Below are positions 1-64,000 of a stretch of DNA of 64,000 nt, piece after piece. The notes beneath the pieces are model-generated. The model worked only from the letters and a program-made list of their open reading frames with translations, did no database searches and was not told the origin of the DNA. Location of the stretch: positions 20,401,001-20,465,000 of the forward strand of contig NC_081820.1 of assembly GCF_030704535.1 (NCBI RefSeq). The letters are read 5' to 3'. The position numbers were made by a program, and so were the translations under genes. Within the stretch, counting starts at the first letter, position 1, and each line of letters opens with the position of its first letter. Source of the DNA: Vitis vinifera (taxonomy: Eukaryota > Streptophyta > Magnoliopsida > Vitales > Vitaceae).

Positions 1-162
1 CATCCTGGTACCATCTGTGCTACCACCCAGGATTCGAACCCAAGTCCAAGACTTAAGGACGATAAGATTGTCATCCTGGTACCATCTGTGCTAGTAGCAC
101 AGATGGTACCAGGATGGCAACCTTATCGTCCTTAAGTCTTGGACTTGGGTTCGAATCCTGGG
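1..162. repeat. Palindrome of tRNA-like (Pol III promoter) heads
   Basis: Two copies of a tRNA-like segment sit head to head around base 94, with arms of about 70 bases and only a few mismatches. The plus copy has an A-box-like block TAGCACAGATGG (95-106) and a perfect B box GGTTCGAATCC (148-158). The minus copy has the same A box at 82-93 and B box at 30-40, and a further minus-strand A box follows at 11-22, so the minus side is itself a tandem. A/B spacing fits an internal Pol III promoter. A SINE head or tRNA-derived repeat is more likely than a working tRNA gene, because no acceptor stem pairs around either copy. The element continues beyond the left edge. Confidence 0.55.
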
Positions 163-1487
163 GAGGCCACTCTGGTATCCGGCCCATGCGGCTGCCCAGG
201 GTCAAACAAACAAATGACGTCCCAACAATTAGGCATTGGTATAAGTCTCAAGATTACTCAAGGTCTTGAAATTTGTGTGTTGATACGCTGAGTCAAACCT
301 GATATCTAATTGATTTTCAGGAGGTTGAAGATGATTAGACACCATCATAAAGCCTAGGAATGAGTCAAGGTCCTTAGTTGGGTGTCTTATTTCAGATGAG
401 TCAAGTCCCACATCAGCTAGTTGCTTTTCAGTTGAGATGACTAGACGTTATCTCAACATATAGTACCTTCCCACACATTATTTTTGGATGACCAATAACT
501 TGATTATTTACGGTGATATGGTTTTTTTCCCTCACTTTTAAGATTAGTATAATCATATTTTTTCATTCATTGAATAAGTCAAAAAAAAAAATCAATTTGG
601 TATATATATATATATACCTTATATAATTTCCAAATTTTGAGGTAGTAAAAATTGTCTCATATATTAATTTTTTTAAAAATAATTTTTTTAAAAAAAAATC
701 ATATTTTTGATGTAAGTTTTTAACATTATTGTATTTTATATAAAAATTATTATTATTTCATATTTTTAAAAACAAAAACATATGAACTTAATGTTTTTTA
801 CTTTTACAATAAGAAACTTATGTAAAATATTTATGTATCTTTAAAAATCATTTTCAAAAATTTTAAAACTTGAGGTAAAAAAAAATATTTGATACTTCAA
901 TTTTTTAAAACAATTTTTAAAATTGTTTCTTTTTTAATGTAAGTCTTTAAACATTTTTATATCTTATATCAAAATTACTATTTTTTTTAATTTTAAAAAC
1001 AAAAAAGTAAGAAATGTATACAAACGATACTAATTTATTAAGTTATCAAAAATATGGTCAGTTTAATGCTTAATTAAGGAGAGATATGGATTAGTTGATT
1101 AGAAATTCAGAAAGTATTACTTTGAATTTAGGAGATTTTGATTATTTGTAAAGTTTCTCATACTGTGCTATTTTAACAGCCCTCCATATCATCTGTTTTG
1201 TGTGAATATATAGCTTGCTTTTGAACCCTAAGTTGCTCTTTTATTTTATTTTTTATTTTTTAATTTAATAACAGATTCTGTGAAAAATTGGCTAATTTTT
1301 ATTCAAAGAACTTGTAACTTAAAAAGAAAGAGAAAAATTAAACTTAATATAAAAGTCAAAAACATATTATTTATTGTAGAAATTTTATTTTGGTTTATAT
1401 ATAAGTTATTTCATATTTAATAAAAATTTTACCAAATAAATATTATCTTTTAAAAATTGTAACTTTAATTTCAGTTTCAACTTCTAA
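163..1487. other. AT-rich intergenic DNA, no gene seen
   Basis: About 1.3 kb of AT-rich sequence with homopolymer runs and a short TA microsatellite near 600-616. No ORF with recognisable protein similarity and no clear repeat boundaries were seen. Confidence 0.6.
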
Positions 1488-1910
1488 TGTGATATCCCAC
1501 GTTGAATAGGGGAAAAGTTGTTGAGACTAATATGTATGAACTCTTCTTAACTTTGTAAATGTGTTTTAAAGCCGATAACCTCTTTGAGTCCAAGACGAAC
1601 AATATCTGCGCTATTAAATGCAGGTCGTTACAAATGGTATCAAAATCGATCACCGACTCCAATGTGAGGGTTTGTTTGACCCCTCATGAGGGATGTTTGT
1701 CTAGTTGATCTCGTAATCTCATGAAACACAATAAAGACATTGCATTTGCATAACGGGTGTTTGTGATATCCTACGTCAAATATGGGAAAAAGTTCATGAC
1801 AATATATAAGTATGAGTCTATCTTAACCCTTTAGATGTATTTTAAAGTCATGAAAGTTCTTTTAGACTCAAAGCAGATAATATCTACATGATTGAGTATA
1901 AGTTGTTACA
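1488..1910 (+). mobile_element. TRIM (miniature LTR retrotransposon)
   Basis: Two direct repeats of about 145-149 bases, 1488-1632 and 1762-1910, both begin TGTGATATCC and end GTTACA, as LTRs should (TG..CA). Immediately after the first is TGGTATCAAAATC (1635-1647), a decayed form of the initiator-Met tRNA primer binding site TGGTATCAGAGC. The 129-base interior has no coding capacity. Flanking 5-mers TCTAA (1483-1487) and TCCAA (1911-1915) match at four of five bases, a plausible target duplication. This is a non-autonomous terminal-repeat retrotransposon in miniature. The LTRs have diverged from one another, so the insertion is old. Confidence 0.75.
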
Positions 1911-4139
1911 TCCAACTAAAATCGACAATAAGAATTAGCCAACCTAAATGGGTTTGTAGTATGAAATTGAATACATTAGTGCTTAAACTTGAGTCTATGA
2001 GAGTTCAAACTGAAGACCCTTTAAATGAGGGGCCAGGCAAGGCAGTATATCCACAATAGCTACCCTAATGACAATTAATGTCTAGCTAATTCCTACATTT
2101 ACTGACCTTTGCACTTATATATATATATATATTAGCATAAATGGGAAACCTATATAGAGAGAAAATGCTTTATATCAAGCTGATCAGCGAGCTTACCATA
2201 TAAAAGTTGTGCATGGGCAGATTAGGTCACAATATCACCTTAAGCCGAAGCAGTCACAGGGCAACTCTCCTTTGGCAAGTCACATCTTTTTACTGCAGCT
2301 AAGCTATGTATATTCATATATAGGAGCCAGTGCCTGCCAAGAAAGAGGTGCCCTATGATTGATTTACTTACAGAAGTCGCTTCCTCTTCCTGCATGGCTC
2401 CTCTCCGGGCTGCTAAATTCTTGTTTTACATGTAAGCTCTTTACCATCTTTATATATATAATAGGTGCTTTGATTTGAGGCCAAGAGATGGAATAAACCG
2501 ATAACACAATGGCATATGCTAGAGGGAGTAGGGGGTTATGCTGTGGATATCCTTGAAAAGCAGCTTTTCTGATCATGCAAGATTTTGTTGAAAAAGCTTT
2601 CTCCGGATGATGAGATTCTCCATCTCTCCTTGTCCATGCTTTTCTCAGTGAGAAGGGGGAAAAAGCAGTTGAGAGGAGATGCTCTTTCCTACATTCTTCC
2701 ATATGTAGATTATGAAGATGGCTTATGGCTGATGACTGATGTCTGATGGCTGATAGCTGATGGCCTTCACATGGCATATCCTTGCTCATATTCTTCCCCT
2801 CTTTGCTTTTGCTTTTACTTGTTGGCCTTTCGGTGTTTCCAAGTTCAAACAACCCTTCGCCCCATTTTCGAATTTCCCAATGCATTTTCTGATTAATATA
2901 TATTTTGAAAGTTTTTTTTCTTTCTCTTTCTCTTGGGTGGAAAAATGTTTTCAAAATTCCCAATGCATTTTCTCATTAATATTTGTTTTGAAAGTTTTTT
3001 TCTTTTCTCTTCTCTTATTGTTTCGGGCATTTTTCTTATTTATGAATAGAGATATAAATAAAAGGTCCTTTCCCTAAGTTCTTGAATGCAATGATCATAG
3101 CCAAAAAAAATTAAAATTAAAAAAAAAAATCACTATCCAAGTACATCCTAATCACTTTCCTCCCTAAGTGTATTACTCAAAATTCATCTACATTAATATT
3201 TTTAAAAAAAAAATCTATATATTTATAAAAATAAAAATACATTTACATATTTTTATAGAAAAATGAAAAAAAAATTATATAATACAATTATAATTTTTAT
3301 TTTTCCTTAAAATTAAAAAAAAATGAATATTATTATATAAGATAATATATATTAAATATATATATTATAAAAATATTCAATTGAATTCTCTTTATGCTCG
3401 TGTTATTTAAACTTTGGTATGAATCTAATCTTAAAATAAAAAAATAAAAAAAAATAAAAAATAAAAAAACCTTAGTTTAACCTCAATTAGAATATTACAC
3501 ATGATTGTCCAAGTCCATCAAAGTATCAACCTATTCCAATGTGGTTAGGTTAACTACTCCAAGTTCCAACCCTAGTGATGAACCAACCAACATTAATGGT
3601 TGTGTTGAATTCTAGATATTCATGGTAGTGACGGATCTAATACAGGCAGGAGTTTTTGAATGATACAAACCTCCAAAATAGACCATTCGAGGATGTTTTG
3701 AGTTTCATATTTCCTTAGCTAGGCTTTTCCACTAACCACAAAATAATTACTACCTACTCCACCAGGTGCAACTCCACTGGTTGCAATCGTCCAAGGTTGG
3801 ATCAACCACCTTGATAGGTGGTTACTTATTCCTAGTCCACCACCCCTCTTATGTAGGTCATGGATGACATCGAAAACACATGGGGATGTTATCCTAAAAA
3901 TCCTTCATATGACTCAGCATCTCACATCCAATCTGATTTGTTTTTATTATTTACATCATGATATCACTGCAAAGCTTTTAATGAAACAGTGACAGATTAG
4001 TAAATATTTGGACTAAACTAGATGGAAAAACTTCTAAAATTTCTAATTCTCTTAATTCTGAATTCCTGCCATAGAATTCATTTTGACACACTTGGCAAGG
4101 TAATCGGAGACCTGTGAAGCGTTGTCATGTTCATGCATG
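1911..4139. other. Intergenic DNA with a local duplication, no supported gene
   Basis: Mostly AT-rich. A decayed TGATGGC-type short repeat lies at about 2705-2765. A roughly 70-base segment around CCCAATGCATTTTCT is tandemly duplicated at about 2875-2935 and 2957-3020. A 199-codon minus-strand ORF crosses this region (2364-2963) but shows no family motif and runs through the simple repeats, so I do not call it a gene. Confidence 0.5.
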
Positions 4140-4850
4140 ACAGGCGCCTGTACGCTAACTTTTCTCTGTGGATAAGTATAAGGCAGCTCAACCGCCAACA
4201 GACCGCCTCACAAAATGGATAAGAAAAGTAAGGAAACTATTGGGTGCTGCAGGGACCACCGTGCTCCATTGCTGCAGTCGTTATTTAACCCTCCAAAATC
4301 ATCAAACAAACTTCAAACAGTGGATCAATGATTTGATCATCACCAAGGGACTGCAGAATCGACGGCTCTGATATGGAAGCACGACAGTTATATTACACGA
4401 CATCTTACCCCATCACCACTTCAAATCCCCTGGGTAACGGACACTAGCCCGTAGTGCGGCGGAGAAACCGGCACATCCCGCAGATGTACCGCCAAGCAAC
4501 CGGGAACTCCCAGGTGTTTACCGGGAACAGCCGGTTCCCTCCTCACTCCATATGATAATCACAGACGGTAATGGGATGCGTCTGTGATGTTCTAGTGTGG
4601 ATATTTTCTCGGGAAAGTGGAGCATAACGATAAAGAGAAAGAGATAGAGGGAAGATGAAAAGATCAGTGGAAACAAGGAAGATGGAGAATCAGAGGATAG
4701 AGGAGAAAGCACCACCTATGATCATAGCCACCACTAAGGGTAACTCCTCTGGAAGAAAGCTGGACACCATTTATGAAGACAAGGACCCACATGGACGCTC
4801 TCAGAATCAGACGGCTGGGGTCTCTTGTGCCAACTCTGAAGGGTGACTTA
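4140..4850 (+). other. GC-richer island with two short unassigned ORFs
   Basis: This stretch has clearly higher GC than its flanks, especially at 4430-4560. It holds two short plus-strand ORFs, 4168-4371 (67 codons) and 4655-4846 (63 codons). Neither shows a domain, signal peptide or membrane segment that I recognise, and their products are polar and rich in charged residues. The block lies just downstream of the first GMC oxidoreductase gene, which is on the other strand. It could be a small transcript, a gene fragment or a decayed transposon end; the sequence alone does not decide. Confidence 0.25.
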
Positions 4851-5274
4851 CGCTGTGCTCCTTTCTAATACATATATGTGATGTGTATCTGTAAATTACT
4901 TCATTTTCAGTTCCTGTCATGGGGTTGACTGAGAGATGGTAAAGTTCTCAGCTTTTTTCATAGTTCAATATCAGGACCGGTCATGAAACGTTTTGGTTTG
5001 AATCTTGCTGGTTTTACTAATTGTATCACATTTTCCTTAAGTTTTTATTTGTCTTCTTCTATTTGTACTTAGTTTTTCTTTATGAGTACTTGTAATCTAA
5101 TACTTCTTAAGACAGTATTGTAATTTTACAGAGCTTCCATTCGTAATGTAGTTGAAGCTATTTATTAGCAGCAGCTGCAGCAAATCCTTACTTCTCACAA
5201 TTTCAAACCCACTTGATAAAGCCCAAAATAGTAATAATAATAAATAATAAATAAAAATCACAATTTTTGCTACT

Positions 5275-7480
5275 TCATCTTTCACCAAGAATCTTCTCCC
5301 CCATGTACCTGCATTGGAAAATTAAAAGGAAAAAAAATCAGTAATAATGGAAAAAATACGAATATTTGATTATGATAAATGACTAGGTACCTTCCAAGCA
5401 TCATAACAGTAGCTTGTGGATTAGTCCCCGGAGAGTGATTAAAGGTAGAACCATCTATAATTCTTAGCCCATCCACGCCAATAACCTTGTAGTCTGGCTC
5501 CACCACTCGCCCAACATGGCAGCCTCCATGATAATGCCAGATCGTCATTACAGTGTCTATGCAAAACTGTTCTAAGAAGATGGAGGCGCCGACATGTCTG
5601 GGCCGCAAGTTCACTGGGGAATATACCATCATATCTATAAGAAGTTGGACTGGTATGTGGGGGAATCGGAACTTGGAGAAGGCTTTTGAGTTTATGACTT
5701 TTATGATGGTGCGCATGCCTTCCACACATCTCTGGAGGTCCTCGGGCTCCTCGAAGTAATTGAAGGTGACATATGGGTTGTCTTCTGGGTTGGTGGTTCG
5801 GAGCTTCAGGTGGCCTGTTGAGATCGGACCTTTGATCTTCTCAAGGATGATTCCACCTCTCACTGTTGCTTTCATCATGGTGTTCATGGCTTTATGGGCT
5901 TTCTCCGTACCTTTTGGGTTTGTAGAAGCATTGGATAACTGTTCAGGAGGCCTGTGAAACCAAGAACGGATGATATCGGAACCGCTAGCGGCTTCGATGT
6001 AACTCCCAAACGTGGTGATGCCCACGACTTGGATGAGGGAATTTTCGACGGGCCGTGGAGAGGGAATGGGCAGGGCATTCATTGGGTTGTCAGCCATGCC
6101 TTGGCCAACCATGGGCTGCTCCAGAATCACTGGGATACCATGGGCCTTAAGATGGGACTCAGGCCCAATTCCACTCAGCATCAACAATTGTGGGCTTCCA
6201 ATCGCGCCAGCTGACAATATGATCTCGCTCTTGGAGTCCCTCCTATACGCATTATGCCTGACTCCTACTTCATCTCTAAATATCACACCTGAGGCTATTG
6301 GCTTTGATTCTCCTGCATCAACCATCATCATAAAGATGAAAAAGCATTAATTTCACAATCATATCAAACATATTGCCCAACATTCAGAATATCTCATTTT
6401 CCCTATAGAACAATGCTATTTTATGTTGTCAGAAAATCACTTGGACATTTTCGATTTTTTTTAGATTAATGTTCGTAGCAGCTTATAAAAATGGGTATCC
6501 CCCAAACAGATCATCGAATATATACAAGGTTATGCAAACCCTAAACTAATGTTTTTCGTCCTTAATTCTAGGGGTTTGTGATTCAAAAATATATATTGTA
6601 TCAACACGTTATTAAATCTTACCATGCAATCTAAACTCAATCTTCTCCACTGTTGCATGTAAGAGAACAACAATATTTTTAGGGTTGGCATACTCGAGCA
6701 AATCAGCAGCAGTGTGTCTGTGATCCTGATGATCGAATATGGTTCCGCCAACTTTAGTCCCATACAAATGTTCATAGCTAAATCCATTGTATGGCAACAC
6801 ACCTGCCTCCAGCAATCCATCTCTGACAGCAGACTGCCACTGCAGCATCGGGGGCTTGAACACCACCTTCTTTTCCACCCATTCATAAGATTCCTTCACC
6901 AGTCTTTCGTCCCAGCCTGAGCTTTTTACGAAGCCGGCGCTAGCTCTTGAATAAAAACCAGCATTCAAGGCGCTTCCACCACCTAGAACACGGGCTCGAG
7001 TGTTGAAGACTCCATCTTCAGAGATGAAGGATTGGGAAGGTGATAATGGAGAATTGTCCAAAATGTTGGCAAAGAACGAATCCAGGTTTCTTATCTTAGG
7101 GTTGCCATAGGGCGAGCCTCCTCTTTCAAGCACCAAAACGGTAGCGTTTTGGGAGAGAGTTGCAGCCAATGCACAGCCAGAGGTTCCACCCCCAATGATT
7201 ATATAGTCGTAATATAGGTTTGGTGGAGCCTGTTTTGCTTCTTGGAGGAATGAATAATTGGGAGCTGCATATGGAGAGTATAACAAGATCCATTTTAATG
7301 GAGAAATTAATAAACAGAGAAACAAAGCTTTGCATCTTATATTTTTCTGATCTTTATATGTAATGAAATATCAGTATTCAGTGAGAAATTCATACCTTTC
7401 TCTGAGTAACAGAAGCCATGAAAGAACAGTAATACTCCAGCAAGAGCTGCACCAAAATTTCTCCACCACCTCAAACCCAT
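5275..7480 (-). CDS. GMC oxidoreductase, HOTHEAD family (copy 1)
   Basis: Predicted flavoprotein of the glucose-methanol-choline family; plant HOTHEAD-type members are FAD-dependent alcohol oxidoreductases linked to cuticle fatty-acid metabolism. Four exons on the minus strand: 7396-7480, 6623-7264, 5391-6312 and 5275-5308, all GT..AG, joining to 1683 bases (560 residues). Exon 1 alone encodes a hydrophobic signal-peptide-like leader (residues 1-26). The FAD dinucleotide motif GGGTSG is at 53-58. GMC signature 1 (RARVLGGGSALNAGF) starts at 118 and signature 2 (GAIGSPQLLMLSGIGP) at 278. The active-site HYHGGC and the C-terminal GTNPQATVMMLGR are present. Exon 4 adds only about 11 residues, so a single-frame reading that runs through intron 3 gives a wrong C-terminus. 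Secretion is inferred from the leader. Exact substrate unknown. The copy looks intact. Confidence 0.9.
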
Positions 7481-8377
7481 AATCTAATTAACTTCAGGAT
7501 CCCAACCTCAAAAAACACTTTCTGGGACTTCTCTAGAAAATCTAAACCAGACTAATAAGCTTTATGTCTGCTCAACATATCAATCTCTACCGCGTTACAT
7601 GAATGAGCTCAAAACCATGCAAGGATATCGGTTTCAATACACTGGAGACATGAAGTTGTAGCTCAACAACAAGAATTGCTTGCAGCCATTCCTGCAGGGA
7701 TATAAAGATTTAGTTCAGTGCCCAAGAAGGTAGCTACCCAGCTTGTTGAAATGCCAATATCCCTTCCCTTTTATCCCTTTGGTTGTAGAAAAGGGTGCCC
7801 ATACAGCTTGTTGGTAGAACTTGCATAATTAATATGGTATATATTGTTTGGTTAATTTAGTAGACCCTGAGACTTCGTAACGGACAGTTGGCAAGTGATT
7901 AATGTCTCCAATTAATTAATGAATATCCAAAAGATATCATCAATCAAAAGATGTCATCAATCAACCATATATAAATATATATATATATACATATATAAAA
8001 TGTTTTATAAGACAAAAGTTTGTTAGAAAATATGAAATATTTTTATCATACTTCTAATATTTTTAAATATTTTATATATCTATTTCTATATTTTTAATTA
8101 TTATACATATTTGCATATTTATTTTTTAAAATAACCATTCAAAAATAATTGAAAATGACTAAAAGATATTATTTAAAAACATCATATTTTATATTTTAGA
8201 AAGAAAATAGTTTTTTAATTGTCAAAAGTGTTTTCCTATTTTTTATTTTAAAGAACAAATTTTTTTTTTAAATAGTTACCTAACAAAGCCTAACCCTTGT
8301 TTTTTCTTTTCTTTTTTTTCTTTTTGTCTTTCTTCCTTTTTTATAACTCCTTAAGTTTGATATTATTATAGCATTTT
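7481..8377. other. Upstream region of GMC copy 1 with MITE-like block
   Basis: Bases 7481-7970 are the 5' flank of the gene and match 13626-14080 upstream of copy 2. Bases about 7995-8290 form an AT-rich block ending ATAGTTACCTAACAAAGCC. It resembles the hAT-like MITE remnants at 30.4 and 37.6 kb and matches about 14590-14905. Confidence 0.5.
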
Positions 8378-11297
8378 TCCTTTAAAATTGAACATGTCAA
8401 TGTAATTCTCCAAATACGATGCACTTTGAACATTTTGCTAAAAGAAGAAAAAATGTTTGCATATGGTTTTGATTTAGAGCAAAAGAAGATAATTTAGGTG
8501 AGTTCATTAACTAGTACACTAACCAAATTAGAGAGAGTCTGGGAAAATGAAATGTTCCAACCTATCCACTTCCAATGAATTAACAATTATAGGCCATGGA
8601 GCCATCCCTTGGTTGTGACAACTCAACCATACTAAAATAATCATATTTACCATGTTTTTCTAACCCGAGAGGCACACAACTTCATATATATTGACGAATT
8701 TGTCATGAGGATGATTTTTTTTAATTTCAACTTAGCCTAGCTCAAAGAGGTATTTCATGCTAAGAGTTACCAATTGGTGTAGTGTATATTATTATTAGTG
8801 TTTAGTTGGTAATTATTGATCCCTGAATTTGGAAAAATTTGTTATTGTAAAAACGTGCGCTCTAACGTCTCAATTTGTGAAATCTATAAATTTCACATTT
8901 GAAATTTCACCTACCATTGACCTATGATATATATCTTAATTAATCAATCTAAGTAAAGTAGTGAATTTAGAATTCCAAATTAAGAAGAAAAAATGTTTGC
9001 ATATGGTTTCGATTTAGAGCAAAAGAAGAAAGTTTAGGTGAGTTCATTAACTACTACACTAACAAAATTAGAGAGTTTGGGAAAATGAAATGTTCCGACC
9101 TACCATAATGAATTAACAATTATTGGCCATGGAGCCATCCCTTGGTTGTGACAACTCAACCATACTAAAATAATCATATTTACCATGTATTTCAAACCCG
9201 AGAGGCACACAACTTCATATATATTAACGAATTTGTCATGAGGATGCTTTTTTTAATTTCAATTTAGGCTAAAAGAGGTATTTCATACTAAGTGTTACCA
9301 ATTGGTGTAGTATATATTGTTATTAGTGTTTAGTTGGTAATTATTGATCCTTGAATTTGAAAGTATTTGTTATTGTAAAAATGCTCTAACAACATCTCAA
9401 TTTGTGAAATCTATAAATTTCACATTTGAGATTTCACCTACCATTGACCTATGATATATATGTTAATAAATCAATGTTAGTAATGTAGTGACTTTAGAAT
9501 TCCAAATCAATCTCATAAAGAAAATGACATGGTCAATAAAAGAATTTAAGTGGAATATCTTATTACAAGTTCAAAAATCACAATCATTCCAACTACTCAA
9601 AATCTACTATTATTGATTTTCTTATCGAACTCAATCCACATGATTAATTTCCTACCTCCTACTATCTTTTCACAATTCATGGTCAATGCTTCACTAATTC
9701 GAAATCACTTCACCCTAATTAATCTTTAGGATCTCACCTACCTACATCTTACCAATGACACTAAAATGGATGAATCATAGAATGGACTCATATATAATTC
9801 AAACATTCAAGTGAAATATTGTCAATGACACAAACTCTCCATGATGATCTTCATGGCCCATTTTTGCCCCCAATTTCGAATTTCGTCATCATGGAAGATC
9901 CCTCTATGTATTCCCTCTTTGGGACTAATAATTTGAGTTTCAAAAGTTTGAATTTAAGCTTGAAATGTTTGGTTTTAAAATGTGACAAAAGTAAGCATAT
10001 TTTCCTAAATTTTTTTTATACTAGTGACTTCCAAGAGAACAATAAAATTAATATTCATTTGGTTTTGATTAATTTTTTTCCTTTAAAATTGAACATGTCA
10101 ATGTGATTCTCCAAATACGATGCACTTTGAACATTTTTCTAAAAGAAGAAAAAATGTTTGCATATGGTTTTGATTTAGAGCAAAAGAAGAAAATTTAGGT
10201 GAGTTCATTAACTACTACACTAACCAAATTAGAGAGAGTCTAGGAAAATGAAATGTTCCAACCTACCCTAATGAATTAACAATTATAAGCCACGGAGCCA
10301 TCCCATGGTTGTGACAATTCAACCATACTAAAATAATCATATTTACCATGTTTTTCAAACCCAAGAGGCACACAACTTCATATATATTGACGAATTTGTC
10401 ATGAGGATTCTTTTTTAATTTCAACTTAGCCTAAAAAAGGTATTTCATGCTAAGTATTACCAATTGGTGTAATATATATTGTTATTAGTGTTTAGTTGGT
10501 AATTATTGATCCTTGAATTTGGAAGTATTTGTTATTGTAAAAATGCTTTAACAACATCTCATTTTGTGAAATCTATAAATTTTGATCACATTTGAGATTT
10601 CACCCTATGATATATATGTTAATTAATCAATGTTAGTAATGTAGTGAATTTAGAATTCCAAATCAATCTCATAAAGAAAATGACATGGTCAATAAAAGAA
10701 TTTAAGTGGAATATCTTATTACAAGTTCAAAATCACAATCATCCCAACTACTCAAAATCTATTATTATTGATTTTCTTATCAAACTCAATCCACGTGATT
10801 AATTTTCTACCTCCTACTATCTTTTCACAATTCATGGTCAATGCTTTGCTAATTCGAAATCACTTCACCCTAATTAATCTTTAGGATCTAACCTAGCTAC
10901 ATCTTACCAATGACACTAAAATGGATGAATCATATAATGAACTCATATCTAATTTAAACATTTAAATGAAATCTTGTCAATGACACACAAACTCTCCATG
11001 ATGATCTTCCGTTGGCCCATTTTTGCTCCCAATTTCGAGTTCCGCCATCGTGGAAGATCCATCTATGTATTCCCTCCTTGGGACTAATAATTTGAGTTTC
11101 AAAAGTTTGAATTTAAGCTTGAAATGTTTGGTTTTAAAATGTGACAAAAGTAAGCATATTTTCCTAAAAAAATTTTATACTCGTGATTTCCAAGAGAACA
11201 ATAAAATTAATATTCATATGGTTTTGATTAAATTTTTTTTTCCTTTAAAATTGAACATGTCAATGTAATTCTCCAAATACGATACACTTTCAACATT
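8378..11297. repeat. Array of a 1.16-kb unknown tandem repeat
   Basis: Units begin with CTTTAAAATTGAACATGTCA. Unit 1 (8378-8983) keeps only the first half. Unit 2 (8984-10078) lacks about the first 70 bases. Unit 3 (10079-11240) is complete, and unit 4 (11241-11297) is cut off at the start of duplication copy 2. A single further unit lies at 14974-16146. Short ORFs at 9819-10106 and 11023-11268 are the same repeat position and look non-coding, since the reading frame is not preserved around them. I do not recognise a transposon family. Confidence 0.7.
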
Positions 11298-11414
11298 TAC
11301 AGAGCTTCCATTCGTAATGTAGGTGAAGCTATTTATTAGCAGCAAATCCTTACTTCTCAAACTTTCAAACCCACTTGATAAAGCCCAAAAAAAAAAATCA
11401 CAATTTTTGCTACT

Positions 11415-13625
11415 TCATCTTTCACCAAGAATCTTCTCTCCCATGTACCTGCATTAGAAAATTAAAAGGAAAAAAAAAATCAGTAATAATGGAAAAAAAA
11501 AATACGAATATTTGATTATGATAAACGACTAGGTACCTTCCAAGCATCATAACAGTAGCTTGTGGATTAGTCCCCGGAGAGTGATTAAAGGTGGAACCAT
11601 CTATAATTCTTAGCCCATCCACGCCAATAACCTTGTAGTCTGGCTCCACCACTCGCCCAACATGGCAGCCTCCATGATAATGCCAGATCGTCATTACAGT
11701 GTCTATGCAAAACTGTTCTAAGAAGATGGAGGCACCGACATGTCTGGGCCGCAAGTTCACTGGGGAATATACCATCATATCTATTAGAAGTTGGACTCGT
11801 ATGTGGGGGAATCGGAACTTGGAGAAGGCTTTTGAGTTTATGACTTTTATGATGGTGCGCATGCCTTCCACACATCTCTGGAGGTCCTCGGGCTCCTCGA
11901 AGTAATTGAAGGTGACATATGGGTTGTCTTCTGGGTTGGTGGTTCGGAGCTTCAGGTGGCCTGTTGAGATCGGACCTTTGATCTTCTCAAGGATGATTCC
12001 ACCTCTCACTGTTGCTTTCATCATGGTGTTCATGGCTTTATGGGCTTTCTCCGTACCTTTTGGGTTTGTAGAAGCATTGGATAACTGTTCAGGAGGCCTG
12101 TGAAACCAAGAACGGATGATATCGGAACCGCTAGCGGCTTCGATGTAACTCCCAAACGTGGTGATGCCCACGACTTGGATGAGGGAATTTTCGACGGGCC
12201 GTGGAGAGGGAATGGGCAGGGCATTCATTGGGTTGTCAGCCATGCCTTGGCCAACCATGGGCTGCTCCAGAATCACTGGGATACCATGGGCCTTAAGATG
12301 GGACTCAGGCCCAATTCCACTCAGCATCAACAATTGTGGGCTTCCAATCGCGCCAGCTGACAATATGATCTCGCTCTTGGAGTCCCTCCTATACGCATTA
12401 TGCCTGACTCCTACTTCATCTCTAAATATCACACCTGAGGCTATTGGCTTTGATTCTCCTGCATCAACCATCATCATAAAGATGAAAAAGCATTAATTTC
12501 ACAATCATATCAAACATATTGCCCAACATTCAGAATATCTCATTTTTCCTATAGAACAATGCTATTTTATGTTGTCAGAAAATCACTTGACATTTTCCAT
12601 TTTTTTTAGATTAATGTTCGTAGCAGCTTATAAAAATGGGTATCCCCCAAACAGATCATCAAATATATACAAGGTTATGCAAACCCTAAACTAATGTTTT
12701 TCGTCCTTAATTCTAGGGGTTTGTGATCCAAAAATATATACTGTATCAACACGTTATTAAGTCTTACCATGCAATCTAAACTCAATCTTCTCCACTGTTG
12801 CATGTAAGAGAACAACAATATTTTTAGGGTTGGCATACTCGAGCAAATCAGCAGCAGTGTGTCTGTGATCCTGATGATCGAATATGGTTCCGCCAACTTT
12901 AGTCCCATACAAATGTTCATAGCTAAATCCATTGTATGGCAACACACCTGCCTCCAGCAATCCATCTCTGACAGCAGACTGCCACTGCAGCATCGGGGGC
13001 TTGAACACCACCTTCTTTTCCACCCATTCATAAGACTCCTTCACCAGTCTTTCGTCCCAGCCTGAGCTTTTTACTTCGCCGGCGCTAGCTCTTGAATAGA
13101 AACCAGCATTCAAGGCGCTTCCACCACCTAGAACACGGGCTCGAGTGTTGAAGACTCCATCTTCTGAGATGAAGGATTGGGAAGGTGATAATGGAGAATT
13201 GTCCAAAATGTTGGCAAAGAACGAATCCAGGTTTCTTATCTTAGGGTTGCCATAGGGCGAGCCTCCTCTTTCAAGCACCAAAACGGTAGCGTTTTGGGAG
13301 AGAGTTGCAGCCAATGCACAGCCAGAGGTTCCACCCCCAATGATTATATAGTCGTAATATAGGTTTGGTGGAGCCTGTTTTGCATCTTGGAGGAATGAAT
13401 AATTGGGAGCTGCATAGGGAGAGTATAACAAGATCCATTTTAATGGAGAAATTAATAAACAGAGAAACAAAGCTTTGAATCTTATATTTTTCTGATCTTG
13501 ATATGTAATGAAATATCAGAATTCAGTGAGAAATTCATACCTTTCTCTGAGTAACAGAAGCCATGAAAGAACAGTAATACTCCAGCAAGAATTGCACCAA
13601 AATTTCTCCACCACCTCAAACCCAT
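11415..13625 (-). CDS. GMC oxidoreductase, HOTHEAD family (copy 2)
   Basis: Tandem copy of the gene at 5275-7480 with the same four-exon structure and identical exon lengths: 13541-13625, 12768-13409, 11537-12458 and 11415-11448 (560 residues). Splice borders are all GT..AG. The FAD motif GGGTSG, both GMC signatures, the HYHGGC active site and the C-terminal GTNPQ are intact. Differences I found from copy 1 are few: Ala12 to Ile in the leader, Glu37 to Asp, Phe140 to Glu just after signature 1, and a Pro to Arg change in the HIPVQLL segment. Expected role is the same, a secreted FAD-dependent alcohol oxidoreductase of the cuticle-related family. Substrate unknown. Introns are also nearly identical, supporting a recent duplication or gene conversion. 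Confidence 0.9.
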
Positions 13626-14973
13626 AATCTAATTAACTTCAGGATCCCAACCTCAAAAAACACTTTCTGGGACTTCTCTAGAAAATCAAAACACTCAACT
13701 TATCAATCTCTACCGCGTTACATGAATGAGCTCAAAACCATGCAAGGATATCGGTTTCAATCCACTGGAGACATGAAGTTGTAGCTCAACAACAAGAATT
13801 GCTTGCAGCCATTCCTGCAGGGATATAAAGATTTTAGTTCAGTGCCCAAGAAGGTAGCTACCCAGCTTGTTGAAATGCCAATATCCCTTCCCTTTTATCC
13901 CTTTGGCTGTAGAAAAGGGTGCCCATACAGCTTTTTGGTAGAACTTGCATAATTAATATGGTATATATGGTTTGGTTAATTTAGTAGACCCTGAGACTTC
14001 GTAACTGAGAGTTGGTAAGTGATTAATGTCTCCAATTAATGAATATCCAAAAGATATCATCAATCAAAAGATGCCATCAATCAGCCACATATATTTTAAT
14101 GTTCTATTATTTTTACTTCAATCTCATTGTGTTTGTGACTTATATTTGATCTCTTATTTGTTTGTTTTATGGCAACCCACTTGTGAAATGCTTTGGCCCA
14201 GTCTCTAGATTCTCTACTCACATTCCAATGAGGGGAAATTACTCCAAGGAGAATGAGGGTTTTGATTAGCATCTTGAGATGTTTTCCGAGTAAGGCAACA
14301 AATTAATTTTCTTTGAAGTAGTTCAACTGCATGCTGCCCCTCAATGAAAAGTGGAGTCCCAGAAATTTAAAGCTTGGTAATGGAGAATGAGGTGGGACTG
14401 CCTTGGATTCTTTGAAAACGGAACTCATAATAAAACACAAACCTGCCTTTATCATGGTTGAAAATTTATTGGCCGAAGAGTTAGTAGCCCTTAATAAATG
14501 CATTAACTCTTGGGTTGTTAAGAAAGATGCTAAAGCCCAAGTGGTGACCGTTTTCAAAAATACTTATGAAAAATAGCCTTTTAAGAATTTTAATTGATAT
14601 TTTGTAAAACAAAAGTCAGTTAGAAGATATGAAATATTTTTACCATATTTTTAAATATATTTTAAAAATATTTTCTATATCTAGTTCTATATTTTTAATT
14701 ATTATACATATTTATATATTTATTTTTTTAAACAATTATTCGAAAATAATTAAAAACGACTAAAAGATATTATTTAAAAACACAACATTTTATATTTTTA
14801 GAAAGAGAATAGTATTCTAATTGACAAAAGTGTTTTCCTATTTTTTCATTTTAAAGGACAAAATATTGTTTTTTTAAACAGTTATCAGGCCTAAGTCTTG
14901 TTTTTTTCTTTTTCTTTTTTCTTTTTTCCTTTTTTTTTTAACTCCTTAAGTTTGATATTTTTTTATAGCATTT
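13626..14973. other. Upstream region of GMC copy 2, no gene
   Basis: 13626-14080 matches the 5' flank of copy 1. 14085-14585 is unique to this copy and holds short ORFs without recognisable features. About 14590-14905 is the MITE-like block also found at about 7995-8290. Confidence 0.5.
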
Positions 14974-16146
14974 TTCCTCTAAAATTGAATATGTCAATGT
15001 GATTCTCCAAATACGATACACTTTGAAAATTTTTCTAAAAAAATAAAAAATGTTTGCATATGGTTTTGATTTAGGGCAAAAGAAGAAAATTTAGGTGAGT
15101 TCATTAACTAATACACTAATCAAACTAGAGAGAGCCTGGGAAAATGAAATGTTCTGACCTACCCACTTCTAATGAATTAACAATTATATGCCATGGAGCC
15201 ATCCCTTGATTGCAACAACTCAACTATACTAAAATAATCATATTTATCATGTTTTTCAAACCCTTGAGGCACACAACTTCATATATATTGACGAATTGTA
15301 CAATATATATGACATGTCAAAAGGATGTTTTTTTAATTTCAACTTAGCCTAAAATAGGTAATTCATGCTAAGTGTTACCAATTTGTGTAATATATATTTT
15401 TATTAGTGTTTAGTTGGTAATTATTGATCCCTAAATTTGGAAGTATTTGTTATTGTAAAAACGCTCTTACAATGTCTCAATTTGTGAAATCTATAAATTT
15501 CACATTTGAGATTTCACCTACCATTGACCTATGATATATGTGCTAATTAATCAATGTTAGTAATGTAGTGAGTTTAGAATTCCAAATCAATCTCATAAAG
15601 AAAATGACATGGTCAATAAAAGAATTTGTGTGGAGTATCTTATTACAAGTTCAAAAATCACAATCATCCCATCTACTCAAAATCTACTATTATTGATTTC
15701 CTTATCGAACTTAATACACATGATTAATTTCCTACCTCCTACTATCTTTTCACAATTCATGGTCAATGCTTCACTAATTCGAAATCACTTGACCCTAATT
15801 AATCTTTAGGATCTAACCTAGTTACATCTTACCAATGACACTAAAATGGATGAATCATAGAATGAATTCATATCCAATTCAAACATTCAAATGAAATCTT
15901 GTTAATGACACACAAACTCTCCATGATGATCTTCAGTTAGCTCCTTTTTGCTCCCACTTTCGAATTCCACCAAAAGATCACTCTATGTATTCCCTCTCTG
16001 GGACAAATAATCTGAGTTTTAAAAGTTTGAATTTTAAGCTTGAAATGTTTTGGTTTTAAAAGGTGATAAAGGTAAGCATATTTTCCTTTTCTTTTTTTTT
16101 TTATATATACTCATGACCTTCAAGAGAATAATAAAATTAATATTCA
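14974..16146. repeat. Single unit of the 1.16-kb unknown repeat
   Basis: Collinear with 10079-11240 over its whole length, with scattered substitutions and small gaps. It ends where TTAATATTCA is followed by unrelated Copia-like sequence. Confidence 0.7.
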
Positions 16147-16530
16147 ATAGATCTTCATAAGATAATCTAGTAAATCTATTCACAAAAGTGTTACAATTAG
16201 ATTGAATTGCAAAAATTGAGAGATTTTATCCAATTAGATTCTACTAAGAAAGTTTTTAACAAGGTACTTCTAATGATCAAATCATTTATAGAATATTATA
16301 CTCTTTCTTTTACCAGAGGTTTTTCCATCCAATTTTCCCTAGTAAAGTTTTAACAAAATATATTTTTACAATATCTAAGGAGAGAGTACGATAAAATATG
16401 ATAATTTGTCAAATTATGGGAACTTATATAAATAACTATACATATGTATGTAAATCTTTTCCAAACTATCTATGAAAGAGAGACACCTTGCTAATGAAAT
16501 GACATTCAATTCTCTATGAGCATTCTGATT
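16147..16530 (+). mobile_element. Copia LTR-retrotransposon 3' tail remnant
   Basis: Contains the characteristic end of a plant Copia internal region: a run of degenerate phrases around 'aaggtttttaacaaggta' and 'agttttaacaaaatat', then a purine-rich tract (AAGGAGAGAG, about 16378-16387) like a polypurine tract, then LTR-like sequence with 'gagagacaccttgctaatgaaatg'. The same arrangement recurs at about 56560-57210. No coding capacity is left. Confidence 0.5.
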
Positions 16531-17318
16531 TACTCTTTTTCAATTTTTTTTCTTCTTTTAATTCTTTTATTTTGCACCAAGAAATGATAAATTACAAAAA
16601 TCATCTATGTACTTTAAGTCTATTTTTACTTAAATCTTTAAACTTTTTTTAAAAAATAATGTTAATTCTAAGCTATCTCAAATATTCACTAGATCATATA
16701 GGTAGAATTTTTTATTAAAAATATTTTTTAAAAAATCCATATGACAAACATACAACCGAATTAAAAATATTCAAATATATCATAGAGAAAAACATGCAAA
16801 TTATTTTTAAAAGAGGTGGACTTATCTATACCAATTTTCTCTAAATTCAGTCAATGAGGGTGACATTGCCCAAGGCCCAAACTTGTTCACAGGCCCATTC
16901 CAAATTTTGTACCCATCACATTTTTCATTTTTGCAATGCTTATTAAAAATTTTCAAATTATTTCTTGGACTGCTTTAGTATATTATTTAATGTATTTATT
17001 ATTAAATAAATAAAATTAAAATGTGGAAATCCAAACTCTTCTTCACCGCAAACCAAGGTCTGTCAGTACTTTTGCGTATCCATGCACATTTCATGGAATG
17101 GTCGAAGCCCAACTAATTGTCTCGGGCTAAGATTGCGGGCTAAGATACCGGTTGGCTCAAGCTGAATTGGGCTTCATACAACTTACCCACCGTTAATTTC
17201 CACACATGCCTAATCCAAACTCAATGTGGCCTGCAACAAGGCTCATGTTATACAACAATCAATCAGAAACGATTTTAAAAAATAAATAAATAAAAATAAA
17301 ATAAATTAAAAAAAAAAA
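16531..17318. other. AT-rich intergenic DNA
   Basis: No gene seen. The segment from about 17000 to 17318, rich in GGGCT/GCCCA motifs, is duplicated at 19640-19830, and the copy continues past the inserted element at 18626. Confidence 0.5.
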
Positions 17319-18625
17319 GGTTTATTGTATTTTACCCCATAACTATACCATGTGTTGCACATTACCCCCTCAAATTTAAAATCAAACAATGTATTTTCCA
17401 TGTTTTAAAATTATATGTAATGTAAAATGACAGTGTTACATTTTTAAACGCATGTACTCTCCATGTGACCGAAGGCAAAAAAGTCATTTTCTTTTTATAA
17501 TTGTAGCTCTCTCTTCAACAATAGCCCCAGCCGCCCTAGTTGTAGCTTTGACAACTAATATTAATGCCTCCACAATTTCCTCAAGTGTTAAACTAGGGTT
17601 TTTCAAATAAGAGCTTAGTAGTTCGGACATCAAATTCATTTGAAGTCATAGCAACTAGAGATAGATGCAAAGTGGCATCCTGATCAAAACTTTGTTTCTT
17701 CACTTTAGCAAAATCTAAATTTAATAAAAATAATTTGAAAACCCAGCCAAGTTATGATCTTTCACATCTAAATTCAACATTAATTTATCCAAATTTCAAA
17801 TCAGAATTAGAATTTATTGAAAGAAATGAAAAAAAAAAATCAAATTTGAAATCCAATATGAAATCCTCCTATGATTTTCCAAAGAAAAACATAGTAACAA
17901 ACTCAAACAAAAACTCATACAATCATTCAATTGAGTTAAGCACAATAAATTCACAACCTAACCTTAATTTACAAAATTGTCTTTCCTTCTCATAACCTCA
18001 CTTTTTTCTCCACAACCAAACATAACATTATCAAAACACAATTCAAAACAAAAAACAATTCAAATCAACAATATGCAGAGAATCCAACCCCAACTCTTTT
18101 GAAAGTTGACAAATTCCCCAATCAATCAACACCCTCACATCCAAAACAAGCAATTCAATAAATAATAAAATCAATCCACGCCACCATAACCTTGATTCAA
18201 GAAAATTCCACAAATTGAATAAAAAAAATCCAACAATGACTCCGAAATTAGGGTTTCAGAGAGATGCGAGAGGCGAATACAGTGGAAAGAGAAAAGTCCA
18301 GCATTAGCTTCCTTGGGATTCTAAGGCTTCAAGTTGGGGATTTAGCAGAAGCAACTAGGAGGTATGATCGATAGGGAAAGGAGAACGGGAGTTTAGGGTT
18401 TTAAAATGACAATGACCCTTTTGCCTTGACTTAAAAAGAAAATGACCATTTTGCCCTCAATCACGTGAAAAGCACATGTGCCTTTTGTCCAAAAATATAA
18501 TACTGTTACTAAAAAAATATACATTGTATGTAATTATAAAACATAAATGGTACATTGTTTGATTTTAAACTCGAAAGGGCAATGTGCAAAATTAAATATA
18601 GGTTAGAGGTAAAGTGTAATAAACC
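17319..18625. mobile_element. Non-autonomous Mutator-like element (MULE)
   Basis: Long terminal inverted repeats begin GGTTTATTGTATTTTACC on the left and, read on the other strand, GGTTTATTACACTTTACC on the right. They stay alignable for about 190 bases on each side. Length is about 1.31 kb. The interior has no transposase; its one ORF (17735-17995) is low-complexity and Asn/Ser-rich. Flanks are poly-A on both sides, so a target duplication cannot be resolved. Flanking sequences 17000-17318 and 18626-18990 are continuous in a diverged paralogous copy at 19640-20080 that lacks the element, which supports insertion. Confidence 0.75.
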
Positions 18626-21177
18626 ATTTTAAAAAAAAAATGTTTTTACAATGAATTTAGTGACACATCACTTTTTTAATAAAATATATTTATAAACGAT
18701 ATTTTTAGAAGAAGTACTAGTTTTTAAGCTGACCTCATCATGAAAAATATAAAGATTAAAGGGAGTTATTTTCATTAATTTTCTAATCAAAATTTAAATT
18801 TGGACCCTTATAATATAAAGTTGGTATTGTTAAATTAACAAATATTAACAACTGTCATGACAAAATGAGATTGGATGTTGGGGGCGGCCGACCTCCATGA
18901 ATTATTTTCTAATTCACTTGTAAAATATGGGTGAATAAATTGGGATGACCAAATATTCCTGCGTGTGATATTACCTAATCCATGATTAAATTATTGTTTT
19001 TTCTAAAAAAAGGAAATTTATTCAACCGCCTCCTTTTAAGTTAGGATGGCAACACATCCCCTCCAATGTATTTAAAATAATTATCATCCTCATCCATTAA
19101 GAAAAAGAAAAAAAAAAAAAAGAACGTTCCATGCCCACCAACTTTAACTTTTTTTAATTTTTTTAATTACATTAAAATAAATATATTGTATAAATAATTA
19201 AAATATTATATTTTTTTATAACTTATTTTATTGAAAATTATTTTATGGTTATTAAAAATAGGAAAATAAAAATAAAATTAGTTTTATGTATAATCAGAGT
19301 GAGACGAGATGGAATAAGACAATACTCAAACCTAAACCCATTCTGATTTTAAAAATTAAAAAAATTAAAAATTAAAAATTAAAAATATCAAACCCACTTC
19401 TAATCCGTTTATTTAAATTTCAAACTTATCCTATTAAAGGTGACTATCCAAAAAAACACACCTACTGTCACCTTACTTTAAGTCATATAGATAATATAAA
19501 TAGTTTTTACTAGTTACGTTAGGTGATGAAACTATATACAATATTTTTATATAACTTCATATTATAAATTTACAATACTTCTAGCATGTAAAAACTTTTG
19601 TGGTTAAAATATAATAATAAATATAAAATAATTATTATATTTCTGGACTTCAACTGAACTTGGACCAATGAGGTTGGGCATTCTGGACCGTTTGGTCCAA
19701 ATTAAATTGGGCTTTAAACCAACTCGATCCACAAAAGTGTATGTTACGCAGCCCAAATTTCTTCACATCCCTAGTCCAAACTCAATGTGGCCTGCGGTGA
19801 GGCTCATGTTATAACAATTTTTAATATGTTTTTTTTTTAATTTTTTTACAAGGAATTTAGAAATACGACAATTTTTTAATAAAAGATATTTATAAACTGA
19901 ATTTCGCAAAATTAAATTTGGACCGTCATAACCATGAAGATGATATAGGTAAATTTTGTGACAAAATGGGATTGGATCTTGGTGGGACGACCAACCAGGC
20001 AACCACCATGAATAATATTCTAATTCACTTGGGAATTGGGATGGATTTATATTCCTCCCTATTATATACCCTATTCAACAATTAAATTATTAATAAATAT
20101 ATTATTTTATTTCGTAGGTTTACTATTAATAAAGGTATTATTTAATTTGTAGGTTTGTGACTGAAGACCCTAACCAAATATTTATTTTATTTTATTTTAT
20201 TTTTTTATAATATAATCTTTGGAGCTTTGTGATTGATGAGTGCCAAAAGCTTCCTGCCCGGTTCATTTCTTTCCCTTTCAACCCTCCATTTATTATTAAA
20301 TTCTTATTAATCTAATTATTTTTAACTTCACCAGAAGTGGCTTCACGTAATGAATGCTCCACCAAAAAGATCGGGGAAAAGTAGGTTTTTGCCCCGCTAA
20401 TTTGAAAAAATATAAAAAAAATCATTCCAAATTTTTATAAATAGGTTTTATCTTCGTGCATTTAAAAATATTTTAAAATAAATAATTTTTTTTTACAAGT
20501 GAGATGATTATTTCTTAAAATGACTTTTTATTTGTCAAGTTAATAATACTAATTGCTTTTTTTTTTCTTTTTTTTTTACCATGGAAGCTGATTTGAAATC
20601 AATAAAATAATAAATTTTTAAAATTAGAAATACAATTTAAATAAAAAAAAAGCTTTGAAGTTAAAAATATAAAAATTATTAACTTTCATTTGACTAAATT
20701 ACACTAATAGAAAATATGATTCAAAAAAAAGTTGGAAATAGGACAAGAGTCAATATTTTTAAAATTTTTTTTTTAATTTTATTGGTTTTAATTGTGTTTT
20801 TAATTTTTAAAATTTTTTATGTCAATTAATAAAATGTTTATAAAAAAAAGAAAAGAAAATGAGTCAATTTATATAATAAATGATATTAAATCATTATTAT
20901 TTAAGAAATTATAAAGATTTTATTTATCACGTGAAGATGTTGAGAATTTTTTCAAAATGATTTGTATGTCATATTATATAATAAAAAATTTATAATATAT
21001 ATTTATTTGTAAGATATTTTTATCAAATTAAAATAATAAATTAAATTTTTTATAATTTTATTTAATATTATCAAGTAGATTGATATTTTAAAAAAATAAT
21101 TATATGACTTATAAAAATATATATATATTTTAAAAATTAAATAAATAAAGATAAAATTTATTTATAAAAATTGAGAT

Positions 21178-21226
<49 letters not shown>

Positions 21227-21980
21227 TTCAAATTAGTAAGTCAAAACTCATTTTTTCTAAAAATATTTTATATGCAAAATTTGAAAAAATGAAGATTTAA
21301 TACATTTTCTATTATTTTTTAAAAAATAAAATATCTTATATTAAAAAAATATGGATTTATTTTATAACTTTAAGAAGTAAAAGATCTTGTATAGATTTAT
21401 CTTTAATCTTTAAAAAAAAAATTAAATTTAAGTCATTTTTGTACTTTCCTTAAATAGTTTTTAAAACCAAATATTTCTTAATGTAATTAATATTATTTTC
21501 TAATTTTAAAAAAGGAAAAAAAAGACAGAAAATATATTCAAATAAGACAATAAAATATTGTTTTTTATATTTTGAAAATATAAGTACTTTAATGATGAAA
21601 ACATGAAGAAGCAATTGAAATTAAAGCAAACATGTCGTTATTTTCTTTCTTTATGAAAGCCTATTTTCCATTTTAGCTGCCAACAGATTAATCTTATCTA
21701 CTTATCTGGATTCCAAGTCACAATTTCACTATTATTAGAAATGAATTGAATTGAATTGAAGTCCTTCTCAAGCCACACCATATAAAAAGTAAAAACATAA
21801 GAAAGAAATCAAAAGTTGAATGATGGGTGCAATCCCCATCTCATTGAACTTAGCCATCGTACCATACACAAGTAGCCGACCACCAAAGAGAGTTGTTAAC
21901 TACTTTATTTTACATTCATTTGGACCCTAAACGTGTCAAATATTAAATCACCCTAAAGCTTAAACAATACGATTAGAAAG
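18626..21980. other. AT-rich intergenic DNA with a diverged local duplication and a TA microsatellite
   Basis: 18626-18990 and 19840-20080 are diverged copies of one segment. A TA repeat occupies 21183-21223. No gene, RNA or transposon boundary was recognised in the remainder. Confidence 0.5.
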
Positions 21981-22594
21981 AGAGACAGCTGATGCGTCCT
22001 TTGACCCCTGATTCCAAGTTTCTAACCACTCCCCCCTTAGACCAAGTGGGTCAAGCCATCACCCCCCTCCACACTCAAAACACAAACCCCTCTCTAGTCT
22101 TTACTCTCTCTCCCGCCATTGAATTGTTCAATTGGACCAACCATTTGGTAACCCTAAGGGGTTCAGCCCTGCAGGACACACCCAATTGGAAGCTTGGGTC
22201 CAATCTCAAATGTCAGAAATCATACTCTATGGGGATGATGATTGGTAAAGTTAAAACGAGGAAGGTGTGAAAAATTTTGAGGATGATTGTTGATGTTAAA
22301 AGAGGAAGGTGTGAGGTAAAAGGATTGTGAATGAATTCTCGGTGTTGATCACCAAACTGATAGTCTGATACTGACAAGAGAGGGTTTTGAGTTGAGTTGA
22401 GACAAAGTTGATGAAGGCATGATCACTTGTCTTTGCTGCTTTCTTACCCAACCGCCTTCAATTTTTTCTTATATTTTTATTTCTCTTTTTAGTTGCTTCA
22501 AAAAGGAAAAGATAATGATGATGGAAGTATTGTTTATCCATTAAATTTATCCTTCCCTCCTTTCTTAGGATTTCCGAAACAAAATCCATTTCCT
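21981..22594. other. Unassigned region downstream of the LysM gene
   Basis: Holds a 92-codon plus-strand ORF (21992-22270) with no motif I recognise. Pyrimidine-rich at 22020-22110. It may be spacer or part of an untranslated transcript. Confidence 0.25.
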
Positions 22595-23036
22595 TCATGC
22601 AAAGAAGAAAAAATGGAGGTTTGAAATGGAAATATAGAATCCAAGATAAGTTTCAGAGTCACTGTAAACTACCAATCCCCTGAAGCTCTCTTCCTTGTCA
22701 AGAAGAATCCCATATTGAGAAGACCTCATGTTCATCTTCTTCGCATACCCAATGACAGACACAAGTAGAGAGAATCCATCATTTTCATATCCTACAAACT
22801 CATATTGAAAGGACTTTTTTTCTTTTTCTATATATATATCGATATATATATATATATATATATAACAAAGAAGGGAAACAGCAGCGGCCCATGAACTTAT
22901 TTCAGGCACCATCATGTGGCTGGGTCCTTTACATCAACCAAAAAGAAAAAGAAAAAGTATAGAAAAAAGAAGGGTTCTAGCTTCCTATGAGAATCGATTC
23001 TCCTTATAATACAACCTTGTAATCAAAAGGTATAAA

Positions 23037-23378
23037 CTACCTCAGCAGCTTCCTCTGCTTTGAAGGAGTGATTTTGATGACAAGTCCAGGAAAGACATCA
23101 TCTGGGTCATGGATATGTGGATTCTGCTCGACTATATACGGGTCTCCACACTTGTCGCTGATGGTGTGGAGGGTTTCTCCTTCTCCAACAACATAGATTT
23201 CATCACATGGCCGCGCCAGAAGTTGGTGCCCCTTCACCGACTCGTCTGTGGGGAGAGAAGAATACTCTCTGACAGAGGCCAAGAGGATTAAAGCCACCAG
23301 AATAACAGCACAGTAACACGAAGCAGCATCAGCTACTGCTACTGATGACCTTGAAAATCTGGGCTTGTGGAAAGACAT
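23037..23378 (-). CDS. Small LysM-domain protein
   Basis: Single-exon gene of 113 residues. A hydrophobic segment at about residues 18-36 (CYCAVILVALILLA) is a signal peptide or a membrane anchor. A single LysM carbohydrate-binding domain follows at about 60-105, recognisable from YVVGEGETLHTISDKCGDP, then IVEQNPHI and DDVFPGLVIKITP. The protein ends with a basic tail, SKQRKLLR. Small plant LysM proteins of this size form a conserved family without a kinase domain; LysM modules bind N-acetylglucosamine-containing glycans, but the ligand here is unknown. The start is the first Met of the frame. A TA-rich TATA-like tract (23414-23432) lies about 35-55 bases upstream, and a (CT)n tract on the coding strand lies further upstream. 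Confidence 0.85.
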   Translation of the reverse strand: MSFHKPRFSRSSVAVADAASCYCAVILVALILLASVREYSSLPTDESVKGHQLLARPCDEIYVVGEGETLHTISDKCGDPYIVEQNPHIHDPDDVFPGLVIKITPSKQRKLLR

Positions 23379-23413
23379 ATTGAAACAAGATGATCAAGCA
23401 GAAGGGGCCTGCC

Positions 23414-23432
23414 GTTTATATATATATATATA
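23414..23432 (-). promoter_or_regulatory. TATA-like tract upstream of LysM gene
   Basis: An uninterrupted TATATA run about 35-55 bases before the LysM start codon. The position would imply a very short 5' leader; otherwise it is a microsatellite. Confidence 0.3.
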
Positions 23433-23506
23433 CGAAAAGAAAAGGGAAAGAGGAAAGGAGAGAGAGATGGGTGTAGAAAAAACGGAAGAAATTTGGAGTT
23501 TATATG

Positions 23507-23510
<4 letters not shown>

Positions 23511-23543
<33 letters not shown>
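23511..23543. repeat. GA/CT microsatellite
   Basis: Uninterrupted GA repeat, reading as CT on the strand of the LysM gene. It lies 133-165 bases upstream of that start codon, where plant genes often carry CT tracts. Confidence 0.9.
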
Positions 23544-23546
<3 letters not shown>

Positions 23547-23789
23547 GGGAGAGAGGAGACTTTGGACGTATCGTTTGTGGGGAAGTTGGGTTCAACGACA
23601 GGCGGACGTGGCCTTGGGACTTAAGCTTGGAGTGATTACAAGACTCACCTTCCTTCCCACCCAATTGTCTCTGAAGGCTTTTGACGCGTGGATTCCGTAT
23701 AATTCTTTTCTTTTAACTTCGAGATTTCATGTGTTTCTTGTTAGAGGTTTTCGGCTCAAAGTTTTAATGGCGCCATTCTATATATGACT

Positions 23790-24675
23790 AGTGGCCAAGG
23801 ATCACCTCTTCAAATAGATTTAATATGACCATTATTTTGATCATTCTCAACGGTTTTGAACCCAAAAATGACCTCCAAACGTGGGTATTTGGACACTATT
23901 CCATGGGTCAAATACAATTTTTTTTAATAGAGTAAATTAATATATGCTATAATAAAAAATTTTAAAAAATAAGAATTATCCATTAAAATAAGTTTGATAG
24001 TGGTTTCTAGTGTTTCAAACATTTTTAATTTAAAAATACTTTTTAAAATTACTATCAAATCCGGTTTTATAAGTATATTATAATAATAGTTGCATTTTCC
24101 AACAAATTAAACTATTTTTTTTTTGTTCGAGAAGTTTTATTTTTTAGAATTGCTTATGTTACAATCTTCCTTGCAAAGTTTATTAACTAACTATAATAAT
24201 TGAATATAAAAAAAATCTTCCTTGATTTTCCTTCCAAAATCCTTAATATAATATCACACTAAAATCAAGGATCAAAGCCCAAATCATGCCCAATTTGCCT
24301 AAACGTTGATGGAGGGATAATTATTTGTATTTGTTACGATTTAATATAAGATACATATGCATATTAATATATTATATCATGACACGTTTCAAAATTTTGG
24401 ACCTCAAAACGTTGCTTCTAAAAATAAATTATCATTTTCAATATTCCATAGATTTCAATTCATGACATGGTTGATTAATGCTTTAATATTTTTAATCATT
24501 GCATTTACATTGATTGCCAAATTGCTTTTAGTGTCCTCCAATATTTTAATTAATTTACAGGGATCACTGTCTTTCCCCACTTATTTATTATATTTTTGCC
24601 TTCCAAATAACTAAGGTGCATGCAAATAAGGCTTAGAGGGTGCATGAGAACAAACACCAAGAAAAATTTTAAAAA
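23790..24675. other. AT-rich spacer with a short MITE-like inverted repeat
   Basis: Bases about 23992-24062 have imperfect inverted ends (TTTGATAGTGGTTTC and the complement of AAATTACTATCAAAT). Otherwise no features were seen. Confidence 0.35.
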
Positions 24676-24765
24676 TGTTGAAGCTCAAAGAGACAAGAGC
24701 AAAACCCATTTCATAGACACAGTTTTACAAAAGGGTATATATGGGTTTTTTATTTGGAAATAGGG

Positions 24766-24796
<31 letters not shown>

Positions 24797-24990
24797 GGGT
24801 GGGTGGGGGGGGGGGGGGGGGGGGGGGGAGAGAGATTCTGAGTGAAAATGTTGAAGCTCAAATAGACAAAAGCATAACCCATTTCATGGACAGATTTTTG
24901 CAAAAGGGTATATGTGGGTTTTCTTGGAAATGGGGGAGAGAGAGACGGGGAGAGAGAGAGAGAGAGAGAGAGAGGTGATGGGGTTGCAAC
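24676..24990. repeat. Duplicated block with GA repeats and a 24-base G run
   Basis: A segment of about 90 bases beginning TGTTGAAGCTCAAA occurs at 24676 and again at 24849. Each copy ends in a GA microsatellite (24767-24793 and 24937-24974). Between them lies an uninterrupted run of 24 G (24805-24828), preceded by shorter G runs. Short ORFs across this block come from the simple repeats. Confidence 0.85.
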
Positions 24991-25555
24991 TTGTGTGGGG
25001 AAGTTGGAAATTGCGTGAAGAAATTGTGCCCTCCCCACACTCCACCTTTGAAAAATGTAACCATCAAAACACCCAAAACCGTCCAACTAATGCACAACCC
25101 AGAGAAATAGGGAAGGCTAGCTACTCTACAAACAACCAATTATGGGACCATATCGGCTTGCCGCTTGGGGTCTTCTGACCTTTTCCCCTTCTTGGCGTGC
25201 CTTAAAGTTGGCTGGACCAGCTGACTTAGCCATGCACTTCCATCTCATTTGCGACCCATCCAAGCTCTTGCACATCTAAAGAAAGAAAAATTCAACATCA
25301 TTTTCAAATCGTGTAGACCACTGCAGATCAGAAGATGATTTTGGCATTTTGGAGGTGGGTTCATTGTCTTCAATCTTGGATATGGAAAGTTCATTGGGAG
25401 AGCCAAAAACGCTACTGTCGAGGCCGTTGACTTAAATGCCACCGCCCTGGCTCACAGGTAGTTCAGGGGATGTTGTCATCAAAGCTAACTGCTCTTAGTA
25501 GAACATGCATGAGAACAGGATTGAACTCTTCCCAACCCACAACATGTATCATGTA
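24991..25555. other. Intergenic DNA, no gene seen
   Basis: Moderate GC. The 65-codon minus-strand ORF at 25245-25442 has no recognisable features. Confidence 0.4.
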
Positions 25556-25750
25556 TGTGATATCCCACATATTGGATGGTGAAAAAAATTATTCAGAAGC
25601 TATACATGTATTTACTTCTGCTAATCACTTAAACGAATTTTAAAACGGGTCATATATGTATCGACTTCTTTTTATCATGTAAACACATTTTAAATTATCC
25701 TTTAGACTTAAAATGAACAAAGATTACACGATTAGGAGTAGGTTATTACA
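25556..25750 (+). mobile_element. Decayed TRIM LTR
   Basis: Begins TGTGATATCCCACAT and ends GGTTATTACA, matching the LTR ends of the TRIM at 1488-1910. It contains the same internal phrases (ATTTTAAA, CTTTAGACTTAAA). It is followed by a degraded primer-binding-site-like sequence. A weak second LTR may lie near 25900-25960. Confidence 0.55.
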
Positions 25751-26884
25751 AATAACATTAGAAGCAGGTGATTATAAATGATATAAGAGACTATCTTTTA
25801 ACTCTTGTGCGGCTAATAAAAGATGTTTTATTTAATTAATCCTACTATTCTACCTTACAATCTTATAAGACACGATACGAATGTATTTACATGAAATGAT
25901 TATGATATCTTATAAGCTCATTATGTAGATGCATTTTAAGCTTTAAGAGCCTTCTTGAACATATTGTCATGGAACATGTCATCCTAAAATTTGATTGATA
26001 ACTTTTTTTTTTTCAAAAGTTGTACTCCTTTATAGGTGATAAGATTCGTGAATACGTATGCGGTTAAATTAATGGTTTTTCATTTAATCACAAAAGCATA
26101 TGGAGGCATCAACTAATGAGTCCTTGGTTTGATCATTGATGCCGAGGCTGATTGTGATAATTACAAGTGCCCATCCAACTAGGAAGCACAATTGGTCTAT
26201 GTTAGGCTTTTTATATCACTTAGCTAACCAAAGAAAGAACCGGAAAAATATATGTAGATAAATGTGAACCATGTCCTCATTATACCCATGCCTCAATCAC
26301 CTTTACATTAATTAAGTGGAAAATGACACAAATATCACTGCCCCCTCTTCATATCCTTGGTGGCTTAAGCATCTTTATGAGGCATGCATATAGTAGATAT
26401 CGAGGATATACGCATAAAATATTGGATACAGTGAGAGGGGACAAGTTTCTCCATATTAGCTTTATATGTTCAGCATGCCAAATAACAGTCCTAATCATGG
26501 CCAGAATCCTTTGAAGTAGTTAATGCATCTTTATTAACTAATTGCACTACTCTTTATATATTCTTGTCAAGTCTTATAAAGATTAATTAGTACACCAACC
26601 ATGTTTCAACAATAATATTCCATGAGCAGTACTTTTGGCAAATCACATGAACCCTCTTCCAAGATTTTGAGCCTAAAGACATTTCAGGGTCCCATCAACG
26701 ATGAAGTCAATGAATACTTTTACGTCTAGCTATCAACACACCCCACCCTAACCCTAATGATTACTACTTAAAACATGCTATTTTGTAGCTTGTAATTAGC
26801 TCTTTTAAACACCTTTGAGTAGTAATTATTACATTTTAACTCAATTGACATGTTAGGGACCCTTGCAATCATTTATAATCAAAT
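25751..26884. other. Intergenic DNA, no gene seen
   Basis: AT-rich, with short ORFs only. It ends with CAAAT (26880-26884), the left target duplication of the solo LTR that follows. Confidence 0.5.
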
Positions 26885-28505
26885 TGTGTTAAGTTTTGGT
26901 GTTTTTAATAACTTTTTACTCACCAAAACAATTTAAGAATGAGGGAGAGTTGTATATAGTTCATGGCAAAGCTTTTGGAAGCTCAAATTCATGAAGAAAC
27001 CAAGCTTTGGAACCTCATAGTCCTTTGCCTTAGTCGTTCAAAGTATGCAAGGAAAGAGCAATGGAGAGAGGAAAACAGAGTGAAGAAAACAGAGGATAGC
27101 AGCTACAGTCTTCCTTCGCACTTTTGGAGCACTTTCCGAAGTCCATTTTCTACATGCTATATACCATTTCAAAGCTCAGGAAGTCAAGAATCCAACACCT
27201 CAAACCGTGTACGATTTGGAGCTAAAATGAGGAAGATATGGCCTTCGAAAGACAACTGTATCAAGTTGAGGGACAATTTCGCACCTTGCAAAATTGGAAC
27301 TTCAACATGCGAAATTTAAAGTGGATGGCAGCTGTGCAGTCGCGGTGAAGCCCAACATGAGAAAGTGATTTTGCAACTTGCGAACTTGGATCTCAACATG
27401 CGAAAGTGGATTCTAAGTTGCGAAATCAACTTGCGAAATTTTCGCAAGTCACCATGCAACGTGCGAAACTGGGATATTTGTGCACCGACTCTTTTTCTTC
27501 TGATATTTTGTGTCTAAATCTCCATTTTCTCCTTGTATTCAGTCACTCATGTAATTCCTTAGCTAGGAAGTATTCAAGGAAGGGTAAATTACCTTCCTAT
27601 ATAAACTCTCTTGTAAACACTTAAAAAACTCTCGCTAGGGAGCTTGTTCCAGGAGACCAACTTTTGTATAGTTTTGGAAGGAGAAATACAGAGCTCTCTT
27701 TGCTTTCCTTTTCTCTCTTCTATTTTCTCTTTTCTTGGAAGCCAAACAACCTCTGAGGATGTTTTCCTAGAGGATGAGAGGCTAAACCTTTAGTTTCTTG
27801 GAGTGAAGGAAGATAGGTGAAAAGTCCAGATGCAAAAGTGGAAAACTCTCGTGCATTAAATACAAGTAGTTGGAGTTCATAAATGGCTTTTAAATCTAAA
27901 GTTTTGCTTTAAATCCCTTAGAATCACTTTGAATGGCCAATACATGATAAGCTTTAGATCTCTATGGATACTTATTGCTAGATCCACATCAGACCATTAG
28001 TTATCATGTACGAGCCATTGGAAAGTGGGTCAAGGTGAAGACCCCTAGTGTCTAAAGCCATTAATGGAACTTGACTACCATTTCTATTTGACTTTTTATG
28101 GATTAAATCTTCATTGTTAAACCCATACCGGTTCGGGAAACAACCATCCTTTATGTTGTTGTCCCCAATACGAGGAGAAAAATCCGGAATTTCCCACTTT
28201 GCATTCTGAAATTGATCCTAGCAACCTTTAGCTCCGGGAGACTTTCTTTCTTCTATTTTTACCTAGTTCTATGTTAGTTTAGTTTCAAACACCATTTTCA
28301 AAACAAATTTTATTTTCTTTTAAACTTTAAGTTTTTGACAAAGGAAATTATCAGATTCAATTTATAATCTTGAGTCTATCACTGGTAGAGTGAAAACCCA
28401 TCCCAGAGTTCGACCCTAGAGCTGTTATACTATAATAGCTTTGCTATGCTAGTATGAGGTCATAAGATTTATAAATATTTTTTTATTAAAATACCCAACT
28501 GGGCA
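26885..28505 (+). mobile_element. Solo LTR (1.62 kb)
   Basis: Begins TGTGTTAAG and ends ACTGGGCA. It is flanked on both sides by the 5-base direct repeat CAAAT (26880-26884 and 28506-28510), the expected target duplication. No internal domain or second LTR is present, so this is a solo LTR left by LTR-LTR recombination. It contains a cluster of TTGCGAAA/TTTCGCAA motifs at 27280-27475, including a near-palindrome at 27430-27448. The 'cctatataaactctcttgtaaacactt' stretch (about 27596-27622) is a likely TATA/5' RNA region. The superfamily is not certain; the long LTR suggests Gypsy. Confidence 0.75.
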
Positions 28506-28510
28506 CAAAT

Positions 28511-29002
28511 CACCTAACCTTTAGCAGATGGTTAACCCTCCGCATGATCCCAAGCATGCTACATTCCCCAATTTTGAAATCCTACAACCTATTTGAGCTT
28601 GGTATATATGACATATTCTGCAGTCGATTCATAGGTAATGTTGAGTAGTACCACCAACTTCTATGCTGAAATGTTAAGAAAAATCAAAGTACTTAACCAA
28701 TTTTCAACTCATCCACCGAACTCTTCGAGTCATTTGGACCCATGCATACCCCATTTATCATTGTTGGTTAGTTAAGTAAATGTAATGAGCACTAATGATT
28801 AGCACGTACCCCATTAATTAAAGTTAGTGCCACACCAAACCGGCCCTGCACTTGAGCTTTACTGTGCATGACACTAAAAAGGCATAGCTTAAGTACTCTA
28901 AACTTTATGTAAGTTCAAAGCCGGTCCAATACAGATGCTTCTACAATTTAGACTAAGCAGTATCCGATATCTTATGTGACCAAACATGTTTATATGGTTT
29001 GG

Positions 29003-29039
<37 letters not shown>

Positions 29040-30363
29040 CTTGTTTTCCTCGATCTCATCATATTCCAATTTAGGGTTTACCTTTTTTAATCAATGAAGT
29101 TCTACTTACTTCATGATTAACCAATCCATCAAGCTGATAATACTATATATATGGGGATTGGTAGCGAGAAGCAACCATGGGTCAATGGTTTCCGAATTCA
29201 CGAGACAAAGTTGGTCAAGGTGCATGAATCAAATCAAAGGTTGATTTAGAGAAGTAATCAGCCACTTATTTTGATTAAGTTCAGAATTTTGGAGAAAGTA
29301 GGACAAAAAACCTAAGTCACAGAATAAAATTAGGGGAAAGAGGAAGAAGAATGGTGGCAAACGTGTTTTCATGTCACCATCTGTCATCATTGAATGCATT
29401 GAACACCAACAATAGTTTGTGGGAAATCTCAATCATCCGATGTCATAGCGTTAGTGTATTTGGAAGCTTATTTCGGCCACATTATTTGCTTCAAATGTCT
29501 ATCATTTAGGACAGTGACGCATGGGATATGTGTCTTTATTCTGATTCTTCTATATTAAAATGACTGGTAACTGGCCCATTATATGGTCTAAGCCAAACCA
29601 TATTTGGGATTAGTAATGGTTAGCATAGTTGACTTAGGAACAGACCCACCAAGGGCCTAGAAGGATCATGGTTTGACTTGGGTTCCTTTACTCCAACGCT
29701 CCTAGACCACCACCTACCACCACCACACCGCTACCACCACTCATAATTTTCACATCTTAAGACAGCAGTGGAGGGCTGGAGTTTAAATCTTATCAGAAAA
29801 ATATATGTTGTAGGTCACCTACTCTTCTTGAAACAATTATTTGGGCCCTTCCATATGGTTTCTAGGTTTATTTTATTGGTTGTATGGCAAGCATACACAT
29901 AGAGAATTGAACCTTGTGGTTCTGCCCACTTTGAATTAGTCATGGCTATATTGGATAGTTGAGCTAGGTGTGGACCAGACCAACACATTGGACTGAGAGC
30001 CACCCAGACGTCAGCCATAGGATTAACTGGCCTGGCCTAAACACTCCGGTATGAGCCCGGACCTTGCCCTATCAAGAAAATAGTGGATTTATATTATGAA
30101 TAAGAAAAATATATGAGTTGCATAAATTAAATTATAGAGATGGAATCAAATTAAGCCCATTTTTGTTTGTTATTTTTGCTTATAGGTTCAGAAAACCCTC
30201 AATTATTTATTAAAAAAATGAGGGATTAAAAAGAAGGAACCTAATCTCAAAATATGTCCAAAAATTTTTAATTATTAAAAATATTAAACTATTTTATTTT
30301 GAAATATTTTTAGAAAAATCTCAATTATTTATTATTAAAAAATAAAATAAATAAAATAAAAAG
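28511..30363. other. Intergenic DNA, no gene seen
   Basis: Contains a TA microsatellite (29008-29035) and a short CCACCA-rich stretch near 29700-29742. Scattered ORFs of 60-70 codons show no recognisable features. Confidence 0.5.
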
Positions 30364-31145
30364 TTAAGGCCTTGTTTGACAACTGTTTTTAAGAACAGTT
30401 TTATATTCTTAGAAAACACACTTTTGATGATTAGAAAAGTGTTTTCTATTTTCTATTCTTAAAAATTAAAAAAAAAATATGTTTTTAAAAAACATCTTTT
30501 AGCTGTTTTTAGTTATTTTCATTTACTTTTTTAAGGATTGTTAAAAAAAAATAATTATACAAACACATAGAGTAATAAAAAATAAAGCATTAAACAAAAA
30601 AAAATGTTTGAAAATATATTTATAAATATTTAAAATATGTTAAAAACATTTCAGGTTTCAACTAGACTAGACTTTTGTTTTACAAAACATCATAGGATAA
30701 TTTTAAAAAACTATTTTTTAGTTTTTGAAAACAGTTACCAAAAATAGCCTAATTAACCTTTTTTTTTTTTCTCAAACTGAAAAAACTTTACTAAGAATTA
30801 TCTTATTCAAAAATTATTTAGAACTTAGGGCTGGGAACATTCTCGTTATAAAAATTTACTTTTTTAAAAAAAAAATTTATGGCAATTTGAGAACATTTTC
30901 AAAATAGCTATCAAAAATAGTTTTTTAAAACAGTCTTAAAAAATAATTTTATAATATTTTATAAAATAAAAATTTATTTGAAATCTTAAAAGGTTTGTTT
31001 TTAAATAATTTTTGAAAATAACTTTTATATATGTTTTATTTTCAATTATTTCTTTAAAATAGTCTCGGTAAAACAATTGAAAATAATTTTTAAATATTTT
31101 TTTAAAAAAATAATTAATTCAAACAATAGTTTTGGAATGTGCCTA
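30364..31145. mobile_element. hAT-like MITE remnants
   Basis: A first unit at about 30366-30750 has imperfect inverted ends: GGCCTTGTTTGACAACTG on the left and, read on the other strand, GGCTATTTTTGGTAACTG on the right. A further AT-rich block to about 31145 repeats related sequence. Similar blocks occur at about 7995-8290, 14590-14905 and 37610-37990. There is no coding capacity. Confidence 0.5.
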
Positions 31146-31525
31146 AAACAAACATTTTGTTTGATTAAAGGGCAAATTTCATCCAAAATTCTATACTCAC
31201 ATGTGAACTGTTAAAATAGTCAAGCCTTCAATAAAAAGGAAACTGTTTGGCTCTTCCACAGTGCATGGGATATTGAAAATCCACCAGAAAGAAAAAACGT
31301 TGATGGGCCGTATGCAAGGTTAGGCCCACCCACTGAAATCAGAATCGGTTTATTGTAGACCTGGAAAGCCCAGTTAATATAAGATTTTATGAGACCCTCG
31401 TTCATAAATCGCGACCCAAGTCACGTTGCCTGGTTCCGGGCGGGAGGTTACATCTATCCAAGATTTTTTATGATCCTCATTCAAATTTTCCCTCCATTTG
31501 TCTTCCATAATCATTCCAATTTCTC

Positions 31526-33439
31526 ATGAAACTCGCGACGCCCAATACGCGTCTCTTCACGAGCTCTTCTATGGCCCCAAAATCAGGGCGAGTATCCAAG
31601 AATTCAATATCCACGGACACCAGTAAAGAGCTCCACGCACACCTCATAAGAACCCAATTGCACACTGACCCCTTTTTAATGTCTGATGTTATCAGATCGT
31701 ATTCTCTATCATCCACAAATCTGCACAAAGCCCATCTCGTTTTTAATCAGATTGAATGTCCCACATTGGTTGTTTGGAACCATATGATCCGGGGTTTGTC
31801 ACAAAGTGACCATCCAGTTGAAGCAATTCACATGTATACTCGTATGCATCACCAAGGAATAACTGGGAATAATCTGACTCTTATATTTCTTTTCAAGGCC
31901 TGTGCTCGGGTCTCGGATATTGTGTCTGGTCGAAAGATTCATGTTCATGCTCTGAAACTCGGGTTTGAGTCGTATCTTTTTGTTTCCAATGCTCTGATTC
32001 ATATGTATGCAATGTGTGGTCAATTGGGTTTTGCGCAGAAAATGTTTGATGGAATGCTGGATAGGGATTTGGTTTCTTGGAACACTTTGATTTGTGGTTA
32101 TAGTCAGTACAATAAATATAAGGAGGTGTTACGTCTTTTTGATGCTATGACAGCAGCAAATATAAAGGCTGATGCAGTGACTATGGTGAAGATTATTTTA
32201 GCTTGTAGCCATTTGGGTGATTGGGAGTTTGCTGATTCAATGGTGAAGTACATAAAGGAAAATAATCTTGAGATTGATGTTTACTTGGGAAACACTTTGA
32301 TTGATATGTATGGGAGGCGTAGTTTAGCTGAATTGGCACAAGGAGTTTTTGATAGGATGCGGGAAAGGAATATTGTTTCTTGGAACGCCTTGGTCATGGG
32401 GCATGCAAAAGTGGGAAATTTAACTGCAGCTCGGAAGCTTTTTGATAACATGCCGAAGAGGGATGTGATCTCTTGGACCTCTATGATAACAGGTTACTCT
32501 CAAGCTAGCCAATTTTCAGATGCAGTGAAGCTTTTTCAAGAAATGATGGCAGCTAAGGTGAAACCTGATAAAGTTACAGTGGCTAGTGTGCTTTCAGCTT
32601 GTGCCCATCTAGGCAAGCTGGATGTGGGATGGGCTGTTCACCACTATATTCGCAGGCATGGTGTACAAGCAGATATTTATGTGGGGAACTCCTTAATAGA
32701 TATGTACTGCAAATGTGGGATGGTAGAGAAGGCATTGGAAGTGTTTCACAGAATGAAAGATAAGGACTCTGTGTCATGGACTTCTGTCATTTCAGGCCTT
32801 GCTGTGAATGGTTTTGCGAATTCTGCACTTGACCTCTTCTCACAAATGTTGAGAGAAGGTGTTCAGCCAACCCATGGAACCTTTGTTGGGATTTTACTAG
32901 CTTGTGCCCATGCTGGGTTGGTGAATAAAGGTTTGGAATACTTTGAAAGTATGGAAAGTGTTCACGGATTAGTACCAGCTATGAAGCATTACGGGTGTGT
33001 GGTTGATCTCTTGAGCCGCTCAGGCAACATAGATAAGGCATATGAGTTCATAAAGAAAATGCCAATAGTTCCTGATGTTGTAGTATGGAGGATTTTGCTG
33101 AGTGCTTGTAAGCTTCATGGAAATGTTGTCCTAGCTGAGATTGCCACCAAGAGGCTTCTTGAATTGGATCCATGTGATAGTGGGAATTATGTTCTTCTAT
33201 CTAATACCTATGCAGGGGTGGATAGATGGGATGATGCTATGAAAATGAGAGAGTTGATGGAGGATAGTGATGTGCAGAAGCCATCTGGGAGTAGTTCTAT
33301 TGAAGTGGATGGCATGGTGTCAAATTACTCTCAAGAACCTGGTCTTCTCCAAGTTGAAACAAGGAATGATTTTACAGTATGTAAAAGTGCAGATATCCCT
33401 AAATCAATGCATGGCAGTTATAGGAAAATCAATATATGA
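31526..33439 (+). CDS. Pentatricopeptide repeat protein, E-type
   Basis: Intronless gene of 637 residues. The N-terminus (MKLATPNTRLFTSSS) is poor in acidic residues and rich in Ser/Thr/Arg, as in organelle-targeting peptides. About a dozen PPR motifs of mixed P, L and S length run from roughly residue 80 to 510, for example VVWNHMIRGLSQ, DLVSWNTLICGYSQ, DVISWTSMITGYSQ, VGNSLIDMYCKCG and DSVSWTSVISGLAVNG. An E/E+ region follows (VVWRILLSACKLHGN to SSSIEVDG, about 519-596). The usual DYW deaminase domain is absent; the last 40 residues match nothing I know. PLS-E proteins bind organellar RNA and many act in C-to-U editing, working with a separate DYW partner. The RNA target is unknown. The start is the first Met; Met16 is an alternative. 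Confidence 0.9.
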   Translation: MKLATPNTRLFTSSSMAPKSGRVSKNSISTDTSKELHAHLIRTQLHTDPFLMSDVIRSYSLSSTNLHKAHLVFNQIECPTLVVWNHMIRGLSQSDHPVEAIHMYTRMHHQGITGNNLTLIFLFKACARVSDIVSGRKIHVHALKLGFESYLFVSNALIHMYAMCGQLGFAQKMFDGMLDRDLVSWNTLICGYSQYNKYKEVLRLFDAMTAANIKADAVTMVKIILACSHLGDWEFADSMVKYIKENNLEIDVYLGNTLIDMYGRRSLAELAQGVFDRMRERNIVSWNALVMGHAKVGNLTAARKLFDNMPKRDVISWTSMITGYSQASQFSDAVKLFQEMMAAKVKPDKVTVASVLSACAHLGKLDVGWAVHHYIRRHGVQADIYVGNSLIDMYCKCGMVEKALEVFHRMKDKDSVSWTSVISGLAVNGFANSALDLFSQMLREGVQPTHGTFVGILLACAHAGLVNKGLEYFESMESVHGLVPAMKHYGCVVDLLSRSGNIDKAYEFIKKMPIVPDVVVWRILLSACKLHGNVVLAEIATKRLLELDPCDSGNYVLLSNTYAGVDRWDDAMKMRELMEDSDVQKPSGSSSIEVDGMVSNYSQEPGLLQVETRNDFTVCKSADIPKSMHGSYRKINI

Positions 33440-34590
33440 ACAATAGGTACAGACAATTAAAAATAAACTGTACCTTATATTGATACAGCTAGCATTGTCC
33501 ACAAGATGATCCTATTTGGTACTTTATCCAAATATCATCCTTGTCAGAGTCTGATTTGCTTCTATGTGGGAATAGTCAGGCTTTTTGAAATTCACCTTTG
33601 CGTGGGTGAAATAAAGGTTGGTTAATGTTGCAGCTGAAAGTATAGTGGTCTTAGAATTCACCATGGCTTGCCTGATGTTGTGAAGCAACTTGATGAGGTG
33701 GTCTTGGCGCTTGGAATCAAAAGCTTATAGTGTAAACCCTAATGCAGCCTGAATTTTCTTTGTAACCCTAGAGACAGTTCTGTACACTTAGAAAGCTGTG
33801 AAAAGAGGCCCTTTACTTCTCTATGGTGATAAAGAAACTTAGTCTGTGGCAAGGCACAGCATCACGGGATGAGAACCCAGCCAGATATCAGCTTTCAGAT
33901 TACTGACCAGATATTCTCAGATTGATTTATTCAAACCCCAAGCATTCTTTTGTTATGGGGATAAATGCTAACAAGCATCCTACATGGTAACTGTGCATTT
34001 TACAGAACTTGGGAGCCATGAACATTTTCAGGTGTCCAAACATGGTGCAGTGGTGGAGATTTTGATGACTGAAGAAATAGCAAGCGCCCTGACACATCGC
34101 AAGGGAAGTGAATGGCTTCATTATGGATCTTGAAGATCTCAAAGACAGTTTTTAAAGGTAAACAAGTAAACTTAACCATCTTCATTTTAACTTATGCGTT
34201 CAGTAGTTTTTCATGATATTGGATGATGATAGAATGTTATAAATATCAAAGGATGTGATTAAGCTGAAATCATATTGTTATATGATTGGTTTTCTTTTGC
34301 TAAAAGAATTCAAATGTTACTGCTCTGCTCTTTTCTCATTCATGCTTTCACCCTGAAGATTTTTTGGGAATGAAAAGAATGTTCATGCTTGTTTGGTTAG
34401 CAAGAATATGGAAAACATTTTGATGAAGGAAGAAGATAAATAACAACATAGCCTAGAATATTTTCATAGAAAAACATATCACCCCATGCAAATAGTTAAA
34501 AGAGAGAACAATAGTTTATTACTACATAATATCCTTCAACAATCATCCATGAGGATGATTGTTGTTTATTTACCATGTAGATTACTATCG
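33440..34590. other. Downstream region of the PPR gene
   Basis: Probably includes the PPR 3' untranslated region. Short ORFs at 33927-34185 have no features. The dehydrogenase-cluster repeat unit begins at about 34590. Confidence 0.4.
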
Positions 34591-34674
34591 GTCTCCACAA
34601 ACAATAGATAGATGAAATCAAAAGCAGCAAGCCGGAAATCACTTCAACGCCTAGAAACATAGCCTGATCTCCAT

Positions 34675-36908
34675 TTAGAGATTAAACATGACCTTGATAG
34701 CATTACCCCCACGAGCACTGGTTTCAAAGGCTTCCTCCACATCCTTCTGTGAGAAAGTAAACCTGTGGGTTATCAGGGGTTTAACATCAATCTTGCCACT
34801 CCTCAAAAACTCAAGGCAGAGCGGCCATGTGTTCCTATAGCGGAATATGCCAACAATATCGACCTCCCTGTTGCCCCAAAAGAAAAACCACAATTATTAA
34901 ACATACAAAATCAAGCCCTAAACAAAAGTAGAAGCATAGGATAGAAAGAAGATGGAGGTCGATGTAACTCTGTTGGGGTGGGGGTGTGTGGGTTCTTCCC
35001 AAATTCAACACCCAGAAGTATGGTTGGTTTATCAATGGAACAGTGAAAGTAAAAGAAAACCATGGTTTAAAATCTGGACTGGACTGGTCGGTCCGGACTG
35101 CACTATCCTCCAGCTGCCGCCGCTGGACCCGGCGCCTATGAGGATGCTGTCAGTCCTCTGAATCACCGAATTGCAAAGTTGGAATATTGCATTTTATTTT
35201 TTTTATTAATATTTAATATTTTATCGTATATTGATTTATTGAATATTCATTATTTATTATTCATTTCTCATTAAATCAATTTAAATTTGAATCATTTCCA
35301 CTTTACTTTATTTTTATTTTATATTGATTTTTAAAATTTCCTATATGAATTTAATTATTTTATTTTAATAATATATAAAATATATATTTTGAGATCACCG
35401 TTCCAGTGTTCAAATTGGATCGTTGATCAGAACCAATAACTTTTTGGGTTCTGAAAACATTGAGGAAAACGATCAAATATAGATGACAAACAGAGAAATC
35501 ATAGATCAATTACCTGGCAGCAGCTGGAGTGAGAGGAACAGTCATCTCACTCTGGGCCAAACCCACAAGGCAAACTTTACCGCCTGCTCGAGTCGCGTTC
35601 AAAGCTGTTGACATGGTTTTGTTGAAGCCGACGCAATCAAAGCTCACATCAACTCCAGTAACCATTGTGCTTTGTATTTTTGCCACTTCTTCATCTAGAT
35701 CCTTCAGAGGTCAAAACCAATAGTATTGTTAAATGGAAAGAAATGGAATCCCTTACCAAATGATAGATTTTCAAGGCACTAGATATATGTGGTAACTCCT
35801 GGTTCAACACCCCTGGTGCTTAGGCCTGGAATGAAGGAAATATACTTGGAAATAGTTAGACCAAACCTGAATATTCGTTGAAACCCGGATAATGTCGTCT
35901 GCGCCAAGATCTTTTGCAATAGCTAGTCGCTGATCATCTACGTCCACAAGGACAATCCTCGGCGCTCCAAAAGCACGAGCAGCCAGCATTGTGACAAGGC
36001 CGATGGGGCCTGATCCCATGATCAGTACGTTGGTCTCAGGGCCAACATTAGCACGGCGACAAGCATGGATGCCGACACTGAGCGGCTCACACATTGCTCC
36101 TTCCTCCAAGCTCACATTGTCAGGTAGCTTGAAACAAAGATTTGAAGGATGGACCACCTAGTACAAGAAAGAGCATATTGTCAAGGCCAGGCATCATCCC
36201 CAAATGGTCACTCCAAGCTAAAGGAAAACCCACATCAAAGAAGACCCAACAAACCATAAAAACTAAAAGCTCTGTTTTCAACAGAGCAATTACCTGGTTA
36301 GCTAGAGAACCATTGGTTGGAGGAGATCCAAAAAACTTCATTTCTCTGCATAGATTGTATTGACCATTCCTGCAAAGACTGCATCGGTTGCAGCTAATAC
36401 CGGGCTCCAGAGCAACCCGGTCACCTGCTACAAGATTCTTCACTTCACTCCCAACTTCTTCTATGATGCCAGCACACTCATGCCCTATCACCATTGGCTT
36501 CTTCACAATGAAATTTGCGCACCTCATTGTCTGATAAGATTGAGAAAAAAGAAAAAGGAAAAAACCCTGAATTAGTCTTTGAGTCAAGAAGGTCTATAGT
36601 AGAAAGCAAATGAGAATTGCAGAGATGACTCCACCTTGAAGTGATGAACATCACTTCCACATATCCCTACAGCTTTGATCCTAACTTTGACATCATAAGG
36701 GCCTAAAACAACACAAAATTAAAGGGAAATTATGAAATGATACTTGAAAGAAATAAAACATAAAGGGAGGAAAAGGAATGATACCCAGAGAAGGGAGAAT
36801 GTAGGGTTGAATCTTGAGGGTCTTGATGCCCAGAAGCCAAGCTGCCATGTTCTCCTCTCCATGCTCCTTGCCTGAAACAGCATCCTCAGAATTGCCTCCT
36901 TTCCCCAT
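34675..36908 (-). CDS. LIDH: L-idonate 5-dehydrogenase, copy A
   Basis: Zinc-dependent medium-chain dehydrogenase of the sorbitol dehydrogenase family. As I recall, the 366-residue grapevine protein oxidises L-idonate to 5-keto-D-gluconate in the ascorbate-to-tartrate pathway. Six exons on the minus strand: 36785-36908, 36635-36702, 36294-36530, 35867-36157, 35514-35701 and 34675-34867 (1101 bases). Catalytic zinc ligands are Cys56, His81 and Glu82, with Glu167 nearby. Structural zinc cysteines are 111, 114, 117 and 125. The NAD-binding GSGPIG is at 191-196 and acidic Asp215 indicates NAD rather than NADP. Unlike gene C, it has His62 after GSDVH and GSPP at 132-135. No targeting peptide is obvious, so cytosolic. 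Intron 5 carries an insertion absent from copy B. Confidence 0.92.
35063..35486. mobile_element. Insertion in intron 5 of copy A
   Basis: Intron 5 is 646 bases here but 269 in copy B. The extra sequence begins around GGTTTAAAATCTGGACTGG, with GGTCGGTCCGGAC nearby, followed by a GC-rich then AT-rich interior. It ends near 'gatcagaaccaataac'. This composition is typical of plant MITE-type DNA transposons, but exact ends and a target duplication were not resolved. Confidence 0.45.
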
Positions 36909-37198
36909 CTCTCTCCCCTGCTTTCACAACTCACACACAGAGAGCTCTGGACCCTCACTCTGAGCTTCTCACAGGCTTTATCCACCCAATGGAATCAATC
37001 CTTTTGGGTATACGTCCAATCACAGCCACAGCTTGTCAATTATTCTGATATCCTGTTGGCCCATGAGCTGCAATCAATACAACTTTTCCTTCTATAATTG
37101 TTTTTTCTTCAAATTTATCTCCCCGTAACAAAATGTCAGATTTTGTTTCCCTTCTTGTTTGAGCTAAAAGCTGTTTCCTCGTCATTTTCTCCTATTTC

Positions 37199-37204
37199 CA
37201 CGTG
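37199..37204. promoter_or_regulatory. G-box upstream of LIDH copy A
   Basis: CACGTG, 291 bases before the start codon, embedded in TTTCCACGTGTGA. The same site is conserved upstream of copy B (49551-49556) and missing upstream of fragment D. G-boxes are bound by bZIP and bHLH factors; use here is inferred. Confidence 0.45.
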
Positions 37205-37609
37205 TGACTTTTTCACAAGATTTTTTCTCAAATGTTAAGATACCATAATTCTTTATTCCACCTCCAAGATTATCCCACATTTGAAATTTATTTCAAATTA
37301 AATTTAGATAAATATGAAGCAATTTATTTGAAATTAAATTTGGATAATCGTTTCTAACGATGCCCATCGGATGGGGGTTCCAAATATTCTTTTCTAAATC
37401 TCAGTTCGTACCATTTTAATACGAATGTGTTTGCTTTTATTATATAGAGAACGTATTCAATACTAAATGTTGGACAATGGTCCCATCTCCCAACTACTCT
37501 GTCTTAAATGGCTCCTCCCCTTTGGATGGGTTTTTGCTATTCAAAAAATATTTTTCCATTGGGAGGATTAAAAATAAGTATCTCCAAACTGAATGACCTT
37601 CAAGCATGA

Positions 37610-37990
37610 AAATATTGGTTATTTAAAAACTATTTTTAAAAATAGATTTTAAAAACAGTTTTAAAAAAATTTTGTCTAATATTTTATAAAATAAAAATTT
37701 ATTTAAAAATCTAAAATATTTTTAACTTGTTTTTAATATTTTTATATATTTTTTAAAAATAATTTTTATACCTCGTATTTTTATTTTTAATTATTCTATG
37801 TATTTATATAATAAAATTTTAAAATAATTAAAATAATATTTTATAAAAACACTTTATTTTTTATTTTAAAAATAAAAAATAAAAAATAATTTTTAATTAT
37901 TAAATATGTTTTCCTAATTTTTTATTTTAAACAACAAATAACTGCTATAAAAAATAGTTACCATTGATAGTCATTCTATAAATAAAAAAA
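37610..37990. mobile_element. hAT-like MITE remnant
   Basis: AT-rich block. Its left end (GGTTATTTAAAAACTATT) and the complement of its right end (ACTATCAATGGTAACTATT) are imperfect inverted repeats, of the family seen at 30.4 kb. Confidence 0.4.
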
Positions 37991-38158
37991 TAAAAAATAA
38001 AAACTAAACTTAGTAAGAAATCTCTCTCTATTTGCCAAATAGGTGAATAAAAATTTTAAAATTTAGTTATTTACACAATGAATTTTGCTCCAAAATATAC
38101 ATACCTATAAAATTTGTACTTTTACCAAGTACTTGATAGATAATTTGTTAAACATCCC

Positions 38159-39086
38159 GAGTTTAAGACCAAAATAATATATTTATAAAAAAAAATGATA
38201 AGAATAGTATCCATTTGAAAATATTTGTCAAAGTAGTCTTCTTTATCCACGTAAGCATCCACATGGATTTTAGAGTTTAAGACCAAAATAATATATTTGT
38301 AAAAAAAAATGATAAGAATAGTATCCATTTGAAAATATTTGTCAAAGTAGTCTTCTTTATCCACGTAAGCATCCACATGGATTTTAAGTGTAAAGAACCA
38401 CCGTTAGTGACTGTGGTTTTAGAACTTACAAAAATTTCCTTAAAACCACAGTTACAAACTGTGGTTTTACAATTTCTCTTAGAACCACAGTTACTAACTG
38501 CGGTTTTAAAAGAAGTTTCCTTAAAACCACAGTTACAAACTGTGGTTTTACAATTTCTCTTAGAACCACAGTTACTAACTGTGGTTTTACAATTATTTTT
38601 AATCCATTCCCATTTTAATGGTGTTATAATTTTAATATTATTTTTAAAATATTTTTTTTATCAAAACAACCATAAAACCACAGTTAGTAACTATGGTTTT
38701 ACTAATGGTGTTGTAATTTTAATATTATTTTTAAAATAATTTTTATCAAAATAACCATAAAACCACAGTTAGTAACTGTGGTTTTACAATTATTTTCAAT
38801 CCATATCTATTTTAATGGTGTTGTAATTTTAATATTATTTTTAAAATATTTTATCAAAATACCCATAAAACCACAGTTAGTAACTGTGGTTTTACAATTA
38901 TTTTCAATCCGCATATATTTTAATGGTGTTGTAATTTTAATATTATTTTTAAAATATTTTTTTATCAAAATTACAATTATGTTGTAATTTTCACAAATAT
39001 TTTTAAGGGGACTCATGTATAAAAAAGTATGGGATTTTAGAACTTTGCTTTTCACAAATTTTTTTGTTACGACTGTTTTAAATATG

Positions 39087-39144
<58 letters not shown>

Positions 39145-39985
39145 ATCTTTATTTTTTCATATTTTCCTTGAAAATTTGAGAAAATAATTTGGTCTACATG
39201 CATTCCCATAAAAATTTATATATTTATAGTAAATAAAATATTTATTTGTTTTACAAATATTTTCACATATGAACTAAAGAAAATTATTTATTCATATTAT
39301 TTTTAAATTTTAAAATAACTAAAGAAATTGTTTATATTATTTTAAAATTTTATCTTTTCATATGAAAATTAATGTCAGTGATTATGATTTTAGGTTATTT
39401 ATTATTAAGTATGATTTGAACTTATGTCTGGGTTAAAATGTATAATTTTTTAATTATATGAAAGAAAAATAGGTAGTGGTTGTAATAATTTATTTAGTTA
39501 GAATTTATTTCATTTATACTTTAGGATGCATTTGAGTTTTATTTGTTTAAATTATCAAGGAAACATGTGAATAATATAACATCACTAATTTGAATAACTG
39601 TGGTTTTATGGTTGTTTTGATAAAAAAAATATTTTAAAAATAATATTAAAATTATAACACCATTAAAATGGGAACAAATTAAAAATAATTGTAAAGTTAG
39701 GAAATTGTAAAACCACAGTTTGTAACTGTGGTTTTAAGGAAACTTATTTTAAAACCGCAGTTAGTAACTGTGGTTCTAAGAGAAATTGTAAAACCACAGT
39801 TTGTAACTGTGGTTTTAAGGAAATTTTTGTAAGTTCTAAAACCACAGTTACCAACGGTGGTTCTTTACACTTAAAATCTATGTGGATGCTTACGTGGATA
39901 AAGAAGACTACTTTGACAAATATTTTCAAATGAATACTATTCTTATCATTTTTTTTTATAAATATATTATTTTGGTCTTAAACTC
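38159..39985. mobile_element. Inverted-repeat Mutator-like element built of self-palindromes
   Basis: Non-coding element of 1827 bases. It begins GAGTTTAAGACC and ends with the exact complement GGTCTTAAACTC, and is flanked by the 9-base direct repeat AAACATCCC (38150-38158 and 39986-39994). The inverted arms are alignable for over 400 bases; the left arm has an extra tandem copy of its first 117 bases. The arms carry at least twelve copies of a self-complementary unit, half-site AAAACCACAGTTA facing its complement. Left-side copies start near 38397, 38443, 38491, 38525, 38563, 38675, 38757 and 38867; right-side copies near 39708, 39751, 39790 and 39838, with a half copy at 39594. The loop holds a TA repeat (39089-39141). 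The 9-base duplication and long inverted ends point to the Mutator superfamily. ORFs in the arms are not genes. Confidence 0.85.
39089..39141. repeat. TA microsatellite
   Basis: TATA repeat inside the loop of the inverted-repeat element. Confidence 0.95.
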
Positions 39986-40485
39986 AAACATCCCCATCAA
40001 ATATGTATTGACCCCTCCTCCCCACTTGCCCACCTACCCCCCTTGTTTTTCTTTTTTTCTTTTTTCTTTTTCTCTAATTTAAAAAAAAAAAATTTGAGGA
40101 TGGCAATTAAGTGGAAAAGAATGAAAAGGAAAGAAAAGGAAAATAATAAAGATGTTATGTTGGGTTTTGATGAGTGTCGGTGGGTTGGAAAAAAAAAAGG
40201 GGAAATGTTATTTTCATGCCTAAATAGGGTGGGGGGTGGAAGTGAAGAAATTTTGCATTCTTATCTTTAACGGTAGCCAAATTAAATTTGGTGTGGTGAT
40301 GTTATGGAAACAATCAACATAAGTTGACCCATCCCAACATCAACTACCCTGATGTAATTGTTATAATTCTAATATTTATAATTTATATTATTATAATAAT
40401 CTTTATTTTAAATTTTTTTTTAAGTATTTTTAGAGGACAACGACATTAGACATTAAATTGTGTCTATATTTAGAGTCATGTTTGA

Positions 40486-40950
40486 TTGTGATTCTATAAA
40501 GCGTTTTTAGTGTAAAAAGTGCTTTTAAAATAAATTTAAGTGTTTGATAAAATTTAAGAAATATTTTAAAAAATATGAAAAATTATTTATAAAATTAGAA
40601 AATGATTGAAGTGGTTTTTCAAAATTTTAAAAGCGTTTTCTAAAATTTTTCAAATACCTATTTTTTTGGTAAAAAGGTTTTCTAGAATCATTACAAAACA
40701 AGTTCTTATCATGTCCTCTAAGTAAACACTTTCATTAAAAATTATTTCGAGTAAAAATATTATTAAATGCAATCTTAAAGTGAATTTGACAGTATTTCTA
40801 TTCGAAGTATTTTAAAAATAAAAAACATTATAAAGTGATTTTTCAATATTATAAATGATTTTTAAAAGTATTTTTTAAAATTTATTAAATATCTTATTTA
40901 AAAATATTAAATTAAATTATAAACGCTTGTAAAAATCATTATCAGAATAC
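40486..40950. mobile_element. MITE, same family as 57309-57424
   Basis: Left end TTTGATTGTGATTCTATAAAG and the complement of the right end (CTGATAATGATTTTTACAAG) are imperfect inverted repeats followed by GCGTTT. A related end lies inside at about 40780, suggesting nesting or partial duplication. Confidence 0.45.
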
Positions 40951-41154
40951 TTAATATTATTTTATTTTTATGGAAATAGATACTTCCTCTTTTAGATTAT
41001 TAAATTTATTAAACAATACAACTCCTTGGACGGGGTCAAACAAAAATTTAATCCTTCAAAGCTCCTTAAATTTGACTTGACCAACTTGGTAAAATCAAAT
41101 CTCAACTCAAATTTGAAAAACAAAATATTATTGAATTGAACTCTTGGGTCCGCT

Positions 41155-41460
41155 TATTTGACACGTAACCCATTTTAATTTAATTTTGATGACTCGGATT
41201 TGATGGGTATTTTTTGTCCCGATCCCAAAAGTTAGTTGTTTGTCCTTGGTGTGGCAGAACTTATGTGAAAGTGGCGCAATATTTGTCATGAGAATATAAA
41301 GGGTGGTACCACTTTTATAATAGAGACGCCCCTGTGAGGCTGCACATGTCATTTTATTATTGTATGCCAACCACAAGTAGTGGGGCCCACCCCTGACCCT
41401 TCAACTTTTTTGAATGCACACGTGGTTGGCCCCCACCCACGTTCAATTTTTATTGAATTT
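41155..41460. repeat. Conserved intergenic block, copy 1 of 3
   Basis: Shared with about 50325-50650 and 53935-54240. It contains 'gaatgcacacgtggttggcc' (CACGTG at 41419-41424), GTGGGGCCCACC and ATGAGAATATAAAG. No ORF is conserved among the copies. It marks the three repeat units of the cluster. Confidence 0.7.
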
Positions 41461-42816
41461 ATCAATTATTTTCTATTTATTCTAGGTCTCAAATGGAAGT
41501 TTGGGAAATGATAAGAAACGAAAAAAAAAAGGGAAAATCTAAAAATAAATTTTATCCTATTAAGACTTTTAGATTATATTTCATTGGGAAAAATTTGAGA
41601 CAAAAATGTTAAAGAAAGAAAATAAAAATCAAATTTAAAATAAATAAATTATTTTTATACATCACTTCAAATTCATTTCATATATTTTTTTTTCTTATAT
41701 ATAAATATTAAATAATGTAAAAATATATAAATTCTTAACTACTTTTAATTATATTTTTTTTCATATTTTTATAAAGAAATCAAATATAAGAAAATTATTT
41801 TTTTATTTTTTTATTACTTTTTGACAACCAAATGTAACTTTATTTTTTATTTTATAATTAATATTAATTTTTATGTTAGGTACAAACCCCTCTTACTTTT
41901 CATTTTGTACTTAATTGATGTATTGAAAATTGATCTTCACTTGAAAAAAAAAAAAAAAGTTTGTGTTGTTTTGTCAAGCTTCATAAAGTTTTTCAAGTGG
42001 AATCTGACTCCAATGCTTATGATTTTCACAACTATATGAATGAAACATAAATGATAATGATGGTCCATATAATGGGATTCCATATTTTTTCTTTTTTCAA
42101 TTTTATATTTTGATGGGTAAGGTTAATGGGATTCCATTTTTTTTATATATATTTCTTAAAACAAAAAGCTACATCATGATTGGGTATTTTCCTTTATCAT
42201 GATTCATAGGAATATGCCAAATTACCCGACATATTCACAAGCATATTATTATTATTATTAGTATACAAATGAGTATTTGATTGATTGAATATGATATAAG
42301 ATATGATAAGAGAAAAGATAATATATTTTATTTTATATTTGCTTAGTAATGGAATAAGATAAATTACTTTATCGTTTATCTTATTTTATCTTATGTTGAG
42401 ATAGGATAAGGAGTGGGATAAAAATATTCATATTTATCATCTTTTTTTTATTCTTTCCGCATTGAATATGTTAATCCTAAGTTAATGTTTAAAATTTATT
42501 TTATAAAATAAAAAATTTTGATAAAAAATAAAACTTGTGGTTGAAAAAGGAGAAATAAAAAATATTTATGAAATATATTATAAAATGATATTAATATAAT
42601 ATTAGTAATATATGTATTATTGAATAACATAATATATAAAAAAATTATAAAATTTAAATATTTTAATCATAAATATTATAAATGAAAAATAAATTTCATA
42701 TTATTTTTAATTATTAAATATTGGAATATAATTTTTATTTTTATTTTAAACAAATATCGAAGATTGAAAAGATAATATATTAAGATTCATGTATATTAGA
42801 TTTAATATCATCATAT
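41461..42816. other. AT-rich DNA inside unit A
   Basis: About 41970-42740 is repeated at 43860-44760 and partly at about 54660-55100 in unit D. No gene seen. Confidence 0.5.
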
Positions 42817-43855
42817 TGTTAACCCCAAGAGTTCTTCTAAGTAAGTTTTGATAATAACAAATCATGGTTAGTTTTCTAATAAATTTAAATCCAGATGAGT
42901 TTGGGGTGTTACTGAAGAAATTCAATTAGAAAATCAAGTTAGATCAAAGAAACTCAAAGATAATCATTTAAGGATTAAAGAAGTGCAAGATCAAGTATGC
43001 TTAAAGGTCTTTCAAGTTTAGGAATCCTATATGAGATGTTCACTTGGGTGTACTTAGGATTTTAAATTCAATCCATGCATATTTTTCATACTCATCTTTA
43101 AGTCTTGAAAGTGCATATATTTATACGCTCAAGTTTTGATCCAAAACTTTAGGCAATAATCTTTCAATTACGTATCATCAAGTGATTAAAATTGTTGCCT
43201 AAGTGGTAAAAAGTTTTAAACCTGAGAAGGATGGGTTTTCTAGTTAGGGAATAAGTCAACCAGTTACTTTTTCTTGGTCAAGGTCTGATCAAGGGGGCAT
43301 TGAATTTTTGTCTCTCATCCAATAAACTTGTCTTCTCACCTTCCCAATCGAGCTCCCAACGGTTACTTGTTAAATATTTAATGCCCAAGGGTTAGCGAAC
43401 CAATTGACTTGAGCTTGAAAAAGCCCGTTGGAGCACTTTTTAGTATCCCAAATTGGAAACTTATAAATTGAGAGCTCTATTTCATTTATAAAATAGAGAA
43501 TATTTGTTTTAAATTTTTTACCAACCTATTTCTCATATTAAAAATCTCTCATTCTTTTTTTGTGCATTTAACTCTCATTTGCAAATCAACCTAGTGCATT
43601 TTAGTTATTCATCCTAGCCTTCTTGTTTCTTGTTTATTAATTGTGTTAGGTTGAGTGTTCTTCTAATCACATTTATTGAAGTGAGGATCAAATGTTAATC
43701 TTCAAGTTTAGGATAGACTTGAACAATTGATCGTAATGTTTATTGGAGTCGAAAATCCAATTGTAAAGACTTAAGAGTTTGATGGAAGCTTCAAATTAGT
43801 AGAACCTTCATTTGAGAGGAACTTAAGGAGGATGAACATAGACGAAATTGATAGA
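42817..43855 (+). mobile_element. Probable solo LTR or LTR fragment
   Basis: Begins TGTTAACCCCAAGAGTTC followed by a 'gataataacaaatcatg' phrase, the style of many plant LTR starts. It interrupts the duplicated block of unit A and contains no coding sequence. The right end and a target duplication could not be fixed. Confidence 0.4.
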
Positions 43856-45787
43856 ATCACTATAAAGTTTTTCAAGTAAAATATGACTCAAATATTTATG
43901 ATTTTCACAACAATATGAATAAACACATAAATGATGGTCCATGTACAAACTTGAATGATAAAGCTAATGGGATTTCGTCTTTTTTCCTTTTTTCAATATT
44001 CCATATAGAAACTTGAACGGTCAAGGTAATGTGATTCCATCTTTTTTTTTTTTTTTTAATTTTATATTTTGAAGGGTAAGGTTAATGGGATTCCATTCCT
44101 TTTTTTAAAAAAAATTATATTTAATGCAAAAGCTACATCATGGTTTGCTCTTTGTTCTTCTATCATGATTCACATGGCATATGACAAATCACCTGACTCT
44201 AGATATTATTATTATTGTTATCTTACAAATGCATTGATTGAATATAATATAAGATAAAATAAGAGAGAAAATAACATATTTTATTCTATATTTGGTTGGT
44301 AATGGAATAAGATAAATTACTCTTTCTTTATCTTATCCTATATTTAACCAAATATGAAATACAATAAATAGTGAGATAAATTATTCATATTTTTTATATT
44401 CTTTCCACATAAAATATATTAATCCTAAGTTAATATTTAAAATTTATTTTGTAAAATAAAAATTTTGATTAAAAATTTAAATTTGTGGTCAAAAAAAGAT
44501 TAAAAAAAATTGTACAATAAAAAATTAAATTTGTAGTAAAAAAAGAATTTATAAAATATATTATAAAATAATACTAATATATGTATTCTTTAATATATAA
44601 AAAATGAATAAATTAAATAATATAATATACATTTGTTTTTATTTATAAATTTTAAATATTTTAACCATGAATATTGTGAATGAATAAATAAACAAACAAA
44701 TAAATAAATATTTACTAAATTTTAAATTATTGAACAATTTTATAGAAATTTCATAATTTTTTAGCGGATGATATTTTAGGATATGTATATCATATCCACG
44801 TAATATTCAACAATTATGTATATCTTAAGATAAACATGTCATATCCCTGTAATATCCATGTAACATCCTTATAATATCCTATGATATTATATATAATGCT
44901 TTTTTTTTATTTTACAAAAAAAAACATATAAGTATGACATAGTATATCTCATTAAATATAATAGATTGAGATATCAATGTCCATTAGATATAATATTAAA
45001 GAATATCATATCTCATTTAAAATGATATCCTAAAATATTCATATCATAGTCATATAATATTCAAAGATTATATATATCCTAGGATAAACATGTCACATCT
45101 ATAAATTATTTTACAGTTATAAAAATCAAATGTGCAAAGAAATACATAACTTCAAACTCTTGAATATAATCAAGTCAAAATAAGTATATTATCATTTACT
45201 CTCCAAGTTAAAAGAGCCCCTCCATGTAATGTTGGCATACTAATTATAAATTTGAGTCCAAGATTAGATAAGACTAATGTTAGTAAATTGTCAGGTGGTT
45301 TTCTATATAAATACTATTCATACATGAATAATGGACCCGGGGTCATGATTTTTTCCCTTTGTCAACTTTTCATTATTAATAATGACTTGATGTTTCTCTC
45401 TTACTTTTTTTTTTTTTACATCAATTTCTCAATAAGATCAATGCGTGATGGATCCCGTATTTGTTGTAGCTTATATATTCACATATGCAACTTTCTTGAT
45501 TGCATAGCTAGAACAAGGCAAAGACATATGGGCTATTTCTAAGTTTTTGCGGCCACATAACATATTAAATTGGTTCAGACGATAATTGATTTTTTTTCTA
45601 TTGGTTTTAACTCTCCTTTTATAATAAAATATTTTGAACACTTGAAAAGGTGAGGTTTTTATGACATTTTTTATGAATTACTAATTTGATGAAATCCTTA
45701 TCTCATCAATTGTACGACATGGGTAACAATTTTTGTTAATATCATATCAAGAAATGAAAACATTATTAAAAACTTTAAAAGAGTTAG
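43856..45787. other. AT-rich duplicated intergenic DNA
   Basis: 43860-44760 is the second copy of about 41970-42740. 45200-45560 is repeated at about 46190-46500 and again near 51270-51487 and 55850-56200. Short ORFs are not conserved between the copies. Confidence 0.5.
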
Positions 45788-45874
45788 CATTATGTCATTA
45801 TTGGTATATGATTCGACTTTATGTCACTATTGATATATTATTCGACATTTTGTCAGTATTGGTATATGATTCAA
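45788..45874. repeat. 29-base minisatellite, three units
   Basis: Three diverged units of the pattern CATTATGTCACTATTGGTAT plus nine further bases. The same array with five units lies at 46671-46815 in the neighbouring duplicate segment. Confidence 0.8.
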
Positions 45875-46670
45875 TGTGAATAAGACTTTTCATTCTATTA
45901 GATCTAAAATTATTTTTTATAAAACAATTTTCCCACCCCTAAGGAAAGAAAAGCTGATTCTAGAAAAATGATATGAAATTTCTTGGATTTTAGAAAAACA
46001 ACATGAAATTTTGAATATTTTACAAGCGATACGAGTTAAAGACAATTAATTAATATTACAACAAATAAATCTAAAATGTACTTGAAGTGTGAAAAAATCT
46101 AATGTTTTAATTGGATGATTAATATTAAATGGAAATAAACAATCCAAATAGAGTTAAGGTCGTTAGGAGAGAAGTATTTGTACATAGGGACAAGATCAAT
46201 GCCTTTTGCCAACTTGTCATCAAGAGAGAAATATTTATTATCAACTTGTCATTGATTAACGACGTGATGTTTTTCTCTTCCATATTTTCATTTTTGACAT
46301 CAATTTCTTAATAAGATCAATGCATGATATGCTCTATAATTTGTTGTAGGTTATATATTAACATATGTGACTTTCTTGATTGCATAGCTAGAATAGGGTA
46401 AAGACATATGGCTATTTCTAAGTTTTTGTTGTCACACAACATATTAAATTGGTTCCTCAACGATAATTGATTTTTTTTTCAATTGGTTTTAACTTTCCCT
46501 TTATAATCAAATATCTTGAACACTTAAAAAAGTGAGATTTTTATGACCTTTTTTTATGAATTGCTAATTTGATGAAATCTTTATCTTATCAATCGTAGAA
46601 CGTGGATAACAAATGTTGTTAATATCATATCAATAAATGAAAGCATGATTAAAAGCTTTAAAAGAGTTAA

Positions 46671-46815
46671 CATTATGTCACTATTGGTATATGATTCAAC
46701 ATTATGTCACTATTGGTATATGATTCGATATTATGTCACTATTAGTATATGATTTGACGTTATGTCCCTATTAGTATGTTATTCGACATTATGCCACTAT
46801 TGGTATATAATTCGA
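46671..46815. repeat. 29-base minisatellite, five units
   Basis: Five consecutive 29-base units, each starting with a variant of CATTATGTCACTATT and ending ATTCGA or ATTCAA. Copy-number variant of the array at 45788-45874. Confidence 0.85.
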
Positions 46816-47312
46816 TGTGAATAAGACTTTTCGTTCAATTTGACTTAAACAATGGGCAAGGTGAATTATAGGAAATTCTCATACTTGTAAATTTTTCAAC
46901 ATATTTCAACTTTTTCCATTTTTTTTATTTTTAAAATTTTAAATTTTATTAAAAACAAATATAATTTATAAATAAAAATATTATAAATATTTATAATTTA
47001 TTTTTATGAAAATTAATATTTTATTTATGTTTAAAATTTTGAAAAATAAAAAAATATCAAAAATAATTTTTTTTATTTAAAATTATGTTTAATCGCAAGT
47101 GGGACAAAGTCATATTTGAACTCATCCCCACCCCTACAACTCCAGGTTTTTTAAAACTTCTCAAATCTGTCCTGTTTATATTTATCTCAAACCTTCACAT
47201 CTACTAAAGTAAGATTAAGTGAATAATTCAATTTACATATGCATTTTTACTCAAATATATATATATATAGAAACTGAGTTTAGAGATTGAAAAAAAAAAA
47301 ACAAAGGATTTT
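46816..47312. other. AT-rich spacer before gene B
   Basis: No features other than A/T runs. Homology with the 3' flank of gene A begins at about 47313. Confidence 0.5.
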
Positions 47313-47398
47313 AGTCTCCACAAACGATGGATGGATGAAATCAAAAGCAGCAAGCCGGAAGTCACTCCTAACAACTAGAAGCATAACATAATCTCCAT

Positions 47399-49255
47399 TC
47401 AGAGATTAAACATGACCTTGATGGCATTACCCCCACGAGCACTGGTTTCAAAGGCTTCTTCCACGTCCTTCTGTGAGAAAGTAAACCTGTGGGTTATCAG
47501 GGGTTTAACATCAATCTTGCCACTCCTCAAAAACTCAAGGCAGAGCGGCCATGTGTTCCTATAGCGGAATATGCCAACGATATCGACCTCCCTGTTGCCC
47601 CAAAAGAAAAACCGCAATCAGTAAACATACAAAATCAAGCCCTAAACAAAAGTAGAAGCATAGAATAGAAAGAACATGGAGGTCAATGTAACTCTGTTTT
47701 AGCAAAAACAGAGCAGTGGGTGGGGTGGGGGGTGTTCTTCCCAAATTTAACACCTAGAAGTATGGTTAGTTTATTAATGGAACAGAGAAGGAAAAGAAAA
47801 CCAACAATTCTGCAACTTCATGAATGTAGTTGACAAACAGAGAAATCATAGATCAAATACCTGGCAGCAGCTGGAGTGAGAGGAACAGTCATCTCACTCT
47901 GGGCCAAACCCACAAGGCAAACTTTGCCGCCTGCTCGAGTCGCGTTCAAAGCTGTTGACATGGTTTTGTTGAAGCCAACACAGTCTAAGCTCACATCAAC
48001 TCCAGTAACCATTGTGCTTTGTATTTTTGCCACTTCTTCGTCTAGATCCTTCAAAGGTCAAAACCAGTTGTATTGTTAAATGGAAAGAAATGGAATCCCT
48101 TGGCAAATGACAGATTTTTAAGGCCTTAGGTGTATGCGATAACTCCTGGTTCAACACCCCTGATGCCTAGGCCTGAAATGAAGGACAGATACTTGTACAT
48201 AGTTAAACCAAACCTGAATATTCGTTGAAACCCGGATAATGTCGTCTGCGCCAAGATCTTTTGCAATAGCTAGACGCTGATCATCTACATCCACAAGGAC
48301 AATCCTCGGCGCTCCAAAAGCACGAGCAGCCAGCATTGTAACGAGGCCGATGGGGCCTGATCCCATGATCAGTACGTTGGTCTCAGGGCCAACATTAGCA
48401 CGACGACAAGCATGGATGCCGACACTGAGCGGCTCACACATTGCTCCTTCCTCCAAGCTCACATTGTCAGGTAGCTTGAAACAAAGATTTGAAGGATGGA
48501 CCACCTAGTACAAGAAAGAGCATATTGTCAAGGCTAGGCATCATCCCCAAATGGTCACTCCAAGTTCAAGGAAAACCCACATCAAATAAGACCCAACAAA
48601 CCATAAAAACTAAAAGCTCTGTTTTCAACAGAGCAATTACCTGGTTAGCTAGAGATCCATTGGTTGGAGGAGATCCAAAAAACTTCATTTCTCTGCATAG
48701 ATTGTATTGACCATTTCTGCAAAGACTGCATCGGTTACAGCTAATACCGGGCTCCAGAGCAACCCGGTCACCTACTACAAGATTCTTCACTTCACTCCCA
48801 ACTTCTTCTATGATACCAGCACACTCATGTCCTATCACCATTGGCTTCTTCACAATAAAATTTGCGCACCTCATTGTCTGATAAGATTTAGAAAAAGAAA
48901 AAAAAGAAAAAACCCTCAATTATTCTTGAATCAGGAATGTATATAGCAGAAAGCAAGTGAGAGTTGCGGAGATGACTCCACCTTGAAGTGATGAACATCA
49001 CTTCCACATATCCCTACAGCTTTGATCCTAACTTTAACATCATGGGGGCCTAAAACAACACAAAGTAAAAGGGAAATTAGGAAATGATACTTGAAAGAAA
49101 GAAAACATAAAGGGAGGAAAAGGAATAATACCCAGAGAAGGGAGAATGTAGGGTTGAATCTTGAGGGTCTTGATGCCCAGAAGCCAAGCTGCCATGTTCT
49201 CTTCTCCATGCTCCTTGCTTGAAACAGCATCCTCAGAGTTGCCTCCTTTCCCCAT
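47399..49255 (-). CDS. LIDH: L-idonate 5-dehydrogenase, copy B
   Basis: Tandem copy of gene A with the same six exons: 49132-49255, 48982-49049, 48641-48877, 48214-48504, 47861-48048 and 47399-47591 (366 residues). The conceptual protein differs from copy A at only four residues that I can find: Gly13 to Ser, Tyr44 to His, Ala99 to Val, and Phe to Leu in DVSFDCVGF. Zinc ligands (Cys56, His81, Glu82; Cys111, 114, 117, 125), GSGPIG, Asp215 and the His62/Gly132-Ser133 active-site pattern are all kept, so it should be a working NAD-dependent L-idonate dehydrogenase. The stop codon is TGA rather than TAA. Intron 5 is short (269 bases). The promoter is homologous to that of copy A, including the G-box. 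Confidence 0.92.
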
Positions 49256-49550
49256 CTCTCTCTCTCTCCCTTGCTTTCACAATTCACACACACAGACCTC
49301 TTGTCCCTCGGTCTCAGCTTCTCACAGGCTTTATCAACCCGATGGAATCGATCCTTTTTGGTATACGTCCAATCACAGCCACAGTTGGTCAATTATTCTG
49401 ATTTCCTTTTGTCCCATTAGTTGTTGTCGATTTAACTTTTCCTTTTATGAATGCTTTTTCTTCAAATTTATCTCCTGTAACAAAATGTCAGATTTTCTTT
49501 TCCTTTGTAGGTAAGCTGAAAGCTGTTTCCTCGTCATTTCCTCCTATTTC

Positions 49551-49556
49551 CACGTG
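49551..49556. promoter_or_regulatory. G-box upstream of LIDH copy B
   Basis: CACGTG at 296 bases before the start codon, in the same sequence context as the copy A site. Confidence 0.45.
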
Positions 49557-49869
49557 TGAATTTTTTGTCATACATTTTCTCTCAATTTCTAGATAACGTA
49601 ATCCTTTATTCCACCTCCACGACTATCCCATACTTGAAATCTACTTCAAAATTTAGATAAGGATGAAGTATTCAAGGAAATTAGGGTAATCGTTTTTAAC
49701 GATGCACATTGGATGGGGCACATTGGATGGGGCTCCAAGTATTCTTTCTTTATATGTCAGTTTCCTACAATTTTATAGAGCACGTATTTAATAATACATG
49801 TTGGACAATGCTCCCTTGGGATATAATACATGTTGGATATATATCCCCTCCTCCCCCACTTGCCCTACC

Positions 49870-50324
49870 TGCCTCCCCCTTCTTTTTTTCTTCTTTTTTT
49901 TTTCTTAAATTTTATTTTCTTTTTTCTTTTTTCTTTTTCTCGTTGTGTGATAGCCATTGTCAATAATAATCGTCGACCCGCCGACCTAGCAACAGTGATT
50001 GCATCACTTTTTTTTTAATTTAAAATCTATATGTAAATACCTGAAATCATTAAAGGTATTTATGTCAAAAATAGATTATTTATCAAACAAAAACATAAAA
50101 AATATTAAATTTTTCATCTTTTGCAATCAATTAATTCAAAAAATAAAAAATAAAAAAATAAAAAAAATGTTTTTGTTTGATAAATAACCTATTTTTGAAC
50201 AATTCTTTTCTAAATTTGGATAATATTTTTCTAATTTAGAATAATTTGAATGTGTATTTAATTTTAAATCAAATTTAATAATTTTGTAATCTTCTTGGTT
50301 TGGTATTCAAGATGTAACGCTTTC
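49870..50324. other. Pyrimidine-rich then AT-rich spacer
   Basis: A CT/T-rich stretch (49855-49945), then AT-rich DNA. Related to 40020-40090 and 52860-53030 in the other units. No gene seen. Confidence 0.4.
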
Positions 50325-50650
50325 AATTACGTAACCCATTTTAATTTAATTTTGATGACTTGGCTTTGATGGGTGTGTTTTGACCCAATCCTGAAAGTTA
50401 ATTGTTTGTCCTTGATGTCACAGAATTTGTGTGAAAAGTGATGCAATTTTTGCCATGAGAATATGAAGCGTGCTACTACTTCTATAATAATAGAGTCAGA
50501 GACTCCACTGTAAGGCTGCACATGTAATATGTTGTGTACGCCAACCCCAATTAGTGGAGCCCACCCCTCACCCTTCCAACTTTTTTGAATCCACACGTGG
50601 GTGGCCCCACAATTCCATTTAATGTATTATTATATTAAAATTTTTATTGA
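50325..50650. repeat. Conserved intergenic block, copy 2 of 3
   Basis: Collinear with 41155-41460, including CACACGTGG and the 'gtgaaaagtgatgcaa' stretch. No conserved ORF. Confidence 0.7.
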
Positions 50651-51487
50651 ATTTATAAATTATTTTCTATTTATTATATGCCTCAAGTTGAATTTTGCAA
50701 AATGATAAGAAATGGAAAGAAAGGCTATAAAAATAAGAGAAAAGAAAATATGAAAAAACAAAAATTAATAAATTAATTTTACATATTATTTAATTTTTTT
50801 AAATAAAAAAATCAAATATAATTAAATTATTTTTTTAAGTTTTTTTCGAGAATTAAACATAATCTCATTCTTTTATCATAATATCTTTGAAAATACATAT
50901 CATATTCTATCCCACCAATAAAATGAAATTATATAATATGACAATAAAGATAATAACATATTTGATACTTAATAGTGAAATATGATAAGTTATTTTATTA
51001 TTTATTTTATCCTATATTCAATCAAATTTAATAGTGAGACATATTCTCTACTCTTCTTTAAAGTATGTTAATCAGAATATGAAATATATATGAGACATGT
51101 ATCGTAAATTTATTTATTTGTTATTATTAATTCTTCATGATAATTAGTTAGATTATAAAATACTTTTATAGTATTTCATTTATAAATTACTTCACACTTA
51201 CAAAAATCAAATATTAGAAGAAATACATAATTTCAAAAGAAATACAAAATATGTTATTATTTAGCTAAAAGAGTCTCGACCAATGTTAGTGGTCTGTCTG
51301 TGATTTTCCTAAATGAATATTATCCACTACATTAGTAGTGGACTTTCCTTTTATCAACTTGTCATTGATTAACTTTTGATCGTTCCTTTAATACTTTTTT
51401 TTTTTTTTTTGTAACATCATTTTCTTAAGAAGATCAATACATGATAGACTCCCCACTTTTCTATTGGTTATATATTCACATATGTAG
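50651..51487. other. AT-rich DNA at end of unit B
   Basis: No gene. The last 220 bases match 45270-45480, ending in 'ttatattcacatatgta' at the junction with fragment D. Confidence 0.45.
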
Positions 51488-51511
51488 GTGAGGCAAGTGA
51501 GATGACTCCAC

Positions 51512-51788
51512 CTTGAAGTGATGAACATCACTTCCACATATCCCTACAGCTTTGATTCTAACTTTAACAACATAAGGGCCTAAAACAACACAAAATTAAA
51601 GGGAAACTATGAAATGATAATTGAGAAAAAGAAAACATAGAGGGAGGAAAAGGAATAATAATACCCAGAGAAGGGAGAATGTAGGGTTGAATCTTGAGGG
51701 TCTTGATGCCCAGAAGCCAAGCTCCCATGGTCTCTTCTCCATGCTCCTTGCCTGAAACAGCATCCTCAGAATTGCCTCCTTACCCCAT
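51512..51788 (-). pseudogene. Truncated L-idonate dehydrogenase (exons 1-2 only)
   Basis: Exon 1 (51665-51788) and exon 2 (51512-51579) of the LIDH gene are recognisable with their original lengths (124 and 68 bases) and intact GT/AG borders, but exons 3-6 are missing; homology stops about 25 bases past exon 2. Codon 3 is a TAA stop in place of the AAA lysine of copies A and B. Other changes are Asn to Thr and Ala to Gly at the ENMAAW segment and Asp45 to Val. The upstream 0.5 kb is still homologous to the promoters of A and B. This is a dead fragment left by duplication, broken at the junction with unit B. Confidence 0.88.
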
Positions 51789-53934
51789 CTCTCTCCCTCT
51801 CTCCCCTGCTTTCACAATTCACGCACACAGATGACAGACCTCTGGACCCTCTCTCACAGCCTTTATCCACCCAATGGAATCAATCCTTTTTGGTACACGT
51901 CCAATCACAGCCCACAGCTTGTCAATTATTCTGATTTCCCTTTGTGCCATTAGTCGTTATCAATTTAACTTTTCCTTCTATGAATGCTTTTTCTTCAAAT
52001 TTTATCTCCCTGTAACAAAATGTCAGATTTTCTTTCCCTTCGGAGTTGAGCTAAAAGCTGTTTCCTCGTCATTTTCTCCTGGTGACTTTTTCCCATATTT
52101 GAAATTTACTTCAAATTAAATTTAGATAAATATGAAGCATTTAAGAAATTAAATTTGGATAATCGTTTTTAACGAGGCACATATATGGGGGTCCTAATAT
52201 TCCTTTTAAATTGTCAGTTTCGTACAATCATATAGAGCACGTCTTTAATAACACATGTTGGACAATGGTCCCATGGCACATGATACATGTTGGGGTGTTT
52301 TAAATGGGTCGTCCTCTTTGGATGCTTTTTCTTTTACTACTCAAAAAGTAATTTTTATTTGAGAGGATTAAAAGTTTATGTCATTAGGTGAAATAGAAGC
52401 ACTTTCAAATTGAATCACATGAGAAAGAGAAAAACCTTTAGGTTATGTTTATTCTCAAAAAATATTAAGAAAAAAAATATATAAAAAAAATCAAATATAA
52501 TTAAAACTAATTAAAAACTTATATATTTTTAAATTATTTAATTTTTATATTAATGAGTTAAAATAAATTTGAAATAACAAAAAAAAAATTTATCAACTTT
52601 TAATCTATTTTTTATTTTTCTTCACTTTTTCTTTCATTCTACTTTCTTTCCTTTACATTTTCTTTTAAATTTTCTGAGAACCAAACATAGTCTTAGTAAA
52701 ATTATATGTATAAAAGCATATAAAAGTTGCTACAAGCATGAAAATAATAACATATCATTATTTTAAGGCTTATAAGACTACCAATCTTATAAAAAAAATC
52801 ATAAAAATATTCACAAAAAACTTTATATTCAATCAAAAAAACATCTCCATCAATTATCCATTGACCCCTTCTACTCCACTTGCCCTACCTGCCTCCCTCA
52901 ATTTTTTATTTTTTATTTTTTAAAAAATAATTTTCCTTCTTGTTTTCTTTTTCTTTCCCATTGTGTGACAACCATATAGCCAATAATAATCGCCAACCCC
53001 ACGACATTGATTGCATCAACCTTTTTCTCTAATTTAAAAAAATTGAGGATGAAAATGAAGGGAAAAGGAGGAAATGAATGGAGGAAAATGAAAGAAAACA
53101 AATAATTGAGAGGTTGTGTTTGGGTTTTGACGAGTGTCAGTCCATCTGAGTAAAAAAAAAAAAAATGTTATTTGATTAAAAAGTTCATAAAAAATTTAAT
53201 TTTAAAAATCTAATCATTTCTTTTTCTTTTTTAATCATATTTGGATAAAAATATCTTTATTCTTTTTTTATAAAAATAATTATTTCTTTTAAAATTTACA
53301 TATAATATTTGAATTAATTAAGGATATTTATGTACAAAAAACATAAACGAGATTAAATTTACAAGTATATGAATTATTTTATCATTTTAACCAATTAATT
53401 CAAAAAATATATTCTTTCATGCCTAAATAAAAGAATTGATTGATTAAAATTGATGAAATAATTTCCAAATTTGTAAATTTAATCATCTCCATTCTTTTTT
53501 AAAAAATAATAATAATACATTTTGGACATAAATGCATTTTGTCATTTCAAATATTTACATATAAGTTTTATAAGAAATGATTATTTTTATAAATAAATAA
53601 AAGTCAAATTGGGCAAAAAAAAATTTGAAGGGTTAAATTTTAAATTTAAGGTTTTGAAAACCCCTTTAATCAAATAACCCTAAATAATAAGAAGAAAGTG
53701 AAGAAATTTTGCATTCTTATCCTTTGTTGATAGCCAAAGTAAATTTGATGTGGTGATGTTATAGAAATAATTAACATAAGTTGACCCAATCCTACATCAA
53801 CCTACCTGATGTAGATAATATGGACATTTGTTTTCTAGATTATATTTTTCTAATTTAAAATAATTTGAATGCGTATCTAATTTTTAGTAATCTTCTTTGG
53901 TTTGGTATTTAAGACGTAACGCTTTCAATTTCAA
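51789..53934. other. Promoter remnant and AT-rich DNA of unit D
   Basis: 51789 to about 52380 matches the promoters of copies A and B but has lost the G-box segment (near 52080). The sequence AACATCTCCATCAATTA near 52840 is the empty counterpart of the insertion site of the 38159-39985 element. The rest is AT-rich with no gene. Confidence 0.6.
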
Positions 53935-54240
53935 TTACTTACCCATTTTAATTCAATTTTGATGACTTGGCTTTTTTGTCCAAATTCTGGAAGTTAATTG
54001 CTTGTCCTTGCTGTCACAAAATTTGTGTGGAAAGTGACGCAATTTTTGTCATGAGAATATAAAGCGTGGCACCACTTTTATAATAATAGAGACTCCACTG
54101 TGAAGATGCACATGTAATTTTCTGTGCACGGCAACCATAAGTTGCGGGGCCCACCCCTCACCCTTCAACTTTTTTGAATGCACACGTGGTTGGCCCCACA
54201 ATTCCTTTTGATGTATTATTAAACCAAAATTTTTATTGAA
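53935..54240. repeat. Conserved intergenic block, copy 3 of 3
   Basis: Collinear with 41155-41460 and 50325-50650, including GGGGCCCACC and the CACGTG core. No conserved ORF. Confidence 0.7.
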
Positions 54241-55498
54241 TTTATTAATTATTTTCTATTTATTATAGGTCTTAAATTAAATTTTGAAAATGATAAGAAA
54301 AAGAAAATCTAAAAATAAATTTTATCCCATAAAATTTGCTTCCTAAAAAAATTTGAAGAAAAATACAGAAAAAATATAATTAGACTTAAAATTAATAAAT
54401 TATTTTTATATAATACTTTAAATTTTTAAAAAAAAATTAAATAATTTAAAAATATATAAAATTTTAATTAATTTGAATGATATTTGATTATTATTTTTAA
54501 TTTTCATAAAAAATCATACCTAAGAAAATTCATTTTTCTTATTACTTTATAACTAATATTAATTTTTATCTTACACACTATCGGTTCTTCCTTTATTCCA
54601 TACATAATTGTTTCATTGAAAATTGATCTTCATTTAAGAAAAAAAAAGTTTGTGTAGTGTTGTTGTGAAGGATGATAAAGTTTTTCAAATGGAATCTGAC
54701 TCACTTGTTTATGATTTTCCACAATGGCATGAATAAAATCATAAATGAAGGTCCATATAGAAACTTGGAGGTTAATGGGATTCCAACTTTTTCTTTTTCC
54801 CAATTTTATATTTGAATACATAGGCCCTTTGTTTCTTTATAGTGTGATTCATAGGGAATATGCCAAGATGTCCATAATTATAAAAATATCCAACAAAGTC
54901 AGTAGAGATATTTACGAACATATTTTTTTTTGTCATTATATATAATATGATACAAAAAATTTTATTTTTTAAATTTTAAATATTTTAATCATGAGTATTA
55001 TTGATGAATAAATATTTACTAAATTTTAAATTAATAGACAACTTCTAAATATCAATAAACATAAGAGAAATGTTATTTTTTTAAGCAAATATTTGAATGC
55101 AATAAACTTTTTTATTTTAAACAAATATCATAAAATAATATTTTTAATTTCATTTTTCTATTTATTTTAAAAACTAAATATAAGTTTATATAGCGTATTT
55201 TATTAGATATAATGTTCAAAGATAGTACATCTCATTAAAGATAATATATAGTATACACATATCTTATTTAATGGGATATAATATCTTAAAACGCAAAAAA
55301 AAAAAAAAAAAGAATATGTATGTATATTTAACAATTCTCTATAAAATAAAATAAAATTATAAACATATACATCTCTTGGATAGATGGAATTTGAAATGAT
55401 TAGTGATTAAGTGTATTTACGTCAAAACTCTTGACGTGACTTGTGAGTGAAAAAAAATGATTTGTTTATATATATTGACATATTGTAACATATTGTAA

Positions 55499-55552
<54 letters not shown>

Positions 55553-56559
55553 TTATATATATATACTTATATATATATATATATATTAATTATGAAAAAA
55601 TTACAAGATGTTTGTTTTATATCATGATAAATTTTCTTAAAATTTTGATTAATGAACATATTTAGATCATAATCAAAATTGAGTAAAAATTATAAAGTCT
55701 TCATTACAATTAGTTAGATTATGAAATATTTTTGTAGTATTTCATCTATAAATTACATTATACTTACAAAAATCAAGTGTTAAAAGAAATACGTCACTTC
55801 AAACTCTTAAAGAAATACATAGTAGAGGATGCTATTATTTTCTCTTTAAGCTAAAAGAGTCCGACCAATGTTAGTGGTCCATCGGTGATTTCCCTACATA
55901 AATATTATCCACTACATTAATAATGGACTCAATGTCATGTTTGCTTTCCTTTTTGTCAACTTTTCATTGATTAACGACTAAATGTTTTTCTATTGCATTG
56001 ACTTTGAAGAAATACAAAGTTGAATATACTATTATTTTCTCTCTAAGTTAAAAGTGTCTGTCAGGTGATTTCCCTACATAAATATTATCCACTACATTAA
56101 TAATAGACCCAAGGTCATGTTTATTTTCTTTTTGTCAACTTGACATAAATATTATCCACTACATTAATAATCCATATGGCTATTTCCAACCATCTCCTTA
56201 TACTAAATATTTATTTATTGGCCCCACACAACATGGATATATCCATATATGTGGTAACTTAAATGCTATTTATGGTAGTACAATAATATCGTGAAGATCA
56301 GTTAAATAAACAATGATAATCACCTTTTTAATTCATTCAAATGTATTCAATTCCTAAAACAAGTCGTCAATGTGTATTACTAATGTCAATAATCTAATCA
56401 TAAATCATATATAATATCCTCTATCAAATATAATCTAACCAACTTATATAAAGATAATATTACTTATATTGCACAAATTAATAAAGGATTTGTAAAAAGC
56501 TACAAAATTAATTGTATTCCCTCCAAAATCTTTTATATTCATGTCTTCCAAGAGAAAAG
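54241..56559. other. AT-rich DNA of unit D with duplicated segments and a long TA repeat
   Basis: 54650-55100 matches about 41970-42740. 55850-56010 and 56030-56200 are two copies of the 'aatattatccactacattaat' segment found in the other units. A TA microsatellite occupies 55501-55587. No gene seen. Confidence 0.55.
55501..55587. repeat. TA microsatellite
   Basis: Long TA repeat with two CTT-type interruptions. Confidence 0.95.
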
Positions 56560-57210
56560 TGAAAATGATTAGTAGATCCGATTGTTATAATTTAAAAGAT
56601 TCGTCCACAAAAGCATTATCATCTATTATATTGAAAGAGTTAAGATTCATTATCGAAATGCGAGGATTTTGAGATCCACAAATTGAAGTATTGAAGAAAT
56701 TATAAATAGATCGATATGAGGGAGAAAATACTGATATTGAGAGATTGTTGTATTTTTTTCCATCTTCTAGGTTTTGTGAGTTTTATTAATAAGGTTTTTA
56801 ACAAAACGATTTTAATGATCAAATTATTTTTAAAAAATATTATACTTCTTTTCTTTCCTCAACATGTTTTTCTCATTAGATTTTCCTTAATAAGATTTCA
56901 ACGAGATAACAAAAGGAGAGAGCGGGGAAGAAGTCTAATGTTAGTACTTATTGAAACTCCTTTTATCATCCCACATGGGAGGAATGGTAAAAATATTCTT
57001 ATGACTAGTTAAGGGAGAGTGTTGTGAAATAAGAAATTGTGTTACAAGAATTTGCCGGAATATGATAATTTGTAAATGATCATGAACAACATAGTTCCTA
57101 GTATACATAATTAATTCAAATTTCATCCCGATCATCTATAAAAGGGAGACCTACTAATAAAATAGGTGAATGATTCTCTCTTTAAGCATTCTATTTGTTC
57201 TTTTTCTAGT
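56560..57210 (+). mobile_element. Copia LTR-retrotransposon 3' tail remnant
   Basis: Internal-region end phrases ('aaggtttttaacaaaacg', 'aagatttcaacgagata') are followed by a purine-rich tract (AAGGGAGAG, about 57011-57019). LTR-like sequence then starts TGTTGTGAAATAAG and contains 'taaaagggagacctacta'. Same arrangement as 16147-16530. No coding sequence remains. Confidence 0.55.
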
Positions 57211-57308
57211 TTTACTACTCAAATTCAAAATCCACCCATGTAAGTTATAACTCCTTTGACACAATCAACCTAAATTTAATCCAAATAAAACTCTTTCAAC
57301 ATGACTAA

Positions 57309-57424
57309 GAGTGCATTTGATAATAATTCTAAAAAGTGTTTCTATTTTTTCTAAGGAAATTTTAATTTTTTTAATATTAGAAAAGCTATAAACGCTTTCT
57401 AAAATCACTGTCAAACACACTCTA
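57309..57424. mobile_element. Short MITE with 33-base inverted ends
   Basis: Left end GAGTGCATTTGATAATAATT and the complement of the right end, GAGTGTGTTTGACAGTGATT, are inverted repeats that continue into AAGTGTTT/AAGCGTTT. Total about 116 bases. No clear target duplication. Confidence 0.6.
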
Positions 57425-57569
57425 ATTTAAATCTAACTTGACCAACTTGATCTAACCGAAACTCAATTCAAATTTGGAAAAAATAAGGTCGGACTTGGGT
57501 TGGATTTCTCGAATTAAAAGGCAGTTGGAATTTTAGGTCTGGATTGGATTTGATTAAACGCAAACCGGA

Positions 57570-57818
57570 CCAAACCTGCAACCTTAGGTGACCTCCACAT
57601 CAAACAGCCCACTCTCCCCCCACACTGAGGCCCAGTCAGAAAGGCCCAATTAGGACCAAACATGTAGCCTTAGGTGACGTCCACATCAGACAGTGTCCCC
57701 GGTCCCCAACATCAAAGCCCATTAACATGAGGCCCAATTACAACCAAATCTGTATACTTAGGTGAACTACTCTCCCCAACACAAAAAAAAAGCCCAGTAA
57801 AAAGAGGCCCAACTACCC
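57570..57818. repeat. Three tandem 75-89-base units rich in GGCCCA
   Basis: Units at 57570-57654, 57655-57743 and 57744-57818 each begin CCAAA(C/T)(C/A)TG, followed by CTTAGGTGA and, near the end, GGCCCAA. Diverged from each other. They lie 0.7-0.9 kb upstream of gene C. Confidence 0.7.
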
Positions 57819-57923
57819 ACCAAACAGAATTGGCCCAAACCAATTTGGGACCACATTGACGCAATCCTTGCCTGAAACCGAAAGTGAAAGCCACGAAAAA
57901 GTTGATGGATGATGTCCAAGGCG

Positions 57924-57941
57924 GTATATAAAATATGGGCC
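57924..57941 (+). promoter_or_regulatory. TATA-like box with adjacent TGGGCC
   Basis: TATATAAAATATGGGCC: a good TATA match, with TGGGCC at 57936-57941. It sits just downstream of five GGCCCA motifs (57629, 57643, 57731, 57806, 57832). It may be the promoter of gene C with a long leader or leader intron (start codon at 58491), or of an unseen transcript. Confidence 0.35.
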
Positions 57942-58490
57942 TTCTTAAAACATATGGTGCTTATCTGCCACCTGTGGCTTAAATTCACATGAATACTCCA
58001 GATTCTTCTTCTCTTTCACATATTTTCATTTAAATTTAATTTTAAGACCTCAAATTCAATTACAATAAATTTAATTTTTAGTTTTTTTTTTTCACATATT
58101 TGTAAATTATAATTAACTGCATTTTATATTAACGTATTTAGGATAATAATTCCAAGCAAGGTTATCGTAAGTTTATTCATTCTTATCTATTTTATTTTAG
58201 AAATTAGAATATTATGGTGATTGATTTTTAAGATTTTATTTCCTTCTATTTTATTTTAATATTTTTAATAATTTTAACAAATTTTAATAAATATTTATAT
58301 AATTAATTTAATTACTCCTATATTATCTAAATTGTTTCCGCTAGAAGATAAGAAGATAGAGAAAAACAAATCAATAAAAAAAATAATTGGATTGGTTGAG
58401 GGTGATCCTAGAAAACCTTTTGCTGCTGTGTCTTCCGTCACCTCAGAGGAGTCTCACTGAGTTACTGAGAAGAGATTAGGGAGAGAAAAA

Positions 58491-61400
58491 ATGGGAAAAG
58501 GAGGGATGTCTCAGGGCGGAGATGGAAGAGGTGAAGGAGAAGAGAACATGGCAGCATGGCTTCTTGGGGTTAACAACCTCAAGATCCAACCTTTCATCCT
58601 CCCTCCTCTTGGTAATCATCCTTCTCTCTCTTTTTTTTAACGTAACTTGATATGATGAAATTGCTGTTCTTGAGTTTGATGTTTTTTTTTTTTATATATT
58701 TGGATTAAATTTTATTTTTTTCAAGTAGTTTCTTGATGACCTTTTTTCGCTTTTCCTCAATTTCTTTCAAACTTTTTATTTTTCTCTCTTTTTTCTTGTT
58801 GATTTTTTTTTTTGGAAGGTCCTCATGATGTTAGAGTTAGGATGAAGGCTGTTGGTATATGTGGAAGTGATGTTCACTACCTCAAGGTAAAACCCTCCTG
58901 AGATTCAAAAATTTTGTATATTCTTTTGGGATTCAATTGGACTATGTTTGGTTGCTGAGACAATGAAGGAAAAGGCAAAGAAATAAAATATTGTCAATCT
59001 TAAGTGTGTTTATGTTCTGAAAGGGGCAAAGAAATGAATTTTTCATGTCTGGAAGCACAGATAGTGGGGGAATATACAACTGATAGCTACAGGTGTACTT
59101 TATTTTCCTCTATTTTCTGAGCAACCAAACAAAGGGAGTATTTAAAATAAAGGGGTCCCCCCTTTGTTCCCTCCATCTATTGACCTCTAGTCTTGTGATT
59201 GGTATTTTCAGAAATTGAGATGTGCAGATTTTATTGTTAAAGAGCCTATGGTGATCGGCCATGAATGTGCTGGGATCATTGATGAAGTTGGTCCCCAGGT
59301 GAAGTCTCTGGTGCCAGGGGATCGAGTGGCATTGGAGCCTGGAATCAGTTGCTGGCGATGCCAACTCTGCAAAGAAGGCCGATACAATCTGTGCCCTGAG
59401 ATGAAATTTTTTGCTACACCTCCTGTTCATGGTTCTCTTGCCAATCAGGTTAAGAACCCTCGAGCCTTAAGCTTTGCAAGATATAATCAAATTAATGAAT
59501 CTACTTGTTTTGTATAGTATTCCCTTGCACAACAATTCATAGCTGTCTGACTTAGAAATTTTATGATCGTGATTCAAAGAGCATTAAACCACGATGATGA
59601 AATCACTTGATCCCATTCTTGTTTTGTGAGGCACAGATGCAGGATAAAAATTTCTTAAAGCATCAAAATATTAATTTGAAGACAGTGAATTGAATGGTCT
59701 TTCAACTCTATTGGGAAAACTCTTTAACCTTTAATCAAATTTTAAAACTCAAAAGACATCAAATTATTTGGACTTAAGATTAAATTATGGCTCATGATAT
59801 CAATAAGAAAAGGGATTATCATAAGATCTGGACATTGATATAAGGTTTGATAGTAGCAGTCAAGTAGATATCTGGGGTTTGATGACATAAGATGAAGTAA
59901 ACCGAAAGATTCATTTAGGCCAACCTGAATTAGTTGAGGTAATTTTTTGTTGGGTTTAGTATGTTGTATGCATACCTTTCATATTCATATTTCTTGGATA
60001 TAATGTGTAGCATTAAAAATCATTTGCATTTTTTTTATTGTGGGTCGTGCAGATTGAACCCCGTATAAAAGTTTGGGGGAATTAGAGGCTGTCTTAATGA
60101 AGCATTCTTTCCTGTATCAGGTTGTGCATCCTGCAGATCTATGCTTTAAACTGCCAGACAATGTGAGCTTGGAGGAAGGGGCAATGTGTGAGCCATTAAG
60201 TGTTGGTGTTCATGCTTGTCGCCGTGCTGATATAGGTCCAGAGTCGAATGTATTGGTCATGGGTGCAGGGCCAATTGGGCTTGTTACAATGCTTGCAGCT
60301 CGTGCTTTTGGAGCACCCAGAATTGTCATTGTGGATGTGGACGATTACCGGTTATCTGTTGCAAAGGATCTTGGTGCAGATGAGATTGTTAAAGTTTCGA
60401 CAAATATTCAGGTTCTAATATTTCCATCTTAAAAAATTCTATTCATTGCATCAGTAAATAATCTGCTTCAAATTCCTTTCAATCTACAGGATGTAGCTGA
60501 AGAAGTGGTGCAGATACATAAAGCTATGGGAGCTAGAGTGGATGTGAGCTTTGATTGTGCCGGCTTTGATAAAACCATGTCAACCGCTCTAAGTGCCACT
60601 TCTACTGGTGGCAAAGTTTGTCTTGTGGGGATGGGGCACAATGAAATGACGGTTCCGCTTACTCCTGCTGCTGCAAGGTACTTGATCTAATTTTTCATTG
60701 TGAAAGTCTTGGAGTTGGAAACATGGTCACAAATTTAGGGTTTATGAATCTTTTGGAGCCGGAATTGATTTGGTGTTCAGGATTTCATTAGAAATTTTTT
60801 GGGGAAAAATTGAGAAGCTAATGGCATGGAAAAAGAGCATGTAGAAGCATTCAAGGAGTGATTTCAAGCAAAGAGGAAGAAATGGATTACAAATGGTTTT
60901 AGTGGGAAAAATGATGCATTTTGTCATTCTGCGTTACTATTTGGAAGAAATTTAGAATTTCTGCAAATGATAGGTGTGTTTGGTTCTCAAGGAAATTGGA
61001 TGAATTTTCTTAAAGAAACAAACACACCCACTTTGGATTGAAAGATGAGCTTGATGGGAGTGTAAGTGGCTGTTGCCTGGTTTCTCCAAAACCTAAAATG
61101 ACAATTTAGGTTTAAATAGTGAGGAGAGAATTCAATCCAATTGCTAAAATTTCACATAGTACTGAAGCTGGATTGATCAAACTTGAGGTTGGATCGATTA
61201 GGAAACAAGGCACAAAAAAACTTGGCTAGAAACAACTACCCAAAGCTTCTTTTTCAAAAAAATTAACTAAGATAACCATTAATTTGAAAGATCCCATTGA
61301 TTCATTTTTGTTCGTTCACCACCTCAACTACTTTGGTCTTTAAGCGTTTTCGACAACCTTGATCTTCATTAGTCAAGTAGTCCAAGGGAGGATTCAAAAG

Positions 61401-61818
61401 ACCCCGAGCAAGGAGTAAGCATGGGACTTTTAATCCAGAATTATCAACCTAGCTAAATAACTTACAGTCCGATACAAGGAATCTTTCTCAAGATCCGTAA
61501 TTGAAGTTTGAGAGTGGAAGAATTTTCAAAACTTATGATTTGATGACATGAATCCTCACTTTGTTTTCCTTCCCTTGTGTGTTTTTATGTACTTAGTAAT
61601 TACAATCTTATTTTACGAATGGCAGGGAAGTTGATGTGGTTGGTGTGTTCCGGTACAAGAACACATGGCCGATATGCATCGAGTTCCTGAGGAGTGTGAA
61701 GATCGACGTGAAGCCCCTGATAACACATAGGTTCGGCTTCTCCCAAAGGGAGGTAGAAGAAGCCTTTGAAACCAGTGCTCGTGGTGGTACTGCCATTAAG
61801 GTCATGTTCAACCTCTAG
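58491..61818 (+). CDS. SDH: Sorbitol (L-iditol 2-)dehydrogenase
   Basis: NAD-dependent zinc medium-chain dehydrogenase that oxidises sorbitol and related polyols at C2. Six plus-strand exons: 58491-58611, 58819-58886, 59212-59448, 60121-60411, 60490-60677 and 61626-61818 (1098 bases, 365 residues). Exon lengths 2-6 equal those of genes A and B. Catalytic zinc ligands are Cys55, His80 and Glu81, with Glu166. Structural cysteines are 110, 113, 116 and 124. The NAD motif is GAGPIG. It has Tyr61 after GSDVH and ATPP at 131-134, the pattern of classical sorbitol dehydrogenases, where genes A and B have His and GSPP. It is therefore the likely ancestral-type paralogue. Introns 3 and 5 (672 and 948 bases) are much longer than in A and B. 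Start ATG chosen by alignment of the MGKGG leader with A and B. Confidence 0.92.
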
Positions 61819-62799
61819 ACTCAGCCGGCCTGCTTTTATGTAAATATTTATTTGAATAAAATGGATTTAAAAATAAATGGTATGAATAAAACAGTCTTAC
61901 CAGTCTAGATGGTGATGTGATTTCCATAAATTGTAGTCTCTACCAATCACTATGTAGAAATAGTTGCTATGGTAAAATCCCTTAATAGTTTGATGTTTTA
62001 TTCTCTTTCAAATTCTCTGTAGTTGTTGACTCTACATTCTTAATTCTTGATTACGAAGAAATCATCACAATAATCACAATTGTAATCTTGATTAAAATAC
62101 GTCTATTCAATTAAGAGAAGTCGATTGCATGTAAAATGTTAGGAACTTTTTTTTCTCCAATTCATCGACGACAACTTCCACTGTTATGGTTGGTTCTTAC
62201 AAAAGATGGGAGCAAAGACTAGTGTAGTTTATACGGTGGGACTCGGAAAAAGATTACAAGTTTGAGTCATTGGTGTTTTACAACTTAAAACATAAATGAG
62301 TTGGTGGTAATTAGGTGTCATAAAGTTTGATACGATTTGTTAATATGATTCGAATTTAACACACTTTTCAAGGTTTGATTTGAGTATAATCATATTTGAA
62401 TTAAATTCATATAGGCTTGTATAACTCTTTTAATGAATAAGAAGTTATTTTTGTGTCAACTTGTATAACATAAATTTGATTTGAATTAATCTGTTTAATG
62501 ATCATGTTGATTAACTTAATTATAACTATAAAATATTGAACTCATATTTGGCTAAGTTTAAGTTTACTTTTAATAAATATATGATTTGTGTCATAAACAT
62601 GTTCGATTGGGATATTATTCATATAAACTTATACAAGATTTAATTCAATTTAATTATTAAATAAATAGGTGAATCTGAGCATTAAATGAGTTACAAAATT
62701 TTATTATTTGTGTCAAGTTTGGGCTCAACACAAGTTCTCACACCTAGTCACCCTACAAATTGAATCCTTCCACTCGATAGAAAATTATCTTAATGTAAG
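61819..62799. other. Downstream of gene C, no gene seen
   Basis: Gene C 3' untranslated region, then AT-rich DNA with repetitive 'ttgatttgaattaa' style sequence, probably old transposon debris. Confidence 0.45.
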
Positions 62800-64000
62800 T
62801 GTAGACCCCCTCAAAAAACGAATGGCTTTCCTTTTGTTTATGACCACCCAGGGAAGAGCTAAAAATCTCATTTTTGAAGTGAGGGGGACCCCATGCTAGA
62901 AAGGGCAAGCAGCGTAGGACACGTGGGAGAGGATGTGACGATTGCCATGGCGGTGGTTGGAGCTTCAGAAGGTGATGGCAAGAACATGGAGTAGATAAGG
63001 GGACGTCTCTGACCAAGAGCGGGAGGGATAGTTGAGGTTACAGAGGGAGGGTTGTGGCCTAAGAAAAATGAGAGAAAAGTGGGTAGAGAAGAAACCCTGG
63101 GTTTGAGGAGAGCATTCTAGGTATGACCACTGGGCCACTCGTTTGCTTTGTTGGATTTACTCTTTATACACATGCTCTGTTTTTGGTTTTGTTCTTGGAT
63201 GTTTTGTTCTCTTGTAAATATCTGGTGCTTTGCTCCTTCCCGAACTTGACGTATCAAAATCACGTTGTTATTTCCTTTGGATTCCACCGGCTCTTAGCAC
63301 TTTGGCTGTCCATGAGGTAGAGCTAGGTTCGCACTCTGTTTTTCTTTTTTTTTTCCTTTTTGTACGTTTTTTTATTCTTCCCTGGTTATGTCTCTGTTTC
63401 GGGATGATGGTGGAGTGATGTCCTGAAGGGCCAAGTTGATGGGATTGGAGGAGTTTGGTTACGGAGGGGGATGACCATGATCATCAAGAAGGGGTCACCG
63501 TCACATGAGCTACCACCAAACGATGTGTTGAAAGGTTGCAGACGTGGTGAACGAGGATGGTGACGACGGAGACTAGTCAACGACGCCCTCGGTGTGCATA
63601 GAGGGAGTCGTGGTTGTTTACGAAGCATGGGATCCCGATGAGCGTCGCCTTCCTTAATCCTAGAACCTGGAGGAGAATCTATAGACCAGCGCCATTGCTG
63701 GATACTCGGTGCAGCTGCTGGAGGCGAGGTTCAGAGCGGCGACGGCAGGGCCTTTGACGGAGCTGTACAGAGGTGAGCATCCAGCGAAAAGAAGGCGGCT
63801 GCATGGAGGTTGGTTGCTGCTCTGAAGGCGTCCTCTCCGTCGCTCCTACTCCGGAGCTCCGACGATGTCTTCGGCTCCAGGGATACACTTCCCTAAATGT
63901 AGTCCCAGTCTTCAATCCGCTCTCCCCTTGATTGCCACTCTGCCCATCAAATCGCCGCTGTCGGAGACAGAGACGACGGAAAATCCTTTTTCCTCCACGA
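62800..64000 (+). mobile_element. Possible LTR start, GC-richer, runs off the window
   Basis: Begins TGTAGACCCCCTCAAAA, a plausible LTR 5' end, and is clearly GC-richer than the rest of the window from about 62870 on. It includes a run of T-rich and cytosine-rich segments and several short ORFs with no recognisable protein. The Arg/Pro/Ser-rich minus-strand ORFs (63386-63628 and 63679-63915) have no family motif. It could instead be the first exon or promoter of a gene beyond the right edge. Confidence 0.3.

Follow-up and report, generated by a model that had tools for sequence, protein, structure and literature searches.

A palindrome-filled fold-back element of grapevine, very probably derived from the right ends of large Mutator-like transposons that encode a plant mobile domain

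The window, a stretch of 64,000 nucleotides from Vitis vinifera (contig NC_081820.1, positions 20,401,001 to 20,465,000; located in G000:C16 of the 495.6 Mb, 21-contig genome that was searched), contains an inverted-repeat element of 1,827 bp at 38159-39985 with the nine bases AAACATCCC outside both ends, exactly the bounds proposed in an earlier reading made from the letters alone (here the sequence-only reading). Paralogous blocks on both sides of the element carry pieces of zinc-binding dehydrogenase (PF00107), which we take to be sorbitol or L-idonate dehydrogenase, and within 34800-40000 the element is situated upstream of a minus-strand paralogue of this enzyme whose exon pieces lie at about 34.8-37.0 kb. 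To the left of the element there is also a tandem duplicated block (5125-7973 and 11296-14093, 96% identity) that contains a reading frame for a GMC oxidoreductase. The features of the element and of the site once proposed as its empty counterpart are as follows.

38150..38158, no strand: left target-site duplication, sequence AAACATCCC
38159..38272, plus strand: outer left terminal repeat, 114 bp, with the family end GAGTTTAAGACC
38273..38386, plus strand: the 114-bp left terminus repeated in tandem (99% identity)
38273..39594, plus strand: region matching in order, apart from indels, the last ~1.4 kb at the right end of large Mutator-like elements, read inward
38396..38586, no strand: left-arm palindromes 1-3 (38396-38418, 38444-38466, 38483-38505) and 4-5 (38525-38547, 38564-38586)
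38676..38891, no strand: left-arm palindromes 6-8, which belong to longer repeat units (38676-38698, 38761-38783, 38869-38891)
39091..39141, no strand: TA microsatellite in the element interior
39594..39595, no strand: fold-back junction, where the sequence common with large elements stops at ..CACTAATTTGAA and the inverted arm starts
39595..39985, minus strand: inverted arm, repeating the right terminus of the large element
39711..39862, no strand: right-arm palindromes 9-12 (39711-39733, 39753-39775, 39792-39814, 39840-39862)
39872..39985, minus strand: right terminal repeat, 114 bp
39986..39994, no strand: right target-site duplication AAACATCCC
52839..52847, no strand: paralogous target AAACATCTC; homology to the right flank of the element on its right side, none on its left

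The exact inverted ends that had been claimed are present, the first 23 bases being identical at both ends, and complementarity between the ends reaches 98% over the terminal 114 bp; the arms 38265-38557/39701-39993 and 38586-38686/39595-39695 are 97% complementary each. The twelve self-palindromes were likewise recovered: 12 of the type AAAACCACAGTTANTAACTGTGGTTTT were counted at <=3 mismatches, every one within the element (24 strand matches in the window against 0.01 expected from shuffling). A feature overlooked in the sequence-only reading is the doubling of the left end, whose terminal 114 bp stand in tandem only in the window copy among the 20 copies read. With long, internally repetitive inverted arms able to pair, the element has the structure of a fold-back, and its 114-bp terminal inverted repeat plus longer arms are of the kind found in Mutator-like elements (MULEs). 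The predicted RNA fold of the element has -798 kcal/mol, whereas 12 mononucleotide shuffles averaged -311 (sd 12). Neither a MULE transposase nor a plant mobile domain (PMD) was shown by the window copy. Membership in CACTA was considered and rejected, the ends (GAGTTTAAGACC) and the 9-bp duplication being different from CACTA termini with a 3-bp duplication. It had also been claimed that a paralogous unit near 52840 preserves the pre-insertion site. The right 60 bp of the site at 52839 do match the flank on the right of the element (alignment score 60, reached by 0 of 2,000 shuffles) and the target AAACATCTC is similar; however, the left 60 bp gave no alignment with the element's left flank (p = 0.43), and a full two-sided empty site was thus rejected because its left side is unsupported.

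Other copies with the same ends and 9-bp duplications, by which the sequence-only reading had proposed that its claim be checked, were detected throughout the genome. A 31-base end pattern gave 87 matches (42+45) at <=3 mismatches (control 0), and the 27-base palindrome motif, with two free middle bases, gave 179+195 exact strand matches genome-wide (reversed-pattern control 0). Twenty full copies of the window type (type A) were read, namely the window element, L009-L018, the two in L019, L020-L025, and L027. Every one is flanked by a 9-bp duplication, which is perfect in 19 and has one mismatch in L013; their lengths are 1,365-1,827 bp, they contain 9-14 palindromes per copy, and their identity is 96.0-99.8%. 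The window element is a member of a young, amplified family. One locus (L019, G000:C2:768369-771602) harbours two window-type elements separated by 90 bp, and a 9-bp duplication flanks each of them (both read by eye from the flanks, and both matching). L028, with 16 palindromes and an identity of 81-86%, is a different fold-back.

By examining ten-kilobase stretches adjoining unpaired ends, we identified large elements, and all six for which completion was attempted were completed by short fetches at the predicted left end. All six are 9.8-11.9 kb in length with perfect 9-bp duplications (TGACATCCG in L030, GTTTTGAGT in L036, GAAATTATT in L047, AGAAAAGAA in L029, GCGAATGGG in L026, and CATTAATCC in L046); an internally deleted one of 7,850 bp (L037) has a 9/9 duplication, and another of 9,343 bp (L035) has 8/9. 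Pfam comparisons revealed an 860-aa frame in L047 with MULE (PF10551, 1.1e-18) and DBD_Tnp_Mut (PF03108, 2.6e-11) domains, a SWIM domain in L046 (PF04434, 1.7e-6), and PMD in L033 (PF10536, 7.2e-55). The guess that the window element is Mutator-like is well supported by the right end that it has in common with these large elements, by the 9-bp duplications, and by these transposase domains. An autonomous partner with the same ends had been suggested as a further check, and the large MULEs, which contain a transposase and share the right end, answer to it.

In the transposase search, 53 of 1,243 candidates were scored and 57 matches were obtained, three of which cover all 860 residues at 97-100% identity with no stops; PMD copies are present both with and without stops. 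Of 53 transposase loci (taken from the 57 rows after four small locus fragments were dropped), 43 have a PMD on the same strand and <=6 kb downstream (counts with 106 and with 150 PMD rows agree), and none of 150 of the 151 PMD matches lies on the opposite strand within 8 kb of a transposase. For 22 of the 35 unpaired ends in the genome-wide end search, a transposase or PMD lies on the side where it is expected; reading covered four of the other 13 (L032, L039, L041, and L043), nine lying outside it. More distant PMD-MULEs have about 57% transposase identity.

In the stretches of large elements that were read, the palindrome array follows PMD at the right end. Compared with the right terminus, the left one (GAGTTTACGGCCAAAGTAG..) has ~67% identity (80 of 119 columns in one element). 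Over the 188-1,679 bp covered at the left, none of eight elements yielded a convincing palindrome (in L047, L029, L026, and L046, about 1-1.4 kb close to the left end lies outside this span), the left end of L035 having one chance-like hit with 4 mismatches. Between transposase and PMD the large elements carry a tandem array of ~152-155-bp repeats (L047, about 4506-5595) whose copy number apparently varies, the gap between the two genes being only about 620 bp in one sister element. Another locus (L033, G000:C19:7929700-7939600) contains two large elements (1-5084 and 5115-9901) whose right ends face each other 30 bp apart and which are 99.98% identical over 4,787 bp (1 mismatch); they represent either an inverted duplication of very recent date or two insertions next to each other.

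Read inward from its inner left terminus, the window element is colinear, apart from indels, with the right end of large elements for ~1.4 kb, interior included, and then switches to an inverted copy of the tip of that right end; both of its termini are therefore right ends. This origin of the two arms in one end of a larger element had escaped the sequence-only reading. All 13 large elements tested read on through the switch point as CACTAATTTGAATTAACACTTT.., while the 20 small copies enter the inverted arm at one common junction point. In 12 of the 20 the arm begins TTACAACACCATTAGT.. (one has TTATAACACC), and AATTA, which is common to the arm start and the parental junction sequence, constitutes a 5-bp microhomology when read by eye. 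In the remaining eight, including the window copy (TAACTGTGGTTTTA), the arm begins at a palindrome centre, which is most simply explained by later deletion. The element in L023 is the sole one of the 20 in which the junction anchor ATAACATCACTAATTTGAA occurs twice (59 bp apart, about 1259-1340). Taken together, these comparisons indicate that the window element is almost certainly a non-autonomous right-right fold-back derivative of a PMD-encoding MULE. It was in all likelihood mobilised in trans by the family transposase, and we consider the two propositions jointly to be just as probable as the second. Probably DNA synthesis at the right end of a large element switched strand at the AATTA microhomology and made the junction, hairpin-forming palindromes helped this switch, and the family transposase would cut at the conserved terminus of the resulting fold-back, leaving 9-bp duplications.

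Other right-right fold-backs with different interiors were found as well (L028, L042/L045, and L055, and the older L038/L039/L056), from which we infer that they originated independently. Perfect (9/9) duplications flank L028, L042, L045, L055, and L056; none was detected for L038 when up to 2 mismatches were allowed, and the end search did not recover the right end of L039. A further element of 701 bp with an 8/9 duplication (L032) has one bare left end and one palindrome-bearing right end. Since it inserted with one bare left end, palindrome arrays on both sides are not required.

A sister group of transposases, 70-73% identical to that of the window family, carries PMD too. At the right end of one sister element (L061), AAAACCGTAGTCACCAACTACGGTTTT and AAAGCCGTAGTCATCAACTACGGCTTT are clear palindromes, and two degraded ones were recognised by eye. 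The sister motif was detected at 270 palindromic sites genome-wide at <=1 mismatch (control 0); this total and that of the free-position search below are whole, and placements in either search refer to 50 listed palindromes. Among the 50 listed for the sister motif, 11 neighbouring pairs have a spacing of 1.2-1.7 kb, every one of them mirror-symmetric, and five pairs lie 10.6-12.7 kb apart, all five enclosing PMD and three of them a transposase too (the pairing used a hand-picked subset of transposase and PMD positions, and the full list places no transposase in the other two long pairs). A 7.2-kb pair (C1:21582104-21589314) and a 46-bp pair fell outside these size classes and were omitted. 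As judged from the listed pairs, sister left ends also bear a palindrome. In two large sister elements on C7 the loop is CACCA at the right and TACCA at the left; among the matches listed, 10 of the short pairs have CACCA on both sides and one has a variant on one side, so that short sister pairs look like two right ends, as at the right ends on C7. However, three other large sister pairs have TACCA at the right, and a right-right structure of the short sister elements is thus likely only.

One sister fold-back (L062), from a short pair, was read: it is 1,460 bp in length with AACATTATA on both sides (9/9) and 30/30 terminal bases matching, and both of its arms match L061 at 81-94%, with no blastn match at 1e-5 to the fold-back L045 or to 2.3 kb of the right end of L036. 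A 581-bp relative with its own 9/9 duplication (L057) has the palindrome AAAACCACAGTTGGTAACTGTGGTTTT, whose sole difference from the listed sister version AAAACCGTAGTTGGTAACTACGGTTTT is a mirrored AC/GT exchange. When both exchange positions were left free, 508 sites were found genome-wide. Among 50 distinct sites listed, 24 have AC/GT, 16 GT/AC, 2 AT/AT, and 8 are one transition away, with no other combination; the free positions are exactly complementary in 42 of the 50 (tallied by eye, sites within arrays and copies not being independent). Palindrome loci without a listed end were considered as members of another superfamily, which was rejected since four of four checked were family relatives (C9:2603517 and C9:24094462 lie outside this check); for L058-L060, likewise family relatives, the sequence read includes one end. 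At G000:C1:24040281-24041554, two mirrored copies of yet another dyad variant (CACAGT../..ACTATGG) stand 1.2 kb from each other, possibly marking another fold-back family.

Between the sister groups, the motif, its length and its subterminal place have been kept and its changes are mirrored, while the tested non-coding DNA no longer aligns. A mirrored palindrome in a related transposon suggests docking sites that evolve with each element, and we lean slightly towards the view that the palindromes are dyads, specific to each family, at which a dimeric protein encoded by the element binds, either the transposase or the PMD protein. Such a role would explain why right ends were copied onto both sides. 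The motif halves presumably resemble plant MYB sites. The cooperative transposase binding sites suggested in the sequence-only reading are still a candidate role, which the symmetric change of the dyad between sister groups supports; on the other side, no extra constraint on stems was found within the family. At orthologous positions, palindrome stems were not less variable than spacers in 23 type-B/large-element ends (p = 0.46) or in 40 type-A ends (p = 0.41; L028 kept out of type A, and the ends of L035, L038, and L039 not included), and stronger constraint on stems than on spacers was rejected. In a descriptive comparison the terminal 114 bp were least variable, below both stems and spacers. 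Selection on palindrome structure within the family found no support at the present depth (21 double changes, 15 of them mirrored, against 29 expected). Substitutions within the family at G/C sites were mostly of the C-to-T type, and A/T sites revealed no clear difference. As redundant sites in an array may each be only weakly constrained, these null results lower the binding reading and do not remove it.

The main rival is that the palindromes are by-products, that is, hairpin-prone, self-templating DNA kept symmetric by strand switching with no binding role. The lack of extra stem constraint and of excess double changes within the family, the variable array size among type-A copies (9-14 palindromes), and the junction at a palindrome centre in eight of 20 copies speak for it. 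However, L062 cannot be aligned by blastn at 1e-5 with L045 or the L036 right end and yet bears a 27-bp dyad at the same subterminal place, this dyad differs mainly by mirrored changes, and the free positions at the 50 listed sites are exactly complementary or, in eight, one transition away (sites that are not independent). We regard this explanation as somewhat unlikely, although it deserves serious consideration.

A second rival, to which we give a slightly lower chance, is anti-silencing of the VANC kind, in which the array would be a private target of PMD or another factor that lifts silencing, and fold-backs would spread with two arrays. The same-strand PMD that 43 of 53 transposase loci have no more than 6 kb downstream, the location of the arrays in non-coding DNA downstream of PMD and their difference between sister groups, and the finding that all four checked palindrome loci without a listed end are family relatives would fit it. 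Against it, large-element left ends are without an array where read, and we know of no DNA-binding activity of PMD. As for published precedents, VANC21 binds dense arrays of short motifs that differ between VANDAL families (PMC5735166, PMC10398659, in the parts drawn on here), and Ikeda et al. proposed that MULEs employ PMD against silencing (in the part of PMC5418596 used here); however, the VANC21 motifs are in one orientation, and palindromes are not mentioned in the main text of PMC5735166.

Still less probable, in our judgement, is that the fold-backs act as a source of small RNAs, their transcripts forming long hairpins that would feed siRNAs and silence the family in trans. The strong predicted fold (-798 kcal/mol versus a shuffle mean of -311) points in this direction, and the G/C-site changes of mostly C-to-T type are those expected if the element is methylated; trans silencing by a long hairpin has a parallel in maize Mu killer. 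Such an activity would, however, harm the element's own spread, and the family is young and amplified. Finally, an old segmental duplication or an assembly artefact instead of a transposon has next to no chance, for although tandem paralogues are abundant in the window, it is refuted by the 9-bp duplications at 20 dispersed copies with different flanks.

Returning to the binding-dyad reading, a broader and more tentative scheme, which we advance as possible and on the basis of sequence comparison, is that in one lineage of PMD-encoding plant MULEs subterminal arrays of 27-bp dyads might constitute a private family address, re-written symmetrically at family splits and read by an element-encoded dimer (transposase or PMD protein) for transposition, for anti-silencing or for both, with parasitic fold-backs arising repeatedly by copying of the address-bearing right end onto both sides. 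Whatever the role of the palindromes, the material provides a worked pedigree from a large transposon to a miniature fold-back whose junction is visible at base resolution, accompanied by symmetric fold-backs in a sister group. Sister MULE groups with mirrored putative docking dyads offer a natural swap experiment on the co-evolution of a protein and its DNA address, and the little-understood plant mobile domain is thereby placed beside a putative dyad address.

The comparison with known systems draws on parts of the cited papers. MuDR-type Mutator-like elements are similar in their 9-bp duplications, long terminal inverted repeats (TIRs) and, in the partner, a transposase with MULE, DBD_Tnp_Mut, and SWIM domains; they differ from the large element described here, whose TIRs are ~67% alike and which has a palindrome array at one end and PMD as second gene. 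The Mutavine elements (Benjak et al. 2008, PMC2528002) are grape MULEs, several of 9-11 kb, with 9-bp duplications where found, for which ULP and not PMD was described, and the words "foldback", "palindrom", and "mobile domain" are absent from the main text of that survey; compared by description alone, the large element may be one of the Mutavine families. Among open-licence papers we found none that joins grapevine, MULE, and plant mobile domain and, by titles and abstract starts, no grape example in those on foldback or palindromic MULEs (a barley MULE paper is PMC9168764). With its terminal repeats in tandem (38159-38272/38273-38386) and AAACATCCC outside, the window copy matches the type 3 multi-TIR MULEs of Ferguson and Jiang (2012, PMC3310237), which have one additional solo terminal repeat at one end and are mostly single copies; the families in the parts of that paper drawn on here are from tomato, rice, maize, and Arabidopsis.

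Complex long TIRs with internal repeats are known from Tm1 of root-knot nematodes (PMC3169594; 9-bp duplications) and Muta1 of Aedes (PMC5225508; 8-9-bp duplications), both of which comprise transposase-bearing and non-autonomous members; in contrast to the 27-bp dyads here, their internal units are about 14 bp in Tm1, 12 bp in Muta1, and 9-15 bp in related Aedes families, and the sections of the two papers used here make no mention of PMD. An association of MULE transposase with PMD was described by Ikeda et al. (2017, PMC5418596); in the part of the paper used here the two are fused into one protein in grasses and Amborella, whereas the large elements of this eudicot have both in one element (43/53 loci) with PMD as a separate downstream frame; according to the portion of Nicolau et al. 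(PMC7156037) used here, PMD of eudicots is mainly genic PMD-C. VANDAL elements with VANC proteins (PMC5735166, PMC10398659) are also Mutator-kind transposons with dense, family-specific motif arrays in non-coding DNA whose units are gained and lost, and a family-specific motif array in non-coding DNA is present here too among the matches listed; their motifs are in one orientation, unlike the dyads here. MULEs with foldback-like, repeat-filled ends and MULEs with extra tandem ends are already known; unusual here are the 27-bp dyad arrays at one end of the large element, the mirrored way in which the dyads differ from one sister group to the other, and the occurrence of symmetric fold-backs in each of the two groups.
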